Shown here in pieces: positions 1 through 64,000 of a DNA stretch of 64,000 bases. The first letter of the stretch is position 1; the number at the start of each line of letters is the position of its first letter. The notes under the pieces are model-generated. The model was given only the letters and a program-made list of their open reading frames with translations, was not told the origin of the DNA and ran no database searches. A program made the position numbers and the translations under genes. The stretch is from Catenovulum agarivorans DS-2 (GTDB lineage: Bacteria > Pseudomonadota > Gammaproteobacteria > Enterobacterales > Alteromonadaceae). The stretch lies in assembly GCF_000568405.1 (NCBI RefSeq), contig NZ_ARZY01000003.1, forward strand, positions 62,001-126,000, in the 5' to 3' direction.

Positions 1-488
1 AAGCGTTTTCGTGAACTCAGTTCTTTAAGTAGTGCTACCACTGCAACTGGATCGGTTGCACTTATCAACGCACCAAACATAAAACAAATTGGCCAACTCC
101 AATCCCAAGGGAATACATATTTAACAAATACAGCGGTTATGCTGGTACAAACAATTAAACCAGGCACTGCCAGTAAGGCGATTTGACTAAAGGTGCGTTT
201 AAACAGGTGAGTTTCTATGGCGTAGGCAGATTCAAATATAAGCGTAGGTAGAAACAAAAAAAGAATTAAATGCGGGTCAATATCGGCAACAAGTTGCACG
301 GTTTGATTATATAAACCCGGCATATCATTGTGGTCAAATCGGTAAATTAGCCCAAATAATATGCCGACTATCAGTAGTGCAACCGTGTATGGGATAGCCA
401 CTTGTTTGAGCAACTGGCGCAAGATTACCCCTACCAATAAAGTAACACTAACAAATAATAGAATCTGCACTCCAACATGCTCAAGCAT
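1..488 (-). CDS. Cation/proton antiporter (CPA family), N-terminal part
   Basis: Partial gene cut by the left edge; only the first 162 codons are present. The start is ATG at 486-488 on the reverse strand, preceded by an AAGGA ribosome site. The peptide is a run of hydrophobic segments. A stretch reading SATDPVAVVALLKELSSRK lies at the truncated end, and the Asp-Pro pair is the ion-binding-helix signature of NhaP/SOS1-type Na+(K+)/H+ antiporters. It would act in the inner membrane in pH and Na+ homeostasis. Ion specificity cannot be judged from the fragment. It diverges from the FecR gene across about 240 bases in which I see no clear regulatory site. Confidence 0.8.
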   Translation of the reverse strand, partial: MLEHVGVQILLFVSVTLLVGVILRQLLKQVAIPYTVALLIVGILFGLIYRFDHNDMPGLYNQTVQLVADIDPHLILFLFLPTLIFESAYAIETHLFKRTFSQIALLAVPGLIVCTSITAVFVKYVFPWDWSWPICFMFGALISATDPVAVVALLKELSSRKR

Positions 489-730
489 AGTTCAATCCTT
501 AAAGTAAGCTACTGGCTAAGTGTAGCCTAGTTTGGGGAAGACAATCTATTTGGAAAGTGTAACTGGCTTTAAAAATGCAGTTTTTTGTTGAGTGGTTAAA
601 CCCTGCAGTAATTTAAATCTTATTTATTTTAGACCGTTATTTTTACTTAGTTTGATATTTCGTATGTCTGTATTATAACCGTAACATTTATATGTTAGAA
701 ATTGTCTTTCAGTAGTGTATTGATCAAAGC

Positions 731-1690
731 ATGAAAGACAAACAAGCCATTTTCGAACAGGCTGCCGAGTGGGCGGAAATTGTAGATGAGTTAACAGAGC
801 AACAGCAGCAAGAGTTGCAGTTGTGGTTGGCAGCCGACCCCGCACATCAACAAGCTTATGAAAAGTGCATGGCAATTTTGCATTCGCAAGAATTGTCTTA
901 TGCATTGCAATCTTTACCTAATCAAATCTCGAAAAAAACAGCAGATAAACCAAGGTTTCTCTTTACTAAAAAGCAGCTGCTCGGAAGCTGTTGTTTAGCC
1001 CTGTTGGCTTTGTGCGCCAGTATATTTACTTTAAAAACCTCGCCTGAAATGGTACCTATTGTTGCTGCCACTCCAACTGATGAGCACAATCAATCTCAAC
1101 AAATTGCTTTGCCGGATGGCTCTGTAATGACTCTGGCGGGGGAAACTCAACTTACCTTTAATCAGCAGCAAAAAGTGCGTAATGTGATTTTGGATAAAGG
1201 AGAATCTTTATTCGCGGTTGAACATATTGCTGATGACCAACCTTTTTATGTGCATGCAGGTGAGGTGAGGGTGCAGGTAACAGGTACAACTTTTTCGGTA
1301 GATAAAAACGACTACTCAACTCAGGTTATTGTGGTTGAAGGTAGTGTGGTGGTCGGCGCAAACAAGCAACAAGTTGTATTAACTGCAGGGCAAAGTGTTG
1401 AAGTAATTAATGGAAAAATCGCCGATAAAATTATTTATCCTCAAGCTATTCAGCATCATTTACAAGCAAATTGGTTGGATGCACAACAAATGAGTTTAGG
1501 GGCTGTTATCGCCAAGTTAGATAGAAAGTTAACTGAGCAAATTAGTTTAGAAGATCCAAGTTTAATGGCGATGTCAGTTAACGGTCGTTTTAACTTAAAC
1601 CAACCTAAACAGACGTTAAAAATGTTAGCTTTGGCGAGCAATTTGCGCCTTGCTGAATATCCGGGTCATATTCTTATCCGTCGCAATTAG
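731..1690 (+). CDS. FecR-type anti-sigma factor
   Basis: Membrane anti-sigma factor that would hold an ECF sigma factor and release it when an outer-membrane transducer signals. Residues 8-50 match the FecR N-terminal cytoplasmic sigma-binding region, including the conserved WxxWLAxDPxHQxAY pattern. Residues 83-101 are a single membrane helix, 122-210 a periplasmic FecR domain (LPDGS...VTGTTFxV...VVEGSV), and the C-terminus resembles an STN-like interaction domain. Length (319 aa) is normal. It ends 5 bases before the TonB receptor start, so the two are co-transcribed. The likely sigma partner is not upstream as usual but convergent, at 4613-5101. The ribosome site before the ATG is weak. Confidence 0.88.
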   Translation: MKDKQAIFEQAAEWAEIVDELTEQQQQELQLWLAADPAHQQAYEKCMAILHSQELSYALQSLPNQISKKTADKPRFLFTKKQLLGSCCLALLALCASIFTLKTSPEMVPIVAATPTDEHNQSQQIALPDGSVMTLAGETQLTFNQQQKVRNVILDKGESLFAVEHIADDQPFYVHAGEVRVQVTGTTFSVDKNDYSTQVIVVEGSVVVGANKQQVVLTAGQSVEVINGKIADKIIYPQAIQHHLQANWLDAQQMSLGAVIAKLDRKLTEQISLEDPSLMAMSVNGRFNLNQPKQTLKMLALASNLRLAEYPGHILIRRN

Positions 1691-1695
1691 ACATT

Positions 1696-4599
1696 ATGTG
1701 CGCGCTTTATACATTTTGTTTGCGACTGTGCTGTCTAGCGCTGTTTTGTACAGCTAGTACCTTGAGTTGGGCCGCGAGCAAAATTACAGCTGATAACTTA
1801 TTTGCAAGCTTGCGAATGCTGTCTCAGCATAGCCAAATACCTGTGTTTTTTAGCCCAGAAGTTGCAAATGTTGACGGTGAATTTAGCTTTGTTGTTGACG
1901 ATAACTTATCTCAAAGCTTAACTTCTGTGGTAGCGCGCCTTGCGCAAACTTACCAAGTTAAAGTAGAGGTGGTGGAAGACTCTATATTAGTTGCCAAGCA
2001 GCCAGATGCCAAATTACATACTCAGCAGCCAAAAACAATACCCAAACAACTGCAGAAAAAAGCTTCAGGACAACGTACTGAAGAATTGATCGTTAGTGCG
2101 CCAGCCATACAAACTCGCATTAATAGAGGCTTCCAAAGTTACGATAATGCTGAATCTAATTATGGCGTGCGCGTTGAAAGTTTAGAAGTTGCTAATGCAA
2201 CCAGTTATCCAGTAAACAACTTAGCTGAGTCGTTATTAACTGTACCTGGTGTGGCTGCAAGTTTTGATGGTGGGGAAGGGCGGCAAATTGCGCTTAGAGG
2301 TTTAGGAGGTGATTTTGTTTATATTGCACTCAATGGTATGCAAACTTTAGCCGTACATGGCTCAAGCTTAGATTCAAGAGAACAAAATGAACGAGCACTC
2401 GCGTTTGATTTTAATGTACTGCCTACCGAACTGTTTGAACAAATAAATATAAGCCGAGATTATGCCGTTACCCAAGACAGCGGAGGTATTGCGGCCAATA
2501 TCAATGTGTTTTCGAGTGTGAGTGATGAGTTGCGAGTTGATGGTTGGCAATTTAATGCTTTTGTGGAAAATAATTACCATCAATTGGCCGACAAAGTTGG
2601 CAGTAGTGTGGCGTTCAATTGGCAAGCTAATTATGGTGATTGGTTTTACGCATTGTCTGCCAGCTACAAACAAAAACATACGCAAGAACAAGGTTTTAAT
2701 ACCTACAGATGGCGCAATATAAATATAGCTGACACAGATATCAGCCAACTAGCAACAGACACACAAGAATTATTGCAACAGCAGCAAGTGTATTTTCCGC
2801 GCGGCAACAGATATTCAGTTTGGTACAATCAAATTAAGCAAGCTGGCTTTACTGCAGCCTTGCATTATTTGTCGCCAAAATTGCAGCACAAACTTGATGT
2901 GGTCGTAAGTCAATTGAGCAATCAAAAATCTGAAGACCATTTAGCTACACGCGGCATTGGCAGCAGCGCTTTGGCGAAAGTTGATCAGACAAACTCACAA
3001 GTCTCTAAGCTATTAGATTTGCAGTTAGATGAATTTAATTTTGCCAACTATGCCAGGGTTGAACATGCTCAGCTGGCAAGTGAAAGTCGCCAGCTGAAAA
3101 AAGATAGCCAGTTTAGCCAGCTGACTTGGGCGGGAGAATCACATCTCAACCAGCAATGGACATTGCATTGGTTAGCGGGGACAGCGCGGAATATTCTAAA
3201 GATACCGCACGATCATAAAGTCTATTTAAAAACCTATGCCGATTTTGTTAGCGATTATCGGTACAACACGGATTATCCACGAAATACCTATTTTGCTGAC
3301 TTGACCCAAGCACCGCAGTGGCAACTAGATGAAGTGGATGTTCAATCAAGTCGGTACAAATTAACCCAGAAACAATTTAAGCTGGCGGTTGATTATCAAC
3401 AGCAACAACAAAAATGGACTTTTGCCGCTCAAACTAAAAGTTTTGCTGATCGCCGACTTGTTTACCAGCAAGGCGATTTATTTAAAAGCGAATTTGCGCA
3501 AGGGGTGATAGACAATCAGGTAACAGACCCATATTACAGGCTAGCGAATAAGCACAAAGAACTAGAGTGGGCTGGGGTAAATCTCCAACAGATAAAAGCA
3601 GACTTGCTGCCAGACCATGCTTTTAGTGATAGTGAGCTAAATCAGGTGCAAAGTTATTCTTTAGAGCGTAAGCAATATGCCGCTTGGGTTGGATATCAAC
3701 ATCAGCAAGATGATTTAACGGTAAATTTAGCTGCTAGGCATGAACAATTGGTGACAGACATCCGAGATGCCAGTAATGTGAGAGCTACTACACCTGCACA
3801 GCATAAGCTGATGTTATTATCGGCTAACTTGTTGTATCAATTAGATGAAGGTTGGCAACTGCGCTTGGTTGCTAGTCAAAACTATACCCCTGTACAAACC
3901 AAATATTACGTGCCGACCCCTTCGCTGATAAGTGGCATTGACGGTTATTTAGTTGGCAATAGCCAATTGGCGCCGTACAAATCCAACCAGATAGCACTGC
4001 AATCTAACTTAACTGTCGACGACAGTTATTTGTCTGTTGCTTTATATAACAAACGTTTGGATAACTTAATCAATTATCAGCAAATAGGTTTTTATGCTGA
4101 CAAACCTTTATACCAAAGTGTCAATGCTGAGCATGCTTGGCTAACAGGCTTAGATGTGAGTTGGCAACAGCAATGGTCGCCCCAGTTTAGCAGTCAGCTC
4201 TCATATAGCTTTGCAGATGCGGCACGCACGCACAAATTTGCCGACATTGCTGAGTATTGCGCGCAATTAGAGGGGTTATCCAAACACATTGTTAGTATGA
4301 CTTTGGACTACCAATACAAAAATTGGGGTGCTCGATTGGCGGCCAATTATCGCAGTGGTTATGTTGACCAAATAAAATTTGAACGTGCAAAACTCGACCA
4401 AATTGAATCTGGTTATTTAGCCTATGCGCGAATGAATGCTTCTGCTTTTTATAAGGTTAGCCGCGAATTAGAGGTCAACTTTGGTGTGCAAAACTTGGCT
4501 AATCAGTACTACCGCGAATACGCTGGCAAACATCAACACCTATACAATACGACAGAAACCGGCAGGCAGTTTTATCTGCGTTGGGTGTTGATGTTGTAG
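1696..4599 (+). CDS. TonB-dependent receptor with N-terminal STN signalling domain (transducer)
   Basis: Outer-membrane ligand-gated channel of the FecA transducer type. A signal peptide (to about residue 27) is followed by an STN domain at about 30-100, which contacts FecR in the periplasm. Then come a plug with LLTVPGV and GEGRQIALRGLG motifs and a long beta-barrel ending in an aromatic strand. It is paralogous to the receptor at 6450-9164: shared features include RGLG-x-DF, GNRYSVW, a YRWR block and an LYNTTE C-terminal block, but that receptor lacks the STN domain. No ribosome site is visible, so translation is probably coupled to FecR. The ligand is unknown; the neighbouring PI-PLC suggests an inositol-phosphate or lipid-derived compound. 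Confidence 0.88.
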   Translation: MCALYTFCLRLCCLALFCTASTLSWAASKITADNLFASLRMLSQHSQIPVFFSPEVANVDGEFSFVVDDNLSQSLTSVVARLAQTYQVKVEVVEDSILVAKQPDAKLHTQQPKTIPKQLQKKASGQRTEELIVSAPAIQTRINRGFQSYDNAESNYGVRVESLEVANATSYPVNNLAESLLTVPGVAASFDGGEGRQIALRGLGGDFVYIALNGMQTLAVHGSSLDSREQNERALAFDFNVLPTELFEQINISRDYAVTQDSGGIAANINVFSSVSDELRVDGWQFNAFVENNYHQLADKVGSSVAFNWQANYGDWFYALSASYKQKHTQEQGFNTYRWRNINIADTDISQLATDTQELLQQQQVYFPRGNRYSVWYNQIKQAGFTAALHYLSPKLQHKLDVVVSQLSNQKSEDHLATRGIGSSALAKVDQTNSQVSKLLDLQLDEFNFANYARVEHAQLASESRQLKKDSQFSQLTWAGESHLNQQWTLHWLAGTARNILKIPHDHKVYLKTYADFVSDYRYNTDYPRNTYFADLTQAPQWQLDEVDVQSSRYKLTQKQFKLAVDYQQQQQKWTFAAQTKSFADRRLVYQQGDLFKSEFAQGVIDNQVTDPYYRLANKHKELEWAGVNLQQIKADLLPDHAFSDSELNQVQSYSLERKQYAAWVGYQHQQDDLTVNLAARHEQLVTDIRDASNVRATTPAQHKLMLLSANLLYQLDEGWQLRLVASQNYTPVQTKYYVPTPSLISGIDGYLVGNSQLAPYKSNQIALQSNLTVDDSYLSVALYNKRLDNLINYQQIGFYADKPLYQSVNAEHAWLTGLDVSWQQQWSPQFSSQLSYSFADAARTHKFADIAEYCAQLEGLSKHIVSMTLDYQYKNWGARLAANYRSGYVDQIKFERAKLDQIESGYLAYARMNASAFYKVSRELEVNFGVQNLANQYYREYAGKHQHLYNTTETGRQFYLRWVLML

Positions 4600-4612
4600 T
4601 GGTATTTAATAA

Positions 4613-5101
4613 CTAAAAATCCACATGCATTGCAATTTGTGCCAATGCGCGGCTGATATGTTTTTTAACTGCTTCTTCGCTTAGGTCTAATTCTTGCGCG
4701 ATTTGCTCGCGTGATTGATTGTGCAAACGGCGGCGAATAAATACTTGTTGGCGCATTGGTGGCATGGCGTTGAGTACTTGCTGAATTTTTTCAATTTGTT
4801 CGTTTTGCAACAAACTGTCTTCAGCGCTGTGGCTTTCGCGTAAATCGCTGCTTTCGTCGTACACTTCAAAACTGCGATTGCCAAGTTTCCAAGCAAAATG
4901 GCGTGCAACTGTTATTGCATAAGCAATTGGATTTTTTATGGGGGATTGTTGGTGTTGTTCAATCACTGTGGTGAGGGTTTCTTGATAAACATCGGCTTGA
5001 TCATGCTGATCGGCAACCCATTTACGGATCACACCTTTCAGTTTTGATTCTTCTTTTAATAATTCTGAAGTTATTGAGTAATCGCTATTGTTGTTATTCA
5101 C
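4613..5101 (-). CDS. ECF sigma factor, FecI-like
   Basis: Short (162 aa) sigma-70 family factor with region 2 (including a DVYQETLTTVI-like core) and region 4 (MPPMRQQVFIRRRLHNQS...ISRALAQI helix-turn-helix). GTG is the likely start. It would direct RNA polymerase to the receptor and phospholipase genes when released by the FecR at 731-1690. The gene is oriented against the receptor gene, with only 13 bases between their 3' ends. It is divergent from the PI-PLC gene across 204 bases that should carry both promoters; I could not define a shared promoter motif there. Function as an ECF factor is well supported; the pairing with this FecR is inferred from proximity. Confidence 0.85.
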   Translation of the reverse strand: MNNNNSDYSITSELLKEESKLKGVIRKWVADQHDQADVYQETLTTVIEQHQQSPIKNPIAYAITVARHFAWKLGNRSFEVYDESSDLRESHSAEDSLLQNEQIEKIQQVLNAMPPMRQQVFIRRRLHNQSREQIAQELDLSEEAVKKHISRALAQIAMHVDF

Positions 5102-5305
5102 AGCCAGCTACCGTCACCTGCTTGCCTAAAACGGTCAACATGCTGGCAGAACATTGTGACAACTAAATTACTGTTTAGTTAAGTATTACTTTTATGCCAA
5201 AACCCTAAAACCCTTCATAAAAACGTCATAAAAATTTTTGTCCCCGGTTTGACCTGACAAATCTCATTTATCTACGAACGCGCTTTTTACCGCGATTTTT
5301 AGGAA

Positions 5306-6418
5306 ATGAGAAAAATGATTTTACGTATCGCCATCTATCTAACTTTGTTAACTACATGCTCAGTGCATGCTTTGCCGCTAAATCAGTTGCAGGTTATTGG
5401 CAGCCACAACAGTTATAAAAAAGCTTTAGACTCTGATATCGCAAAACAGCTTAATAGCTTACAAGCAGGTTTTGCTGACAAAATTTCCTATGCGCATCCA
5501 AGTTTAACTCGCCAGCTGGATATGGGGCTACGTCAATTGGAGATTGATGTATTAGCCGACAGCCAAGGTGGTTTGTATCAACAACCGCTGGCACAGCAAT
5601 GGACAAACCAAGCTTTATATTCAGCCACTGAAAAACAGCAACTCGCCGAGCCGGGTTTTAAAGTTTTGCACATTCCAGATGTGGATATTGCGAGTCATTG
5701 TATTCAATTTTCTGACTGTTTGGCTGAGCTAAAAACTTGGTCGATAAACAACCCAAATCACTTGCCTGTGTATGTAATGTTTAACGTTAAAGAAAGTCGC
5801 TGGGGCAAAATTAGCGGGGTTAAACCAGAGCAATTTACAGCAAAACATTACCAACAACTCAATCAATTGATTGTTGATCAATTAGGTTTAGACAAGCTTT
5901 TAACTCCAAGTTTAGTGCAGCAACAAAATTTGTCGTTGGCACAGTCGGTTAAACAATTTGGCTGGCCGGATGTTGAGCAAGTGCGCGGTAAATTTATTTT
6001 TATTTTTGACGGTAATCCGAAGCAACTGGATTTGTTTGAACAAGCGGGTGACACAGTTATTTTTGGTGCATTTAATATTGAGCACAACCAAGCAGCGATT
6101 TTGCTTTACAACAATCCGCAGCAGCAAGCAGAGCAAATTAAACACGCTGTTGCACAAGGTTTTATCGTGCGTACCCGTGCCGATGAATTTAATGCCAAAC
6201 GTTCCCCTAATCAGCGTGCGCTCGCGGCAATTAACAGCGGCGCACAAATTATTTCGAGCGATTTTTATCTAGGTGCAATGCAACAGCCCATCAATGCGCC
6301 ATCAGTCAGTTTTCATTTGTTAATGCCACAACTTCAACCACAGCAAACGCAGGTGCAAACAAATTTGCCCTTTGTTCGCTGTTTGTCCGAAGTCGGTGTT
6401 AATGGATGCAATTTTTAA
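5306..6418 (+). CDS. Secreted Ca2+-dependent phosphoinositide phospholipase C-like (PI-PLC C1 type)
   Basis: Predicted exported phosphodiesterase that cleaves phosphatidylinositol-type lipids or related glycerophospho-inositol substrates. A signal peptide ends near residue 22. The active-site start, IGSHNSYK with His34, is followed by LEIDVLAD (Glu79, Asp81) and HIPDVD (His122). These match the TIM-barrel of the bacterial 'phosphatidylinositol-specific phospholipase C1-like' family rather than the small Bacillus PI-PLC. The start is ATG at 5306 behind TAGGAA. The next receptor gene follows after 31 bases, so the two form an operon. The pairing of a lipid/inositol phosphodiesterase with TonB receptors suggests nutrient scavenging. 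Exact substrate is not deducible. Confidence 0.78.
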   Translation: MRKMILRIAIYLTLLTTCSVHALPLNQLQVIGSHNSYKKALDSDIAKQLNSLQAGFADKISYAHPSLTRQLDMGLRQLEIDVLADSQGGLYQQPLAQQWTNQALYSATEKQQLAEPGFKVLHIPDVDIASHCIQFSDCLAELKTWSINNPNHLPVYVMFNVKESRWGKISGVKPEQFTAKHYQQLNQLIVDQLGLDKLLTPSLVQQQNLSLAQSVKQFGWPDVEQVRGKFIFIFDGNPKQLDLFEQAGDTVIFGAFNIEHNQAAILLYNNPQQQAEQIKHAVAQGFIVRTRADEFNAKRSPNQRALAAINSGAQIISSDFYLGAMQQPINAPSVSFHLLMPQLQPQQTQVQTNLPFVRCLSEVGVNGCNF

Positions 6419-6449
6419 AATTATAAATGTTACTTAATTTGGAGATAGT

Positions 6450-9164
6450 ATGAAAATGCAAGGTTCAAAACAGCTTATTCGTGTAGCGGTACTCGCAGCA
6501 CTCGCAGGTTATTCACACAATAGTTTTGCTGAACAAACAGCTGAGCAACAAGCGACAATGGAAGAAATTACCGTTAAAGGTTTTCGCCAAAGTTTATTAA
6601 AAAATCGTGACGTAAAACGTGATGCATTAATTGCACAAGACAGCATAGTTGCAGAAGATATTGCCGATTTTCCAGATTTAAACTTGGCTGAATCCCTGCA
6701 ACGTGTACCGGGTGTAACTATTACCCGCGAAGGTGGTGAAGGCCGGCAAATTTCTTTACGTGGTTTAGGCCCAGATTTTACTCGGGTGGAATTAAATGGT
6801 TTAGATGTTTTAGCAACCAGTGGTTCTAGTATGGATAGCCGCGGCCAAAGTAATCGTTCACGCGGGTTTGATTTTAACGTATTTGCCTCTGAATTATTTA
6901 GCCAAATTGATGTTAAAAAAGCCTTTTCTGCCAGCATGGAAGAAGGGGGCATTGGCGGCACGGTAGCGTTGCGTCCAGCTAAACCATTTGACTATGAAGG
7001 TTTTCAAGCCGCTGTGTCAGCACAAGCAGGTTCTAACTCAATGGCGGATAGCACTAGTCCAAGATTTGCTGCATTAGTTTCTAACCGTTGGGATAACTTT
7101 GGGGCTTTATTCTCAGTTGCCTATAGTCAACGAGATACTGTAGAGCAAGGTACCAATACTTATAGATGGCGTCCAAAAGATGCATCAGGCTCAGATATCA
7201 GCAAGCTAGACCAAGCAACACAAGATAAAATTAATAATAAAGAGCTGAGATTTGCCCGCGGTAATCGTTATTCAGTTTGGGAGAACGACCAAGAGCGTTT
7301 AGGTTTGACTGCTGCTTTCCAATACAACGCCACTGATAGCTTGTCGTTTGACTTAGACATTTTATATGCTGAGTTGAACAACAATAAAGATGAACACCAT
7401 ATTGCCACGCGCGGCTCAAGTTCTACTGCATTGGGTGGTACAACGACTGCTGGTGGGCAAACGGTTGGCGGTGCTGTTATAAATCAGCTGCAATACAACC
7501 AAAATGGTGAGGTGGTGTACGCTGATATTGGCAATGCAACTCTGGCAACCGAAAGCCGTAAACAACAAATGGACACGTCCTTTAGCCAAATTTCATTGTT
7601 AACTGAGTGGCAAATAACCGACTCTACAGTGGCTAAACTATTATTAGGTCACTCTGAAAATGAGTTTGTAATTCCGGTGAGCGACAAGGTGTATTACGAA
7701 GGTTTTGGTGGTATTACGTCAGATTACACCAAAGATAGATTTTATGCAGAGCATAGCTATGACTTTGATATTGCTTCAATTGATAGTTGGAAAATGCACG
7801 AATTCGACTTAGACGAAAGTGTGCAAAATACCCAATTTGATTCAATAAAACTGTCGTTCGAATCGTTTTTAACTGATTCGGCAGAGCTTAAATATGGTGT
7901 GCTACACAAGAAGTTTGTTTCTGATGGTTACAACTATAAAGTTAAAGATGCATTAAAAGGTCAGTTTCAGTCTGGTGAAATTTCCAATGTATTGGACCCG
8001 AGTTATTTTGAAGTATTTACCGCACACGACAAAGCGGATTGGGCCGCTGGTGATGTGGCTAAAACATTAGCATTTTATAATGTTAATGCTGACTTAACAG
8101 CTGATGATTTAGATATTAATAGTGTTTACGATTTATCTGAAACCACAAGTGCTGCTTGGGTGGAATACCAATGGCGCAATGAGGTGCTGTCGGGTAATTT
8201 TGGTGTACGTTATGTTGAAACCGAAGTTGAATCAGCTGGTTACATTCAACAAGAAGGTGACAGCCAACCTAATTTAACAAGCGTTCCGCAAGAATACACT
8301 GATGTATTACCTGCTCTAAACTTAGTTTGGCATGTTACCCAAGACATGCAATTGCGTGCTAGTGCCAGCAAAAATTTAACTCGCCCCGCGTTAGCTGATT
8401 TAGCCATAGCGGGCAAGGTGAACACTGAAGTAAATGAACTGCGCTCGGGTAATCCTAGATTATCACCGTTTGAATCAACTAATTATGAAACTGCGTTGGA
8501 GTGGTATTTCACTGATAGTGGTTTTATGTCGGCAGGTGTTTTTTACAAAGACATTAAAAACTTTGTTATTAGTAAAGCAATAGAAATGCCGTATGGGCAA
8601 ACCGGCTTCTCAACTGATTTATTAGCGCAAGGGCAAAGCGCCGATACCTTGTATACTTATTACACTAAGGTAAATGGTGAAGACACCAGCATTCAGGGTT
8701 TAGAGTTAGGCGGTCAGTTTGATTTTAGCTTTTTGCCTGCACCCTTTGATAACTTAGGCGTGATTGCTAACTATACATTCGCCGATGGTGAAATGGATTA
8801 CTACGACGCGGGGGAGTTGTTTGCAACCAAAGCTTTCCCTGGGTTGTCTGAACATTCTGCTAACGCGACACTTTATTATGAAACTGAAACTTGGGGGGCT
8901 CGTATTTCCACCGCTTATCGCAGTGAATATATAACCCATATAGAAACACCAGGTAATTCAGATCAAGATGAAACTGGCTTCCACGGCACTACTTATGTTG
9001 ATTTTTCAGCATTTTATCAGTTGAACGACACAACTAAGTTTACCTTTGAAGCGATTAATTTAACCAACCAAAGAGAAGAGCAGTACAGTGACTCGGACGA
9101 TCGTTTATATAACACCACTGAGTTCGGTTCTACTTTTTACTTAGGGGTTAATTTTAAATTCTAA
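6450..9164 (+). CDS. TonB-dependent receptor (uptake paralogue, no STN domain)
   Basis: Outer-membrane active transporter of 904 aa. It has a signal peptide (about 1-27, ending SFAE), a TonB-box-like segment near MEEITVKGF, and a plug with LAESLQRVPGVTITREGGEGR and RGLGPDF. A 22-strand-type barrel follows, with a final strand ending in Phe. It has a clear ribosome site (GGAGAT) and lies 31 bases after the phospholipase. Sequence blocks shared with the receptor at 1696-4599 show the two are duplicates. This one lacks the STN extension and is likely the bulk importer while the other reports ligand. Its transcript ends at a strong hairpin just downstream. Confidence 0.88.
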   Translation: MKMQGSKQLIRVAVLAALAGYSHNSFAEQTAEQQATMEEITVKGFRQSLLKNRDVKRDALIAQDSIVAEDIADFPDLNLAESLQRVPGVTITREGGEGRQISLRGLGPDFTRVELNGLDVLATSGSSMDSRGQSNRSRGFDFNVFASELFSQIDVKKAFSASMEEGGIGGTVALRPAKPFDYEGFQAAVSAQAGSNSMADSTSPRFAALVSNRWDNFGALFSVAYSQRDTVEQGTNTYRWRPKDASGSDISKLDQATQDKINNKELRFARGNRYSVWENDQERLGLTAAFQYNATDSLSFDLDILYAELNNNKDEHHIATRGSSSTALGGTTTAGGQTVGGAVINQLQYNQNGEVVYADIGNATLATESRKQQMDTSFSQISLLTEWQITDSTVAKLLLGHSENEFVIPVSDKVYYEGFGGITSDYTKDRFYAEHSYDFDIASIDSWKMHEFDLDESVQNTQFDSIKLSFESFLTDSAELKYGVLHKKFVSDGYNYKVKDALKGQFQSGEISNVLDPSYFEVFTAHDKADWAAGDVAKTLAFYNVNADLTADDLDINSVYDLSETTSAAWVEYQWRNEVLSGNFGVRYVETEVESAGYIQQEGDSQPNLTSVPQEYTDVLPALNLVWHVTQDMQLRASASKNLTRPALADLAIAGKVNTEVNELRSGNPRLSPFESTNYETALEWYFTDSGFMSAGVFYKDIKNFVISKAIEMPYGQTGFSTDLLAQGQSADTLYTYYTKVNGEDTSIQGLELGGQFDFSFLPAPFDNLGVIANYTFADGEMDYYDAGELFATKAFPGLSEHSANATLYYETETWGARISTAYRSEYITHIETPGNSDQDETGFHGTTYVDFSAFYQLNDTTKFTFEAINLTNQREEQYSDSDDRLYNTTEFGSTFYLGVNFKF

Positions 9165-9176
9165 TCTTTCAAAACT

Positions 9177-9214
9177 AAACTCGGCAAGCCGCAGCAAGCT
9201 TGCCGAGTTTTATA
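9177..9214 (+). terminator. Rho-independent terminator after receptor gene
   Basis: A 13-base perfect stem, AAACTCGGCAAGC (9177-9189) and GCTTGCCGAGTTT (9198-9210), with an 8-base loop, followed by a short T run. It separates the PI-PLC/receptor operon from the metallophosphoesterase gene, which therefore needs its own promoter in 9215-9306. Confidence 0.85.
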
Positions 9215-9306
9215 ACAAAGCAGTGCTCATTAAAATGTCTAGGCCTGTACTAATTGTATGTACTAGCACCGCTTTTTATTTTGGCTCTCTGTTCAGGTAA
9301 TTATTT

Positions 9307-11112
9307 GTGAAATATTTCAACCCAATGCTGTTGGCTGGTTTGCTGTTATTTTTTGTGTGCCAAAAAGGCTATGCAGAGCAATTTGCGTTATTACCAGATA
9401 TCCACTTTCAAGATATTTATGCTCAGCCTGAGGCATTAAATCATCACCCGCATATCGATAAACTAGTACGCTCCATGCATGCGCAGCTCACATCAACTCG
9501 GCTGTTTAATGAACCTTATTTTGCGTTGTTGGCTGCGCTAGATGAAATAGCCCAGCAACAAATTAAGTGGGTTATATTACCCGGTGATTTTAGTGACGAT
9601 GGACAACCGGTACATATTCAAAAACTAGCGAGTTTATTTGCTGAATATGAGAAAAAGTACCAGATGCGCTTTTTCCTCGCGCCTGGGAATCACGACCCTG
9701 TCCGCCCCAGCGAACAATCGCACGGGAAAAACGATTTTCTGCAAAATAATGGGGCTGAATTTGCATTATATTCGAGCCAACACAAGCGGTGTTTATCCAA
9801 TAGCAACGAAAATAAGTTAACCCTGTGTGATGACGCAATTAAAGCACTTGGCTACGCAGGTATACATCAAGCGTTGAAAAACTTTGGGTTTACTCCTCGC
9901 CAAACTGATTTGTTTTTTCAAACCCCTTTTCAGCCAATTGATTATAAAAAATATTCTTATCAACAAGGTTTGCAAGCCGCTGCGTTAAATAACCGAACTT
10001 ACCCAGTGTGCGATGAGCAAGGCCATTGCAAACATATCAATGATTTAAGTTATGTGATAGAACCCGTTGAGGGTTTTTGGTTGTTATCTATTGATGCAAA
10101 CGTTTATGTACCGCAAGATTTATCTGGTGAGCATCAGCAGTTTTCTGGATCTAGCAACACGGGCTATAACCACCTAGCCAAACACAAACCATTTTTAATC
10201 CCTTGGATTACACATGTTGTAAAGCAGGCTAAACTTAATGATAAAAAACTGCTGACATTTAGCCATTTTCCTTTAGGCGATTTTTACGATCAAGCTGCTG
10301 AATATGTGCAGAAAATTGGCGGTAAAAGCCATTTTAATCACGCTAGGTTTCCGAGCGAACAAACTTTATCTTTATTTGCGCAAACAGGTTTGCAATTGCA
10401 TATTGCGGGGCATATGCATATTAACGATGCTTCTATTTATAAAAGCGGCGACAATACTTTGATAAACATTCAAGCACCAAGCATTGCTGCGTATATGCCA
10501 GCTTATAAAGTATTAACTTGGCAGGATGACGCACATTTGGCCATGCAGACTCATGTGCTTAAAAATGTAGATGATTTTGACAAGCTATTCCCTATGTACC
10601 AGCGTGAATGGCGTTATCGGCAGCAACATAAGCATGTTATGTGGGATAAGGATGTATTAACAGCGCAGTCGTATTTGCAACTAAGCCAATGGCATATTAG
10701 AGAACTGGTTCGTTTACGTTATATCCCTAGAAATTGGGGTGAACAAGAGCAAGCCTTATTGCAACCCAAAGCTGTGAGTTTGTGGATGTTCGCGCAAACT
10801 CAGACTCAAACTAATGTTATTGATACAACTAAGCCATTAAAACGCTGGCAGCAGTTGTATTTGTTTGATCTGCTGGTTGACTATTACAAATTGGCCAGCG
10901 CGGATTCACTAGCTCTCAAATATGATATAGATGATGAAAAAATACGTATTTATCGTCAATTAGCTAACCAGCTTGAACCGCTAAATAGCCGGAATGATTT
11001 TGCGGGAAAAATCGTTAATATTTTGCACGCGATATTAAAATATTCGAGCCAAACCGATGCTGGTGATGTGTTGATTGACTTGCAGCAGGGGACAATTAGG
11101 CCAGTTGAATAG
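9307..11112 (+). CDS. Periplasmic metallophosphoesterase (calcineurin-like)
   Basis: Exported phosphatase or phosphodiesterase of the binuclear-metal calcineurin-like superfamily. Signal peptide to about residue 23 (GYAE). Metal-binding motifs appear in order: D31-x-H33, GDFSDDG (Asp94), GNHD (128-130), SHFPLG and GHMH. About 190 residues after the last motif are helical and not typical of the family, so the protein is longer than usual (601 aa). The start is a GTG behind CAGGTAA. Its position after the PI-PLC/receptor operon suggests it removes phosphate from the imported or periplasmic product, for example inositol phosphate. That role is inferred from context; substrate cannot be read from sequence. 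Confidence 0.82.
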   Translation: MKYFNPMLLAGLLLFFVCQKGYAEQFALLPDIHFQDIYAQPEALNHHPHIDKLVRSMHAQLTSTRLFNEPYFALLAALDEIAQQQIKWVILPGDFSDDGQPVHIQKLASLFAEYEKKYQMRFFLAPGNHDPVRPSEQSHGKNDFLQNNGAEFALYSSQHKRCLSNSNENKLTLCDDAIKALGYAGIHQALKNFGFTPRQTDLFFQTPFQPIDYKKYSYQQGLQAAALNNRTYPVCDEQGHCKHINDLSYVIEPVEGFWLLSIDANVYVPQDLSGEHQQFSGSSNTGYNHLAKHKPFLIPWITHVVKQAKLNDKKLLTFSHFPLGDFYDQAAEYVQKIGGKSHFNHARFPSEQTLSLFAQTGLQLHIAGHMHINDASIYKSGDNTLINIQAPSIAAYMPAYKVLTWQDDAHLAMQTHVLKNVDDFDKLFPMYQREWRYRQQHKHVMWDKDVLTAQSYLQLSQWHIRELVRLRYIPRNWGEQEQALLQPKAVSLWMFAQTQTQTNVIDTTKPLKRWQQLYLFDLLVDYYKLASADSLALKYDIDDEKIRIYRQLANQLEPLNSRNDFAGKIVNILHAILKYSSQTDAGDVLIDLQQGTIRPVE

Positions 11113-11144
11113 TATGCTGGCCTAATGCTAATACGTAGCAAGTT

Positions 11145-11396
11145 TTATTTGTTCAACTTGGCTTTTGCTTCTTCTACTTTTGAAAAATCTAAACCTAGCT
11201 CGTCTACCGCTTCTTTTATTAGGTTTGGTTGGCTCATTACTAACATTATTAGTGGCTGTAGCTTTTCTTGCGGTATGCCAAGAGTTTGTATGGTAGACAT
11301 TGCTGCCAATGGGTTTTGCGTGAGTTCTTGGAATATTTCACCAATTTTTTGATCTGAGATGTTTTGTTCTTTGAGTAGTTGGATAATTGGGTTCAT
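11145..11396 (-). CDS. DUF2999-family small protein
   Basis: An 83-residue acidic/helical protein starting MNPIIQLLKEQNISDQ and ending in a Lys-rich tail. The pattern (NPLAAMSTIQTLGIP, then a DELGLDFSKVEEAK-like end) matches DUF2999, a family of unknown function in marine Gammaproteobacteria. No signal peptide or membrane segment. It is convergent with the metallophosphoesterase gene and stands alone. Function unknown; the family assignment is from memory of its pattern. Confidence 0.7.
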   Translation of the reverse strand: MNPIIQLLKEQNISDQKIGEIFQELTQNPLAAMSTIQTLGIPQEKLQPLIMLVMSQPNLIKEAVDELGLDFSKVEEAKAKLNK

Positions 11397-11629
11397 GGTT
11401 TTTTTTCCTGTCGATCTTTTGCGGCAAATTTAGCTTATGTGGGTGGTTTTATCAAATAGACTTTTCTTCCCAGAAAAGTAGGTTTCGATTCGGAAAATAT
11501 AAACCCTATCCTAATTACTGGGTTGCTTGTGATTTTTTATCGCCACAAAAAATCTGCATAAATTTTGATTGAAATCAAACAATGTTTGTTTTAAAGTTTC
11601 AGTAATTTCTGAAACTTCGGTAATGAACC

Positions 11630-12175
11630 ATGAATTCAAAACTAGAAGCCTTTGTAATGCACTGTGGTGAAATGGGTAGTCGTTGGGGTTTTAACCGTAC
11701 TATTGGGCAAATGTGCGGGTTAATTTTAATCTCAAAAAATCCACTCACAGCCAATGAAATCTCAGATGCACTGAACATCTCGCGCGGAAATGTCAGCATG
11801 GGTATTAAAGAATTGCAGGCTTGGCGCTTAATTCAAGTTCAGCATATTCCGGGTGATCGCAAAGAATACTATGCACCAGCGGGGGATATCTGGACATTAG
11901 CTTTACGTGTGTTTGAAGAAAGACGTAAACGCGAAGTAGACCCAACTTTGTCCTTGCTACGCGACAACCTGCTAACAGAGCCGAGCAATGATGCTGAATT
12001 GTATGCGTTAGAGCAAATGCAGCAAATTCATGACCTGCTTGAAACCATCACCCACTGGGCAGCAGAGTTGCCAAAAATGGGCCCAGAAAAACTTAATACC
12101 TTGATGCGTTTGGGGGCAGGGGTTGGCAAAGTGTTGGATATGAAAGATAAATTTTTAAACTCAGCAGACAAATAG
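11630..12175 (+). CDS. GbsR/MarR-family transcriptional regulator
   Basis: A 181-aa winged-helix DNA-binding protein. The N-terminal half contains the helix-turn-helix (NPLTANEISDALNISRGNVS) and wing (IPGDRKEYY) characteristic of GbsR-like members of the MarR superfamily. The C-terminal half is a helical dimerisation region. It lies 110 bases upstream of cydAB in the same direction, with an inverted repeat TTTACCTA...TAGGTAAA in between. It may therefore regulate the oxidase operon, itself, or both; this is inferred from position. GbsR proteins in other bacteria respond to choline or other small ligands; no ligand can be assigned here. Confidence 0.8.
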   Translation: MNSKLEAFVMHCGEMGSRWGFNRTIGQMCGLILISKNPLTANEISDALNISRGNVSMGIKELQAWRLIQVQHIPGDRKEYYAPAGDIWTLALRVFEERRKREVDPTLSLLRDNLLTEPSNDAELYALEQMQQIHDLLETITHWAAELPKMGPEKLNTLMRLGAGVGKVLDMKDKFLNSADK

Positions 12176-12198
12176 CCACAACAGGGGTTAATCGCAAG

Positions 12199-12259
12199 TT
12201 TACCTAAGCTTTATATAACAGCTTGATGGGCATAAGCGAGTTTGTAGGGCCTAGGTAAA
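12199..12259. promoter_or_regulatory. Inverted repeat upstream of cydA, possible operator
   Basis: TTTACCTA at 12199-12206 and TAGGTAAA at 12252-12259 are perfect inverted copies 45 bases apart, between the GbsR-type gene and cydA. They could be paired half-sites for a dimeric regulator or a long-loop hairpin in the cydA leader. A good ribosome site (GGAGG) precedes cydA just after it. Binding is unproven. Confidence 0.35.
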
Positions 12260-12285
12260 TTTACAATTTTTTTAGGAGGCTGGTT

Positions 12286-13653
12286 ATGGAGCTTTTTCTC
12301 GGGCTCGATACGCTGGTGTTGTCACGCATACAGTTTGCACTCAATATCAGTTTTCACATTTTGTTTCCAACCATCACAATTGCTTTGGCTTGGTACCTAT
12401 TTTATTTCAAACTTAAGTTTCAACTAACCCAAGATCCAGTGTGGATGCGAGCTTATCGCTTTTGGGTCAAAATATTCGCACTCACCTTTGCATTAGGTGT
12501 GGTTAGTGGCATTACTATGTCGTTCCAGTTTGGCACTAACTGGCCGGGGTTTATGCAAACCGTCGGTAATATTGCTGGCCCATTATTGGGATATGAAGTG
12601 CTAACCGCATTCTTTTTAGAAGCGACGTTTTTAGGCATTATGTTATTTGGTATGCAAAGAGTGAAACCTTGGGTGCATACTTTGGCGACCTTTGTAGTGG
12701 CTTTTGGAACCAGTGTGTCAGCTTTTTGGATACTGGCGCTCAACTCGTGGATGCAAACGCCCACCGGCTTTGAAATGATAGACGGGGTCGCACATGTAAC
12801 GAGCTGGTTTGAGGTTATTTTTAATCCATCTTTTCCATATCGTCTTAGCCATATGCTGGTGGCATCTGGTTTAACTGCATCGTTTTTTATTATTGGTTTA
12901 AGTGCCTACCGCATATATCGAGGGGATGAGAAACGTGCGCCAAAACAAACGCTTAAAACTGCATTAACCATTGCAGCCTTGCTTGCTCCAACTCAAATAT
13001 TTTTAGGCGATATACATGGGTTAAACACTCTAGAGCATCAGCCGCAGAAAGTTGCAGCAATTGAGGGCGTTTGGCATACAGAACAAGGCGCACCGTTAGT
13101 TTTATTCGCCTTGCCAGATGAACAAACGCAGCAGAATTTATGGGCGCTTGAAATACCTAATCTGGCTAGTTTTATCTTAACCCACGACTGGCAAGGTGAA
13201 ATTAAAGGCTTAAATGAATTCGAGAAACACCCACCGGTCGCACCTGTGTTTTATGCTTTCAGAATTATGGTTGCGCTGGGTATGTTGATGCTATTGGTGG
13301 CTTGGGTTGCGCGCTGGCAATTGTTTCGCAAGCAACAAACATCTGAGTTGATTAACCGAGTACTTATCGCTATGACTTTCTCAGGTTGGGTAGCAACACT
13401 TGCGGGTTGGTATGTAACTGAAATTGGCCGACAGCCTTATTTGGTTTCGGGAATTCTTACGGTAGAGCAAGCTGTTACACCAATTGCCCCTGAAAATGTA
13501 GGTTTTAGCTTGCTGTTATATATTTTGGTCTATAGCGGCTTACTGGTCGCTTATATCCATACGGTATTTTTAATGGCTCGTCGTGCCGTGGATATCGAAG
13601 AAATTACCACAGAAGAAGCCAAACAAGCATCTTTGGAGGTGCAAAATGCATAA
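12286..13653 (+). CDS. cydA: Cytochrome bd-type quinol oxidase subunit I (cyanide-insensitive type)
   Basis: Inner-membrane subunit that oxidises quinol and carries haems b and d to reduce oxygen. Recognisable features are the b-haem ligand His24 in SFHILFP, the GYEVLTAFFLEATFLGIMLFG segment with two conserved acidic residues, the HMLVASG helix, and the EIGRQPYLVSG signature. At 455 aa it has a short quinol loop, as in CioA-type oxidases rather than E. coli CydA (522 aa). A GGAGG ribosome site precedes the ATG. It overlaps cydB by 8 bases, so translation is coupled. No cydX-like small gene is seen after cydB. Confidence 0.93.
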   Translation: MELFLGLDTLVLSRIQFALNISFHILFPTITIALAWYLFYFKLKFQLTQDPVWMRAYRFWVKIFALTFALGVVSGITMSFQFGTNWPGFMQTVGNIAGPLLGYEVLTAFFLEATFLGIMLFGMQRVKPWVHTLATFVVAFGTSVSAFWILALNSWMQTPTGFEMIDGVAHVTSWFEVIFNPSFPYRLSHMLVASGLTASFFIIGLSAYRIYRGDEKRAPKQTLKTALTIAALLAPTQIFLGDIHGLNTLEHQPQKVAAIEGVWHTEQGAPLVLFALPDEQTQQNLWALEIPNLASFILTHDWQGEIKGLNEFEKHPPVAPVFYAFRIMVALGMLMLLVAWVARWQLFRKQQTSELINRVLIAMTFSGWVATLAGWYVTEIGRQPYLVSGILTVEQAVTPIAPENVGFSLLLYILVYSGLLVAYIHTVFLMARRAVDIEEITTEEAKQASLEVQNA

Positions 13654-14653
13654 CTATTTATCAGCTGATAGCTTGGCGATTATCTTTGCAGGCTTAACAG
13701 GGTTAGCAGTGCTTTTATATGCCATTTTAGATGGGTATGATTTGGGTGTGGGGATCTTGTTGCCGACTAACGACAACCAAACCGCGTCAACTATGATTGC
13801 ATCAATCGGCCCGTTTTGGGATGCCAACGAAACTTGGTTAGTATTGGCGGTGGGTTTGATATTGATTGCATTTCCTGCTGCACATAATTTAATACTTGAA
13901 GCACTCTATATTCCGGTTGTGATTTTATTAGTTGCATTGATTATGCGTGGTGTTGCGTTTGACTTTAGAGTAAAAGCTGCAATGAGCCACAGGCCCAAAT
14001 GGAATGTTTTATTTAAACTCGGTTCTATATTAGCAGCGCTGAGCCAAGGTTATATGTTGGGTTTGTATGTTATGGGATTTGAGACGAGTGTTACCGCTTA
14101 TTTATTTGCTGGCATAAGCGCATTGGGGGTATTGGCCGCATATGCGTATATTGGTGCTTGCTGGCTAGTGATGAAAACTGAACACGAGTTGCAACAACAA
14201 GCAACCAAGTGGGCACGCGCAGCCGGACGTTTTGCTTTTATGGGCGTTGTGAGTGTTTCGGTTGTTAACCCCTTGATTAATCCTGCTGTTTTTGACCGTT
14301 GGTTTAGTCTACCAAATGCAATTTTGTTGCTACCGCTGCCGTTATTTTGTTTTGTGCTGTTTTTAGTGGTCGACAGGCTGCTAAAACGTATGCCATTTAA
14401 ACAGGATGTCAGTTGTTGGATCCCGTTTGTTGCGGCTGTTGTTATCTTTTTTATTTGTTTTTGCGCATTTGCTTTTAGTTATTTTCCAGACATAGTGCCA
14501 GGAAAGCTCGATATATTTAGCGCAGCTTCTGCTGCTGAAAGTTTGAGTTTTATGTTGTGGGGCGCGTTAATTGTAGTGCCAACTATTCTCTGTTATACCT
14601 TTTACTCATACCGAGTATTTTGGGGCAAAGTACGCGAGCTGAGTTACGACTAA
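13646..14653 (+). CDS. cydB: Cytochrome bd-type quinol oxidase subunit II
   Basis: Partner subunit of the oxidase, a multi-helix membrane protein without its own catalytic haem. The start was set at ATG 13646 because GGAGGT lies 7 bases upstream, and it overlaps the end of cydA (ATGCATAA). An open frame extends further upstream but that would read through cydA. It contains the LDGYDLGVGIL and FWDANETWLVLAVG motifs diagnostic for CydB/CioB. Length 335 aa is normal. The operon probably ends here; a separate ribosome site serves the dUTPase gene downstream. Confidence 0.93.
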   Translation: MHNYLSADSLAIIFAGLTGLAVLLYAILDGYDLGVGILLPTNDNQTASTMIASIGPFWDANETWLVLAVGLILIAFPAAHNLILEALYIPVVILLVALIMRGVAFDFRVKAAMSHRPKWNVLFKLGSILAALSQGYMLGLYVMGFETSVTAYLFAGISALGVLAAYAYIGACWLVMKTEHELQQQATKWARAAGRFAFMGVVSVSVVNPLINPAVFDRWFSLPNAILLLPLPLFCFVLFLVVDRLLKRMPFKQDVSCWIPFVAAVVIFFICFCAFAFSYFPDIVPGKLDIFSAASAAESLSFMLWGALIVVPTILCYTFYSYRVFWGKVRELSYD

Positions 14654-14731
14654 CAATGAATTGGCTAGAATATCCAATCTAAGCAAGCTAAACTGCAGGC
14701 AGATTTATTCAGATAATAACGAGGATTAAAA

Positions 14732-15391
14732 ATGCTTTCGACCAACCAAGCTGCGACTATGTTGGCACTACAAGACAAAATGAATGCGAAAGTAAACCCA
14801 GACTGGATTGCGGTTAAGTCACCATTTTTACGCGCTGTGGTGATTGAAGCGGCTGAAGCGATTGAACACCACGGGTGGAAATGGTGGAAGAAACAAGAGT
14901 GTGATTTAGAACAACTGCAAATGGAGTTGGTGGATATTTGGCACTTTGTTTTGTCAGCGATTTTAATTAAACACGAAGGTGCACAGCAACCAGCGTTAGA
15001 TGATGTGTTTGCTGAGTTAGGTAGCACAAGCGTAACTTTTGACGGCCAACAAATTAGTTATGCGTCATTAAACTTGTTAGAAAAATTAGAACTAACTATA
15101 GGTTTAGCTGCAGCAAAACGTTATAGCTTAGGTTTATTCTCAGCGCTTTTGGCCGATTGCCAAATGAGTTGGGACGATTTATACGCGCAATATGTTAGCA
15201 AAAACGTACTAAACTTCTTCCGCCAAGATAATGGTTATAAAGAAGGCTCTTATGTGAAAATTTGGAGTGGCCGCGAAGACAACGAACACTTAGTTGAAAT
15301 TATGGCTAAGCTGGATGTTAAATCAGACAGCTACCAAACTGATTTATACAACGAGCTGCAAGCGCGTTATAACTTGTTGGATATGGCTTAA
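14732..15391 (+). CDS. All-alpha dUTP diphosphatase (dimeric dUTPase-like, MazG superfamily)
   Basis: Cytosolic nucleotide pyrophosphatase predicted to hydrolyse dUTP to dUMP, keeping uracil out of DNA and feeding dTMP synthesis. Metal-binding acidic motifs are visible: EAAEAIEHHGWKWWKK (about 48-63) and ELVDIWHF (about 71-78), followed by further acidic helices. This is the all-alpha dUTPase, unrelated to the trimeric Dut. Length 219 aa fits the family. It starts behind AACGAGG 79 bases after cydB and ends just before a hairpin shared with the convergent yceH gene. Confidence 0.82.
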   Translation: MLSTNQAATMLALQDKMNAKVNPDWIAVKSPFLRAVVIEAAEAIEHHGWKWWKKQECDLEQLQMELVDIWHFVLSAILIKHEGAQQPALDDVFAELGSTSVTFDGQQISYASLNLLEKLELTIGLAAAKRYSLGLFSALLADCQMSWDDLYAQYVSKNVLNFFRQDNGYKEGSYVKIWSGREDNEHLVEIMAKLDVKSDSYQTDLYNELQARYNLLDMA

Positions 15392-15411
15392 TCCGCATAT
15401 TGAGGTTGAGT

Positions 15412-15439
15412 CAGTTAGGGGTTAATCAGCCCCTAACTG
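15412..15439. terminator. Hairpin between dUTPase gene and yceH
   Basis: A perfect 10-base stem, CAGTTAGGGG (15412-15421) and CCCCTAACTG (15430-15439), with an 8-base loop, between two convergent genes and overlapping the yceH stop codon. It lacks a long T run on either strand, so it may be a weak or Rho-assisted bidirectional terminator. Confidence 0.55.
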
Positions 15440-16087
15440 CTGTTTCAATTCGGCAAGTTCAACGGTTAGTTGGTTCACTTGAGCTTTTAGTTGTTCAAAT
15501 TCCTCAATCGAAACCGTACTGTTTGTTGAAGCCACTGAGTTTTGGCTCAGACTATGCGCTTCAGTTACTACCTCTGCCACCTCTCCACTAAACAAATGGC
15601 CAAACCTATGTTCTCGTTTGCCTGGTTCCCGAGCAAGTTTTACCACAAATGGACCATCTTCGGCGTTAGCTAATTCATTTAAACAAGCTTCTACTTGGCC
15701 AACATCGTTAAACGGATTTAATCTTTGGCTGCGAGTTCTCAGTTCACCTGGTGTTTGTGGACCCCTAACAAACAACAGACATAGAATAGCCGCTTGTGCT
15801 GAATCAAAATTAAACGCTGAAAATTCACTGCCGTAAAATCTGTGACGGTATTTATTCACTCGGCCGCTTGGTCCTGCGTCGGCCAACAGTCTTTGTTGGA
15901 TTAATTCGTCAACAACATTTTGTACGTCAACTTCTGAGTATTGAACAACTGGATCTCGATTACTTTTTTGATTACAAGCAGTTGTGATTGCATTTATCGA
16001 CATTGGGTATTGGTCAGGTGTGGTAATTTGTTTTTCTAACATCACACCTAATACACGAACTTGCTCTGCGGATAATTCTAACTTCAT
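15422..16087 (-). CDS. yceH: YceH/UPF0502 family protein
   Basis: Conserved protein of unknown exact function (DUF480), made of tandem winged-helix domains: LSAEQVRVLGVMLEKQITTP at the start and RGPQTPGELRTRSQRL in the second domain. It ends in a coiled-coil-like Glu/Leu/Gln tail (about residues 195-221). The start was placed at 16087 because AAGGAA lies just upstream and known members begin at this Met; the frame stays open a further 20 codons. It is divergent from kdgK across 219 bases that should hold both promoters. Confidence 0.88.
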   Translation of the reverse strand: MKLELSAEQVRVLGVMLEKQITTPDQYPMSINAITTACNQKSNRDPVVQYSEVDVQNVVDELIQQRLLADAGPSGRVNKYRHRFYGSEFSAFNFDSAQAAILCLLFVRGPQTPGELRTRSQRLNPFNDVGQVEACLNELANAEDGPFVVKLAREPGKREHRFGHLFSGEVAEVVTEAHSLSQNSVASTNSTVSIEEFEQLKAQVNQLTVELAELKQQLGAD

Positions 16088-16306
16088 GGCAATTTCCTTT
16101 TTTCTTTGTGCAAGGTTCAGTATAAACCGAGCCGCAGAAAATGGCATGAGAATTAGAGTTGAATTTTCTGCATATTTTCCTGCTGTATGTTGATTGTTTC
16201 GTGAATAAATAAATTGCCTGTGGTTATTTGTTCAATCACGCAGTAAGATGTCGAAAATTTAACCGTATCAATTGACCATTACTCAATACAACTGGCGGAG
16301 TGTAAC

Positions 16307-17200
16307 ATGACTAGATTGCTTTCAATTGGCGAATGTATGATGGAATTAAATGCCATCAACCCTCTTAACTTTAAACGTGCATTTGCTGGCGACACATATA
16401 ATACGGCGGTTTATGCACAGCGTTGGGCACCTGAATTGTCGGTATACTACATGTCGGCGATAGGCTCTGATAGTTTGAGTGAAGAGATGTTGGCACAATT
16501 TAAAGGTGAAGGTTTAAAAACCGATTATGTATTCCGCCAACCTGACGGACAAATTGGTTTATATTCAATTACTCGTGATGCACAAGATCAGCGCTGTGTA
16601 AATTATTGGCGGAAAGAATCAGCCGCAACACAATTGATGCAATTGTTTGCCGAAAAAGGTGGTGTTGAGCAGCTGCGCCATTTTGATGTTGTGTATTTCA
16701 CTGGTATTAGTTTGGGTATTTTGGCAGACGAAGACAAAACTAGGTTGCTTGACTTAATAGCTCAATTGCGCGAGCGTGGTAGCTTAATTGCGTTTGATCC
16801 TAACTATCGAGCCAAATTATGGCAGTCACCAGAGCAAGCAAAACACTGGTATGAACAAGCTTATCAATTAACTGATATCGCGTTACCGGGTTTAACTGAT
16901 CACCAAAATGTATATGGCCACAGAACACATCAAGAAGTTAAAAACTATGTGTTTGCATTGGGCTGTAAAGAGGTTGTGGTTAAAAGCTCGGCTGGTATTT
17001 ATGCGTTTGCACCGCAAATTGACTATTTTTCGCCAGTGGTTGAAGGCGCGCCTTGTATAGATACCACAGCTGCAGGCGACTCGTTTGCTGGTACTTATCT
17101 AGCAGCGCGTATGCAAAAAACTGAAATTGATGACGCAATTGCTGCAGCTGCTAATGTTGCACAAAGTGTCATTCGCCATGTCGGCGCAATCACTCACTAA
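16307..17200 (+). CDS. kdgK: 2-keto-3-deoxygluconate kinase-like PfkB sugar kinase
   Basis: PfkB/ribokinase-fold kinase predicted to phosphorylate 2-keto-3-deoxygluconate (or the galacto epimer) to the 6-phosphate for Entner-Doudoroff cleavage. It has the GECMMEL start, AGDTYNTAVY substrate loop, and the C-terminal PfkB signature DTTAAGDSFAGTYLA with the catalytic Asp. Length 297 aa is typical of KdgK. It sits beside a sulfatase in an agarolytic neighbourhood, which fits use on products of 3,6-anhydro-L-galactose or uronate breakdown. The rest of that pathway is not in the window, and stereospecificity cannot be decided. Confidence 0.83.
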   Translation: MTRLLSIGECMMELNAINPLNFKRAFAGDTYNTAVYAQRWAPELSVYYMSAIGSDSLSEEMLAQFKGEGLKTDYVFRQPDGQIGLYSITRDAQDQRCVNYWRKESAATQLMQLFAEKGGVEQLRHFDVVYFTGISLGILADEDKTRLLDLIAQLRERGSLIAFDPNYRAKLWQSPEQAKHWYEQAYQLTDIALPGLTDHQNVYGHRTHQEVKNYVFALGCKEVVVKSSAGIYAFAPQIDYFSPVVEGAPCIDTTAAGDSFAGTYLAARMQKTEIDDAIAAAANVAQSVIRHVGAITH

Positions 17201-17220
17201 TTATTTTTCCCTTTCTGCTG

Positions 17221-17247
17221 AAAGCCGCAGTTAATCACTGCGGCTTT
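17221..17247. terminator. Bidirectional terminator between kdgK and sulfatase
   Basis: Stem AAAGCCGCAGT (17221-17231) and ACTGCGGCTTT (17237-17247) with a 5-base loop. It carries T-rich flanks on the + side and an A-rich start that gives T on the - side. It lies between convergent genes and overlaps the sulfatase stop codon. Confidence 0.8.
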
Positions 17248-19174
17248 TCAGGTAATCTATTCTTGCGTTTGTCCAATATTGGGTAACACGCTGTTGATGG
17301 TTGTCAGCTTGCCGATTGCTCGATTTTTGCCAGTTTTCTCTAATTGGTATATCGAATGTGTGTCCTGCAATATCATGCAAGGTGGCAGCAATATTCAGCA
17401 TTTCAAGTGCTTGTAAGGTGTTTTCAGTCGTTGCAATTAATTTGGTTAAATTTTCTGTTGGCTGGAAATGATTTGCCAAGGTTAAAAATTCAAGCGCTCG
17501 AGCTTTGACCAATGTGTTTGTCGCTGAGGTAAATAATTTGCGTACTTGTGGCACAATTGACTGTGCTTGCTGATTGAAGCTCGACAAGCCAATAAGCGCC
17601 CAATATTGCTGGATACTATCGCTAGAGTTTAGTGCTTTGGTCAATTCAATTTTGGCTTGTTGCCATGGTTTTAATTGTGCATTGGCAATATCAATCAGTT
17701 TAGATATATTGTGTTTATGTAAGTTGGCAAATTTTGCTGGGTTAGAAAGTGCATGCTGATGCAGATAGTATTCTGGATAAAAAGACAGGTCGGGCATGGC
17801 TTTTAACTTTTCGGTCAGCTGAGCTCTTAATCTCCTGACTGTCTGAGCAAATTGTGGTTCAGTTGCAAGGTTATTGCTTTCAAATGGATCCGCTTCAATA
17901 TCATACAAAGCCTCAGCGCTTTTTGCTTGGAAAAAGCTAGCTTGCTCAGCAGTCAACTTTCCTGCATTAAATAATGCTCGCCATTCTCGGTACGCAGCTT
18001 GCTGATACCTGTATTGATTGTGTAACCCATCAGGAATAAAAGGGAAGAAATTGCGTACATATTTATACTTGCCCACGCGCAAACTTCTTACCATATCTAA
18101 TTTTTCATCAAACCTGTCAGCATAGGCAAAACTGGTATTGCGTTGGTTTAATTGTTTTAAACTTATATCAGCGGTTAAAAATGCTTGGCCATCATGGTAT
18201 TTAGAGCGAGGAGCTCCGGCTAATTCAGCCAGAGTTGGCGCGAAATCGACAAAATTAACGACTCCGTCAATTCTGGCGTTTTGCAAGTTTTGCAGATCTG
18301 GATGAAGCAAGTGTTTAAAGTTTTTCGGGATACGAACAACCAACGGCACGTGTAGACCGAGCTCGTTAGCATATCCTTTAGTGCCAGGAATGACTCCGCC
18401 ATGATCGGCAAAATAAAAGATAAAGGTATTTTCTAATTCACCGTCCGCTTTTAGTTGTTCAATCACTTTGCCAATCTGTTGATCGAGTTGCTGATGTTGG
18501 TCTAAATATCTCGCATAGGTATACCTGAATAGCTCGGTATTCGGGAAGTTTTTTGGCAGTTTTATTTTGTCGGGATTATGCTTTGTCGGTTTTGTTTTTA
18601 CGTCGCTTGCTGGAAAGTGCAAATTGTACTCATGAGTTGTTGTCCATGTTTGCATATGGAAAAATGCTTGACCAGCTTCTCGATTTCGCCAGCTGGCGCT
18701 ATTGCTTGAGTCATGCCAAACCGGATCTGCGGTATTTTCAACAAAGTTAAAATCGTTTTTGCTGTTGTTGCTTGTGTAGTAACCTGCATCACGAAGAATT
18801 TGTGCAATTGGTTTTAATCCTGAGGGTAGCTGGCTTTCTGAATATCGCCTGTGGTAGTTTAACGCCAATTTGGGGGCATAAGCCCCCGTCGCTAACGTTG
18901 TTCGCGCAGTAGAACATACGGGAGCATTGGAAAATGCGTTATTAAATATTAGGCCTTGTTTGGCTAATGCTTCAATATTCGGCATTTTTGCGCCCTGTTC
19001 GTGGTAGAGGCGCGAAAAGATATAAGAATTATCTTCCGATACTAACCATAAAAAATTGGGTTTCTCAGCTGGTGATTGAGCAAAACTACTATTGAATTGA
19101 GTGAAAATAGCAATCATGCTCAACGTCAGAACCTGAAAAGCTTTTAAGTGTTTTGTCTGGTTAGTCTTCATCAT
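17231..19174 (-). CDS. Secreted S1-type sulfatase with C-terminal helical repeats
   Basis: Alkaline-phosphatase-fold sulfatase, 647 aa, with a signal peptide ending near residue 32 (SFAQ). The metal-site strand reads LWLVSEDNSY, and the formylglycine motif is C87-S-T-A-R in NAPVCSTARTTLATG. This deviates from the usual C-x-P/A-x-R at the third position. Later motifs DHGG and a WLH/LHVPLVVRIP-type block are present. The last ~150 residues look like HEAT-type helical repeats, as in several planctomycete sulfatases. It is second in a transcript behind the small ORF 19217-19420 and the ECF-type promoter at 19505-19533. The substrate is probably a sulfated algal galactan, inferred from context. 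Confidence 0.85.
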   Translation of the reverse strand: MMKTNQTKHLKAFQVLTLSMIAIFTQFNSSFAQSPAEKPNFLWLVSEDNSYIFSRLYHEQGAKMPNIEALAKQGLIFNNAFSNAPVCSTARTTLATGAYAPKLALNYHRRYSESQLPSGLKPIAQILRDAGYYTSNNSKNDFNFVENTADPVWHDSSNSASWRNREAGQAFFHMQTWTTTHEYNLHFPASDVKTKPTKHNPDKIKLPKNFPNTELFRYTYARYLDQHQQLDQQIGKVIEQLKADGELENTFIFYFADHGGVIPGTKGYANELGLHVPLVVRIPKNFKHLLHPDLQNLQNARIDGVVNFVDFAPTLAELAGAPRSKYHDGQAFLTADISLKQLNQRNTSFAYADRFDEKLDMVRSLRVGKYKYVRNFFPFIPDGLHNQYRYQQAAYREWRALFNAGKLTAEQASFFQAKSAEALYDIEADPFESNNLATEPQFAQTVRRLRAQLTEKLKAMPDLSFYPEYYLHQHALSNPAKFANLHKHNISKLIDIANAQLKPWQQAKIELTKALNSSDSIQQYWALIGLSSFNQQAQSIVPQVRKLFTSATNTLVKARALEFLTLANHFQPTENLTKLIATTENTLQALEMLNIAATLHDIAGHTFDIPIRENWQKSSNRQADNHQQRVTQYWTNARIDYLKSRSD

Positions 19175-19216
19175 ATACGGCCTTGTGTTATCTGCGATAT
19201 TTAAGTTTTTATCATT

Positions 19217-19420
19217 CTATTCAGCACAACGAGAGCGAGCGCATAAACGGCGCAATGCGCCGGCATCTGCGTTTTTAATGGCGTGATTAATGTTGGAGAT
19301 CAGTTTCCAGCCTGTTGCAAATGGGTATTGAGCATCGAAATCGATGGTTTTTGCTATCAATTTGCTGCTCAATAATAAAAAGCAGCCTACTATGAGTATT
19401 AGTGTGTTCGGTCGTTTCAT
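19217..19420 (-). CDS. Small secreted hypothetical protein, or remnant, leading the sulfatase transcript
   Basis: A 67-residue frame with a convincing signal peptide (MKRPNTLILIVGCFLLLSS, cleavage near IAK) and a short mature part ending with two Cys (LCARSRCAE). The start is ATG at 19420 with GGTGA upstream. It lies 42 bases before the sulfatase and about 80 bases after the TGTGTCA promoter, so it should be the first product of that transcript. I do not recognise it. The abrupt end suggests it may be the truncated 5' part of a larger lost gene. Confidence 0.45.
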   Translation of the reverse strand: MKRPNTLILIVGCFLLLSSKLIAKTIDFDAQYPFATGWKLISNINHAIKNADAGALRRLCARSRCAE

Positions 19421-19504
19421 AAAGTCACCATAAAAGTAGATAACCTGAATTGAGGTTAAACAAAGCAATTAACTAAGCGTGTCGAAGTTTTGATATACAT
19501 GGTC

Positions 19505-19533
19505 TATTGGTGATTGTTTACCAAATTGACACA
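19505..19533 (-). promoter_or_regulatory. ECF-type promoter A (sulfatase transcript)
   Basis: Read on the - strand: TGTGTCA (19527-19533), 16 bases, CCAATA (19505-19510). The same two boxes with identical 16-base spacing occur at 23077-23105, 25666-25694 and 25778-25806. The spacer carries GGTAAACA, similar to the TGTAAACA and TGTTAACA in the sites at 23077 and 25778. Predicted start of transcription is near 19498, 78 bases before the small ORF. Confidence 0.7.
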
Positions 19534-19636
19534 TTTATTTAACGAAGAACAGGGGCATTCAGGCTTAGCAAACTATCCAATGCAGTTAATTACGATTATT
19601 TACGATGTGTTTTTGCTTTTGCTAAATCAATGAAAT

Positions 19637-20953
19637 ATGGTGTCACCCGAAAGTACCATTCAGGATTTAAATAAAGTGAAATTAGAAACTTTAGCACTGC
19701 ACCACGGTTACGAGTCTGAGGTGACCACTAAAGCGGCGGCTGTGCCTATTTATCAAACCACATCTTATACCTTTGATGATACTCAGCATGGTGCCGACCT
19801 AAACAATATGAAAGTTAAGGGCAATATTTATACTCGGATCATGAATCCAACCACTGAGGTATTGGAGAAACGGGTTGCGCAAATGGAAGGTGGTGTTGCT
19901 GGGCTTGCTTTAGCATCGGGTATGGCGGCTATCACGTATGCAATCCAATCACTCACCGAATTGGGCGATAACATTGTTAGTACTAGCCAATTGTACGGTG
20001 GTAGTTATACATTATTCACGCAAGTTTTACCGCGCATGGGTGTTGAGGTGAAAATGGTATCTGCCGACGATTTTGCAGGATTTGAAGCGGCAATCGACGA
20101 CAAAACAAAAGCAATTTTTTGTGAGTCTATTGGTAACCCTGCGGGTAATGTTGTTGATATTGCAAAGCTTGCTGATATTGCTCACCGTCATGGCGTGCCG
20201 CTTATTGTCGATAACACTGTAGCAACACCGTATTTATGTAAACCTTTTGAGTTTGGCGCTGACATTGTTGTGCACTCTTTGACTAAATACATTGGTGGTC
20301 ATGGCACAGCCGTAGGGGGAATGATAGTTGATTCAGGCCGATTCGATTGGGTTGCCAATAAAAAACGTTTCAGAGTATTAAACGAACCAGAGCCTGCTTA
20401 TCATAATTTAAATTTTGCCGAAGCTTTGGGCGAATTGGCTTACATTACTCGTTGTCGTGTGGTTTCGCTCAGGATCACTGGTGCGGCTATAGCGCCCATG
20501 AATGCGTTTCAGATCCTACAAGGGCTAGAAACGCTCGGGCTACGAATTGAGCGCCATTGTCAAAATGCAGAAAAACTAGCTGCATTTTTATCGTCACATG
20601 AAAAGGTAAATAAGGTGAATTATGCCGCTTTACCTACTAGCCCTTATTACCAAACTTGCCAGAAAATAGTTGGTGGTAAAGCATCTGGCATTTTAAGTTT
20701 TGATATTAAAGGAGGGCTTGAAGCCGGAGCTCAATTTATTGATGCACTGAAAATGATTTTGAGATTAGTGAATATTGGTGATGCTAAATCGTTAGCCTGT
20801 CATCCAGCTTCAACCACACACCGCCAGTTAACGCCTGAGCAATTACAAAGTGCAGGGGTTAGCCAATCACTTGTGCGTATTTCTGTGGGGATTGAACATA
20901 TTGACGATATTATCGCTGATGTGAGCCAAGCATTAGATGCTGTGACTGTTTAG
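19637..20953 (+). CDS. metY: O-acetylhomoserine (thiol)-lyase / sulfhydrylase
   Basis: PLP-dependent enzyme making homocysteine from O-acetylhomoserine and sulfide in methionine synthesis. It contains ALHHGYE near the start, YTRIMNPTTEVLEKR, SGMAAI, the cofactor block VDNTVATPYL, and the Schiff-base Lys in HSLTKYIGGHG. The C-terminal SVGIEHIDDI is typical. Length (438 aa) fits MetY rather than the shorter MetB/MetZ. The ATG at 19637 has a poor ribosome site; a GTG at 19676 with AGGA upstream would give the canonical N-terminus, so the start is uncertain by 13 codons. It ends at a clear terminator. It is a housekeeping gene between two sulfatase transcripts, though it could reuse sulfide. Confidence 0.92.
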   Translation: MVSPESTIQDLNKVKLETLALHHGYESEVTTKAAAVPIYQTTSYTFDDTQHGADLNNMKVKGNIYTRIMNPTTEVLEKRVAQMEGGVAGLALASGMAAITYAIQSLTELGDNIVSTSQLYGGSYTLFTQVLPRMGVEVKMVSADDFAGFEAAIDDKTKAIFCESIGNPAGNVVDIAKLADIAHRHGVPLIVDNTVATPYLCKPFEFGADIVVHSLTKYIGGHGTAVGGMIVDSGRFDWVANKKRFRVLNEPEPAYHNLNFAEALGELAYITRCRVVSLRITGAAIAPMNAFQILQGLETLGLRIERHCQNAEKLAAFLSSHEKVNKVNYAALPTSPYYQTCQKIVGGKASGILSFDIKGGLEAGAQFIDALKMILRLVNIGDAKSLACHPASTTHRQLTPEQLQSAGVSQSLVRISVGIEHIDDIIADVSQALDAVTV

Positions 20954-20961
20954 ATTGCCTT

Positions 20962-21002
20962 AAAAATCCCATATAGGCAGTTTTTGCTTATATGGGATTT
21001 TT
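20962..21002 (+). terminator. Terminator after metY
   Basis: A 14-base stem, AAAAATCCCATATA (20962-20975) and TATATGGGATTTTT (20989-21002), with the T run built into the right arm. Classic Rho-independent terminator, and by its symmetry possibly active in both directions. Confidence 0.88.
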
Positions 21003-21111
21003 GCATTTGCGCTAGGCGAAAGCTTTGACTAGCTTTACTGGCAAGTCGGCATGGTTAAACCATCCAATTCTGCTAAGTTGCGATTATGTGCACCGCCAGC
21101 AAAATTACCGA

Positions 21112-23040
21112 TTAATCAGGAATTAAATCAGCTGGAATATTTAAGCTTTTATCATCCGCACCTTTAGCAAAATTACTGATGTGATAGCTGTTAGCTTTTG
21201 ACCAGTCAGCTTCTACACGGCCATCACCTAACACTATGTTGCCGAGTTTTTGTCTAAACCAGTTGGCAAGCGCTTTGTATTCTTTATCGTAAGCGACATT
21301 GTTACGTTCTAGCGGATCTTTGGCCAAGTCGTATAAACTCATTTCCACTTTTTCTGCTGGTGCAACTAATGCCCATTGCAAGTTTTTACCGAGCTGTTTT
21401 TCATTCACCCAATTATTGAATGGGCGGGTTCGCATTGAAAATCTAAACCTGTCGCTGTGTAAATACGCCCTAGGGCCGGCAATCACGTTTATTTCACCCA
21501 GTATATAATCCCGTTTGGGCAGGTTTTCGCTGTATACATCAAATAGGTTTAAGCCATCTAAATATTGGTATTTTTGTTGATAAACATTGTCGCCAGCCGC
21601 GGTCAAAATTGTTGGTGCGAAATCAACAAATTCAACTAGGTCACGGTAGACACCTCCTGCTGGCACAATAGATTTATCTGACGCAACGGCTAAAATTGCA
21701 TTCGCGACCGACTGCTTCCATGGGCCAAACTTGGCTTCCATTCCTTGCTCACCTAAATGCCAACTATGATCGCCAATAGCGAATAGAATTAAATATTCTT
21801 GGTTGTTTTCTTCACTATATTTTTTAAAAGCCTCAACTGCTTCGCCAATTAATGCATCACCATAGGCGGTAAATGCATAATAATCTCGGATGGCTTGTTG
21901 TTTTTGCTCGTAGGTCATCTCGTCAATTTTGCCGGCGTTGTAAATACGCTTTAATTGCTCAGGTAGTTTATCCAGTTCAGATTTTTCAAATTTAGGGATG
22001 TCATAAACTTTATCTTTAAATCTGTCTCTAAAGGATTTTGGTGGTAATACTGGGGTATGTGGCAAATGGAACCCTAGATTCAAAAATTGCGGTTTACTGG
22101 TGTCGGCACCTTTGGCGGTTTTGCCCCACGAGGTTTTAAAGCTTTTATTTGCGTTGGCTAAGTAGTTTTTAAACTCTTTAACAATATAAGCATCTACCGT
22201 TTCGCCTGCTGGCTGTGGGTTAACGCCGCCTAAAATTAAGTTAGTATTGCCACGGGTATAAGCACGTAGTAAATCGAACTCTTGATTAACGCTCTCGATT
22301 GCTGCTATGTCTTGTTGGGTAAGATCAGCTTGGTGCCGTTGCAGGAAATATTGTTTCTTGCGTCCATCAGGATACAACACTGTTTCAACCGTGCCTTGTT
22401 TGTTAGGTTTTTTATTCCAATCGTACAAAACTTTAGTAAACAGGTCGCCTTTGCCATTTTTTTGCAAGTCGTGTTTAAAGTGCACTTTATAGTCATATAA
22501 ATTGGCGTCATGGAAACCTTGCCCAGGACCCCATTTAAATATGTAGCTGTCTTCTTTACCAAAAGTTGCAGTTTGATAACCCAATTCACGTATTGATTGC
22601 GAAACTGTAGGTTTGACAAAATCTGGGTTTTGATGAGTTAGTTCAAATGCATAATGGCCGTTTCTAAACGGGTATCGTCCAGATAACATTGAACCGCGAG
22701 ATGGCCCGCACACTGGCGATTGGTTAAATGCATTGGTATAAAATACCCCTTCGGTTGCGAGTTTGTCGATATTTGGCGATTCAACATAGCCTAACGGACT
22801 ATTTTTTTGTCCAAAAACTAGTTGGTTGTAGTAACTAACAGAATCAGGTCGTTGATCATCGGTAATGATCCATAATATATTTGGCTGCGATTTAAACTTG
22901 GCAGACGGCTTTTTCGGTTCAAACACCTTGTTAGCTGCGCTTGGCGATTGGCTGGTCGTAGGGGCTGTGCAACTTGCTACGGTTAATGGAATCAAACAAG
23001 TTGCCAACAAAGTTCGACTCGAACGTAAACTCAACTTCAT
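21112..23040 (-). CDS. Lipoprotein S1-type sulfatase
   Basis: Sulfatase of 642 aa with a lipobox (Cys24 in LTVASC), so membrane-anchored. Metal-binding strand ILWIITDDQ, and a canonical formylglycine motif C111-G-P-S-R in [17 protein letters not shown]. Further motifs: [13 protein letters not shown] and [11 protein letters not shown]. It is strongly paralogous to the sulfatase at 25902-27773 along the whole length, including the [16 protein letters not shown]-terminal block. Together they flank the sigma/anti-sigma genes. It has its own ECF-type promoter at 23077-23105. Iduronate-sulfatase-like in overall pattern; the substrate is likely a sulfated algal polysaccharide but cannot be fixed. 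Confidence 0.88.
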
Positions 23041-23076
23041 AGTCAGTGTCTCTTAGTTTGTTTATCTCTGTTAACT

Positions 23077-23105
23077 TGTTGGTAAATTGTTTACAAAGTG
23101 ACACA
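23077..23105 (-). promoter_or_regulatory. ECF-type promoter B (lipoprotein sulfatase)
   Basis: On the - strand: TGTGTCA (23099-23105), 16 bases, CCAACA (23077-23082). The spacer contains TTTGTAAACAATT. It lies 37 bases upstream of the start codon of the sulfatase at 21112-23040. It belongs to the four-member set described at 25666-25694. Confidence 0.72.
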
Positions 23106-23192
23106 TTTATTTTTTGATTTTGCTGTGATGAGTGTTGCGCGTGCAAATAGCTGTTTGCACGCGCACCGATAAACATTGAGCTGCTGTGGGGA

Positions 23193-25058
23193 TTAGTCTT
23201 CCGTTACTGCAGAAAATTCAAAGTTATCAAAATGAACTACTGCACCTTCTTTCATCAGCATCTTCATTTCAAACCGGCCATCTTCAGGTATTTTTTCAGC
23301 AGGTATTTTAATTCGTACCCTAATTAAGCCGTCATTATCTACCCAATAAATACCCCGTTGATAACCATAACCGGCCCATTCTGGCGTGTAATAAATACCG
23401 CCAGTGTTGGGCATTTGCCTGAGCGCAGCTTTACCTTCCACTACACGCAAATCGTAAGCAAATAAATAGTCGGTTTGGTTATTTATTTGGTCGGTGATAA
23501 ACGCATCACTGGTAAATTTAATATGCATTTCGCCTGTGGTGCTATTAGCATATAAACCATAATTTCCATCAATTGCTGCTTCTTCGGTTACTTGTAAAAT
23601 AGCAAAGTTTTCCTGACCTATTTCACGCTGTATAGTCAAACCTGTGCCTAAAGCGCCGCTTTCAAAACCACGGGTTTGTTCTTTTATAAAGTTTTCTGCA
23701 GGTGGAATTTCCACAAGTTCCACATTGTCTAAATACCATTCTTCGTTGGGTGTCCAAAAAGCTATTTCAACAAAGGTGAAAGTATCTGGCCAATCTTGCC
23801 CATGGATTATTTTCTCATGATGCTGCCATGTGTTGTCTCTTGGCATTCTAAACCACGGGCCATGTGCAGTTGTTTGATATTTGGCGTTAAAACTATTATT
23901 AAATCTTGTGTAACCAATAGCGGATTCGGCATTATCAGTCAGGCGTTTTATGTCGTAACTGAGCTTGTATTGTTTGTGTTTTTTAACAAAACCCGCTGGT
24001 AAAACCGAATGTTTTATTTTGATAAACACTGGACCAGAGTTCATGGTGTTTATGTGTAAACCATAGTTACCAGACTTAGCGGCCTCAGGTGTTACTTCTG
24101 CAAAACCTAAACTCTTTACATCGACCAACCAATGGGTTAAATCACCAGTTTCGAATCCCATATTGAGTCCACTTACGATATTGATTGGCGTATTGCTGTG
24201 GTTGTTTGTTTCTGCTGGGTCTTGTTGTTGTGGCTCTTTGTGACCTGAAGGCGCGATGCTTTTCGGTTTTATGCTTTCAACTTCATTGCTGCTTTGTTTA
24301 TGGATACTGTCGAGCGAACCTGATGTTTTTACTTCGCCCTGCGCATCTATTGTAAACGAAAATGGCAAGTTTTCCTGGCGGTAAATCGGAGTGACGTCTG
24401 CTTCTTTTGAGTTTGCCAACGCCGATACTTGGCGGTCATTTGCTTGGGCGATAACATAATTGGCACTGGCGGTTTGCACGTAAAAAGCGGGCGAATTAGC
24501 CGGTAAATCGACAGCTAATTGACCTTGAATAATTCGGACATTACTGGCACTTTTTATATCTAAATGCGTTGGCGAGCTAGCTGTGATTTTCGTACCATTG
24601 TTAAATTGTATATGCGCCTGACCACTCAGCATTTGAAAAGGGCCAGGAGACAACTGAAATGCCTCTAACTCAGAGACTTGCACTTCGCTTGTTACGGGTT
24701 GGTATTTTACACTTGCAAAGGGTTGGTTTGGTTGTTCTAACGAAAACCAAATTAATGCACACAAAAAAATGCTTGCCGCAATAGAGGTACCTTGAAACCA
24801 ATAACGTTTTATGTGGCTAACTTTAGCTAAGTTTGCTTGCTGAGTTGTTTTTTGTTGTTTAATGCGCGCCATAATTTCATCGGAGAACTCAGCTGAGTCG
24901 TGCTGCTTGAGTTTGACTTGCATCAACCTATGGGTTAACACATGGCGAGCCGATTTTTGTTTAAACTGTGGATCTTTTTCCCATTCTTGCTGCAGCTCAG
25001 CCCGGTTATCTTCACCCGCTATGAAACTTGCTAATAGTTCATCTTGATACTTGTTCAT
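23193..25058 (-). CDS. FecR-type anti-sigma factor fused to two carbohydrate-binding-like modules
   Basis: A 621-aa single-pass membrane protein. Residues 1-80 form a cytoplasmic helical part resembling the anti-sigma N-terminus of PVC-group FecR proteins. Residues 88-107 are the membrane helix, about 140-235 a FecR-like domain, and 240-297 a Ser/Pro/Gln-rich linker. Two homologous jelly-roll-like modules follow, at about 299-451 and 464-617. Each starts with a G-F-E-(T/S)-G motif, continues with VTxEAA...GNYGL, and ends with a (Y/H)(L/F)DN(V/F)E(L/F) strand. This is the CBM4/9/22-type pattern. The start codon overlaps the sigma stop (ATGA). I infer a periplasmic polysaccharide or oligosaccharide sensor controlling the sigma factor and the flanking sulfatase/agarase genes. 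Confidence 0.82.
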   Translation of the reverse strand: MNKYQDELLASFIAGEDNRAELQQEWEKDPQFKQKSARHVLTHRLMQVKLKQHDSAEFSDEIMARIKQQKTTQQANLAKVSHIKRYWFQGTSIAASIFLCALIWFSLEQPNQPFASVKYQPVTSEVQVSELEAFQLSPGPFQMLSGQAHIQFNNGTKITASSPTHLDIKSASNVRIIQGQLAVDLPANSPAFYVQTASANYVIAQANDRQVSALANSKEADVTPIYRQENLPFSFTIDAQGEVKTSGSLDSIHKQSSNEVESIKPKSIAPSGHKEPQQQDPAETNNHSNTPINIVSGLNMGFETGDLTHWLVDVKSLGFAEVTPEAAKSGNYGLHINTMNSGPVFIKIKHSVLPAGFVKKHKQYKLSYDIKRLTDNAESAIGYTRFNNSFNAKYQTTAHGPWFRMPRDNTWQHHEKIIHGQDWPDTFTFVEIAFWTPNEEWYLDNVELVEIPPAENFIKEQTRGFESGALGTGLTIQREIGQENFAILQVTEEAAIDGNYGLYANSTTGEMHIKFTSDAFITDQINNQTDYLFAYDLRVVEGKAALRQMPNTGGIYYTPEWAGYGYQRGIYWVDNDGLIRVRIKIPAEKIPEDGRFEMKMLMKEGAVVHFDNFEFSAVTED

Positions 25059-25618
25059 GCCATTGTTCCAGTTAGACGCTTGTCTATACAGTTGCGTAAT
25101 CGTTCACGAATTCTATGTAGGCGCATTGTCATTGCTGAGTGTTTTACTTGGTGTAATTTGGTTAACTCGTCCACTGTATAGCCTTCGGTATAATGCTGCT
25201 TAATCAATGTATGGAATTTGTCATCTACTTTTTCTAAACACTGTTCTAGTGCGATTAACATTGAATCTTCACTATGATTGCTCAGCTCACTTTCTATTTC
25301 TGCGGATAAAACTTCTTCAAAATCGCTAATATCTACACTCGTTCTGCCGCCGTTTTTTCTGAAATAATCTTTTAGCAAGTTGAGCGCTATGCCTTTTAAC
25401 CAAGGTCTAATTGAACGCTTTATGTCAAACTCATTGAGCTTCTTATACGCGATAATAAAGGCTTCTTGGGCGATATCATCCGCTTCGCTGATGTTTTGCA
25501 TACGGACCGCCAGAAAAGCTCTTACATCGCTTTGATAACGTTTTATTATTTCAGCAAAAGCTTGATCATTGCCTTGCTGAGCTAAACGAATAACTTCGCT
25601 TTCTTCGTCAGAATTCAA
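25055..25618 (-). CDS. ECF sigma factor of the sulfatase/agarase cluster
   Basis: Sigma-70 family ECF factor with region 2 (QAFAEIIKRYQ...AFLAVRMQNISEADDIAQEAFIIAYKKL) and region 4 (LEQCLEKVDDKFHTLIKQHYTEG...MRLHRIRERLR). It resembles factors abundant in Planctomycetes/Verrucomicrobia. The frame is open up to a GTG at 25693, but that codon has no ribosome site and lies inside a promoter (25666-25694) whose transcript would start downstream of it. I therefore place the start at TTG 25618, behind GGGGGAG, giving 187 aa beginning just before region 2. It overlaps the anti-sigma gene by 4 bases. Probably autoregulated. Confidence 0.83.
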   Translation of the reverse strand: MNSDEESEVIRLAQQGNDQAFAEIIKRYQSDVRAFLAVRMQNISEADDIAQEAFIIAYKKLNEFDIKRSIRPWLKGIALNLLKDYFRKNGGRTSVDISDFEEVLSAEIESELSNHSEDSMLIALEQCLEKVDDKFHTLIKQHYTEGYTVDELTKLHQVKHSAMTMRLHRIRERLRNCIDKRLTGTMA

Positions 25619-25665
25619 AAACTCCCCCAGTCGACAAATTGAAGTTTCTTTTTGTGCACTTCTTA

Positions 25666-25694
25666 TATTGGTGAATAAATTGCTTTTTGACACA
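25666..25694 (-). promoter_or_regulatory. ECF-type promoter D (sigma/anti-sigma operon, autoregulatory)
   Basis: On the - strand: TGTGTCA (25688-25694), 16 bases, CCAATA (25666-25671). Predicted transcription start is near 25658. Boxes and spacing match promoters A (19505-19533), B (23077-23105) and C (25778-25806). The consensus is TGTGTCA-N16-C(C/G)AA(T/C)A. All four are the only sites of this form I found in the window, and all serve this cluster. Confidence 0.72.
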
Positions 25695-25777
25695 ATTTTT
25701 TGCAGTTTTTTTGCTGAACATAAATTTAATTGCGTCTATCCAAGTTAGGGCTTGATGAAAAATTAACAAAAATAAAA

Positions 25778-25806
25778 TGTGTCAAATTGTTAACAGCTTG
25801 CGAATA
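25778..25806 (+). promoter_or_regulatory. ECF-type promoter C (sulfatase-GH50 operon)
   Basis: TGTGTCA (25778-25784), 16 bases, CGAATA (25801-25806), with the palindrome TGTTAACA in the spacer. It diverges from promoter D, about 83 bases away, so sigma autoregulation and structural gene expression share one intergenic region. Predicted transcription start is near 25813. Confidence 0.72.
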
Positions 25807-25850
25807 AGGACTAATCTTCGCTAAAAGGGTTGTGTACGCCCTTGAAGTTT

Positions 25851-25878
25851 GCCCTCCTATATTAGGAGGGCTTTTTTT
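25851..25878 (+). terminator. Intrinsic terminator in the 5' leader of the sulfatase-GH50 operon
   Basis: Stem GCCCTCCT (25851-25858) and AGGAGGGC (25864-25871), loop ATATT, then seven T. It lies between promoter C and the start codon at 25902, so transcripts from promoter C must pass it. A smaller hairpin (AAGGG 25825-25829 with CCCTT 25839-25843) precedes it. It can only act on + strand transcripts. Either it attenuates the operon or it ends a roughly 65-base RNA. Confidence 0.78.
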
Positions 25879-25901
25879 AATTAGTATAAACTTAGGTGAG
25901 C

Positions 25902-27773
25902 ATGATGAACAAAAGTATCGTTGCGTCTATGTTGCTGGCGTGTACAGTGAGTTTTACTGGCGTGGCAAAACAACCAAACATTTTATGGATTATTACCGAC
26001 GACCACCGTCCTGATTCTATACAAGCTTATAATCGGGCAACAACTGGCAAGAGCGAAAGTGAACTTGGTTATGTAATGTCGCCAAATATCGATAGGTTAG
26101 CGAGCGAAGGCACCATGTTTACCATGGCGTTTAATAATTCTCCGGCTTGTGGCCCTTCACGAACGTCAATGCATACTGGGCGTTATCCTTTTCGCAATGG
26201 TAAATATGGCTGGGAGCAAACCCACCAAGAAGCTGATTTTGTAAAACCCGCTATCTCGCAAATATTACGCGATGCTGGCTATGCCACTGCGATTGTCGGT
26301 AAACACCATGTGGGCATTTCTGAAAAGCGTAATTATCAGGGCAAACCTATTTTTGATTTTAGTTTGGAGTACAATCGTGATTTACATAAGCATGGTTTTG
26401 GCGGCCTATATTCAACTGGAGCTTATGGTTTAGTTGATGAAGTGTTATTGCGTAAAGATGCAACTGAAACCATTTTTTACCCAGACGGTCGAGTTAAGAC
26501 TTATCAATTATCATGGGCTGACCGCAAACTTAATGCTGCCGAGTTAGCTGTAAAACGTAGTGTTGAACAAGAGTTTGATATCTTGCGCGCATATACGCGC
26601 ATCAATACAGGCCTTATTTTAGGTGGGGTGAACCCTCAGCCTGCAGACAAAACGGTAGATGCTCGTATTGTTGAAGAGTTTAAAAACCATCTTGAACACG
26701 CGGGACAGTCCTACCGGACCTTGGCTGGAAAAAAAGTTCAAGGTGCAGATGCAAGCAAACCATTATTTGTTAATTTGGGTTTTCACTTACCACACACGCC
26801 TGTGTTGCCTCCTAAAGAATTTCGTGACCAATTCAAACATAGAAAATATAAGTTACCAGAATTTGATTCTGATGAGCTGGCGTCTTTTTCACCACAGCAA
26901 CAGCAGATTTATAATGAATCTAAAACCGACATGATGACTTATGCCGAAAAGCAACAAGCAATTCAAGACTATTATGCGTTTACTGCGTTTGGCGATGCGT
27001 TGATTGGTGAAGCGGTGGAAGCATTTAAACAATATAGCCAAAAACAGGGTAAGGAATATCTAATTGTATTTACGGTCGGTGATCACGGTTGGCACTTAGG
27101 TGAGCAAGGCATTATGGCCAAATTTGGCCCTTGGAAACAATCAACTAACGGTGCTGTGATTGTGGTTTCGTCAGATAAAAAACAGTTTCCCGCGGGCAAG
27201 GTAGTCGATACTTTTGTTGAGTATGTTGATTTTGCGCCAACGTTTTTTTCAGCTGCTGGTTTAGATGTTAACAGTAAGCAATTTTCCTATTTGGATGGAT
27301 TTGATCTCGATACTATTTCCAATAATCGCGATTTTAGACGTGACTACATTCTTGGTGAAATGAATTTAGTCAGTGGTCATCGAGCTTATCTAAGAACCAA
27401 AGATTTTGCTTTTTCTATGCGCACACGCGATCGCCGTACAGTCGCAAAAGCGCCACTATTAAACGACAACATTCGCTGGGCATTAACAACAGATCCACTT
27501 AAAGCGGACATGGCTTTATATGATTTGCGAACCGACCCGCTCGAAAGGCGTAATGTCGCTTACACGGTTGAATACCTCAAGCTGGCCAATTGGTTTAGGC
27601 AAAAATTGGGCAATATAGTGCTGGGGGATGGTCGAATTGAAATGGATTGGACGACCAAAAATAGCTACAGCTTAAGTAACTTTGCTGCGGGCGCTGATGA
27701 TAAAAAAATCGAAATTCCGACTGAGTTAGTTCCAGAGCAGGGGATTGTGCGCCCAGAACGTTTGAACCTATAA
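25902..27773 (+). CDS. Secreted S1-type sulfatase
   Basis: Sulfatase with signal peptide (mature from about residue 23), TDD metal strand (IITDDHRPDS), formylglycine motif C83-[17 protein letters not shown], and GDHGWHLGEQG. It is close to the lipoprotein sulfatase at 21112-23040 but carries no lipobox. The start was set at ATG 25902, with AGG seven bases upstream; a GTG two codons earlier is also possible. The GH50 agarase follows after 18 bases, so the two are co-transcribed from promoter C. Probably desulfates a galactan so the agarase can act, or vice versa. Confidence 0.88.
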   Translation: MMNKSIVASMLLACTVSFTGVAKQPNILWIITDDHRPDSIQAYNRATTGKSESELGYVMSPNIDRLASEGTMFTMAFNNSPACGPSRTSMHTGRYPFRNGKYGWEQTHQEADFVKPAISQILRDAGYATAIVGKHHVGISEKRNYQGKPIFDFSLEYNRDLHKHGFGGLYSTGAYGLVDEVLLRKDATETIFYPDGRVKTYQLSWADRKLNAAELAVKRSVEQEFDILRAYTRINTGLILGGVNPQPADKTVDARIVEEFKNHLEHAGQSYRTLAGKKVQGADASKPLFVNLGFHLPHTPVLPPKEFRDQFKHRKYKLPEFDSDELASFSPQQQQIYNESKTDMMTYAEKQQAIQDYYAFTAFGDALIGEAVEAFKQYSQKQGKEYLIVFTVGDHGWHLGEQGIMAKFGPWKQSTNGAVIVVSSDKKQFPAGKVVDTFVEYVDFAPTFFSAAGLDVNSKQFSYLDGFDLDTISNNRDFRRDYILGEMNLVSGHRAYLRTKDFAFSMRTRDRRTVAKAPLLNDNIRWALTTDPLKADMALYDLRTDPLERRNVAYTVEYLKLANWFRQKLGNIVLGDGRIEMDWTTKNSYSLSNFAAGADDKKIEIPTELVPEQGIVRPERLNL

Positions 27774-27791
27774 AATGTGAGAAAAGATATT

Positions 27792-30155
27792 ATGAATTTT
27801 CGCCGAAAGACTATGTTGCACTTGGTATGGCCAATTGCGTTAGCATCGTTAGCCGCTTGCCAAGCTAAGCAAGAGCACAAGACCAAAGATACCCTGATAT
27901 TTGGTTTTGAAAGTTCCCAAGTGCCTGCTGAGATAAAACTCTCGAACGCGTCCGCCGAGCTGGTTTCTAAAACTGAAGGGACCACTGAAGGGGCGCAAGC
28001 ACTGCGGGTAAAATTTTCATCTAAACACAACGAACATGCTGCAATCCATATTGAGCCAGCTAAGCCATTTGATTGGAGCGAACTATCCGACTTTAACCTT
28101 GCTTTTGATATGGCAAATCAAGGCAAGCATTCTACCTATTTATGGTTAAAAGTAACAGATGTGGATGGCAAAGGATTTTCACGCGCGATAAATGTACCAG
28201 TTGGTGAGAGCCGAACCTATTACGCTAAGTTAGATGGACATGATTTGGGGTCGCCAAATAACGATAAAGGTGAGCAGGTTGAGTTAAATTTAAGCTCTGG
28301 TTTGCGTTCAAATCCACCGACCTGGCAAAGTGACGATGAACAATTCACATGGATGTGGGGAGCTAAACATTTAAACCTGAGTGGAATTAAAAGGATTAGC
28401 TTAAGCGTGCAATACAATATGCATGACAAAGAAGTCACAATCGATAACATTCGGTTACGCGCTAATCCTGCAATGGATAAAAACTTCTTGGTCAATATTG
28501 TGGATAAATATGGCCAGAACGCCAAAGCTGAATTTGCCGAAAAAATTCATAGCGATAAAGAATTGCAGGCAAAAACTCAACAAGAATTGGCAGAGCTTAA
28601 AGCTAATCAACTAATGGACGATCGTTCCGACTATAGTGGTTGGAAAAAAGGTCCAAAACTTCGTGCAACAGGTTATTTTAGAACGGAAAAAGTCGATGGG
28701 AAATGGTGGCTTGTTGATCCACAAGGCTACCTATATTTAGCCACTGGTATAGATATTATTCGCTTAGCCAACTCTACCACTATGACAGGTTATGACTTTG
28801 ATCAAGCTTTAATGAAAAAGCGTGACACAGAGAATGTCACACCTGAGGACTCGCAAGGTTTAAATACGGTGGACAAAAATATAGCAAAAACACGTCAATT
28901 GGTTTCAAGCACGCGTGCCAATATGTTTGAGTGGTTGCCAGAGTCATATGATGATCCATTAGCGGACCATTTTGGCTATCGTAAAAGTGCTCATTCTGGG
29001 CCGTTAAAACACGGCGAAGTGTTTAGTTTTTACAGTGCAAACCTTGAACGAAAATATGGTGAAAGCAGCAACAATTCTTTTTTAACTGACTGGAAGAATG
29101 TCACAGTTGATCGTATGCGCAATTGGGGTTTTACCTCACTCGGTAATTGGACCGATCCTATGTTTTACGACAATGCCAAAATTCCATTTTTTGCCAATGG
29201 CTGGGTGATAGGTGACTATAAAACGGTATCAAGCGGTAATGACTTTTGGTCGCCTATGCCAGATGTATTTGATCCAGAATTTGCCCGTAGAGCGGAAGTC
29301 ACTGTTAAACAAATTGCGGCTGAAGTCAATAACTCACCTTGGTGTGTTGGTGTATTTATCGACAATGAAAAAAGTTGGGGTCGTTCTAACTCTCGCAACA
29401 GTGAATTAGGCATTGTGATCCATACCTTAACCCGAGACGGTAAAGATAGCCCAACCAAAGCCAAATTTACTCAAGTAATGCGCGATAAATATGCTGATAT
29501 AAGTAAGCTTAACCAAGCGTGGGGCACTGACATTCAATCTTGGTTGGCGTTTGATCAAGGTCAGTTTGATTCAAGTTTAACCAATGAAGTACAAGATGCT
29601 GATTATGGACACTTGTTATACGTATATGCACAGCAATACTTTAAAGTTGTTAGTGGCAAGCTAAAACAATATATGCCAAACCATTTGTATTTTGGGGTCA
29701 GATTTGCCAGCTGGGGTATGCCAAAAGAGGTAATTAAAGCATCTATTCCATACACAGATGTAGTTAGCTACAACCATTATAAACAAGGTGTAACCGACAA
29801 AAAATGGCAGTTCTTACAAGAAATTGATAAACCCTCTATGATAGGTGAGTTTCATTTTGGCGCTAAAACTTCAGGTTTCTTTCATCCTGGGTTGATTCAA
29901 GCGGCTGATCAACAAGACCGCGCAGCCATGTATAAAGATTACATGCGCTCTGTATTTAATAACGATTACTTTATTGGCGCACATTGGTTTCAATACATGG
30001 ATTCACCTATCACAGGTAGAGCTTACGATGGTGAGAACTATAATGTAGGTTTTGTTACTGTGGCGGATATTCCATACGAAGAAATGGTCAAAGCTGCCAA
30101 AGAATTGCACAGCGAAATGTATCAAAAACGATTTGAGCGTAAGGCAAATAATTAG
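27792..30155 (+). CDS. GH50 beta-agarase, lipoprotein
   Basis: Glycoside hydrolase family 50 enzyme cleaving beta-1,4 bonds in agarose, typically exo-acting and releasing neoagarobiose. Lipobox LASLAAC near residue 21 implies membrane attachment. The N-terminal ~200 residues form the CBM-like domain usual in GH50. The (alpha/beta)8 domain begins near GPKLRATGYFRTEKVDGKWW. Predicted acid/base Glu526 lies in DNEKSWG, the nucleophile Glu686 in IGEFHFGA. The start is ATG 27792; an in-frame GTG at 27777 lacks a ribosome site. Same transcript as the preceding sulfatase. It shares the same architecture with the second GH50 enzyme at 53813-56140. Confidence 0.9.
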   Translation: MNFRRKTMLHLVWPIALASLAACQAKQEHKTKDTLIFGFESSQVPAEIKLSNASAELVSKTEGTTEGAQALRVKFSSKHNEHAAIHIEPAKPFDWSELSDFNLAFDMANQGKHSTYLWLKVTDVDGKGFSRAINVPVGESRTYYAKLDGHDLGSPNNDKGEQVELNLSSGLRSNPPTWQSDDEQFTWMWGAKHLNLSGIKRISLSVQYNMHDKEVTIDNIRLRANPAMDKNFLVNIVDKYGQNAKAEFAEKIHSDKELQAKTQQELAELKANQLMDDRSDYSGWKKGPKLRATGYFRTEKVDGKWWLVDPQGYLYLATGIDIIRLANSTTMTGYDFDQALMKKRDTENVTPEDSQGLNTVDKNIAKTRQLVSSTRANMFEWLPESYDDPLADHFGYRKSAHSGPLKHGEVFSFYSANLERKYGESSNNSFLTDWKNVTVDRMRNWGFTSLGNWTDPMFYDNAKIPFFANGWVIGDYKTVSSGNDFWSPMPDVFDPEFARRAEVTVKQIAAEVNNSPWCVGVFIDNEKSWGRSNSRNSELGIVIHTLTRDGKDSPTKAKFTQVMRDKYADISKLNQAWGTDIQSWLAFDQGQFDSSLTNEVQDADYGHLLYVYAQQYFKVVSGKLKQYMPNHLYFGVRFASWGMPKEVIKASIPYTDVVSYNHYKQGVTDKKWQFLQEIDKPSMIGEFHFGAKTSGFFHPGLIQAADQQDRAAMYKDYMRSVFNNDYFIGAHWFQYMDSPITGRAYDGENYNVGFVTVADIPYEEMVKAAKELHSEMYQKRFERKANN

Positions 30156-30173
30156 CGCGGAAAAGTAAAATCA

Positions 30174-30209
30174 TTGAGCCAATAGCTTTGTGGCTATTGG
30201 CTCAATTTT
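30174..30209 (+). terminator. Terminator after GH50 operon
   Basis: A 13-base stem, TTGAGCCAATAGC (30174-30186) and GCTATTGGCTCAA (30193-30205), with a 6-base loop and a T run. It closes the sulfatase-agarase operon. Confidence 0.85.
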
Positions 30210-30302
30210 CTGCTTGCTAACTTTATTAAGCTATGGCTGCAATGGGTTAGTTGAGTAAACCTTGATATAACTACCTTTGCTCAGTGCAGGTGGCTTTCAT
30301 TA

Positions 30303-31736
30303 TCACCTCAGACGATTAAAAAATCGACTTTCCTCATACAAAGTAATTGGTTCAGCATCGTCAGGTTTCATAGTGATGACAAAATAGAAATTAGTCTTTT
30401 TCTCGTGTAAATGTTCTGGAGCGACCACCAGGCTGACCGGCACATTTGCAACATCACCAGCATGGACTAGCACAGTTTTGTCACCAAGCCAGTTATATTC
30501 TTCTGCCAATTCGTCAGCGGATAAATGATAAATAACATCTTGTTGTGATTTATTGAGGATCTTCAATGTGAAGGTATTTTCAATATGACCATCAAAGTTT
30601 TCACGATAAAGCTGATTTCTGTCTCGAATGATGTCTAAATCAAATGGTTTGCGTGTGACAAGTGCATTGGCAAACAACGACGTCATAACCACCAGAACAA
30701 GGCCATAACCGACTAATTTACCTCTTAGAATATGAGACTTCCCACCTTCTAAAATGCGCTCTGTTGTGTAACGAATGAGTCCTTTTTTATAGCCCATTTT
30801 ATCCATTACACCGTCGCAGGCATCTATACATGCGCCACAGTTTATGCACTCGTATTGCAGTCCATTGCGAATATCTATACCCGTTGGGCAAACTTGTACA
30901 CATAAGTTACAATCAATGCAATCGCCTAAACCAAGTTTGGCCGGATCGGCTTTGCGTGATCTTGGCCCTCTGCTTTCACCGCGGTTCGCATCGTACGAAA
31001 CTGTGTAGGTATCTTTGTCAAACATGGCTGCTTGAAAGCGTGCATAAGGGCAAATGTGGGTACACATTATTTCACGCATCCACCCTGCATTTCCGTAGGT
31101 GCATGCGGTAAAAAATAGCACCCAAAAGCCAATCCAAAAACCCGTGTTGAAAGTAAAAAAGTCGATATACAAATCCGCTATATTGGTAAAGTAACCAACA
31201 AAGGTTAGACTGGTGTGTAAACTAAAAAGAATCCAGCAAGTGTGCTTAAGCGCTTTTTTGAAAAACTTTTGTTTGGACATTGGTTGCGCATCAAGCTTCA
31301 TCCTCTGGTGTCTAGTGCCTTCAATTTTTTCTTCAAACCAAATAAAAATAAAGGTCCAAACCGTTTGTGGACACATGTAGCCGCACCAAACGCGACCAAT
31401 AAATGTTGTTACAAAAAATAGTGCAAACGCAGCAATTATAAATATCCATGCCAGTAGCATAAGGTCTTGTGGCCATAGCGTTAGCGAAAATATATTAAAC
31501 TCTTGATTGGGCAAATCAAAAAGAATGGCTTGTTTGCCATTGTAAGGTATCCAAGGTAAACACATAAATGCAGCCATAAAGACTAAACCCATACGACGCC
31601 TAACCGTTTGATATAAGCCTTTAACCGCTCTTACGTAAATGCGGTTGCGGCCAGACTTATGTGGGTGGCTGGTGCTTTTGGCCGGTTGGATTTTTACTGG
31701 ATTAGTATCTGATTTTATATCAATTTTGTCCGTCAT
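30303..31736 (-). CDS. ccoG: Cytochrome c oxidase accessory protein CcoG (FixG/RdxA)
   Basis: Polytopic membrane ferredoxin-like protein involved in copper reduction and cbb3 oxidase assembly. Several membrane helices occur in the N-terminal half (for example VWCGYMCPQTVWTFIF). Two 4Fe-4S motifs follow, CIDCNLCVQVCPTG and CINCGACIDACD, and a C-terminal periplasmic immunoglobulin-like domain. Length 477 aa is typical. The usual ccoNOPQ genes are not in the window, so it is an orphan copy here. Confidence 0.92.
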   Translation of the reverse strand: MTDKIDIKSDTNPVKIQPAKSTSHPHKSGRNRIYVRAVKGLYQTVRRRMGLVFMAAFMCLPWIPYNGKQAILFDLPNQEFNIFSLTLWPQDLMLLAWIFIIAAFALFFVTTFIGRVWCGYMCPQTVWTFIFIWFEEKIEGTRHQRMKLDAQPMSKQKFFKKALKHTCWILFSLHTSLTFVGYFTNIADLYIDFFTFNTGFWIGFWVLFFTACTYGNAGWMREIMCTHICPYARFQAAMFDKDTYTVSYDANRGESRGPRSRKADPAKLGLGDCIDCNLCVQVCPTGIDIRNGLQYECINCGACIDACDGVMDKMGYKKGLIRYTTERILEGGKSHILRGKLVGYGLVLVVMTSLFANALVTRKPFDLDIIRDRNQLYRENFDGHIENTFTLKILNKSQQDVIYHLSADELAEEYNWLGDKTVLVHAGDVANVPVSLVVAPEHLHEKKTNFYFVITMKPDDAEPITLYEESRFFNRLR

Positions 31737-31855
31737 GACTTAGGATAGGCTCTATTGATGATAGTTCGTCTATTGGCCTTTTAGTATAGCGGTTAACTTA
31801 GCTAAAACTAAGTTGAAATTTGACGTTTTTTGTCTTTTTATGTTGTGGATCAAAT

Positions 31856-32230
31856 ATGTTAAAGAAGATATTAATTTGGATTATCTTGATCGCTGGTGCA
31901 ATGCATATCTGGAAAACACCTGAGTTTCAGGAATACAAAAAGCGTATCGTTGGTGATGTATGGCAGTCTGCAGGTTCAATTACCAAAACACAAAGCATGG
32001 TAAAACCTGTTGATTTATATGAACACTTTGTTCATAGGTTTAATGAGTTTGCTCCACCTGAACAACAGCATCTTAAACAAATTAGCCGCAGTGTGGATAG
32101 CATAGATAGATTTGTTGACAATTATTGTTTTGAATCAGACCCCTATCATCCTATTTTTAGTGATAAAAACTTAACCAGTGTTTGCCGACAAGCGATTAAA
32201 ACACAAAGTGCCTTGCACAAAAACAGATAA
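31856..32230 (+). CDS. Hypothetical membrane-anchored small protein
   Basis: A 124-aa protein starting with a hydrophobic segment (LKKILIWIILIAGAMHIW) followed by a soluble helical part with two Cys. The start was set at ATG 31856; the frame extends 12 codons upstream without a better ribosome site. No family recognised. It is divergent from ccoG and precedes the hypothetical gene at 32368. Confidence 0.6.
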   Translation: MLKKILIWIILIAGAMHIWKTPEFQEYKKRIVGDVWQSAGSITKTQSMVKPVDLYEHFVHRFNEFAPPEQQHLKQISRSVDSIDRFVDNYCFESDPYHPIFSDKNLTSVCRQAIKTQSALHKNR

Positions 32231-32367
32231 AAGGTGTTGATTTTTTGTGCTAAAGATGTAATAAACGTGATAATAAGTAACTAACCAAGGTTCATATAAA
32301 ACTTAATCTGAACTTAACCACTAGGTTACTTTGTTGTTCTACAGTGTTTAAAGGATCAAGGAGTTGT

Positions 32368-33600
32368 ATGTCCTTTTTAGATGATATTCCGTTTGATGGT
32401 GACACCAGTACACCGATTGAAGAAATAAAGCTCAAAAAAAAGGCACATGTGCAACTCAGTTATAGGGATAGATATAGTTTATCTGGACGAGTTACGCCTG
32501 CGCAGCAAACATTTTATCATTACCTAGCACAAGGCAATTTACAGGCCCGACTAGAAAAAGAGCAGCAAGCATACCAAGCCGAGCTAAACCGGCAACTCCT
32601 TGAAGTTGAAATTGAAGCACTAAAAAAACGCCAATCAGATAAAAATAGCCAACTTGAAAAAGTCAATGCAGTGCATCGCAGCATCGATTTGATGCTTGAG
32701 AAGCAACTAGACAATACCTTAAACAACTATCCTCTTAAGTATTTTGCTGATAGTCGAGATATGGGACACTTTAAACGAATTTTTTCTGTTTTAGGTGACG
32801 ATAGGTTATCTGTTAGTGGTTTAGAATCTGCGATTACGCCATGTAAATGGTTAGCAGATAAATTTGTCTTTTTTTGCAATAGCTCTGATTGTCGCAGCCA
32901 TTTTGCAAATCAAGAGTCGAAAGACTTAAAACAGGCCACTAATTTTCTGAATGTTAAAGGGATTACTGCATTAATTCCTGTATTTTTGGTTGAGCAAAAA
33001 GTAGCGCTACAAAAAGATTTTTTAAAACAACCTTGGTCGCGATTTCGGCGCTTTGCTTATTGGACCGCATTATCTGCACTATTTATTGGTCGCCGAGAAA
33101 AGCGCAATGATTTGCATATTGTATTTTTACTCGCTTATCTAAGTGTATTTGCTGAGCTGATGTTATTTAGTTTGTTGTCGAGTGTCGCAAAAGACGTGCA
33201 GCAAGATAGCATTTATGCCGCGTCCAAGCGCCAAAGTGATTTTAGGGTTAAGGCGATTGAAAGTTATCAACCCAGTGGCGAAATTACCGCAAATCTGATG
33301 CAATTAATTGAACCTAGTTTGCATAAAATTATTGATGCATTGCATTTTAATTACATTCCTGCTGCACAGATTTTCGATTCACAAGGTGACGAACACCAAG
33401 CATTACGCAATATAATGAGTAAGGCAAAAGCCTTTACTCAATATAAAATGCTGTCGATTGCAAAAATGGATGAACGCGAAGATATTCTGGAACTGCTCAA
33501 ATTGGCCAATATGGATAATGCAACCATGCAATTTTTACGCGCTCAAGACTACAATGCGGTGTCGATATTCCATGCGTTGGAGTGGATCCGTAAAGCATAA
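32368..33600 (+). CDS. Hypothetical protein, HDOD-like signalling protein possible
   Basis: A 410-aa cytosolic protein. The start was chosen at ATG 32368 behind AAGGAG. Residues about 60-105 form a charged coiled coil (Glu/Lys/Gln-rich). The middle has hydrophobic helices around RRFAYWTALSALFIGRR, and the C-terminus is helical. The helix-rich middle region is reminiscent of HDOD domains found in bacterial signalling proteins, but I cannot see the defining residues. Function unknown. The neighbouring CBS and HD-GYP genes are convergent. Confidence 0.6.
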   Translation: MSFLDDIPFDGDTSTPIEEIKLKKKAHVQLSYRDRYSLSGRVTPAQQTFYHYLAQGNLQARLEKEQQAYQAELNRQLLEVEIEALKKRQSDKNSQLEKVNAVHRSIDLMLEKQLDNTLNNYPLKYFADSRDMGHFKRIFSVLGDDRLSVSGLESAITPCKWLADKFVFFCNSSDCRSHFANQESKDLKQATNFLNVKGITALIPVFLVEQKVALQKDFLKQPWSRFRRFAYWTALSALFIGRREKRNDLHIVFLLAYLSVFAELMLFSLLSSVAKDVQQDSIYAASKRQSDFRVKAIESYQPSGEITANLMQLIEPSLHKIIDALHFNYIPAAQIFDSQGDEHQALRNIMSKAKAFTQYKMLSIAKMDEREDILELLKLANMDNATMQFLRAQDYNAVSIFHALEWIRKA

Positions 33601-33631
33601 ATCAATGTAATTGTGTTGCAGGCCAATACGG

Positions 33632-34048
33632 TTAGGTTTTTTGGTAAGCTTCTTCAAGTTTACGCATAACATCGCGCCATGTCACAATTCCTTGTACTTT
33701 ATTATCTGGATCAACAATTGGAATGCAGGATATTTTGTGCTGATTAAAAATGCGAACTGCTTGTTTAATGGTGGCCGTTGGCAATAAAGTAATTGGATTG
33801 CGAGACATTATTTGATGGGCTTTTTTGTTTAAGCAAGCTAATTCTCTTGCTGTAACACCAGCGCTATCTAGGTTAGGGCTCAATGCTTTTAATAAATCTC
33901 TGTCGGATATGACACCCACTAACTTGTAGTCGGACAACACAACTAAGTGGTGAAATTCTGCATTATCAAAAATGCGTTTTACTTCGGCTAACGAGTCATC
34001 CATTTCTACCGAAACCACTTTGCCACTCATTATCTTAGCAATACTCAT
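33632..34048 (-). CDS. Two-CBS-domain protein
   Basis: A 138-aa protein composed of a pair of CBS motifs (IMSGKVVSVEMDDSLAEV...GVISDRDLL and IMSRNPITLLPTATIKQAV...GIVTWRDVM). It is an adenosine-nucleotide-binding Bateman module with no attached enzyme. ATG at 34048 was preferred because GGGGTGA sits upstream; an in-frame GTG at 34054 is also possible. It follows the HD-GYP gene by 25 bases, so they are probably co-transcribed and may cooperate in nucleotide signalling. Confidence 0.88.
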   Translation of the reverse strand: MSIAKIMSGKVVSVEMDDSLAEVKRIFDNAEFHHLVVLSDYKLVGVISDRDLLKALSPNLDSAGVTARELACLNKKAHQIMSRNPITLLPTATIKQAVRIFNQHKISCIPIVDPDNKVQGIVTWRDVMRKLEEAYQKT

Positions 34049-34073
34049 ATTCACCCCACACTCGTTTTTAGCT

Positions 34074-34682
34074 TTACTGGTGTAAAGCTGCTAACTTGGA
34101 TATAAATACGTCATCGTCCATTTTTGCGCATAATTTAATGCAAGCATCAACAACATCGGCGTCATATAGTATGCCTTTATTGTGAGATATTTCTTCTAAT
34201 GCCGTGTTAATCCCAAGTGCTTTTCTATAAGGGCGAGCCGCTTGCATGGACTCAACTACATCGGCAACTGCTATTATTTTAGCTTCGAGTAAAATTTCTT
34301 CACTGGTTAAACCATCTGGGTATCCTGATCCATTTAACCTTTCGTGGTGTTGGCGTACAGCCAATGCCACGGGATAATCAAAATCAATGTTTTTCAAAAT
34401 ATCGTAGCCAATTACTGGATGCAGCTTAATTAATGCAAATTCTTCTTCACGCAATTTCCCCACTTTAGTTAGTATCGAAAGAGGCACTCCCAATTTACCA
34501 ATATCATGCAAAGTTGCTGCAATACGCACACATTCAACGATCTCTTCAGACAGTGCTAACTCTTGGGCAATACACCTAGCTAAATTCGATACATGACTTT
34601 GGTGCATTGAGGTATAGGCATCTCGATATTCTGCTGCGGAAGAGATAGCCGTAACCAACTGATAAAGCGTTCTTTTATCCAA
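34074..34682 (-). CDS. HD-GYP domain phosphodiesterase
   Basis: Stand-alone HD-GYP domain (202 aa), predicted to hydrolyse cyclic di-GMP. Intact residues: HDIGK with His59-Asp60, LHPVIGYDIL, HHERLNGSGYP (112-122), and AVADVVESM. It has no receiver or sensor domain, so input must come from a partner, perhaps the CBS protein encoded just downstream. It lies 86 bases after the kleisin-like gene on the same strand and may have its own promoter. Confidence 0.88.
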   Translation of the reverse strand: MDKRTLYQLVTAISSAAEYRDAYTSMHQSHVSNLARCIAQELALSEEIVECVRIAATLHDIGKLGVPLSILTKVGKLREEEFALIKLHPVIGYDILKNIDFDYPVALAVRQHHERLNGSGYPDGLTSEEILLEAKIIAVADVVESMQAARPYRKALGINTALEEISHNKGILYDADVVDACIKLCAKMDDDVFISKLAALHQ

Positions 34683-34768
34683 TGTGACTCCCTACTTAAG
34701 TTATTTTATATTCCAATTAAATTTACGATTATTGTGCTATTTGAGTATAGGCAATGCTAGTTATTTAG

Positions 34769-35986
34769 CTAGCTAAACCACAGTGAAACATCTTCAATAA
34801 TTTTATTGCCATTAAATTGTGGGTGATCTTTTATCGATTTTTCTAAGCCGAAATAAGCTTTGTCATTGCTGGGCAAAGCTTCGTAACCACCAATAACTTG
34901 ATAAATCCATGCTTCGTGATCAAATTCAAGTTGATGCTCAATATGATAATCAAGCGCAGATAAGCGCTCACCAGTGTCAATGATTCGACAAAAATAATCT
35001 TCAACACAACGGCGAATTTTATTTTCTATTAGTTCTACTGGTTGGCTTTGTTCTATTTTTACCGTTTGCGCTGCAGCTTGTGGCGTATGGTTGCGCAGGT
35101 GAAGTATTGCTTTTATGCGGCCAACAATTTGCGCTAAGTCTGCTTCATGGTTGGCGTTGCGCACATCTATTGCCGCGGGCTGGATAATAGCTTGCGCTTG
35201 ATTGAACACACTAGGCACTTGGCTATGTTTAGCATAGTTTTGTGGGTTGTAGTCGGGTTGTTGTTCAATGTGCAACACAAAACCTTTTAACAAACGGGTA
35301 CGGCCTTGAAATTCTCTAAAACGACCGAGCAATTCGTTTAACCTTGCCTGCACCAAGCTTAGCTCTTGTGTCACTGCGGCAAAGTTTGACTGCAAGGTAA
35401 CGACTAACAAGCGGCGTAAGTCACGGTTACTGCCAGCCTCTTGCGCAAGGTTATCAAAGTGGAACATTTCTAACTGGCTCAAAATGTCAGTGACTTGTTG
35501 TTGTGCCAGTTGGTTTTCACGTATTTTTGCATCGATGGATGCAACATAACCAAACTCTTTGTGAATTCTGCTCCATAAACCGCGCACCCCTTGTTTTAAC
35601 GAGTCGATCATTGCGTAGGTCAATTCTGTTAAGTCGGCAAAGTGTGATTCTGCTTCGGTGAATCTGTGTTTATTACAAGCTTCTTTGTAATGCGCGACTA
35701 ATGTGGTCACCTTTGCCAGTGCTGAGCCTATATTCGCATCCACTTGGCGGTTGCGCTCGTCACTTAGTCCTTCTTCTAACAGCGCTCTTACGATGCGGCG
35801 CAAACGTAAGTCAGATTCAATGTCAGGCCGCCATAAAATGCCTAAGTTTTGCAGGTTTTCCAGCACTTGTGAGCTATACAGGCTTTCGTCTACCGCACCT
35901 TTAACATAGGCTTGCATAATAATGTCGCTATGACGCGCCATGGCGCGCAGGAGTTTTTGACCAGCTTGGGTAATATTATCCTTCAC
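34769..35986 (-). CDS. Kleisin-like (MksF/JetA/MukF-like) subunit, putative
   Basis: A 405-aa, mostly helical protein without signal peptide. Its N-terminal part (LLRAMARHSDIIMQAYVKG...) is winged-helix-like. The middle (about 85-240) is coiled-coil-rich and the C-terminal ~80 residues form another globular part, the layout of MukF/MksF kleisins. Similarity is structural and contextual; no single diagnostic motif is visible. Its start overlaps the preceding MksE-like gene by 4 bases, so it is translated with it. In some databases such proteins carry uninformative names. The function (bridging SMC heads) is inferred from the operon. Confidence 0.6.
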   Translation of the reverse strand: MKDNITQAGQKLLRAMARHSDIIMQAYVKGAVDESLYSSQVLENLQNLGILWRPDIESDLRLRRIVRALLEEGLSDERNRQVDANIGSALAKVTTLVAHYKEACNKHRFTEAESHFADLTELTYAMIDSLKQGVRGLWSRIHKEFGYVASIDAKIRENQLAQQQVTDILSQLEMFHFDNLAQEAGSNRDLRRLLVVTLQSNFAAVTQELSLVQARLNELLGRFREFQGRTRLLKGFVLHIEQQPDYNPQNYAKHSQVPSVFNQAQAIIQPAAIDVRNANHEADLAQIVGRIKAILHLRNHTPQAAAQTVKIEQSQPVELIENKIRRCVEDYFCRIIDTGERLSALDYHIEHQLEFDHEAWIYQVIGGYEALPSNDKAYFGLEKSIKDHPQFNGNKIIEDVSLWFS

Positions 35987-36618
35987 AGTAACACACCCTG
36001 CTGCATCGCAGCTTCTGCTTGTTCGGTTAACGACAGTGCTTCGGTTTCATCAATAAAACGGATAACTTCGTACAGATACTCTAGTTTGCCAGTCGCTATA
36101 TATATTTGTTTTTCGCTGTTGGGTTTAACCAAATATCCTAATTCACCTAAGCGTTTGAATACTTGTTTAAGTTGGCCATCGGCGGTTTTGCTGGTGGAGC
36201 CAAACAGTGGGAATGTGGATATTTTGCCTAGTTGCTCTAGCAAAGCAGGGGTGTCTTCTATCGTTGTTTGTAGTTCGTTTAGGCGAATAGCACTGCCTTG
36301 GGACAATGGCACATCTTGCCCTGTGCTTTCTTGCACTAGCAATAACCACTCAACTAAGGGTAATAAGTTGGCGGTGATTTCTTTAAACTGTCGTTCAAGC
36401 ACAGCCCGTTCTTTGTCAGCTAGTGATAAATAACTTGCATAGAATACCTCGCCATCTGCCGCTTTGGTCAATGTACGATTTAAGATATTCAGTTGGTTTT
36501 CAATTTGCTGTGCCGTTTGTGGCTGTTGCAAAAAGTTAAACATATCTTCGTTGCTAATACGGCAAACAAAACCACCAGACAATAAGGTTTCTAACACTTG
36601 GCCTTGTTGAGTCATCAT
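35983..36618 (-). CDS. MksE-like condensin subunit, putative
   Basis: A 211-aa protein with N- and C-terminal winged-helix-like segments (GGFVCRISNEDMFNFLQQ and LKQVFKRLGELGYLVKPNSE), the size and position of MksE/JetB/MukE, the KITE-like subunit that regulates SMC ATPase. The start overlaps the SMC gene stop (GTATGATG) and the end overlaps the kleisin-like start by 4 bases, giving a tightly coupled three-gene unit. Confidence 0.65.
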   Translation of the reverse strand: MMTQQGQVLETLLSGGFVCRISNEDMFNFLQQPQTAQQIENQLNILNRTLTKAADGEVFYASYLSLADKERAVLERQFKEITANLLPLVEWLLLVQESTGQDVPLSQGSAIRLNELQTTIEDTPALLEQLGKISTFPLFGSTSKTADGQLKQVFKRLGELGYLVKPNSEKQIYIATGKLEYLYEVIRFIDETEALSLTEQAEAAMQQGVLL

Positions 36619-39600
36619 ACGTTGGCATCCTCTGTGGTTTTAACTGTTTGTTTTGCTTGTTGAATACGCTGCGAAATTGCACTAATGCGTGGTTGTACAA
36701 TTTGTAGTTTGCGAGTTTGTTTATCAATTAAATAGCGGTTGTCGAATAATGATAAAATTTCCGATTCTGGATTTGGGAACGCACCAACAATCGCGATGTT
36801 ATTTTGTTCACATGCTTTAAAGATTTTTTGAATATTATTTAAATGCAGTGTGCCTAGTTCATCTATTGGCCAATGGATTATGGCAGCTGATTGACCTCGC
36901 AGTAATCGGGTGAAAGCCAGCAAGAACTTACATAAAATCAAATAAGCCATACCATGGCTTGAAGATTCGTTTAGTTGGCGGTCGGTGCGGATCACTAGCT
37001 CGCTATTGCCTTCTTTGATACGTAATTCAATATCCAGCAGTTTGCTAATACCACCGGTTAACGCGGCGCGACCCAAAATATCCAGTACTCGGTGCATACT
37101 CGCTGCATATTCACTTGAAGGGAGTTGGTGGGTACCTTGTTCCAGCCAGTCTAAATACAATTGGTGGAATTGTTTAAGTTCTGGCCAAAATTCCAATTCA
37201 CTGATTTTTGACCGGATCGTCACCGCTGAATCGGAAATGCCGTCTAAGTAAAGCTCAGCGTCTACTTCTTTACTTAAGCGTTTGCTCTGGCTAGCAATAC
37301 GTTTGTCTATGTCGGCAAGGACTTGATAATAGCTGGTTAAGCCAGTACCAAATATCTTGCCTTGTTCACATAAACCTTGATGTTTTTGTGGGACAAATAC
37401 ATTGATGAGCTCCGAGAGTTTTTCGACTAATTTAATATGGTTGATTTGACGTAAGCCTTTACTATCAGTGTAACTGCACTCTTCGCGCGACCTATCCCAT
37501 AATTCAGCTAAACCTGTACCAGCTTGCGCGGCAATTAAGCTGTCGAAATGCCCGAGTTTGTGTTTGACGTTTTGGGTTAGCTCTTCGCGTTCTGCTAGTT
37601 GTTCGCGACTTTCGTTTATGCGCTGGGCCAAACTGGCATTTTCTTGTACTGGAGCACAAGGGGGCAGTTTCAGTCTGTTTAGCTCGCGCGATACTTGCTG
37701 CAATTCTTGTTCAAGTTGTTTAGCCTCCCGTAAAGCTTGCTCTGAATCGGTTTTTACTTCGTTAAGCTTTTGTCTTTGCTGCTGGTAGGATTGAGCGGCT
37801 TGGTTTAGATTGCGCTCGGTATCCGCTTGTATTTGTTTGGCTTCTGCTAGCCCTTGTTGCCATTTTATTTTATGGCCGTTAAATACTGTTTGGTACCAGT
37901 GCTGATAGTCATTTACCAAGTTTCGATTTTGTTCAACATAGCGAATGTCTTTTTGTAATTGCTGAATTTCTTTTTTCACTTGGCCGATTTCGTCGACATC
38001 GACACCACGTTGCGACAGTTCATCTTTTAGCCATAAGTCGCATTTTTGTTTGTCTTGTTTAAAGCTGGTTTGCGCTTGTAAAATACGATGTTCAACTTGG
38101 CTGATGCGCGCCGATAAATCTGCAATTAGTTGTTGCCAATGGGCTTTGTGTTCAAGCTCTGCTTCTGCACGTTGCTCGGCAATCTCGTCAACACAGGCTT
38201 GTTTTTCATTGTGCAGTTTGAGTTGGGCTTGTTTGTTTTGCTCAAGTTGAGCTGTGTAACGAGCTTTTCGCTCATTTAGGCTATGTTGGTACTGCTGATG
38301 TAAGTTATCTTTGTCGAGCTGGAAGCGACGACGTTGCTGGCTTTTGTGCTCTACATCACTTTTTAACTGGCTCAATTGGTTTTCGAGTTGTTGCAGTTCG
38401 TTGCTGCATTCTGCTAAATTCTGTTCGGCTAGTTCAACTTGTGCTTTTGCTTGTTTGACCGCCTCATGTGCTTGTGCCTGTTTAGCTTTTAATGCTTGTT
38501 CGCTTTCAGCGTATTCTGGCGTCTCTAAAGCCAATAAATCGACGAGTACAGCAAATGCATGTTCGCTCTGTTCCCCATCGGTTAACTTGGCTAATTGTGG
38601 TTTTAAGTCGGTACGGTTTAATAATTGTGGATGAATTATTTTTCCTAAATTATTTTCCCAGCCTGCTTTTTCTCTGCGCAAAAACTCCAGTAAGGTGTTT
38701 TGTCCTGGATAGAGCAGCTTTTCAATAGCTTCAGCTGCCTGCTGCTTTTGCTGTAGCGTTTTGTGCGCTTGATTAAGCGCATCAACCAATTTTTGCCTTT
38801 TCTGCTGTTGCGAGCTTCTTTTCTGCTCTAGCTGGGTCAATTGGCTACGGCTGTGATCTTCTTCGTTTACCGCTTCTTTAATTTGCGCATCAAGCAAGTC
38901 TAGTTCACTTTGTTCATGCGCGGTGAACGCAACATGCTGCATAATGCTGTTTATTTCAGTATGCTCGTTAACTAATTGATGCAAGCTGTCTTTAAATTCA
39001 CTCTCAATACGGCTCAGCTGATTTTGGTAGTTTTGTTTAAGCTGTTGGAGTTGTTGCTGTTCTTGACTTTTCTGTTCGGCCAATTGCTCATTTACTTGCT
39101 CTTTTTCTGCACGATAGGCTTCTATCTCTTCGGCGTGTTGTTCACTAATTTGAGCGAGTCGTTTATTGTACGCCGATTCAATATCCGAGTGCTTTTCGGT
39201 CAACAACTGGTAGCGAGAATTTAACGTATCTAGCTGGCTTTGCCATTGTGGCAGTTGCGTCACTTTTTGTTGTAAGCTGTCGATATCTTTGTCTTGCCAG
39301 TCTAAATAATCACTCTCAACTTGTTCTAAATCAGCTTCGAATTGGGCAACATCAGCCCGTGCACTTGATAGAGTTTGGTTGAGTTTATCTTGTTGGTACG
39401 ACCATTCACTATTGAGTTTTTTTAGCTCAATTTGGCTTTGCTCAAAGCTGTTTTGCAACTCGATAAGCTCTTTACTTAATTTTGATTGGTCTAAACTAAA
39501 ATGGCTTTTTAGTTGCGCTAAACGTTTTTCAGTTATTTGTAATTGTTTATGTTGTTGTTCTAGCTGCTCAAATTCAGGCTTAATTTGGTTAAAACCTTGG

Positions 39601-40316
39601 ATGAGTTGGCATTCTCTAATCCAATCGTCTACTTTGTTGATATTTAAGCTGCTTTTAGGTGGTGTTACCCCATCTTCTTCTAAAATCGCTGAAACCATAG
39701 CTTTAATGGTTTCCATTTTTCCTTCTTTAGAATGTACTGCTTTGGCGAGTTTTTCGATATGTCGCAGGTTGGCGTCATTTTCACACAAACTAAATTGACG
39801 TGCGTATGCCAATAATTCGCGTCCATTGCTGCTTTGGTTGAGTTGACTGCGGTCGTTTTGAATTATCGCTCGGTACTGAGTTGTGTTGAGCAAACTTGTG
39901 GTATGCACGCCTTCACGTTTAAGATTGCGGCCAAGCTCAACCATAGTGACAGGTTTATAATCGCCAGTGATTTGAGCTTGTAAATAGTCTTCGATTGCAA
40001 AAGCTTTGTCGACCAATCTGTAGTTAACCCCATTACCAGAAGAAGCCAATACAGCTTGACAAAACTTGCCTTCACCACGGCTGTATTCGTAAATAATAAA
40101 GCTAGATTCGCGCGGCAAATACCATTTTTCAAAACTATCACGTGTTGCAGGAACAACTCGGCTAGGAAATTCACCATAAAATACTGGGATTAATCTTTGT
40201 AAAGTTGTTTTACCCGAAGCGTTGGTGCCACAAATATTGGTATGGCCCTCTAATTTTAGTTCTACCACGCCTGGTAAGTGGGTATCTATTAATACAATGC
40301 GCTGCAAACTTGGCAT
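36615..40316 (-). CDS. SMC-like ATPase (MksB/JetC-like, DUF3584-type)
   Basis: A 1233-aa ATPase with split ABC heads. Walker A is G30TNASGKTT; the signature-like segment SSSHGMAYLIL and the Walker B WPIDELG (Asp1152, Glu1153) are at the far C-terminus. Between them lie about 700 residues of Gln/Glu/Leu/Lys-rich coiled coil in two arms around a central hinge-like zone near residues 530-620. Length matches the DUF3584 P-loop family almost exactly. It would load on DNA and extrude loops together with the two downstream subunits. Known Wadjet systems add a topoisomerase-like nuclease (JetD); none is encoded next to this operon. Confidence 0.82.
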   Translation of the reverse strand: MPSLQRIVLIDTHLPGVVELKLEGHTNICGTNASGKTTLQRLIPVFYGEFPSRVVPATRDSFEKWYLPRESSFIIYEYSRGEGKFCQAVLASSGNGVNYRLVDKAFAIEDYLQAQITGDYKPVTMVELGRNLKREGVHTTSLLNTTQYRAIIQNDRSQLNQSSNGRELLAYARQFSLCENDANLRHIEKLAKAVHSKEGKMETIKAMVSAILEEDGVTPPKSSLNINKVDDWIRECQLIQGFNQIKPEFEQLEQQHKQLQITEKRLAQLKSHFSLDQSKLSKELIELQNSFEQSQIELKKLNSEWSYQQDKLNQTLSSARADVAQFEADLEQVESDYLDWQDKDIDSLQQKVTQLPQWQSQLDTLNSRYQLLTEKHSDIESAYNKRLAQISEQHAEEIEAYRAEKEQVNEQLAEQKSQEQQQLQQLKQNYQNQLSRIESEFKDSLHQLVNEHTEINSIMQHVAFTAHEQSELDLLDAQIKEAVNEEDHSRSQLTQLEQKRSSQQQKRQKLVDALNQAHKTLQQKQQAAEAIEKLLYPGQNTLLEFLRREKAGWENNLGKIIHPQLLNRTDLKPQLAKLTDGEQSEHAFAVLVDLLALETPEYAESEQALKAKQAQAHEAVKQAKAQVELAEQNLAECSNELQQLENQLSQLKSDVEHKSQQRRRFQLDKDNLHQQYQHSLNERKARYTAQLEQNKQAQLKLHNEKQACVDEIAEQRAEAELEHKAHWQQLIADLSARISQVEHRILQAQTSFKQDKQKCDLWLKDELSQRGVDVDEIGQVKKEIQQLQKDIRYVEQNRNLVNDYQHWYQTVFNGHKIKWQQGLAEAKQIQADTERNLNQAAQSYQQQRQKLNEVKTDSEQALREAKQLEQELQQVSRELNRLKLPPCAPVQENASLAQRINESREQLAEREELTQNVKHKLGHFDSLIAAQAGTGLAELWDRSREECSYTDSKGLRQINHIKLVEKLSELINVFVPQKHQGLCEQGKIFGTGLTSYYQVLADIDKRIASQSKRLSKEVDAELYLDGISDSAVTIRSKISELEFWPELKQFHQLYLDWLEQGTHQLPSSEYAASMHRVLDILGRAALTGGISKLLDIELRIKEGNSELVIRTDRQLNESSSHGMAYLILCKFLLAFTRLLRGQSAAIIHWPIDELGTLHLNNIQKIFKACEQNNIAIVGAFPNPESEILSLFDNRYLIDKQTRKLQIVQPRISAISQRIQQAKQTVKTTEDANV

Positions 40317-40444
40317 ACAAACCCTTTGTTATCTTGATTAAGCAGCCCAACATTATGCGTATTGTTGGGCTAAAGGCAATTGCCAAAAGTAGAATTATTC
40401 AGGTAGCATACTCAAATATTTACTCAGTTTAATAATAAAAATAG

Positions 40445-40927
40445 GTGGTTGTTGTGATTTTTGTCGGTGCGGCGTTTGCGGTATTGCTGTTGGCTATTTT
40501 CTATTTTGCGTCAAAAACAGAAGGAGTCCGTAAGGAGTTAACTGCCTGTCAAACCCAGCTTAATAACATTTCGAATGACAATAAAAGTCAAGCTGAAGTC
40601 ATTTCCTTGTTGGCAGACGAGTACCAACGTCATCTAACCGATAAGCTTGCTTTGGTAAAACAAACGCGTGGTGATTTAATGCAAGTGAAAGTCGCCGAAG
40701 CAATTGTTGGCAATAGCACTTATGTTATTCAAGATATGGTGTATAAAAATTTATCGATTAAACAAGCGGTTGAACGTAATTTGGGCCGCAGTGGCGAACT
40801 CACAGCAGAGCAAATGCATAACTTTTTTGTTGATCAATCTCATGCACTTAAACAAGCCTGGGCGGGCACCCATGTTCGCCAGCATATGGACTTATGCCGT
40901 CAGCTAATAGAACTAGCTGACAGCTAA
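40445..40927 (+). CDS. Hypothetical membrane-anchored coiled-coil protein
   Basis: A 160-aa protein with an N-terminal membrane helix (VIFVGAAFAVLLLAIFYFAS) and a cytosolic or periplasmic coiled-coil segment, then a helical C-terminus. The start is one of several GTG codons at 40445-40456; none has a strong ribosome site. It is divergent from the SMC operon, with 128 bases between. No family recognised. Confidence 0.6.
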   Translation: MVVVIFVGAAFAVLLLAIFYFASKTEGVRKELTACQTQLNNISNDNKSQAEVISLLADEYQRHLTDKLALVKQTRGDLMQVKVAEAIVGNSTYVIQDMVYKNLSIKQAVERNLGRSGELTAEQMHNFFVDQSHALKQAWAGTHVRQHMDLCRQLIELADS

Positions 40928-40988
40928 CCATTCGCTAATTTACTGCTATACTTTGGACATATAGGCAGATTTGAATGGACAAAGCAGC

Positions 40989-41285
40989 ATGGGCCTGACC
41001 GAAACAGATTTATTGTTGTACATAATTGGTATTTGTTTTTTTCTTCTACCGATAGCTTTAGTTGCGGGTGACAAACGGGCTATGGGTCAATCTAAAAATA
41101 TGTGGTTACTGGCAACTTTATTTTTGTCGTGGCTAGGGTGGTTGGTGTATATATCAACAGTTCAAGCCGAAGAAGAAAAGAAAAAAGAACAACAGCGCCG
41201 CGCAGATAAAAAAGCGGCTGAAGAAGGAAAGCGCAGAGCGGCTAAATTAAAGCAACAGGCGACTGCCAAAGCGAATAAAAAATAA
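40989..41285 (+). CDS. Hypothetical two-helix membrane protein with charged tail
   Basis: A 98-aa protein with two membrane helices (LLLYIIGICFFLLPIALVAG and NMWLLATLFLSWLGWLVYI) followed by a very basic/acidic Lys-Glu-Ala-rich tail (about residues 57-98). The start was set at ATG 40989. Reminiscent of small YqaE/superinfection-immunity-like two-helix proteins but not recognisably one. Function unknown. Confidence 0.55.
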   Translation: MGLTETDLLLYIIGICFFLLPIALVAGDKRAMGQSKNMWLLATLFLSWLGWLVYISTVQAEEEKKKEQQRRADKKAAEEGKRRAAKLKQQATAKANKK

Positions 41286-41292
41286 TCTTTTG

Positions 41293-41526
41293 TTATGTTC
41301 GCAAGGTGATATTCGGCGCGTTATCAACGTCGCCTTCTTCGTTGAGGGTAATTATATTGTCATCACACATCAGTACCGCTAGTTTGCCATGCTCCGTTTG
41401 GCGAATAAACTGTAGTTGATAACCATATTGGAATAGAGAGTTTGCAGCAAACTTTTGTGCCATAGATAAATGCTCCCACCATTGATTTGGGTCTAAGACT
41501 AATTTGCGCTCGTATCTTTGTGTCAT
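41293..41526 (-). CDS. Hypothetical small cytosolic protein
   Basis: A 77-aa protein starting MTQRYERKLVLDPNQWWEHL. The start was taken at ATG 41526 because known-looking small proteins of this type begin there; the frame continues 7 codons upstream. Mixed alpha/beta composition, no signal peptide. Function unknown. Convergent with the preceding two-helix gene. Confidence 0.55.
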   Translation of the reverse strand: MTQRYERKLVLDPNQWWEHLSMAQKFAANSLFQYGYQLQFIRQTEHGKLAVLMCDDNIITLNEEGDVDNAPNITLRT

Positions 41527-41883
41527 ACTACTTACCAATAACAACAATCAATATATTTTTAATCTTAATCTAATTTGTTTCATTTTAAACCGATTTTGTT
41601 AAAAAATCGCAAAAATGCGACCCATTTGCTAAGCAACTCGTTTACTAGCAGCTATTCATCCTTTTCGAACAACCAGAAATGGATGGTACTTAGTTTGATT
41701 AACAACTTTTGATTTATAACTTCTCTATTTTATCTGTGCCTGTGATTTTTTATTTTCATATAAAAATAAATTAATCAGTTAAAGCTATTTATAGATGTTT
41801 TGTTGTATGTATAATGTAAACAATTTGTTTGGTTTGGTGTTTAAACTAAATGGGTCGATGTTTATATATAAATTGAGGTTGCT
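41527..41883. other. AT-rich intergenic region upstream of the FG-GAP gene
   Basis: About 350 bases with no credible gene. It holds the 5' side of the 41293-41526 gene and the promoter region of the FG-GAP/UnbV operon. Visible items are TGTAAACAATTT at 41815-41826 (a 12-mer also present inside promoter B at 23084-23095, on the other strand) and GTTTAAAC at 41839-41846. No TGTGTCA box is present, so this operon is probably not controlled by the same sigma factor. Confidence 0.5.
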
Positions 41884-43821
41884 ATGATTAGACTTAACAA
41901 GGCTGCGTTAGCTACATTGTCGGCACTTACATTACTGCAGTTTAGCTGCAGTTCAACAAATGAAGTGAGCCAAGAAAATAAAAAAGTTACTTTTGAAGAT
42001 GTTTCTAACCAAGTTGGTTTAGTTACCGAGGCAAATTGGAAGTATGGTGGGCCTTCTATCGCCGATTTGAATCATGACGGCCATTACGATTTATTGCTGA
42101 CCAATCACAATACCACACCAATCGAGTTATTTATGGCCAACGGTGATGGTACCTATCGCAAGAATGAAAATATTTACCCAAGAGTTGATTTGCACGGTAT
42201 TGCCTCTGGCGATTATGATTTGGATGGTGATCAAGATGTGCTTATTTCATTAGGAGGCGGTAATGGGAAAAAACCGCAACCGCAAAGGTTATTGCGCAAT
42301 GACAATGGTAAGTTTGTTGATGTAACTGTTGAAGCTGGTTTATCTGAAATGGGCGCGCGAGGCCGGGCTGTGCGTTGGATTGATATCGACTTGGATGGTG
42401 ATCTTGATTTTATGCAAATCAATGCTGAAAAAATGATCAGCGAAGAGGTGCCACGCAATATATTGTTTGAAAACTTGGGCAACGGCAAATTTGTTTATCG
42501 CTCCAGTCCAGAATTTGAAGAAATAGACGCTGAAAGGGTATTAATTACAGATTTGAACAATGATGGAGTGTCCGACTTGATTGCTTTTAATGCGTACAGC
42601 AAAACAACTGTATGGCAAGGCAACAAGGACTTCCACTATACCGATGTCACCCAAAAAGTATTGCCTCAAACAGCTGATGGTTACCATGGTGTGTTAACGG
42701 TGGCTCAAGCAGATATAGATAATGATGGCGATTTAGATTACTACTTTGCACGTGGCAAACTTTATTACACCATTGCAAACAACGCGATTTCGTTTAATCC
42801 ACAAACAGGTCGATTAGATCTTCGAGATGAAGGTAATAAGAGTCAAGATGGTTTTACCTTACACGCACATGGTGACCTGACTTTGACTGATTTTTCTCAC
42901 TTCCCACGTGCCCGCCGTATGGAATATATGCCAGTTTATTTAGGCAAAACCAAACAACAAATAACGACACCCGCTGAGGCAATCAGCATAAGCCAGCAGC
43001 AAGCACAGGGCTTCCCTGAAGAAATTAACGAAACGGGTTGGTATATTGGTTATGTTGGTAACGGAAACTGGCGTGTTGAATGGAAGTTGACTGATGATCT
43101 AGCATGGGATATTCGAGCTTCGTTTATCGGGGTTGAAAGTTATGATGCTGAGTGGAAGCCACAAGAATTAGGCTTGCCAGATGCGTTACTGCGTAATGAT
43201 GGTGGAAAATTAGTGGATATCTCGAGCAACTTACCGAGTATCGCACAGGACAACAACTGGGGCGTTGTAACGGGTGATTTTAACAATGATACCTTTGCTG
43301 ACTTTTTCTTATATCGCTTTGGCGAGTTAAAAGAGCGCGTTGCCGATGCGTTATTGATTAACCAAGGCAACAACCAGTTTAACCTGCAAATGCAACATGG
43401 CGCAGATACTGAAATTGGTATGGACTCTCATGGTGACATGGGCGCTGCTTTTGACTATAACTTTGATGGTAAGTTAGATCTTTTAAGTGGTGATGATGAC
43501 AATGGCCGTTGGCATTTATATCAAAATACCTCTGATTTGGCCGATAATAACTACTTATCGCTGCGCATTGGATACTCACCTAAAGGGACAGATCCATTGG
43601 GTGCCAAAGTAACAGTGGTCACCAAAGATGCGAGTCAGTTTCAATTGGTTGGATCGCATAGTGCATCGCACTCTCAAAGTGTCACAAATATTTGTCACTT
43701 TGGCCTAGCTCAAGCCGACATGGTTGAAGAAGTTACTATTCAGTGGCGTGATGGTAGCCAACAAAAGCTACAACAAGTAGCAGCCAATCAATTAAAAATT
43801 GTTGGTCACTTTCCTAAATAA
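41884..43821 (+). CDS. Lipoprotein with FG-GAP/VCBS repeats and ASPIC/UnbV domain
   Basis: Exported 645-aa protein with a lipobox (LLQFSC). At least seven Ca2+-binding DxDxDG-type loops occur across a beta-propeller (for example DLNHDGHYD, DYDLDGDQD, DIDNDGDLD), and a C-terminal ASPIC/UnbV domain (GSHSASHSQS...TIQWRDGS). Such proteins are common in polysaccharide-degrading Bacteroidetes and planctomycetes; their role is unclear, with surface binding or carbohydrate handling suggested. It precedes the DUF5060 gene, 149 bases apart with a hairpin between. A CRTAC1-like assignment is equally possible. Confidence 0.82.
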   Translation: MIRLNKAALATLSALTLLQFSCSSTNEVSQENKKVTFEDVSNQVGLVTEANWKYGGPSIADLNHDGHYDLLLTNHNTTPIELFMANGDGTYRKNENIYPRVDLHGIASGDYDLDGDQDVLISLGGGNGKKPQPQRLLRNDNGKFVDVTVEAGLSEMGARGRAVRWIDIDLDGDLDFMQINAEKMISEEVPRNILFENLGNGKFVYRSSPEFEEIDAERVLITDLNNDGVSDLIAFNAYSKTTVWQGNKDFHYTDVTQKVLPQTADGYHGVLTVAQADIDNDGDLDYYFARGKLYYTIANNAISFNPQTGRLDLRDEGNKSQDGFTLHAHGDLTLTDFSHFPRARRMEYMPVYLGKTKQQITTPAEAISISQQQAQGFPEEINETGWYIGYVGNGNWRVEWKLTDDLAWDIRASFIGVESYDAEWKPQELGLPDALLRNDGGKLVDISSNLPSIAQDNNWGVVTGDFNNDTFADFFLYRFGELKERVADALLINQGNNQFNLQMQHGADTEIGMDSHGDMGAAFDYNFDGKLDLLSGDDDNGRWHLYQNTSDLADNNYLSLRIGYSPKGTDPLGAKVTVVTKDASQFQLVGSHSASHSQSVTNICHFGLAQADMVEEVTIQWRDGSQQKLQQVAANQLKIVGHFPK

Positions 43822-43834
43822 CACCCGCTATATG

Positions 43835-43876
43835 ACTGAGACAGATTCGGCTTTTATGCGCTGGATTTGTCTCAGT
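43835..43876. repeat. Inverted repeat between FG-GAP and DUF5060 genes
   Basis: ACTGAGACAGAT (43835-43846) and ATTTGTCTCAGT (43865-43876) form an 11 of 12 matched hairpin with an 18-base loop. No T run follows directly. It could be a processing or weak termination site that lowers expression of the downstream gene. Confidence 0.5.
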
Positions 43877-43970
43877 AAATCTTGGGTTTTATCTGTTAAT
43901 CTATGCCTTGTTGGTTTTTTTGCCAATGCAATTAGGCATTATTTAATAATTAAAATACTAGGAAAGAAAA

Positions 43971-45740
43971 ATGAACAGCCAAAATCTATATAAATATGCT
44001 TTGGGGAGCATATTGCTCATGCTACTGGCAGCATGCCAGCCATATGATAACTCACACAAAATAGCTGTAATGGAAACTTTTACGTTGAACGTTGAAGGGC
44101 CCATGACCAACGAACAAGCGCAAATAAATCCATTTACGGATTATTTGTTGCTAGCGCATTTTGAATTAAATGGTATCAGCAAAACGGTTCGGGGCTTTTA
44201 TGCTGCAGATGGTAAAGCGGCAAACACATCCGCGGAGTCGGGTAATATTTGGCAAGTGAACTTTACCCCAGAGCAGGCTGGCGACTGGCAATATCGATTG
44301 GAGTTTAAGCACGGTAAAAACATTGCAATTAATCCAAATATAGTCGACGCAGAGCTGATTCAATTACAACATGAAAGTGGTGTAATCGAGGTAATTGAGA
44401 ATAATCAGCACACTATCGCTAGCGATTTTCTGACAGTGAAAAATGGTTATTATTACCAGCGCAACAACCAACAATTTGTGCTAAAGATGGGGGCAAATAG
44501 CCCTGAAACTCTATTCGCTTATGCAGATTTTGATAATACATATAGAGCACAACGCCCTGTCAAAAATCCAGAAAAAAATGATACGGCTTACAACACACAG
44601 TTGCATGAATATTTACCGCATATTGCTGATTGGCAAGAAGGTGATCCTACTTGGCAAAGAGGCAAAGGCAAAGGCTTAATCGGTGCAATTAACTATTTAG
44701 CCAGCACAGGTATGAATAGTATTTATTTTATTACCATGAATATCACTGGTGACGGTAATGATGTGTGGCCGTATACCGACCACCAAACCTTTGATAGATT
44801 TGATGTTAGCAAACTGGCGCAATGGGATATTGTGTTTGCACACATGCGCAATAAAGGCATGATCGCACACATTATATTGCAAGAAACGGAAAACGAACTT
44901 TTGTTAGATAATGGTGATACTCAAAGGCTGCGTAAACTTTATTTGCAAGAATTAGTGGCACGTTTTGCTCACCATTCCAACATACTCTGGAATATAGGTG
45001 AAGAAAATGGCCCTGTGGGGTTTTCACCAAATGGTCAAAGCCCTGAACAAGTAAAAGCTATGGTTGATTATTTAACCGCAATTGACCCGTACCAACATCC
45101 AATTATTATTCACAGCCATGCAAGCAATAAACACAAACATGAAACCTTAACAGGCTTATTGGGGCACAAAAATTTATTAGGTTTGTCTTTTCAAGTAGAC
45201 CAACCTGCAAGAGTCGGAAAAGAGATAGCAGAGTGGCGACAAAAATCACGTCAAGCTGGTCATATGTGGACAATTTCAATGGATGAAATTGGTATTTGGC
45301 ACACTGGTGCAAAACCAGACGCAGATGATCCAGAGCATAATATCATGCGCCAACAAGTATTGTGGCCATCACTTATGCAACAAGCGAGTGGGGTAGAATG
45401 GTACTTTGGTTACAACTATGCACATAACGACTTAAATGCAGAAGACTGGCGCAGCCGTGATAATTTATGGCAGCAAACGCAAGTCGCACGCGAATTATTT
45501 GAACAGGCAGGCGGTTATAGTTTAACCAGCAATTGTGCAGCAAAAAACTTAGCATATTATTGTTTAACCGATGGCAAACGTGCTTTGTATTATTTCCCAT
45601 CGTTTGATTCTGCACTAATTGAACAATTGCCGATAGCTGCGCAAGCAAAACAAACTTGGTTTAACCCAAAATCGGGCAATGTTGTTGCAGAGCCCGCCTT
45701 GCTAACAAGCCAAAACGATTGGTTGTTATTGGTTGAATAA
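43971..45740 (+). CDS. Lipoprotein with DUF5060 and glycosidase-like TIM barrel
   Basis: A 589-aa lipoprotein (LLAAC near residue 22). Residues about 35-125 match a DUF5060 immunoglobulin-like domain (GPMTNEQAQINPFTDY, FTPEQAGDWQYRLEF). A catalytic-like barrel follows, with MGANSPETLFAYADF, ITGDGNDVWPY and ILWNIGEENG; the conserved Glu pair in the last is a candidate active site, with SMDEIG further on. Related to apiosidase-like and DUF4038-type enzymes found in algal polysaccharide loci. The substrate is unknown. A hairpin (45764-45817) ends the transcript. Confidence 0.78.
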   Translation: MNSQNLYKYALGSILLMLLAACQPYDNSHKIAVMETFTLNVEGPMTNEQAQINPFTDYLLLAHFELNGISKTVRGFYAADGKAANTSAESGNIWQVNFTPEQAGDWQYRLEFKHGKNIAINPNIVDAELIQLQHESGVIEVIENNQHTIASDFLTVKNGYYYQRNNQQFVLKMGANSPETLFAYADFDNTYRAQRPVKNPEKNDTAYNTQLHEYLPHIADWQEGDPTWQRGKGKGLIGAINYLASTGMNSIYFITMNITGDGNDVWPYTDHQTFDRFDVSKLAQWDIVFAHMRNKGMIAHIILQETENELLLDNGDTQRLRKLYLQELVARFAHHSNILWNIGEENGPVGFSPNGQSPEQVKAMVDYLTAIDPYQHPIIIHSHASNKHKHETLTGLLGHKNLLGLSFQVDQPARVGKEIAEWRQKSRQAGHMWTISMDEIGIWHTGAKPDADDPEHNIMRQQVLWPSLMQQASGVEWYFGYNYAHNDLNAEDWRSRDNLWQQTQVARELFEQAGGYSLTSNCAAKNLAYYCLTDGKRALYYFPSFDSALIEQLPIAAQAKQTWFNPKSGNVVAEPALLTSQNDWLLLVE

Positions 45741-45763
45741 ACAAAACTTTTGTTTTATCCGCG

Positions 45764-45817
45764 AAAAGCCATTAGTCTTATTTCCTCTGTTTGAGTAAGG
45801 AGTCGCTAATGGCTTTT
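45764..45817. terminator. Long-loop inverted repeat between convergent genes
   Basis: AAAAGCCATTAG (45764-45775) and CTAATGGCTTTT (45806-45817), a perfect 12-base stem with a 30-base loop, between the convergent DUF5060 and HExxH genes. T-rich ends on both strands suggest bidirectional termination. Confidence 0.65.
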
Positions 45818-45826
45818 GATTACCAG

Positions 45827-46924
45827 TTAGAGCTGTGTAGAGGTTAATGCTCCACGCCACTCAATATAACTCTGTTTCTGTTCAATAATTAAGCTTTCTA
45901 CTTGCTGGCTGTATTGATCAAGTGGCAGCGGCGAGCATTTGTCTTCAGCTTCTTTAATCATTAACTGAGTAAACTCTTGAGGTGTTTGCGTGATTAAATA
46001 GTGGGTGAGTAGCTTAGCTGAAAAATATAAAGCAGCATAATCATCTGGTGTCCAGGATGGATAAGCAGTAAATAACTCGTGCGGCTCAAGCACATAATCT
46101 TGCTGTTCAAACTTGTTTAACTCATTCGCAATTGTATAGTTCTGTATCGCTGAACTTTCAAAATACTCGGCTAAACCTTCATTAATTACTCTGGCCGTAA
46201 AACCAAAAAAATATTGGTTAAGCCGATGAATGCTCTCGTGCACCGCAGTTTCAACGCTTTGCTCTAAAGTAATTAAATTAACAAAAGCCAAATTGGTATA
46301 CGGAAAATACACGCCGATACTAGATTGGCCATCAAAAGAAATTTGCTCCAATAAATCTATATATTCGTCACGCTCTGGTAGTAAAAACAGCACAATTTCG
46401 GTCGGTTTGATTAAACTAAACGACAGCTCTTGCGAATAAACTTTTAATACATCCAACAAACGGTTTTTATATAAAGCCCAAAACGCATCGTTAAAACCAA
46501 TAGGATAAATGACCTGCACTGACAAGGTATCGTTTATTTTCAGTTTGCCATATAGGTAGTCATGTTGGGTGAAGGTGTCTTCTAGCATATACATAACTTG
46601 CTGATATAAATCTTCATCTTTTTCTATGGCGCAGTTGTTAATGCTCGTGGTGTTGGCAAGCAGTTGGCCAACATCAAATACCTGCTGCTCGGGCACAACA
46701 ACCTCTAATTGTTCGGCTGGCTTAGAATCGTTAGTTTCTAGCGGCTTTAACCCAAGCTTATCTAAGGTTCGTACACTGGGTGTAGGAGGTGTTTTATTCG
46801 CTTGAGTTGGCTGTGGTGGTGCTTGGTTAGTATCGGGGTACAAAAAAAACAACAGCGCAGCTATAACAGCCAATAAACTGAATAGAATAGTAAATAAATT
46901 ATTGGGTTGCTGATTATGCGCCAC
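45827..46924 (-). CDS. Membrane-anchored HExxH zinc-peptidase-like protein
   Basis: A 365-aa protein with one N-terminal membrane helix (LFTILFSLLAVIAALLFFLY) and a Pro/Thr-rich linker. The ectodomain contains HESIH (around residue 229) followed 17 residues later by NEGLAEYFE, the gluzincin-type arrangement HExxH...E. This resembles DUF1570-type putative metallopeptidases. Start GTG 46924. Peptidase activity is inferred; no neighbour suggests a substrate. Confidence 0.65.
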   Translation of the reverse strand: MAHNQQPNNLFTILFSLLAVIAALLFFLYPDTNQAPPQPTQANKTPPTPSVRTLDKLGLKPLETNDSKPAEQLEVVVPEQQVFDVGQLLANTTSINNCAIEKDEDLYQQVMYMLEDTFTQHDYLYGKLKINDTLSVQVIYPIGFNDAFWALYKNRLLDVLKVYSQELSFSLIKPTEIVLFLLPERDEYIDLLEQISFDGQSSIGVYFPYTNLAFVNLITLEQSVETAVHESIHRLNQYFFGFTARVINEGLAEYFESSAIQNYTIANELNKFEQQDYVLEPHELFTAYPSWTPDDYAALYFSAKLLTHYLITQTPQEFTQLMIKEAEDKCSPLPLDQYSQQVESLIIEQKQSYIEWRGALTSTQL

Positions 46925-46981
46925 GACTTGCTAAGAATTTTTATTTGGATTAGCGGTTAAGTTAACTGTAGTTGCAGACAA

Positions 46982-47158
46982 AGTAAATGGAATGGTTTTA
47001 TCATGTTTGGTTTTGCGAAGAATCAGCAAGATAATATCAGCAAAAAAGTATTAAAAACGTTGAGATGAATGGCCAAAGAATTGCTCAGTTATAGCGAGGA
47101 GCAGATATTAACTGCGATTAATAAAGGTGAATTAATAGAGGTAAAACACAATGAGTAA
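46982..47158 (+). pseudogene. Remnant of RelE/HigB-type toxin gene
   Basis: In frame from 46982 the translation contains FIMFGFAKNQQDNISKK, then an in-frame TGA at 47066-47068, then MAKELLSYSEEQILTAIN and GELIEVKHNE before the stop at 47156. This is the typical C-terminal half of HigB/RelE-family mRNA interferases (FGFAKNE..NIS...AKELL). The N-terminal half is missing and the frame is broken, so it cannot encode an active toxin. It overlaps the antitoxin start, as in intact operons. Confidence 0.68.
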
Positions 47159-47360
47159 CAACATTTTAGATGTGATGCATGAAACAGCGAAAGGTCTTGC
47201 TGATGCTGGTGTTATGGATGTGCAAACTATGCGTAAATTCGACGCTTTATGTTTACCCGAAGTTGAGCAATATGGAGCTTCTGAAAAAGAAGCAACTTAT
47301 GCTGCAGCCAAAGCTGTTGCTGACAAACCCTTGGTTATCCCAAATTTAACTGCTTGTTAA
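47151..47360 (+). pseudogene. Truncated HigA-type antitoxin
   Basis: A 69-aa frame starting MSNNILDVMHETAKGLADAG and continuing MRKFDALCLPEVE, the N-terminal signature of XRE-type antitoxins paired with HigB toxins. The helix-turn-helix that normally follows is absent; the last ~28 residues (YGASEKEATYAAAKAV onward) are unrelated. It therefore looks like a decayed antitoxin whose C-terminus was replaced. It could still be translated (AGAGGTAAA ribosome site). Confidence 0.6.
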
Positions 47361-47431
47361 AAATTTGCAAATACAAAACCTTTGACATAATATGTCTTCC
47401 GTTCAATTCGAATTAATCACGAGGGAAAGTT

Positions 47432-48322
47432 ATGTCATTGAATGCATTATCATCTAATCAAACTGTTACCAACAAACTTAAATTTGGCTCAAGTATCGTC
47501 TTTGCAATTATCGCTATCTCGATTGTGTTTAGCAGTGTGTATACGGTTGAGGAAGGGCATGTCGGCATTGTTAAACGTTTTGGCGAAGCCAAATATCAAG
47601 AAAATCCAGGGCTACATTTTAAACTACCTTTTATCGACTCGGTTGAGCCAATCGAAGTGCGTACGCGTAAAAATGCTGAAAAAATGGCATCTAGCACTAA
47701 AGAGCAAATGCCAGTTACGATTGCTGTAAGTGTTAACTGGACGGTCGACAAAAACGCTGCGTTAGACTTATTTAGAAAATATGGTGGTTTAGTGCAATTC
47801 GAGCAACGTATTTTAGATCCGCGTTTTCGTTCTGCCACTAAAGATACTATTCCAAGATATGAAGCTGAGCAGTTAATCCAAGACCGCGCACTGGCCATTC
47901 AAGGCATAGAGCAAAGGCTGATTGAAGAAATGGAAAGCTTTCCAGTGGTGGTGGATAACATTCAAATTGAAAATATCGAACTACCAGCAAAATATATTCA
48001 GTCAATTGAAATTAAACAAACAGAGAAAAATTTAGCCGCAGCCGAAGAGCATAAACTTGAACGCCAACGTTTAGAAGCCTTGCGTGAAGTAAATACTGCT
48101 GATGCTAAAGCACAAGGTATTATTAAAGTCGCTGAAGCTGAGGCAAAAGCTATTGTGTTAAAAGGTCAAGCTGAAGCCACTGCAATTGAGGCCAAAGCCA
48201 AAGCACTGCACAATAATCCGCTAATTGTGAGTTTGACCGAAGCGCAAAATTGGGATGGTAAATTACCAAGCACGATTATGGGTGAGGGGAGCTTACCTAT
48301 TTTGGATATGCGTAAAAACTAG
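47432..48322 (+). CDS. Prohibitin-family SPFH (band 7) membrane protein
   Basis: A 296-aa protein with one N-terminal membrane helix (about 16-36). An SPFH/band-7 domain starts at VEEGHVGIVKRFGEA, and a long Glu/Ala/Lys coiled coil (about 190-265) leads to a short conserved tail (LPSTIMGEGSLPIL). Such proteins form membrane microdomain or protease-associated rings. Ribosome site GAGGGAAAG. Single gene with a terminator downstream. Confidence 0.85.
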   Translation: MSLNALSSNQTVTNKLKFGSSIVFAIIAISIVFSSVYTVEEGHVGIVKRFGEAKYQENPGLHFKLPFIDSVEPIEVRTRKNAEKMASSTKEQMPVTIAVSVNWTVDKNAALDLFRKYGGLVQFEQRILDPRFRSATKDTIPRYEAEQLIQDRALAIQGIEQRLIEEMESFPVVVDNIQIENIELPAKYIQSIEIKQTEKNLAAAEEHKLERQRLEALREVNTADAKAQGIIKVAEAEAKAIVLKGQAEATAIEAKAKALHNNPLIVSLTEAQNWDGKLPSTIMGEGSLPILDMRKN

Positions 48323-48357
48323 TATGCGCATAGAGTTCTTAGTTTTAAGTTAAAATT

Positions 48358-48394
48358 AGGCTTGCTCAGCACATTAGACGCTAGCAAGCCTTTG
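48358..48394 (+). terminator. Terminator between SPFH and fghA genes
   Basis: AGGCTTGCT (48358-48366) and AGCAAGCCT (48383-48391), a 9-base stem with a 16-base loop followed by TTT. It lies between convergent genes. Confidence 0.65.
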
Positions 48395-48409
48395 GTTTAA
48401 GTTAATACC

Positions 48410-49252
48410 TTAAACCAAATACCCCGCATGAAACGCTAAATGTTTATCAATAAAACTGCTGATAAAAAAGTAGCTGTGGTCGTAACCTTCATGCGCTGTG
48501 TAGTTTAATGTAAAGCCTTTTTCTGCTGCTATATCTAACAAAGCTTGTGGCGTTAGTTGGTTGTGTAAAAACTGATCTGCTAAACCTTGTTCAATCATTA
48601 TCGGTTGAATTGAGCTTGCCTGTTTTAGCAATTCGCAACTGTCATATTCAGCCCAAGTTGTTTTGTCTTCACCTAAATAACCACTAAAAGCTTTATGCCC
48701 CCACGGAACTTGTGTTGGGTTTACTATAGGTGAAAAGGCAGAAATCGACTGATAACTTGTTGGATTTTTAAGGCCAATAGTTAAAGCGCCATGCCCACCC
48801 ATTGAATGACCGCTAATTGATCTTTTGTCTGAAACATTAAACTCTGCTTCAATCAACTCCGGCAACTCTTGGGTAATATAGCTATACATTTGGTAGTGCT
48901 GTGCAAACGGCGCTTGTATGGCATTTAAATAAAAACCAGCACCTAAACCAAAGTCGTATGCGCCTTCTTTATCATCGGCAACGTCGTTACCGCGTGGGCT
49001 GGTATCAGGTGCAACTATACAAATTCCCAGCTCAGCAGCCTTTTTAAATGCACCTGCTTTTTGCATAAAATTTTCATCTGTACAGGTTAAACCCGACAGC
49101 CAGTACAATACTGGAACTTTTTGCCCTTGTGCAATTTGTGGCGGCAAAAAAATTGCAAAAGTCATTTCACAATTATTGACGGATGATTGATGGCTAAAGC
49201 GCTGGTGCCAACCACCAGCAACTTTGTTTTCACTTAACTTAGTTAATGACAT
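48410..49252 (-). CDS. fghA: S-formylglutathione hydrolase
   Basis: Serine esterase completing formaldehyde detoxification by hydrolysing S-formylglutathione to formate and glutathione. Nucleophile Ser in SGHSMGGHGALT, oxyanion region YWLSGLTCTDENF, and a late catalytic His in EGYDHSYFF. Length 280 aa is normal. It follows frmA by 8 bases and is co-transcribed with it. Confidence 0.93.
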   Translation of the reverse strand: MSLTKLSENKVAGGWHQRFSHQSSVNNCEMTFAIFLPPQIAQGQKVPVLYWLSGLTCTDENFMQKAGAFKKAAELGICIVAPDTSPRGNDVADDKEGAYDFGLGAGFYLNAIQAPFAQHYQMYSYITQELPELIEAEFNVSDKRSISGHSMGGHGALTIGLKNPTSYQSISAFSPIVNPTQVPWGHKAFSGYLGEDKTTWAEYDSCELLKQASSIQPIMIEQGLADQFLHNQLTPQALLDIAAEKGFTLNYTAHEGYDHSYFFISSFIDKHLAFHAGYLV

Positions 49253-49260
49253 TTATTTGC

Positions 49261-50403
<1,143 letters not shown>

Positions 50404-50542
50404 CTAGTAAATTTGTTATTTATATTTGCTTGTTATGGTAGCTGAGTTTTGCACTGTGTTAAACCCTGCTTGTTTATCACAATGGCAGATAATGAATATA
50501 GTATAGTTAATGATTTTTCTTAGGTGGTAATTGTTAGGGATA

Positions 50543-50572
50543 GCTGAACTTGTTAGAGCTCGCAAGTTCAGC
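50543..50572. repeat. Inverted repeat downstream of PVC-type dehydrogenase gene
   Basis: GCTGAACTTG (50543-50552) and CAAGTTCAGC (50563-50572), a perfect 10-base hairpin with a 10-base loop, 3' of the leftward operon. No T run, so termination strength is doubtful. The rest of the 217-base gap up to frmA shows nothing recognisable. Confidence 0.5.
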
Positions 50573-50608
50573 AATGTAATAAGGATAACAAGCGCCTAAA
50601 ACTGCATA

Positions 50609-53023
50609 CTATTGAAAATCTTTCATAGTATAAGGCTGATTTTGCCCTTGAGTGGCTTCTCGTACCTTTTTTATCACTTCAGGTGACACTTCACCGTCGG
50701 TGTCAGCTGTGTTGGCCCATGTGTTACGAATATAGGTCGCTATTGCCGCTAGGTCTTGGTCGGATATATCAGGTCTAGTTGCGTAACCAGGCATAATTGC
50801 GCTGGTACGCCAAGTCATCCAGCCTATTTTTATTGGTCCCTGTAAACCATGCAATAATACTTTTGCGAGCTTTTCTTCAGACTCAATCACCCATTCGCTT
50901 TTCCAAAATGTTGGCCCTAAACCCGAAATGCCGTCACCATCTGGACCATGGCAACCTGCACAGCCACCTCTGCCCATAAACAGCTCTTTACCCTGATCAT
51001 ACAGTTGTATACCAAGTTCAGAAAGTTGCGCGCGGTTGTTTATCTCTGCTGGTTTTTTACCTAAATTGTTCATAATGTACATAAATTCTGAGTCTGGATA
51101 TTCACCATTGTGCATGGCCAAAAATTCGGCTGCGCGTGTATTTAAACCACTGGCTACTGCTTGACGGATGTATGGCTGTGGTAAATATTGGTCGAGTATT
51201 TGTTTTAATAAAATGAGCACATTATCTGATTGCAAAGCGGCCGCGGTCACTGCAGATTGCAATGCAAAGTCGTAGTTATTTTTCGAGAGCTCAATGGCTT
51301 TATCAACAAATGTTTGGTGGGCCGGCTTCGGCAGTTTAGCTGCGACTGCTATTGCTGCTTTTTTGCTACTGGCTGGCAATTTAGCACTGTTTAAAACAGA
51401 GTTCACACTGGCTAAATCCACGGCATCTAATCCATATAAAGTCCATAATAGGTTGATGCTGGCAACTTCGTTGTTGGTTGAGCTGAGCTGTTGTTTTATG
51501 CGGTTAATTGCTGCTTGAGTGTCGGCTTGATTTGTTGCTATCAGTGCATGCTGAACTATCATTTGTCTTGCTGTGTCGCGCCACCAGCCATTGGCATGGC
51601 TTAAAAACTCTACCAATTGTAACGATGATTTATTGGTAAGGTTAGGTTGTTTACCCGCAGGGGCATTAGCCCAACGTAACCGATAAATTCGCCCCATTGT
51701 ATGGTTGCCTTTATCTAAATCACGTTGTTTTATCTGGTTGCCTAAATAACTGGTTAAAAATTCTTTATGTTGAATAATCCCATGGTACATATCTACTATA
51801 TACAGTGAGCCATCGGGTGCTGTGTATAAATTAACCGGGCGGAATCTTTCATCCGTTGAAGTTAATATTTCTTGTTGAGGAAATATCGCTGTACCTGCAA
51901 GCTCACCGACTTTTTCTTCAATAAAACGAGCGCTAATTAGGTTACCCGCAGGCTCTGGAGTTAAACCCATGCCATAATATTTTTTAGGGAAGTTATCACC
52001 GCGGTAAATCAAACTGCCGCTGGCGGCGGTAAACTGTTTAAGTTTGCCATAGTTTTTTTCGTCAGTGTGTAATAATCCATGCACATAACCACGGTTTACG
52101 CCTGGGTTCATTCTAGCTGGGTAAATATTATTGGTGCCAATTGAGTGTGCACCCATTTTGGGCCAATAGCCCGGATTATGTCTAAGCGAACCTGGCAATA
52201 AATATTCGCCCTGAAGTGGCTGGCTGTTGCCATTGTGATAAAGCCGGCCTTGGTCATCCATGGTTAACCCCCACTGACCGCGGTAGTCGGATTGACCTTT
52301 AATTAGTTTCCAATATTGGTTGCGATAGATTTCTTTGCTACCTCTGGGTACAGGTGCATTGTGAGCTAACACTTGGTATTTTTTGGCACTTTTTGCGTTG
52401 TAGTACCAATTGTCTATGCCATAAAGCATAGTGTTGGTTTTATGCTCTACATTGCCACCTTCTGCATATGTGGCATCGGCAACTTGGCGATTTTTAACGA
52501 CAATTTCGCCACCTTCTTCATCTAATTCAACAAAATAGAGCTGTTGATTATCCGCATAAAAAAGACCACCTTCCACCATTGCAATGGTGCGCGGCATTTC
52601 AATATCGGTTAATAACTCAGTGCGTTTATCAACTTTGCCATCCCCATTGGTGTCTTCTAATACGGCGATACTTCCATCAGGCATATGTTCTGTGCTGCCT
52701 GTTAGGTCTTGCATAAAGCGGGTCATTTTACAAACAAATATCCGCCCGTTACCGTCAAAAGCTAACGCGACTGGGTTAAATATATTAGGCTCTGAAACGA
52801 CATTTTCGAGTACAAAGCCAGGTTGTAATTGGAATGATTTTAATGCCTGTTCGACCGTTAAAATAGGTGAAGGTGGAATATGCTCTGCTGGAATAATGTC
52901 TTCCATTACATGGCCGGCTCTGTCGCCTTTAAAGGTGATTTTTTTGTCTGCTTCTGCACTTATCGAGTGCATACTCATGAATAGTTGGCTAATGACCGCG
53001 GCTTGGATAAATGATTTTTTCAT
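50609..53023 (-). CDS. PVC-type membrane-bound dehydrogenase / haem c protein
   Basis: An 804-aa exported protein (signal peptide to about residue 24). The N-terminal ~430 residues form a beta-propeller of the glucose/sorbosone-dehydrogenase-like kind (FNPVALAFDGNGRIFVCK, DTNGDGKVDKRTEL). A HEAT-like helical middle follows, then a C-terminal cytochrome c domain with CAGCH haem-binding motif and an axial Met candidate (IMPGYATRPDI). This architecture is characteristic of Planctomycetes/Verrucomicrobia. It would oxidise a sugar and pass electrons to haem c. Third gene of the GH50-DUF1080 operon, 24 bases after DUF1080. Substrate inferred only. Confidence 0.83.
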   Translation of the reverse strand: MKKSFIQAAVISQLFMSMHSISAEADKKITFKGDRAGHVMEDIIPAEHIPPSPILTVEQALKSFQLQPGFVLENVVSEPNIFNPVALAFDGNGRIFVCKMTRFMQDLTGSTEHMPDGSIAVLEDTNGDGKVDKRTELLTDIEMPRTIAMVEGGLFYADNQQLYFVELDEEGGEIVVKNRQVADATYAEGGNVEHKTNTMLYGIDNWYYNAKSAKKYQVLAHNAPVPRGSKEIYRNQYWKLIKGQSDYRGQWGLTMDDQGRLYHNGNSQPLQGEYLLPGSLRHNPGYWPKMGAHSIGTNNIYPARMNPGVNRGYVHGLLHTDEKNYGKLKQFTAASGSLIYRGDNFPKKYYGMGLTPEPAGNLISARFIEEKVGELAGTAIFPQQEILTSTDERFRPVNLYTAPDGSLYIVDMYHGIIQHKEFLTSYLGNQIKQRDLDKGNHTMGRIYRLRWANAPAGKQPNLTNKSSLQLVEFLSHANGWWRDTARQMIVQHALIATNQADTQAAINRIKQQLSSTNNEVASINLLWTLYGLDAVDLASVNSVLNSAKLPASSKKAAIAVAAKLPKPAHQTFVDKAIELSKNNYDFALQSAVTAAALQSDNVLILLKQILDQYLPQPYIRQAVASGLNTRAAEFLAMHNGEYPDSEFMYIMNNLGKKPAEINNRAQLSELGIQLYDQGKELFMGRGGCAGCHGPDGDGISGLGPTFWKSEWVIESEEKLAKVLLHGLQGPIKIGWMTWRTSAIMPGYATRPDISDQDLAAIATYIRNTWANTADTDGEVSPEVIKKVREATQGQNQPYTMKDFQ

Positions 53024-53047
53024 AACGAACTCTAGCTATATCGTCGA

Positions 53048-53761
53048 TTATTTTTCTTCAATTCGAATGTTACGGAACAAAACAGTGTTGCTGGTATCGC
53101 CGTTTTGCTTAAATTGCCAACTACCATGATGTTGAATACCGATTAAACCTTCGCTCGACTTGGTATCAATTACATGTGTGGTTAAAACATCATTGACCCA
53201 AATTTTTATTTCGGGGCCGATAGCACTGATTTTGTAATGATTCCACTCTAGGTGTTTATACGCGTTGGCTTTTGCTTCAGTCCACTCGGGCGAGAGGTTT
53301 TGTTTAAAATCATCATCTGGAGCAGAGCGCTCAGGGTGAATTGGGTGCAGCCATTGGCGAGCTGTTCCTTGTTCATAGAGGCCGCCACTCCATTTACGTT
53401 TGCTTGGGTCTATCTCAGCTTGGTAGCCATATGCATAGTGGCCGTCAAATTTATCCGAAGGGCGGGTATTGGCACGAAAGATAATACCAGAATTAGAATA
53501 TTCTTTAACATCTGGCATTTTTACTTCAAGTTCTAATACGAAGTCTGAGTATTTTTCTTTGGTTAAATAGAACCAATTTCCGGTTGAAATGAGTTCAACT
53601 TCACCAGTGTCCTGGTTGAAGTTTGCTTGCCCATAAGGGTAGACGTTTTGCCAATTTTGCTGGTTTTGACTGATTAGAGAAGGGCTGTTGTTACAACCTA
53701 AAATGTTTATCCCTAATAACAGCAAAACCAGACTTTTGTAATGTCTGGTTTTGTTTTTCAT
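53048..53761 (-). CDS. DUF1080 (3-keto-glycoside hydrolase-like) lipoprotein
   Basis: A 237-aa lipoprotein (lipobox LGINILGC) with a concanavalin-like beta-sandwich of the DUF1080/3-keto-disaccharide hydrolase family. Visible marks are YSDFVLELEVKMP, NSGIIFRA, GYQAEID, GGLYEQG, and EWNHYKISAIG. Some members cleave 3-keto-glycosides through beta-elimination. Placed between an agarase and a haem-linked dehydrogenase, it may cleave C3-oxidised agar oligosaccharides. Activity is inferred from family and context. Confidence 0.82.
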   Translation of the reverse strand: MKNKTRHYKSLVLLLLGINILGCNNSPSLISQNQQNWQNVYPYGQANFNQDTGEVELISTGNWFYLTKEKYSDFVLELEVKMPDVKEYSNSGIIFRANTRPSDKFDGHYAYGYQAEIDPSKRKWSGGLYEQGTARQWLHPIHPERSAPDDDFKQNLSPEWTEAKANAYKHLEWNHYKISAIGPEIKIWVNDVLTTHVIDTKSSEGLIGIQHHGSWQFKQNGDTSNTVLFRNIRIEEK

Positions 53762-53812
53762 AATGATTGAGTTTATATGTGAACTTTTTATTTTAATCTA
53801 TGAAATACATTA

Positions 53813-56140
53813 CTATTTTTTAACAGTATTGCCAAATTTTCTTTGGTATAAATTGGCGTTCACTTCTTTGGCTGCTTCAACCATTTGTTGATATGGCACG
53901 TCAGTAGTGGTTACAAAACCCGTATTATAGTTTTCGCCATCATAGGCTCGGCCAGTCAGTGGTGAGTCTAAATATTGAAACCAATGTGCACCCACCATAT
54001 AAGGGTTATCAATGACACTGTACATGTAGTCTTTATACATTTGCGCGCGGTCTTGTTGGTCGGCTGCATGAATTAACCCAGGGTGGTATAAGCCCGTATC
54101 GCTGGTTGCCCCAATGTGAAATTCACCAATTAAACTGGGTTTGTCTAAACGCTCTAAAAACTCCCAGGCTTTAGGGTGAGCATATTCACGGTAAAAGTTA
54201 TAACTCATTATGTCGGCATATTGTGCGGCTGCATTGGCAGCTTCTGTAGTTAAACCCCAAGCCGCCATGCGTACACCCATATACATGTGATTTGGGGCGA
54301 CATCCGCTAATGCGTCGTGAACAATTTTGAAATATTCATTGGCATAGGTAAACGACATGTCAGATAAGTCGGCAACAACTGTGTCATTTAAGTCGGTAAC
54401 TTTTACCCCTTTGCTAAAGGTCTGCCAAGAATCAATGTCGGTTTGCCATGCTTGGTTTAACGCTTGGATGCTTTGATATTTAGTTTGCATCATTTCAGTC
54501 AATTTTGCTTTTAATGGGCTGTCTGAATCTTCCCGTGTTAGCGTATTTAGCACAATGCCATAGCGTCTTTGCAAGCTACTGTCGTTACCCCAGCTCTTTT
54601 CGTTATCGACAAAAATACCAATACACCAAGGGTTATTTTTAATTTCTTCGCCTATAACTTGAGCTGTGATAATTGCACGTCGTTTAAATTCAGGATCAAA
54701 CGGGTCTGGCATACGAGACCAAACGTCTTGACCTGAACTAACAGTTTTAAAGTCACCAATTATCCAGCCATTAGCAAAATACGGAATGCGATTCATCTGA
54801 TAAAAGCTCGCATCAGTCCAATTACCTGTTGAAGTAAATCCCCAGTTTTTAAAACGTTTGATGGTTACATCTCGCCAAGTATCTAAATATGAGTCTGGAT
54901 ATTCTTCGCCATAACGTCGTTCTAAATTTGCTTGATAAAAGCTGTAGGTTTCACCGTGTGCCATTGGCCCTTTATGTGATGAGCGGCGATAGCTATAGTG
55001 GTTGGCTAATTCATGATCATAACCTGGCAACCAAGTAAACATTTTATGGCGCATGTCTGATCTGATATAACGTGTTTGTTGTGCTTGGTTTGATACTGGG
55101 CGTATGCCGAGTGAATCTTCTGGGGTTACATCTTCTGGATCTACGTATCTAACCGAGTCATCTTTAAAATCTACACCAGTAAAGGTTGTGGTGTTGGCGA
55201 TGCGAATGTTGGCCAAAGCAGATGAAAAGAATAAGTGTCCTTCTGGGTCGACTATTGCCCATTTTCCATCGACTTTTTCTGTGCGGAAATAGCCCGTGGC
55301 TTCAAGTTTTGGGCCACTTGCCCAGCCGCCAAATTTGCTGCGATCAGCCATAGTACCTTGCTGCTCAAGTTGGGCAATTTCAGCTTCAGCTAAGGCCTTT
55401 AATTGTTCGTCTGATGTTACTTTGGTTGGGTAGTCAAATTTATAGCTTTGGCCATACGCATCGGTTAAATCTTTTAGATAATCTTGATTGAACCTTGGGT
55501 TTTGTCGTACGCGCAGGTTATCTATTAACAAGGTTTTGTTATTTTTTATCGATTCAACAAAAAAGCGAACCGAAGTGATTTTATCTAGTTGCAGTTTTTT
55601 TGCTCCACGCATCCAAAACATTTTATGGTCATCTGATTGCCATGACTTTGGATCTTCACGCAAGCCGCTGTCTAATTCCAGTTGTGGGCCCTTGAGCAGC
55701 GCATAATAGGTGCCAGTATACTTAGCTGGAATACTAACGCTGCGAATATGTGGCCAGCCCGTGGCGTCTTTAATTTCAATGTAAATTTGAATCGACTCAG
55801 TTGATAAATTGCTGATGTCGGCCGCTAGATTAATATCGCCATATTGGCTCCAATCCCAAGGTTTTGCGGCTTTAAAACTAAGCTCTGACTTGAGATGTGT
55901 TGCGTCAAACTCAATTTTTAACGCTTTATTGCCTTCTAGTTCGCTTGTATTTGCCAATTGCGCTTTGGCATTTAACGTTTTAAGCGTATTTGGAAGACCC
56001 TGTTCAAAAGTCGCGATCGGCCAGCTCTGTTCGCCCTTTCGTTGTTGTGCTTGTTCCGGGGTTTGGTTTGTAGAAGCTGATTTATCACCACATGCCGCAA
56101 GCATCAGTGCGACTAACGAGCTTAGATAGATCTTATTCAT
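53813..56140 (-). CDS. GH50 beta-agarase, lipoprotein
   Basis: A 775-aa GH50 enzyme, lipobox LMLAAC. Same layout as the enzyme at 27792-30155: N-terminal CBM-like domain, GPKLEATGYFRTEKVDGKW, predicted acid/base Glu514 in DNEKSWG and nucleophile Glu673 in IGEFHIGA. First gene of a leftward operon with DUF1080 (51 bases after) and the PVC-type dehydrogenase. It diverges from the GH86 gene over 140 bases holding a 12-base palindrome. Confidence 0.92.
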   Translation of the reverse strand: MNKIYLSSLVALMLAACGDKSASTNQTPEQAQQRKGEQSWPIATFEQGLPNTLKTLNAKAQLANTSELEGNKALKIEFDATHLKSELSFKAAKPWDWSQYGDINLAADISNLSTESIQIYIEIKDATGWPHIRSVSIPAKYTGTYYALLKGPQLELDSGLREDPKSWQSDDHKMFWMRGAKKLQLDKITSVRFFVESIKNNKTLLIDNLRVRQNPRFNQDYLKDLTDAYGQSYKFDYPTKVTSDEQLKALAEAEIAQLEQQGTMADRSKFGGWASGPKLEATGYFRTEKVDGKWAIVDPEGHLFFSSALANIRIANTTTFTGVDFKDDSVRYVDPEDVTPEDSLGIRPVSNQAQQTRYIRSDMRHKMFTWLPGYDHELANHYSYRRSSHKGPMAHGETYSFYQANLERRYGEEYPDSYLDTWRDVTIKRFKNWGFTSTGNWTDASFYQMNRIPYFANGWIIGDFKTVSSGQDVWSRMPDPFDPEFKRRAIITAQVIGEEIKNNPWCIGIFVDNEKSWGNDSSLQRRYGIVLNTLTREDSDSPLKAKLTEMMQTKYQSIQALNQAWQTDIDSWQTFSKGVKVTDLNDTVVADLSDMSFTYANEYFKIVHDALADVAPNHMYMGVRMAAWGLTTEAANAAAQYADIMSYNFYREYAHPKAWEFLERLDKPSLIGEFHIGATSDTGLYHPGLIHAADQQDRAQMYKDYMYSVIDNPYMVGAHWFQYLDSPLTGRAYDGENYNTGFVTTTDVPYQQMVEAAKEVNANLYQRKFGNTVKK

Positions 56141-56188
56141 ATTATTTCTCGAAATTAAAGTTGTAATTTTGTAATAGATTTTTATTTA

Positions 56189-56200
56189 ATTGTATACAAT
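56189..56200. promoter_or_regulatory. Palindromic operator candidate ATTGTATACAAT
   Basis: A perfect 12-base palindrome centred between the divergent GH50 and GH86 genes. The form TTGTATACAA resembles binding sites of GntR-type repressors. The surrounding 140 bases are very AT-rich and must carry both promoters. No GntR gene is in the window, so the regulator is unknown. Confidence 0.55.
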
Positions 56201-56280
56201 CTATCATTTGGTGTGTTATTTGTATATAAAATCTTTGGTTTTCATTTAAATAGTATATTCGAGTTATATAGAGGTGATAC

Positions 56281-58317
56281 ATGAAACTAACAACTCTCAC
56301 ATTGGCTGTTGCTTTTAGCCTAACATTAACGGGGTGTGCGGGCGGAGGCGACTCTGCTGGTAAATCGCCCGAACCAACTCCTTCACCTACGCCTGCACCT
56401 ACGCCAACTCCAACTCCTACGCCGACGCCGACACCAGCGCCGTTGAAAGTGGATGTGAATACATCGGTAAAACATCAAACAGGAGATGTAGACAGCTTTG
56501 ACCGTAGCCGGTTTATTACTTTGCATGCAGAAATTGGTGACAAAGAATGGCCAGATCGACAAACAGAAAAAGAGTTTTTTGAAAATTACGATGTATATTT
56601 GGGTCGTCAAAATGGTGCCTTGCCTTGGCAACTCAGCCGATTAAAAGACACGGCGAACGCTGGTGTTATTGACGAGGATGAAGCGATTAAATTTGGCACG
56701 CAAAGTAAAGGTTGGTATGCCGCCAAACCAGAGAATTTTCAGTATGAAGAGCGTGCAAAAAACATGATGTTTGGTGGCCAGCCAATAATGTACCCACTGC
56801 AAGAAACGGGCAATGCTTGTAAAGATCCATGTAAAGCCAATGAGTGGTTAGCTGGATACGATGAATTAGCTAATTTCTACGATTATTTTTTAAGCCATTA
56901 TTTCGGTACTGGTGGCACCACAGGTATGCCTAAACCAACAATCATTGAGGTGATGAATGAACCTTTTGTTCATGCTTGGGAGCTGCCAACAACCAACCAG
57001 AATATTTCTAAATTGCATAAAGTTGTTGCCGACAAAGTTCATCAAAACCATCCTGAAGTACTAGTAGGCGGTTACACCGCAGCATACCCACAATTTGAAG
57101 CGAATAATTTCAATGGCTGGGAAAATACATGGCGAACTTATATAGATATTGCCGGTGAATCAACCGACTTTTATTCAGTGCATTTGTACGATGGTTATGC
57201 CAACAACAAATTTCAATATCGCTCGGGTTCAAATGTTGAAGCAATTTTAGATATGGTTGAGCATTACAGCTTGTTAAAGGTGGGAGAGGTGAAACCTTGG
57301 GTGATTTCTGAATATGGTTTCTTTTCACCAGTTTTAACAGGTAAACAGCCTTATTCTAAAGAAATGGATTGGCGTAACATTCGCTCTTTTTCATCTATGA
57401 TGTTGGCACTGATGGAGCGCACTGACAAAATCATTACCTCAATGCCATTTAGCATATTAAAAGCGCTTTGGTCGGGCAATAATGGTATTGATGAAGATGG
57501 TCATAGATATGGTCCTCGCATGTTTGTGCTCGAAGGTGAATTAGACGGCAGTATTAATGTTCAGGATGATGGCCGTTGGGTGTATTCTGAATTCGTAAAA
57601 TTCTACCAATTGTGGGCTGAGGTTAAAGGTACACGCGTTGACAGCTTTGCTAACGATCAAGACATTCAAGTAGACGCTTATGCTGATGGCAAAGACTTGT
57701 ACGTTATTGTAAACAACCTAGAGTTTGATGCACAAACGTTAAAACTTAATTTAAATGATGAACACAGCAATTCAATTACATCAATTAGTAGTAAACATTT
57801 GTATTTTGATGATGTGACTAAATCACCGATTCTGGCTGAAGAAACTCTAGCTAATAGTGTTGATGAAATTACTGTGGCTGCTGAGTCGACACGCATTATT
57901 AAAGTCACTTATGCGAATGATATAAACATCAATCAAACCTCTAAAGAGCATAAATACTACGCGGATAAATACAAACAAAGTATAAATGCTAATGCGGCAA
58001 TTAACTTTAAGTTAGACGGTGTTGATGTTTCAACCAGTAATGGTGAAGCAATTTTGCGCATTGGTTTAGGCAGAGCACATGGCCTCAGCTTACAGCCAAC
58101 TGTTATGGTTAATGGTAGCGAAATTTCAGTACCTGAAGATTTTAGAGGTTACGACCAGAAAACGCGTGATAGCTTTTTTGGGGTAATTGAAGTGCCGTTT
58201 GATTACAGTTTGCTACAAGCCAATAACCAAGTATCGGTTAAGTTTACTGATACGGGTGGTTATGTAACCTCAATGTCGATGCAAGTGTTTAATCAAACAG
58301 TAGAGATTAGCCGATAA
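56281..58317 (+). CDS. GH86 beta-agarase/porphyranase, lipoprotein
   Basis: A 678-aa glycoside hydrolase family 86 enzyme cutting agarose or porphyran endo-wise. Lipobox LTLTGC. A Pro-Thr repeat linker (about residues 37-57) lifts the catalytic domain from the membrane. Catalytic acid/base Glu227 in VMNEPF, nucleophile Glu344 in VISEYG, then C-terminal beta-sandwich domains. Agarase and porphyranase members cannot be told apart from these motifs. The nearby sulfatases and algal setting allow either. Confidence 0.9.
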   Translation: MKLTTLTLAVAFSLTLTGCAGGGDSAGKSPEPTPSPTPAPTPTPTPTPTPTPAPLKVDVNTSVKHQTGDVDSFDRSRFITLHAEIGDKEWPDRQTEKEFFENYDVYLGRQNGALPWQLSRLKDTANAGVIDEDEAIKFGTQSKGWYAAKPENFQYEERAKNMMFGGQPIMYPLQETGNACKDPCKANEWLAGYDELANFYDYFLSHYFGTGGTTGMPKPTIIEVMNEPFVHAWELPTTNQNISKLHKVVADKVHQNHPEVLVGGYTAAYPQFEANNFNGWENTWRTYIDIAGESTDFYSVHLYDGYANNKFQYRSGSNVEAILDMVEHYSLLKVGEVKPWVISEYGFFSPVLTGKQPYSKEMDWRNIRSFSSMMLALMERTDKIITSMPFSILKALWSGNNGIDEDGHRYGPRMFVLEGELDGSINVQDDGRWVYSEFVKFYQLWAEVKGTRVDSFANDQDIQVDAYADGKDLYVIVNNLEFDAQTLKLNLNDEHSNSITSISSKHLYFDDVTKSPILAEETLANSVDEITVAAESTRIIKVTYANDININQTSKEHKYYADKYKQSINANAAINFKLDGVDVSTSNGEAILRIGLGRAHGLSLQPTVMVNGSEISVPEDFRGYDQKTRDSFFGVIEVPFDYSLLQANNQVSVKFTDTGGYVTSMSMQVFNQTVEISR

Positions 58318-58329
58318 GATAAACTGCAA

Positions 58330-58387
58330 AACAATTGGCAAATTTGTTTTCCCCTATTGGACAAAATGCCAATTGTTATCTAAACCT
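58330..58387. repeat. Inverted repeat downstream of GH86 gene
   Basis: AACAATTGGCA (58330-58340) and TGCCAATTGTT (58377-58387), perfect 11-base arms with a 36-base loop. It may end the GH86 transcript or act as a stem in the leader of the next gene; it lies 62 bases before that gene. Confidence 0.5.
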
Positions 58388-58449
58388 ACAAAGTAACTGT
58401 TTAAAAGTTGTTCAATAAGATTGTTGCTTAAAATCAATAGGGACCAATT

Positions 58450-60483
58450 ATGAAGTTTAAATTCCAGCAAAGTGCAATTGCTGTCGCTTTAACTGCCGCT
58501 TTAACCGCTTGTAACGTATCCGTAGATATAAATGACGACGAAGATGATAAGCATGACGTTCCACACATGCAGCTTAAATATGGTGTATTTGTTGATAGTC
58601 CTGTAGAAGGTGTGTATTACGAGACTGACACACAAACAGGTATGACAGACTCTGATGGTGGTTTTTACTACTATCATGGGGAGTATATTACCTTTAGTGT
58701 AGGTGACGTAGAGCTGCCGATGGCTATGGCATCTCACCATATAACCCCGCTAGATTTAGTGCCAGATGCGGCGGACGAAACAGACCCAGAAGTGGTCAAC
58801 ATTCTGCAGTTTTTACAAAGTTTGGACTCAGACGGTGATCCAGATAACGGCATTTATATTGATTCTGCCGCCCATGGCGAATTTGACGACATGTCACTTG
58901 ATTTTACTACCGATGATTTTGATACAGTATTTGCTGCACATTTGGGCAACTTGGGTTTGACACTGGTTTTGGAGCAAGACGCGATAGATCACTTTAAAGA
59001 TGGTGACGATTACCCAGATGACTATCCAGACGATTACCCACCAATGCATGATATGCAACAAGACTTGTATGGCAGTTGGATATTTGAAGAAACTGACGAT
59101 AATGGCGATTTTGTTGGTCGCCATGTTTTAACTTTTTTACCAGGTAATAAATATATTCTATCGCACGAGACGGATGATGCAGAAGGTCATGACCAAATTG
59201 CTGGTTCGGTTGAATTTGCCAAATATGAAATTGATGAGCATGGTCAATTTCATGTTGTACAAGTCATTGAAGCTTCAGATGGTGATGGTGGTTTAGAAAA
59301 TGAAGGTCGACCCAACGAACAGTTTTTCTCATACAATGATATGGGGCAGCTTGAATTAAAAATGCGTGAAGCACCTGATTTAGGTGATGGGCAGTGGGAT
59401 ACGGATATGAATAATTGGGGGGATTATAATGTAATGACATTAGAAAATGCCTTCGACCCGAATGATTCAATGACTGGCTCTTGGGTTTTACAAGACATGG
59501 ATGACTCAGGTATGCCGGTGATGGACTCTTACCATGTAATTACTTTGTTTGGTGGTGGCGAATATTCTGTTGCGCATACAATGAATCAAGAAGCTTATGA
59601 TGGTATGGCTGCGGTGGCAGCTTCTTCTGAGTGGGGTTCATATGCCATGGACGACAATGGTTTTATGATCAATACGCCGCACGTTGATTTAGATGGCCCT
59701 GGTGGTTTGTATGATGCTGATAATATCGATGGCAATATTCAAGATATTAATCTAACTGCTGACGGGTCGTTAGAAATTACCGAAGACGGTGATAGCTTCA
59801 CAGTGATGCCGGTATTTAGCATGAAAATGCTAATGGATGCGGATGTTATGGGAAGCATTGTTTTTCATACAAACCCTGGCATGGGCGGAGACTTGGAATT
59901 TGTCGATGTATTTACGTTTAATTCGGATGGTACTGGCTCTTTTTATTGGATGGACGATCCCGATGAAGTTGAAAATTTCGATTGGGAAATTAATGATATG
60001 TATCAGTTAGAAATTGAGACTGAATTAGGCTCAATTGGCCATTACACCTTAGTTGCAGGTAACTTAAATGCGGGTTATTTGATGGGGATGTGGGATGAAG
60101 ATGGCGACGGTCATTTCGAATCTGCCAACGACATAGTTGTAACCTATACCCAAATGCAAACCTTACTCGGCGACATCTTATTTAGTTATGGTGACAACGA
60201 AGGCACAGGTCATTTTTCGTTTATGGATGATGGTACAGGTTCAGTAATGTGGGATAGTGATCCAAATGATGTTGAAGGTTTCACTTGGATGTTCACCGAC
60301 AATGGTGAATTGCAGGTAGGTCTTGCCGATGCGGCCGGTTTACCAGATATCTACACTATTGTCAGTGGCACATTTATGGATGGTGAGTTGTCAGCGCAAA
60401 TTGATGACGATGAAAATGGTTCGTATGAAGTCATAGATTTGAAGGTGGTTGCAACACCAATTACCAGTGCTGCTGCGAATTAG
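58450..60483 (+). CDS. Acidic, Asp/Met-rich repeat lipoprotein
   Basis: A 677-aa lipoprotein (lipobox ALTAALTAC, Cys20). An N-terminal domain (about 40-100) has the GVTYxT/GMTDSDGGF...GDVELP pattern seen in Vibrio/Shewanella surface lipoproteins. A DYPDDYPDDYPP repeat (about 183-194) and four related beta-rich repeats follow: two start GSW(I/V)(F/L) and two have FTFNSDGTGSFYW- and FSFMDDGTGSVMW-type strands. The whole is extremely acidic and unusually rich in Met. Acidic loops (DxDGDG) suggest Ca2+ binding. Function unknown; a surface adhesin or polysaccharide-associated role is possible from its position after GH86. Confidence 0.6.
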   Translation: MKFKFQQSAIAVALTAALTACNVSVDINDDEDDKHDVPHMQLKYGVFVDSPVEGVYYETDTQTGMTDSDGGFYYYHGEYITFSVGDVELPMAMASHHITPLDLVPDAADETDPEVVNILQFLQSLDSDGDPDNGIYIDSAAHGEFDDMSLDFTTDDFDTVFAAHLGNLGLTLVLEQDAIDHFKDGDDYPDDYPDDYPPMHDMQQDLYGSWIFEETDDNGDFVGRHVLTFLPGNKYILSHETDDAEGHDQIAGSVEFAKYEIDEHGQFHVVQVIEASDGDGGLENEGRPNEQFFSYNDMGQLELKMREAPDLGDGQWDTDMNNWGDYNVMTLENAFDPNDSMTGSWVLQDMDDSGMPVMDSYHVITLFGGGEYSVAHTMNQEAYDGMAAVAASSEWGSYAMDDNGFMINTPHVDLDGPGGLYDADNIDGNIQDINLTADGSLEITEDGDSFTVMPVFSMKMLMDADVMGSIVFHTNPGMGGDLEFVDVFTFNSDGTGSFYWMDDPDEVENFDWEINDMYQLEIETELGSIGHYTLVAGNLNAGYLMGMWDEDGDGHFESANDIVVTYTQMQTLLGDILFSYGDNEGTGHFSFMDDGTGSVMWDSDPNDVEGFTWMFTDNGELQVGLADAAGLPDIYTIVSGTFMDGELSAQIDDDENGSYEVIDLKVVATPITSAAAN

Positions 60484-60510
60484 TTTCGCTGGTTAACAAG
60501 GTACATTTTA

Positions 60511-60543
60511 GAAAGGCCTAGTTTTAGTTTCTAGGCCTTTTTT
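60511..60543 (+). terminator. Terminator after acidic lipoprotein gene
   Basis: AAAGGCCTAG (60512-60521) and CTAGGCCTTT (60531-60540) with a 9-base loop and six T. Classic terminator. Confidence 0.85.
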
Positions 60544-60547
60544 CATT

Positions 60548-61003
60548 TTAGGCATTCACCACTAGTTTCAATTGTTGCATTACTTTATCTGCAAATTCTG
60601 GTGAACTTGCTGGGATCACATAGCTATCCTTGCCAGTTAGAATCAATATTTGTGCAGGGGTGGTTAGCAATTTCCATTGGTATTGTGAGGGTTGAAACTC
60701 AAAGCTTTCGATTTTGTTGTAAGGCAACCACCATAATGTCGCATTAAGCTGCTTCAGCGCCAATTCATTATCTTCAAATTTAACCGAAACTTCAGGCATT
60801 TCATTACTTAGATGATTGGTAAAAAACATTAAAATCCCACACAATATCATAGGAAACAACCAAGATTGTTCTGTGTTGAACAGCCATCTGTTGATCATTA
60901 CGGCTATTAATACAAACAAAATCGATACGGCAATTTTTTTGCTTTTACTATATTTTTTTGGGTTGTATTTAGCTTGCACTGGTGCGCTAATTTCTACGTC
61001 CAT
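60548..61003 (-). CDS. Hypothetical membrane protein, PH-like
   Basis: A 151-aa protein with two membrane helices (KKIAVSILFVLIAVMINRWLF and SWLFPMILCGILMFF) and a C-terminal beta-rich segment (LPYNKIESFEFQPSQYQWKL...) resembling bacterial PH-like domains. It follows the persulfide dioxygenase-like gene by 10 bases, so may be co-transcribed. Function unknown. Confidence 0.6.
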   Translation of the reverse strand: MDVEISAPVQAKYNPKKYSKSKKIAVSILFVLIAVMINRWLFNTEQSWLFPMILCGILMFFTNHLSNEMPEVSVKFEDNELALKQLNATLWWLPYNKIESFEFQPSQYQWKLLTTPAQILILTGKDSYVIPASSPEFADKVMQQLKLVVNA

Positions 61004-61013
61004 GTTTATATCC

Positions 61014-61880
61014 TTATTGATTGGTTAATTTCATTGGTACTTTAATATAGCTTGTACTGTTTTGTTCTGCAGGCGGCATTTTACCAGCACGAATGTTAAT
61101 TTGAATGCTTGGGTAAATTAATTGTGGCATACCCAGTGTTGCATCGCGGCTTTCACGCTTAGCCACAAATTCACTAACTGAGGTTTGCGCATTTATATGA
61201 ATATTATGTTGTTTATGTTGGGCGATAGTCGCAACATATTGGAGTTCTCGACCATTAGGTTGATAGTCATGGCATACCCATACATTTGTGTCATCAGGTA
61301 GTTGATAAAATTGTTGCACTGTTTCGTATAATCTAGTGGCGCTGCCACCGGGAAAGTCGCAACGAGCTGTTCCTGCATCCGGCATAAATAAGGTGTCGCC
61401 AACAAATAAATTGCCGTCGATTAAGTAGCTAATGCTATCGTTGGTGTGCCCAGGTGAGGCGAAAATTTTGATCGCTTGTTTACCTAAATCAATCTGCTCA
61501 CCTGCACTTAGCAGTACGTCAAAGTCTTGCCCGTGAATATCCTGATAGTCTGCTAAGTTTAGTATGTGCTTAAAGGTACTTTGTACTTTAGTTATGCCTG
61601 CCCCAATGGCAATTTGACCTCCTAGTTTTCGTTTTAAATATTGTGCTGCGGTTAAGTGCTCGGCATGGGCGTGAGTCTCCAAAATCCACTTTATTTTTAA
61701 TTGTGCTGATTCGACAAACTGAATAATTTGCTGGCTAAACTCAGTGGCAATGTTGCCAGAAGCGTAATCAAAGTCATAAGCGGGGTCGATTATAGCGGCA
61801 TGTTTTGTTTGTTCGCAGTACACCACGTAACACAGAGTTGAAGAGGCTTGATGAAAAAACGGTTTAACCACTGCTGACAT
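61014..61880 (-). CDS. Metallo-beta-lactamase fold persulfide dioxygenase-like protein
   Basis: A 288-aa MBL-fold protein of the ETHE1/Blh type that oxidises glutathione persulfide to sulfite. The start was set at ATG 61880; the frame is open 25 codons upstream. The metal motif reads H70-A-H-A-E74-H75, with Glu where most members have Asp, followed by GHTNDSISY and the late WVCHDYQPNGRE. It diverges from the TauE-rhodanese-YeeE operon, which supports a sulfide-detoxification role. The Asp-to-Glu change leaves activity uncertain. Confidence 0.82.
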   Translation of the reverse strand: MSAVVKPFFHQASSTLCYVVYCEQTKHAAIIDPAYDFDYASGNIATEFSQQIIQFVESAQLKIKWILETHAHAEHLTAAQYLKRKLGGQIAIGAGITKVQSTFKHILNLADYQDIHGQDFDVLLSAGEQIDLGKQAIKIFASPGHTNDSISYLIDGNLFVGDTLFMPDAGTARCDFPGGSATRLYETVQQFYQLPDDTNVWVCHDYQPNGRELQYVATIAQHKQHNIHINAQTSVSEFVAKRESRDATLGMPQLIYPSIQINIRAGKMPPAEQNSTSYIKVPMKLTNQ

Positions 61881-62007
61881 AATTTTAAAAACCTTACTTA
61901 AATAAAATTCAATTTGTAAAAACAACTTGCACTTTAGCAAAGAAAAATCTAGCATACAAGATAAATATTATATGTAATTCCTTTTGGTTATAAGTGGGTG
62001 TTTTTCT

Positions 62008-62751
62008 ATGCAAATCGCGGCCTTAGCAGGTTCTAGTATAGGTTTAAGCTTGGGTATTTTTGGCTCTGGTGGTGCTGTGCTAGCGGTTCCTGTATTGATC
62101 TATTTGGCCGGATTTACAGCAAAAGATGCGGTAGTTAATTCACTTGTGATTGTTGCATGGATTAGCCTGTTTACCTTAGTTGCAACTAAAAGTTGGCGCG
62201 CGATTAGTTGGCGCATGGCATTTCTGCTGGGTAGTACTGGCTTTATCGGTTCTATTGTCGGTATATATTTAGCGGGTTTAGTTCAGCCTTGGCTGCAATT
62301 ATTGGTTTTTGCTGCATTATTGCTAATTGCCAGTGGTTTTATGTGGCGTAGTCCTGTTACACAAGCTGACGGACAAGCTGTCGGGACTTTATGGTTATTG
62401 TTTATTGGATTACTGGTTGGTGGGTTAACTGGGTTTGCCGGTGTTGGAGGTGGCTTTTTGCTGGTTCCAACTTTAGTGTTATTGGCAAAGTTAGACTTTT
62501 TTCAAGCGCGCTCTACCAGCTTAGCGTTAATTGCTTTTAACGCTACTATCGGTTTTGCACAGTATCAATTTATTAGCACTAACAGTTATCAGCTTGATTG
62601 GGGACTAATTATGGTTTTAGCCGCGCTGGGTGGTGCGGGTGCCGTATGGGGGCAAAAATGGTCGGCTAAATGGCCTCAAACGCAGCTACGTAAAAGTTTT
62701 GCTCTGTTTTTGCTGCTGTTGGGATGTTTTATCTTTTTTAACGAATTTTAG
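62008..62751 (+). CDS. TauE/SafE-type sulfite/anion exporter
   Basis: A 247-aa polytopic membrane permease with the TauE/SafE signature (GLSLGIFGSGGAVLAVPVLIY at the N-terminus and GLTGFAGVGGGFLLVPTLVL in the second half), an internal duplication. The ATG at 62008 was chosen. It is the first gene of a rhodanese/YeeE operon, probably exporting sulfite or sulfonate made by persulfide oxidation. Its stop codon lies within the ribosome site of the next gene. Confidence 0.88.
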   Translation: MQIAALAGSSIGLSLGIFGSGGAVLAVPVLIYLAGFTAKDAVVNSLVIVAWISLFTLVATKSWRAISWRMAFLLGSTGFIGSIVGIYLAGLVQPWLQLLVFAALLLIASGFMWRSPVTQADGQAVGTLWLLFIGLLVGGLTGFAGVGGGFLLVPTLVLLAKLDFFQARSTSLALIAFNATIGFAQYQFISTNSYQLDWGLIMVLAALGGAGAVWGQKWSAKWPQTQLRKSFALFLLLLGCFIFFNEF

Positions 62752-62759
62752 GAGGTATT

Positions 62760-63149
62760 GTGACTGAGCTTATAACTGTACAAGCTTATTTGGCGCAAGT
62801 GACAAAGCAAGTTAGTGAAATTACGCCAGAACAGCTTATTGGTCGATTGAAAAATCATAAAGATAATGATGGAAAGTTGGTGATTATTGATGTGCGTGAA
62901 ACAGCCGAGTACTCGGCTGGGGCAATTCCTTGTGCTAAACATATACCTCGTGGCATTTTGGAAATGTATATACACGACCATTTGTCGGCACTTGGCAAGT
63001 TATCCGCGGAGCAAGAAATTATTCTGTATTGTCGCTCTGGTGGCCGTTCGGCTCTAGCTGCGCTTAGCTTGCAAAACATGGGGTTTAACAATGTTTTTTC
63101 GTTAGCGGGTGGCTTTGTTGGCTACAGCGCATGTGAGCTAGATAGCTAG
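62760..63149 (+). CDS. Rhodanese-like sulfurtransferase
   Basis: A 129-aa single rhodanese domain with active-site Cys91 in YCRSGGRSA and conserved VIIDVRETAEYSAGAIP. GTG start behind AGGAGGT. It handles sulfane sulfur together with the persulfide dioxygenase-like and YeeE proteins. Confidence 0.9.
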   Translation: MTELITVQAYLAQVTKQVSEITPEQLIGRLKNHKDNDGKLVIIDVRETAEYSAGAIPCAKHIPRGILEMYIHDHLSALGKLSAEQEIILYCRSGGRSALAALSLQNMGFNNVFSLAGGFVGYSACELDS

Positions 63150-63179
63150 ATAAATTAATAGCAATAGAGGGTAGTCATA

Positions 63180-63599
63180 GTGGAAAATTTTACGCCAGTT
63201 TCGGCTTTAGTCGGTGGAGCATTTATTGGCTGCGCTGCGGTATTTTTATTGATTTTTTTGGGCAGAGTAGCTGGTATATCCGGCATTATTAGCCAAGCAT
63301 TTTCTACTCAATCAAATTGGTTACAGCGAAATACTTGGCGGGTGGCGTTTGTGTTGGGGCTAATAATGGGGCCTATTGTAGCGGTTAATTATTTTGCAAT
63401 TACACCTCCACAAGCACCAGCAGGAAATATCATAACTCTTGTTATTGCAGGTTTACTTGTCGGATTTGGGGCCGTGTATGGCAGTGGCTGTACTAGTGGA
63501 CATGGGGTATGTGGTATCAGTCGATTTTCAAAGCGTTCGATTATTGCTACAGCTACCTTTATGGCAACGGCTGGTATGACTGTTTGGGTAATGGCTTAA
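63180..63599 (+). CDS. YeeE/YedE-family sulfur transport protein
   Basis: A 139-aa membrane protein with four or so helices and the YeeE/YedE half-module [20 protein letters not shown] carrying the Cys used to pass thiosulfate or sulfane sulfur. GTG start, GAGGG ribosome site. Pairs with the next gene as the two halves of a transporter. Confidence 0.88.
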
Positions 63600-63615
63600 G
63601 GTGCGAGGTATAAAA

Positions 63616-64000
63616 ATGAGCAAGATAAAGAGCGGGCTAGTTGGTTTTATATCTGGTGTGTTATTTGGGGCTGGCTTAGCTGTAGCACAAATGACCAACC
63701 CACAAAAGGTATTAGATTTTTTAAATGTAACGGGTGATTGGGATCCCAGCTTAGCGTTAGTGATGGCTGGTGCATTGGTTGTTAGTTGGGCTGGGTATCG
63801 AGTTAAAGCACGCATGCAGCAACCTGTGTATGCGTGCGATTTTTCAGTCCCAACGAATAAACAGATAGATCTGCGTTTGATGCTGGGCAGCGCGACATTT
63901 GGTATTGGCTGGGGATTGGCTGGGTTGTGTCCGGGTCCTGCAATTGCTTCTTTGAGCTACGCGAGCTTTGATTTACTGATATTTGTTAGTGCAATGTTGG
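63616..64000 (+). CDS. YeeE/YedE-family protein (DUF6691), 5' part
   Basis: Partial gene running off the right edge (128 codons seen). It starts ATG 63616, 16 bases after the preceding gene. It contains GVLFGAGLAVAQMTNP and GWGLAGLCPGPAI, the second half-module of YeeE/YedE pairs, with a Cys in LCPGP. Confidence 0.86.
   Translation, partial: MSKIKSGLVGFISGVLFGAGLAVAQMTNPQKVLDFLNVTGDWDPSLALVMAGALVVSWAGYRVKARMQQPVYACDFSVPTNKQIDLRLMLGSATFGIGWGLAGLCPGPAIASLSYASFDLLIFVSAML

Follow-up and report, generated by a model that had tools for sequence, protein, structure and literature searches.

The gene pair at 23193-25694 of the window (the whole 64,000-nucleotide stretch that was analysed) encodes an extracytoplasmic function (ECF) sigma factor and a transmembrane anti-sigma factor. 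With a probability of roughly 0.55, the pair acts as a signal-responsive switch for sulfated red-algal galactans, set off by a periplasmic galactan-derived ligand on the carbohydrate-binding module (CBM)-like modules of the anti-sigma factor. Sequence comparison supported the gene pair, its topology, the CBM-like fold, the kinship of module 1 with GH86-type CBMs and a common promoter-like element. From these we infer a route in which, in the resting state, the sigma factor would be tethered to the inner membrane by the N-terminal domain of the anti-sigma factor. A periplasmic galactan-derived ligand, most likely an imported and perhaps sulfated oligosaccharide, would engage the two C-terminal modules, upon which the periplasmic part would be exposed to a first protease. 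RseP would then cleave in the membrane helix, and the freed sigma factor would act at the TGTGTCA-N15-ACCAATA promoters of the sigma gene itself, of the neighbouring sulfatases and of the agarase operon. One RseP-family protease (PF02163 match) was found in the genome.

Both genes lie on the minus strand (23193-25058 for the anti-sigma factor and 25055-25693 for the sigma factor) and share ATGA as their overlap, as described in the first-pass annotation. The sigma factor ORF as listed begins with GTG at 25693. This codon is contained in the promoter-like element, which makes TTG at 25618 the probable true start and gives a gene at 25055-25618 and a protein of about 187 aa. The ORFs of relatives were 185-191 aa long in L012, L016, L028 and L017 and longer as listed in L013 (221 aa) and L029 (229 aa). 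The sigma factor was above the cut-off for both Sigma70_r2 (E 8.4e-14) and Sigma70_ECF in Pfam, while TIGR02937 gave 76.4 bits (cut-off 42.9) and covered profile positions 2-164 of 165; with the Pfam region-4 models taken alone the matches were below cut-off. TIGR02989, a Rhodopirellula/Verrucomicrobium family, was the top-scoring family for all eight sigma factors compared, with 119.9 bits for the window protein (under the cut-off of 124.55) and 103.5-121.7 bits for the seven relatives. These scores led us to suspect a horizontal origin from Planctomycetes or Verrucomicrobia.

The anti-sigma factor has 621 aa. Its predicted cytoplasmic anti-sigma domain (residues 1-80, 24819-25058, minus strand) matched RseA_N of Pfam below cut-off (E 4.6e-4, 21.1 bits, cut-off 24). 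The full-length structure model, built from three alignment rows, had a pLDDT of 40 and was set aside except for secondary structure; it showed four N-terminal helices, with block pLDDT values of 65-79 for residues 1-40 only. A single transmembrane helix was predicted by hydropathy at about residues 89-107 (24738-24794, minus strand), preceded by K84-R85, with a mean Kyte-Doolittle value of 1.61 compared to 0.71 for the best segment elsewhere in the protein. The layout proposed earlier, a cytoplasmic N-terminus and one membrane helix, was thus retained. Behind the helix follow a FecR-like region (residues 140-206, 24441-24641), a low-complexity linker rich in S, N, Q and P (residues 250-293, 24180-24311), module 1 (residues 294-453, 23700-24179) and module 2 (residues 457-620, 23199-23690), all on the minus strand. 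The FecR-like region is present as proposed, but its own match to FecR (PF04773) was very weak (E 0.091, 13.6 bits, cut-off 24). Its label comes mainly from a LamG-type paralogue which aligned to residues 2-202 of the anti-sigma factor (E 1.4e-15) and itself passed FecR with 34.1 bits.

The FecR-like region was found in six of the eight copies of the anti-sigma factor and was missing in L017 and L029, which argues that it is dispensable; both C-terminal modules were present in all eight. This distribution bears on the reading that a TonB receptor encoded elsewhere in the genome signals through the FecR-like region, with the CBM-like modules as accessories. In favour of such a route, the window contains, at 731-9164, an additional FecR gene accompanied by two TonB receptor genes, and L010 has a further TonB receptor. 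However, L017 and L029 keep the modules without the region, and no TonB receptor was found adjoining the sigma loci examined, either among the window neighbours or in L012 and L013, whose ORF lists were judged by eye. In L071-L075, no ORF had either of the window TonB receptors as its best match at E 1e-6. Within the window, the closest TonB receptor gene found lies at 6450-9164, in line with the earlier statement that the pair has none beside it. We regard signalling through a distant TonB receptor as highly improbable.

The duplication of the C-terminal module was borne out: module 1 found module 2 at E 1e-4, and one profile family held both. Three lines placed them in the CBM4/9/16/22-like superfamily: a PDB profile search, Foldseek on a low-confidence model, and their homology with GH86-type enzyme modules. 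In the PDB search, a profile of 37 modules (A2) matched CBM16 (E 8e-4), 8xmz (E 1.7e-3), which was titled a porphyran-binding CBM in the Foldseek table, and 1gui (E 9e-3); CBM4, a hyaluronan-binding module and a xylanase module were among its matches. A profile of six rows comprising the window modules and their orthologues (A3) found no CBM among solved structures, and a single-sequence search of solved structures gave chance matches only. Both structure models were poor (pLDDT 40 for the full-length protein; pLDDT 52 and pTM 0.55 for module 1, from six alignment rows), so Foldseek matches of module 1 were used only in agreement with the sequence profile; the CBM16 match (E 4e-4) agreed, in a list that also held clearly irrelevant beta-rich proteins. 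No Pfam CBM family, CBM_4_9 (PF02018) included, matched the window anti-sigma factor at E up to 1. The relative L016 reached 20.7 bits with PF02018, below the cut-off of 25.9. Among 11 enzymes scanned, PF02018 was passed by seven (L006, L008, L018, L019, L021, L031 and L036) and not by the other four (L020, L025, L026 and L034).

Module 1 shared 29-46% identity with the first CBMs of 10 GH86-type enzymes and was placed in the tree among the first CBMs of GH86-type agarases and porphyranases, while module 2 formed its own group. The position of module 1 suggests that the sensor took over an enzyme module. An enzyme carrying such a module is not obligatory for the system, since C. maritimum has the sensor and no enzyme with a module 1-type CBM was found there.

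Aromatic residues at positions 314 and 379 were present in the first CBMs of all 10 enzymes but in only two (314) and one (379) of the eight sensor modules; module 1 of the window has V at 314 and S at 379. The binding platform of the enzyme CBMs is therefore probably altered in the sensor modules. The sensor modules kept W at 310, 402 and 411 and an aromatic residue at 423 in all eight copies, and shared aromatics at 319 (7/8), 357 (8/8) and 435 (5/8), positions at which the enzyme rows have none. The loss at 314 and 379 and the sensor-specific aromatics would both fit a pair that controls the sulfatase and agarase genes through modules that bind another protein, such as an enzyme or a partner in the periplasm or outer membrane, or that protect the cleavage site as a steric cap. 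Classic FecR-type anti-sigma factors likewise have a protein as their trigger. However, the new aromatics may also form a new sugar site, the residues kept at 310, 402, 411 and 423 count against this reading, and no partner gene except the sulfatases recurs beside most of the sigma loci. Binding of a protein or steric capping is a distinctly less probable reading than the proposed switch.

The first-pass annotation held that the anti-sigma factor senses the galactan itself, the modules making direct contact with polymer or long chains at the envelope in the manner of RsgI. The CBM-like fold, the GH86 kinship of module 1 and the long linker ahead of the modules are compatible with such binding. 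In a Gram-negative cell, however, a protein with only one membrane helix and its sigma-binding domain at the N-terminus has these C-terminal modules in the periplasm, which a polymer does not enter freely. Together with the altered aromatic platform this weakened the claim, and we consider direct polymer sensing unlikely. An imported oligosaccharide or other ligand in the periplasm is the likelier signal for the proposed switch.

The promoter-like element TGTGTCA-N15-ACCAATA was found upstream of the sigma gene (25666-25694, minus strand; possible autoregulation), of the two flanking sulfatases (23077-23105, minus strand, 36 nt before the sulfatase at 21112-23040; 25778-25806, plus strand, 89 nt before the sulfatase at 25896-27773, with the agarase behind it) and of a decayed third target (19505-19533, minus strand). 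A matrix trained solely on five sites, all from C. maritimum or C. sediminis, gave these four sites the highest scores of the 64-kb window, namely 25.2, 21.4, 21.4 and 18.1 bits; the next site had 10.1 bits, and the best of 25 order-1 Markov windows 17.6 bits. In the whole genome, nine exact matches were counted compared to two for the reversed pattern, and four of the nine are inside this locus. A nine-site matrix applied to 23 stretches (444 kb) gave five sites of at least 15 bits outside training and none in the reversed control, whose best site had 14.4 bits; the five precede two sulfatases, an agarase, a GH2 gene and a LamG-type sigma gene. At 11 bits there was no excess, with 16 sites outside training and 14 in the control. 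Because LamG-type sigma loci carry the same element, the LamG-type sigma factor could be its true reader. The element was loose at the relatives in G049 and G050 and at the second copy of G193. A genome scan allowing two mismatches produced noise (72 matches, 59 in the control), and we therefore make no claim of a wider regulon. Of the exact matches in the genome, four fell outside its two sigma loci. All four were inside ORFs (antisense in C1 and C13, sense in C9 and C23), and we took none of them as a target; the C9 site precedes another sulfatase by 215 nt.

The flanking genes were confirmed as three PF00884 sulfatases and an agarase. The sulfatase at 21112-23040 (minus strand) is a probable target by synteny as well, having the same neighbour in C. 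maritimum, where the ORF is listed as two pieces of 82 and 544 aa, and in C. sediminis. The sulfatase at 25896-27773 (plus strand) is also a probable target. The beta-agarase at 27777-30155 (plus strand; Agarase_CBM PF17992, E 4.5e-69), which we take to be of GH50 type, begins 3 nt downstream of it and is probably on the same transcript. Between the promoter-like site at 25778 and the start of this sulfatase, a terminator-like hairpin followed by seven T was noted (25851-25871, plus strand), a point against the proposed switch; such hairpins were not enriched across the region (three found, 3.4 expected), and Rfam gave no match above gathering score at this position. The third sulfatase (17231-19174, minus strand) is a possible target 330 nt behind its promoter-like site, with the decayed gene in between. 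Five of the seven sigma-linked pairs adjoin a sulfatase, and the common promoter-like sites and this adjacency across relatives link the pair to sulfatase and agarase genes.

To our knowledge, the sensing of sulfated seaweed polysaccharides by marine bacteria is poorly understood. The locus offers a compact test case, with a sigma factor, a sensor with an enzyme-kin module and a predicted promoter that names its targets. It would carry CBM-based anti-sigma sensing, established in Clostridia, over to a Gammaproteobacterium and would show sensor evolution through capture of an enzyme binding module. Among the matches listed in the literature search, which covered titles and the beginnings of abstracts, largely from literature available without subscription, no description of a gammaproteobacterial anti-sigma factor with CBM modules was present.

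The window pair resembles the SigI/RsgI systems of Clostridium thermocellum, in which a sigma factor and a single-pass anti-sigma factor with an outward carbohydrate-binding module form an operon that controls polysaccharide-degrading genes (PMC10575876). There, SigI is described without a sigma4 domain and CBM3 heads are named for RsgI (PMC10575876), whereas the window sigma factor is an ordinary ECF type and the window modules are CBM4/16-like and, in a Gram-negative cell, periplasmic. Autoproteolysis of the extracytoplasmic domain is a further mark of RsgI. We do not assign the anti-sigma factor to RsgI, FecR or PF02018; as regards RsgI, the partner is an ECF factor and not a sigma-I lacking sigma4, and no RsgI N-terminal domain was matched in Pfam or NCBIfam at E up to 1, RseA_N being found instead. 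The parallel drawn earlier thus stands for the logic but is an analogy between unrelated parts. ECF52 and ECF53 of Actinobacteria have predicted carbohydrate-binding or glycosyl hydrolase domains, called experimentally unvalidated in a review, and their anti-sigma part is a C-terminal fusion, unlike the two genes of the window (PMC10766802). The Bacteroides and Cytophaga systems in that review share Gram-negative ECF/anti-sigma control of polysaccharide genes, and a figure legend for Bacteroides xylanisolvens has arabinoxylan bound by the carbohydrate domain of a membrane protein; they belong to another phylum, act on another substrate and are often tied to TonB-transporter genes (PMC10766802).

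The combination of an ECF sigma factor and a FecR-like single-pass anti-sigma factor is shared with FecI/FecR, but the window pair differs by the missing adjoining TonB receptor, the sub-cut-off FecR match, the RseA_N-like N-terminus and the added CBM-like modules. Also comparable are the LamG-type sister systems of the same family (L003/L007 and L076-L084), with a related sigma factor and anti-sigma N-terminus, agarase or sulfatase neighbours and, at several of them, the same promoter-like element. In these, a Laminin_G_3 head replaces the two CBM-like modules (checked in six, the rest by BLAST similarity). Our tentative generalisation, held at somewhat less than even odds, is that red-algal galactan ECF sensors in Alteromonadaceae are interchangeable: one sigma and promoter type would be combined with swapped heads, either LamG or a CBM pair, whose module 1 would come from a GH86 agarase or porphyranase, would have lost its polymer-stacking aromatics and may have been re-tuned to periplasmic degradation products.

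The ECF sigma ORF (25055-25693, minus strand) and the anti-sigma gene (23193-25058, minus strand) were found to share ATGA as proposed in the first-pass annotation, which had also correctly placed enzymes around them; flanking the pair are three sulfatases (PF00884) and an agarase (PF17992). The window corresponds to G000:C3:62001-126000 of a 4.57 Mb genome. Further off from the pair, domain matches showed a second PF17992-type agarase (53813-56140) and a porphyranase-like gene (56281-58317; Porphyrn_cat_1 and BPA_C), and from the domain matches of these window genes we take the classes to be GH50 and GH86. A PVC-type heme-binding CxxCH family protein was identified near the second agarase (50609-53023, minus strand; TIGR02604 at 153.3 bits, cut-off 122.2). 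In addition, 731-9164 contains a separate FecR gene together with a pair of TonB receptor genes and one gene resembling PI-PLC, an arrangement that looks typical of cell-surface signalling.

Pairing, topology, the fold family and the promoter-like element are shown at sequence level. Residues 1-80 of the predicted anti-sigma matched RseA_N under the family cut-off, and the lone hydrophobic helix at about 89-107, preceded by K84-R85, agreed with the single membrane helix described earlier. The FecR-like domain was weak in the window protein itself (E 0.091) and was backed by its paralogue in the LamG-type sister system (L003). A low-complexity linker precedes module 1 (294-453), which is followed by module 2 (457-620). 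The reported duplication was recovered, as module 1 retrieved module 2 at E 1e-4 and one profile family covered both. Since the N-terminus must contact sigma in the cytoplasm, the modules would be periplasmic.

Any anti-sigma match at E 1e-5 was present in 15 of the 246 genomes sampled in the family, and frame reading showed the two-module protein in five: the own genome, Catenovulum maritimum (G085) and C. sediminis (G193, two copies), both congeneric with it, G049 (three copies) and G050. The named relatives found for the anti-sigma were those of C. maritimum (L012, 75% identity) and C. sediminis (L013, 53%). Within Catenovulum, four of eight genomes carried the two-module type and seven of eight carried anti-sigmas matching residues 1-206 without the modules (head checked except in G113). 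At least eight two-module copies were counted in the family sample, with the best five candidates per genome at most scored; both modules were kept in 8/8, the FecR-like region was absent in two (L017, L029) and a sigma gene adjoined seven. The copy at L035/L073 had neither a sigma gene beside it nor the N-terminal domain; the orphan relative at L073:7710-9686 is the same protein as L035. Sampling 394 genomes of the order, 369 of the class and 398 of the phylum turned up no two-module copy beyond the genera already known. Because these samples overlap, evidently did not draw three known carriers and had no more than three candidates scored per genome, they only indicate rarity outside the family.

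A sulfatase was directly beside five of the seven sigma-linked pairs (window, L012, L013, L072 together with an agarase, and L075), a GH86-type gene was about 4 kb off at L074 and right-handed beta-helix proteins were found at L071. The adjacent C. maritimum sulfatase is listed as two ORFs of 82 and 544 aa and may therefore be broken or misread. Elsewhere in the own genome, a further sigma/anti-sigma pair (L007:7096-15779) has a head of FecR and Laminin_G_3, and its same-strand neighbours include GH16, GH43-like and FAD oxidoreductase genes; a transporter-like ORF, labelled by eye, also lies beside it.

In three species, the regions upstream of the sigma gene and of sulfatase genes had in common a promoter-like element of TGTGTCA, exactly 15 nt and an ACCAATA-like box. 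Searches with TGTGTCRN15RMSRAYA produced 9 matches in the own genome, where the reversed control had 2; the corresponding counts were 4 and 1 in both C. maritimum and C. sediminis, and 31 and 16 in all 9 genomes searched. Four of the own-genome sites were at the sigma/anti-sigma locus, one was beside the LamG system and four were within ORFs elsewhere. Only 4 of the 19 TGTGTCR in the window had the second box at 15 nt. A matrix from five sites of C. maritimum and C. sediminis only placed these four on top (25.2, 21.4, 21.4 and 18.1), with a next window score of 10.1 and a maximum of 17.6 in 25 Markov windows, a test not fully independent because the window was already in sight when the motif was first noticed and three of the four window sites have orthologues in the training set. 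The site at 25778, which has no orthologue in training, scored highest. A wider scan with a 9-site matrix (23 stretches, 444 kb) showed no excess at 11 bits, with 16 sites outside training and 14 for the reversed control; a threshold of 15 bits left five and none, respectively (best control 14.4). These five were upstream of a sulfatase start (26.2; ORF there only 197 aa) and an agarase (15.8) in C. maritimum L077, the sigma gene of a LamG system in G112 (L082, 21.2), an own-genome sulfatase (L007, 19.0) and a GH2 gene in G224 (L081, 18.6). At the LamG system of the own genome, a site precedes the next sulfatase by 39 nt, and in C. maritimum one in the same place precedes a short sulfatase ORF by 38 nt. 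Both sigma types may have targets in common. The TGTGTCA box was mostly kept, with a loose second box, in the second G193 copy and in the two-module relatives of G049 and G050. The sigma site overlaps the GTG of the ORF, and the probable translation start is therefore TTG 25618, which follows GGGGGAG. The ECF41 promoter, TGTCACA-n16-CGTC (PMC3426412), has a similar first box and a different second box.

A 9-pair terminator-like hairpin with T7 was located at 25851-25871 (plus strand), between site 25778 and the sulfatase start; the fold of 25813-25900 had a z of -3.2, with 0/200 shuffles equally stable, and could be an attenuator or a short sigma-dependent RNA. A decayed gene at about 19175-19470 (minus strand) lies downstream of a strong promoter-like site. 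Its start resembled L013:12166-13155 (53% over 49 aa), and there was a weak match (E 0.012) between its end and that of L013:16220-16999; in C. sediminis these two are separate, with a transposase-like ORF (labelled by eye) in between.

The module family of the sensor also forms the ends of GH86-type enzymes in the own genome (L006, L008) and in relatives. In whole-protein scans, PF02018 was passed by 7 of 11 such enzymes (L006, L008, L018, L019, L021, L031, L036) and not by L020, L025, L026 and L034; the best stretch was the second module in L006, L018 and L031 and of first-module type in L021 and L036. Alignment A2 comprised 37 modules; it omitted loci duplicating others (L001, L002, L004, L005, L014, L015, L030, L059, L045 and L054), as well as weak matches and L027, which is split. 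Window module 1 was 29-46% identical to 10 enzyme first CBMs (L018 46%, L019 37%, L021 36% and 36%, L020 and L036 35%, L031 33%, L006 30%, L025 and L026 29%). A tree was built from 33 of the 37 rows, without those of L009 and L010; in it, sensor module 1 formed a single group (94/91) inside the enzyme first CBMs and module 2 a distinct group (100/100). The nesting branches were moderately supported (84/82, 92/87, 83/74), hence it is likely, though unproven, that module 1 was captured from an enzyme. At L010:607-6690, the gene after a TonB receptor encodes an 836-aa protein that carries two such modules and has no Pfam match, possibly a surface glycan-binding protein.

The suggested CBM-like nature of the modules was backed by profile A2, which matched solved structures of CBM16 (E 8e-4), 8xmz (1.7e-3), a hyaluronate lyase module (6e-3), CBM4 1gui (9e-3) and a xylanase module (0.04). 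The 6-row profile A3 found no CBM match among solved structures. The family names partly follow the Foldseek titles. Foldseek with a low-confidence module 1 model (pLDDT 52.5, pTM 0.55) placed CBM16 and a hyaluronan-binding module on top and 8xmz, titled novel porphyran-binding CBM, at rank 13, which is only suggestive of the fold. Comparison of 8 sensor with 10 enzyme first modules (window numbering) showed an aromatic at 314 in 10/10 enzyme and 2/8 sensor rows (V in the window) and at 379 in 10/10 and 1/8 (S in the window). Position 314 presumably corresponds to a sugar-binding tryptophan of CBM16, as we read the profile alignment. Both aromatics are retained in L035, which branches first within the sensor group. 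All eight sensor rows retained W310, W402, W411 and an aromatic at 423; other aromatics common among sensor rows were at 319, 357 and often 435. The binding site of sensor module 1 was probably remodelled relative to the enzymes, and the aromatics probably speak against binding shared by sensor and enzyme modules. The main rival reading is that the modules bind a protein; a periplasmic oligosaccharide is the favoured ligand. With such an oligosaccharide bound, we infer that sigma would be freed by proteolysis (one RseP-family protease gene is present) and would switch on the sulfatase and agarase genes listed as targets.

Among the literature matches listed (titles and abstract starts), no description of a gammaproteobacterial anti-sigma with CBM modules was found. 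The general idea of carbohydrate-binding ECF systems is not new, since a review (PMC10766802) gives predicted carbohydrate-binding domains in ECF systems of Actinobacteria and, in a legend, arabinoxylan bound by an ECF membrane protein of Bacteroides xylanisolvens. Overall, the parts of the anti-sigma differ from those of RsgI and the features tested place it outside that group, but the logic of the two is the same.
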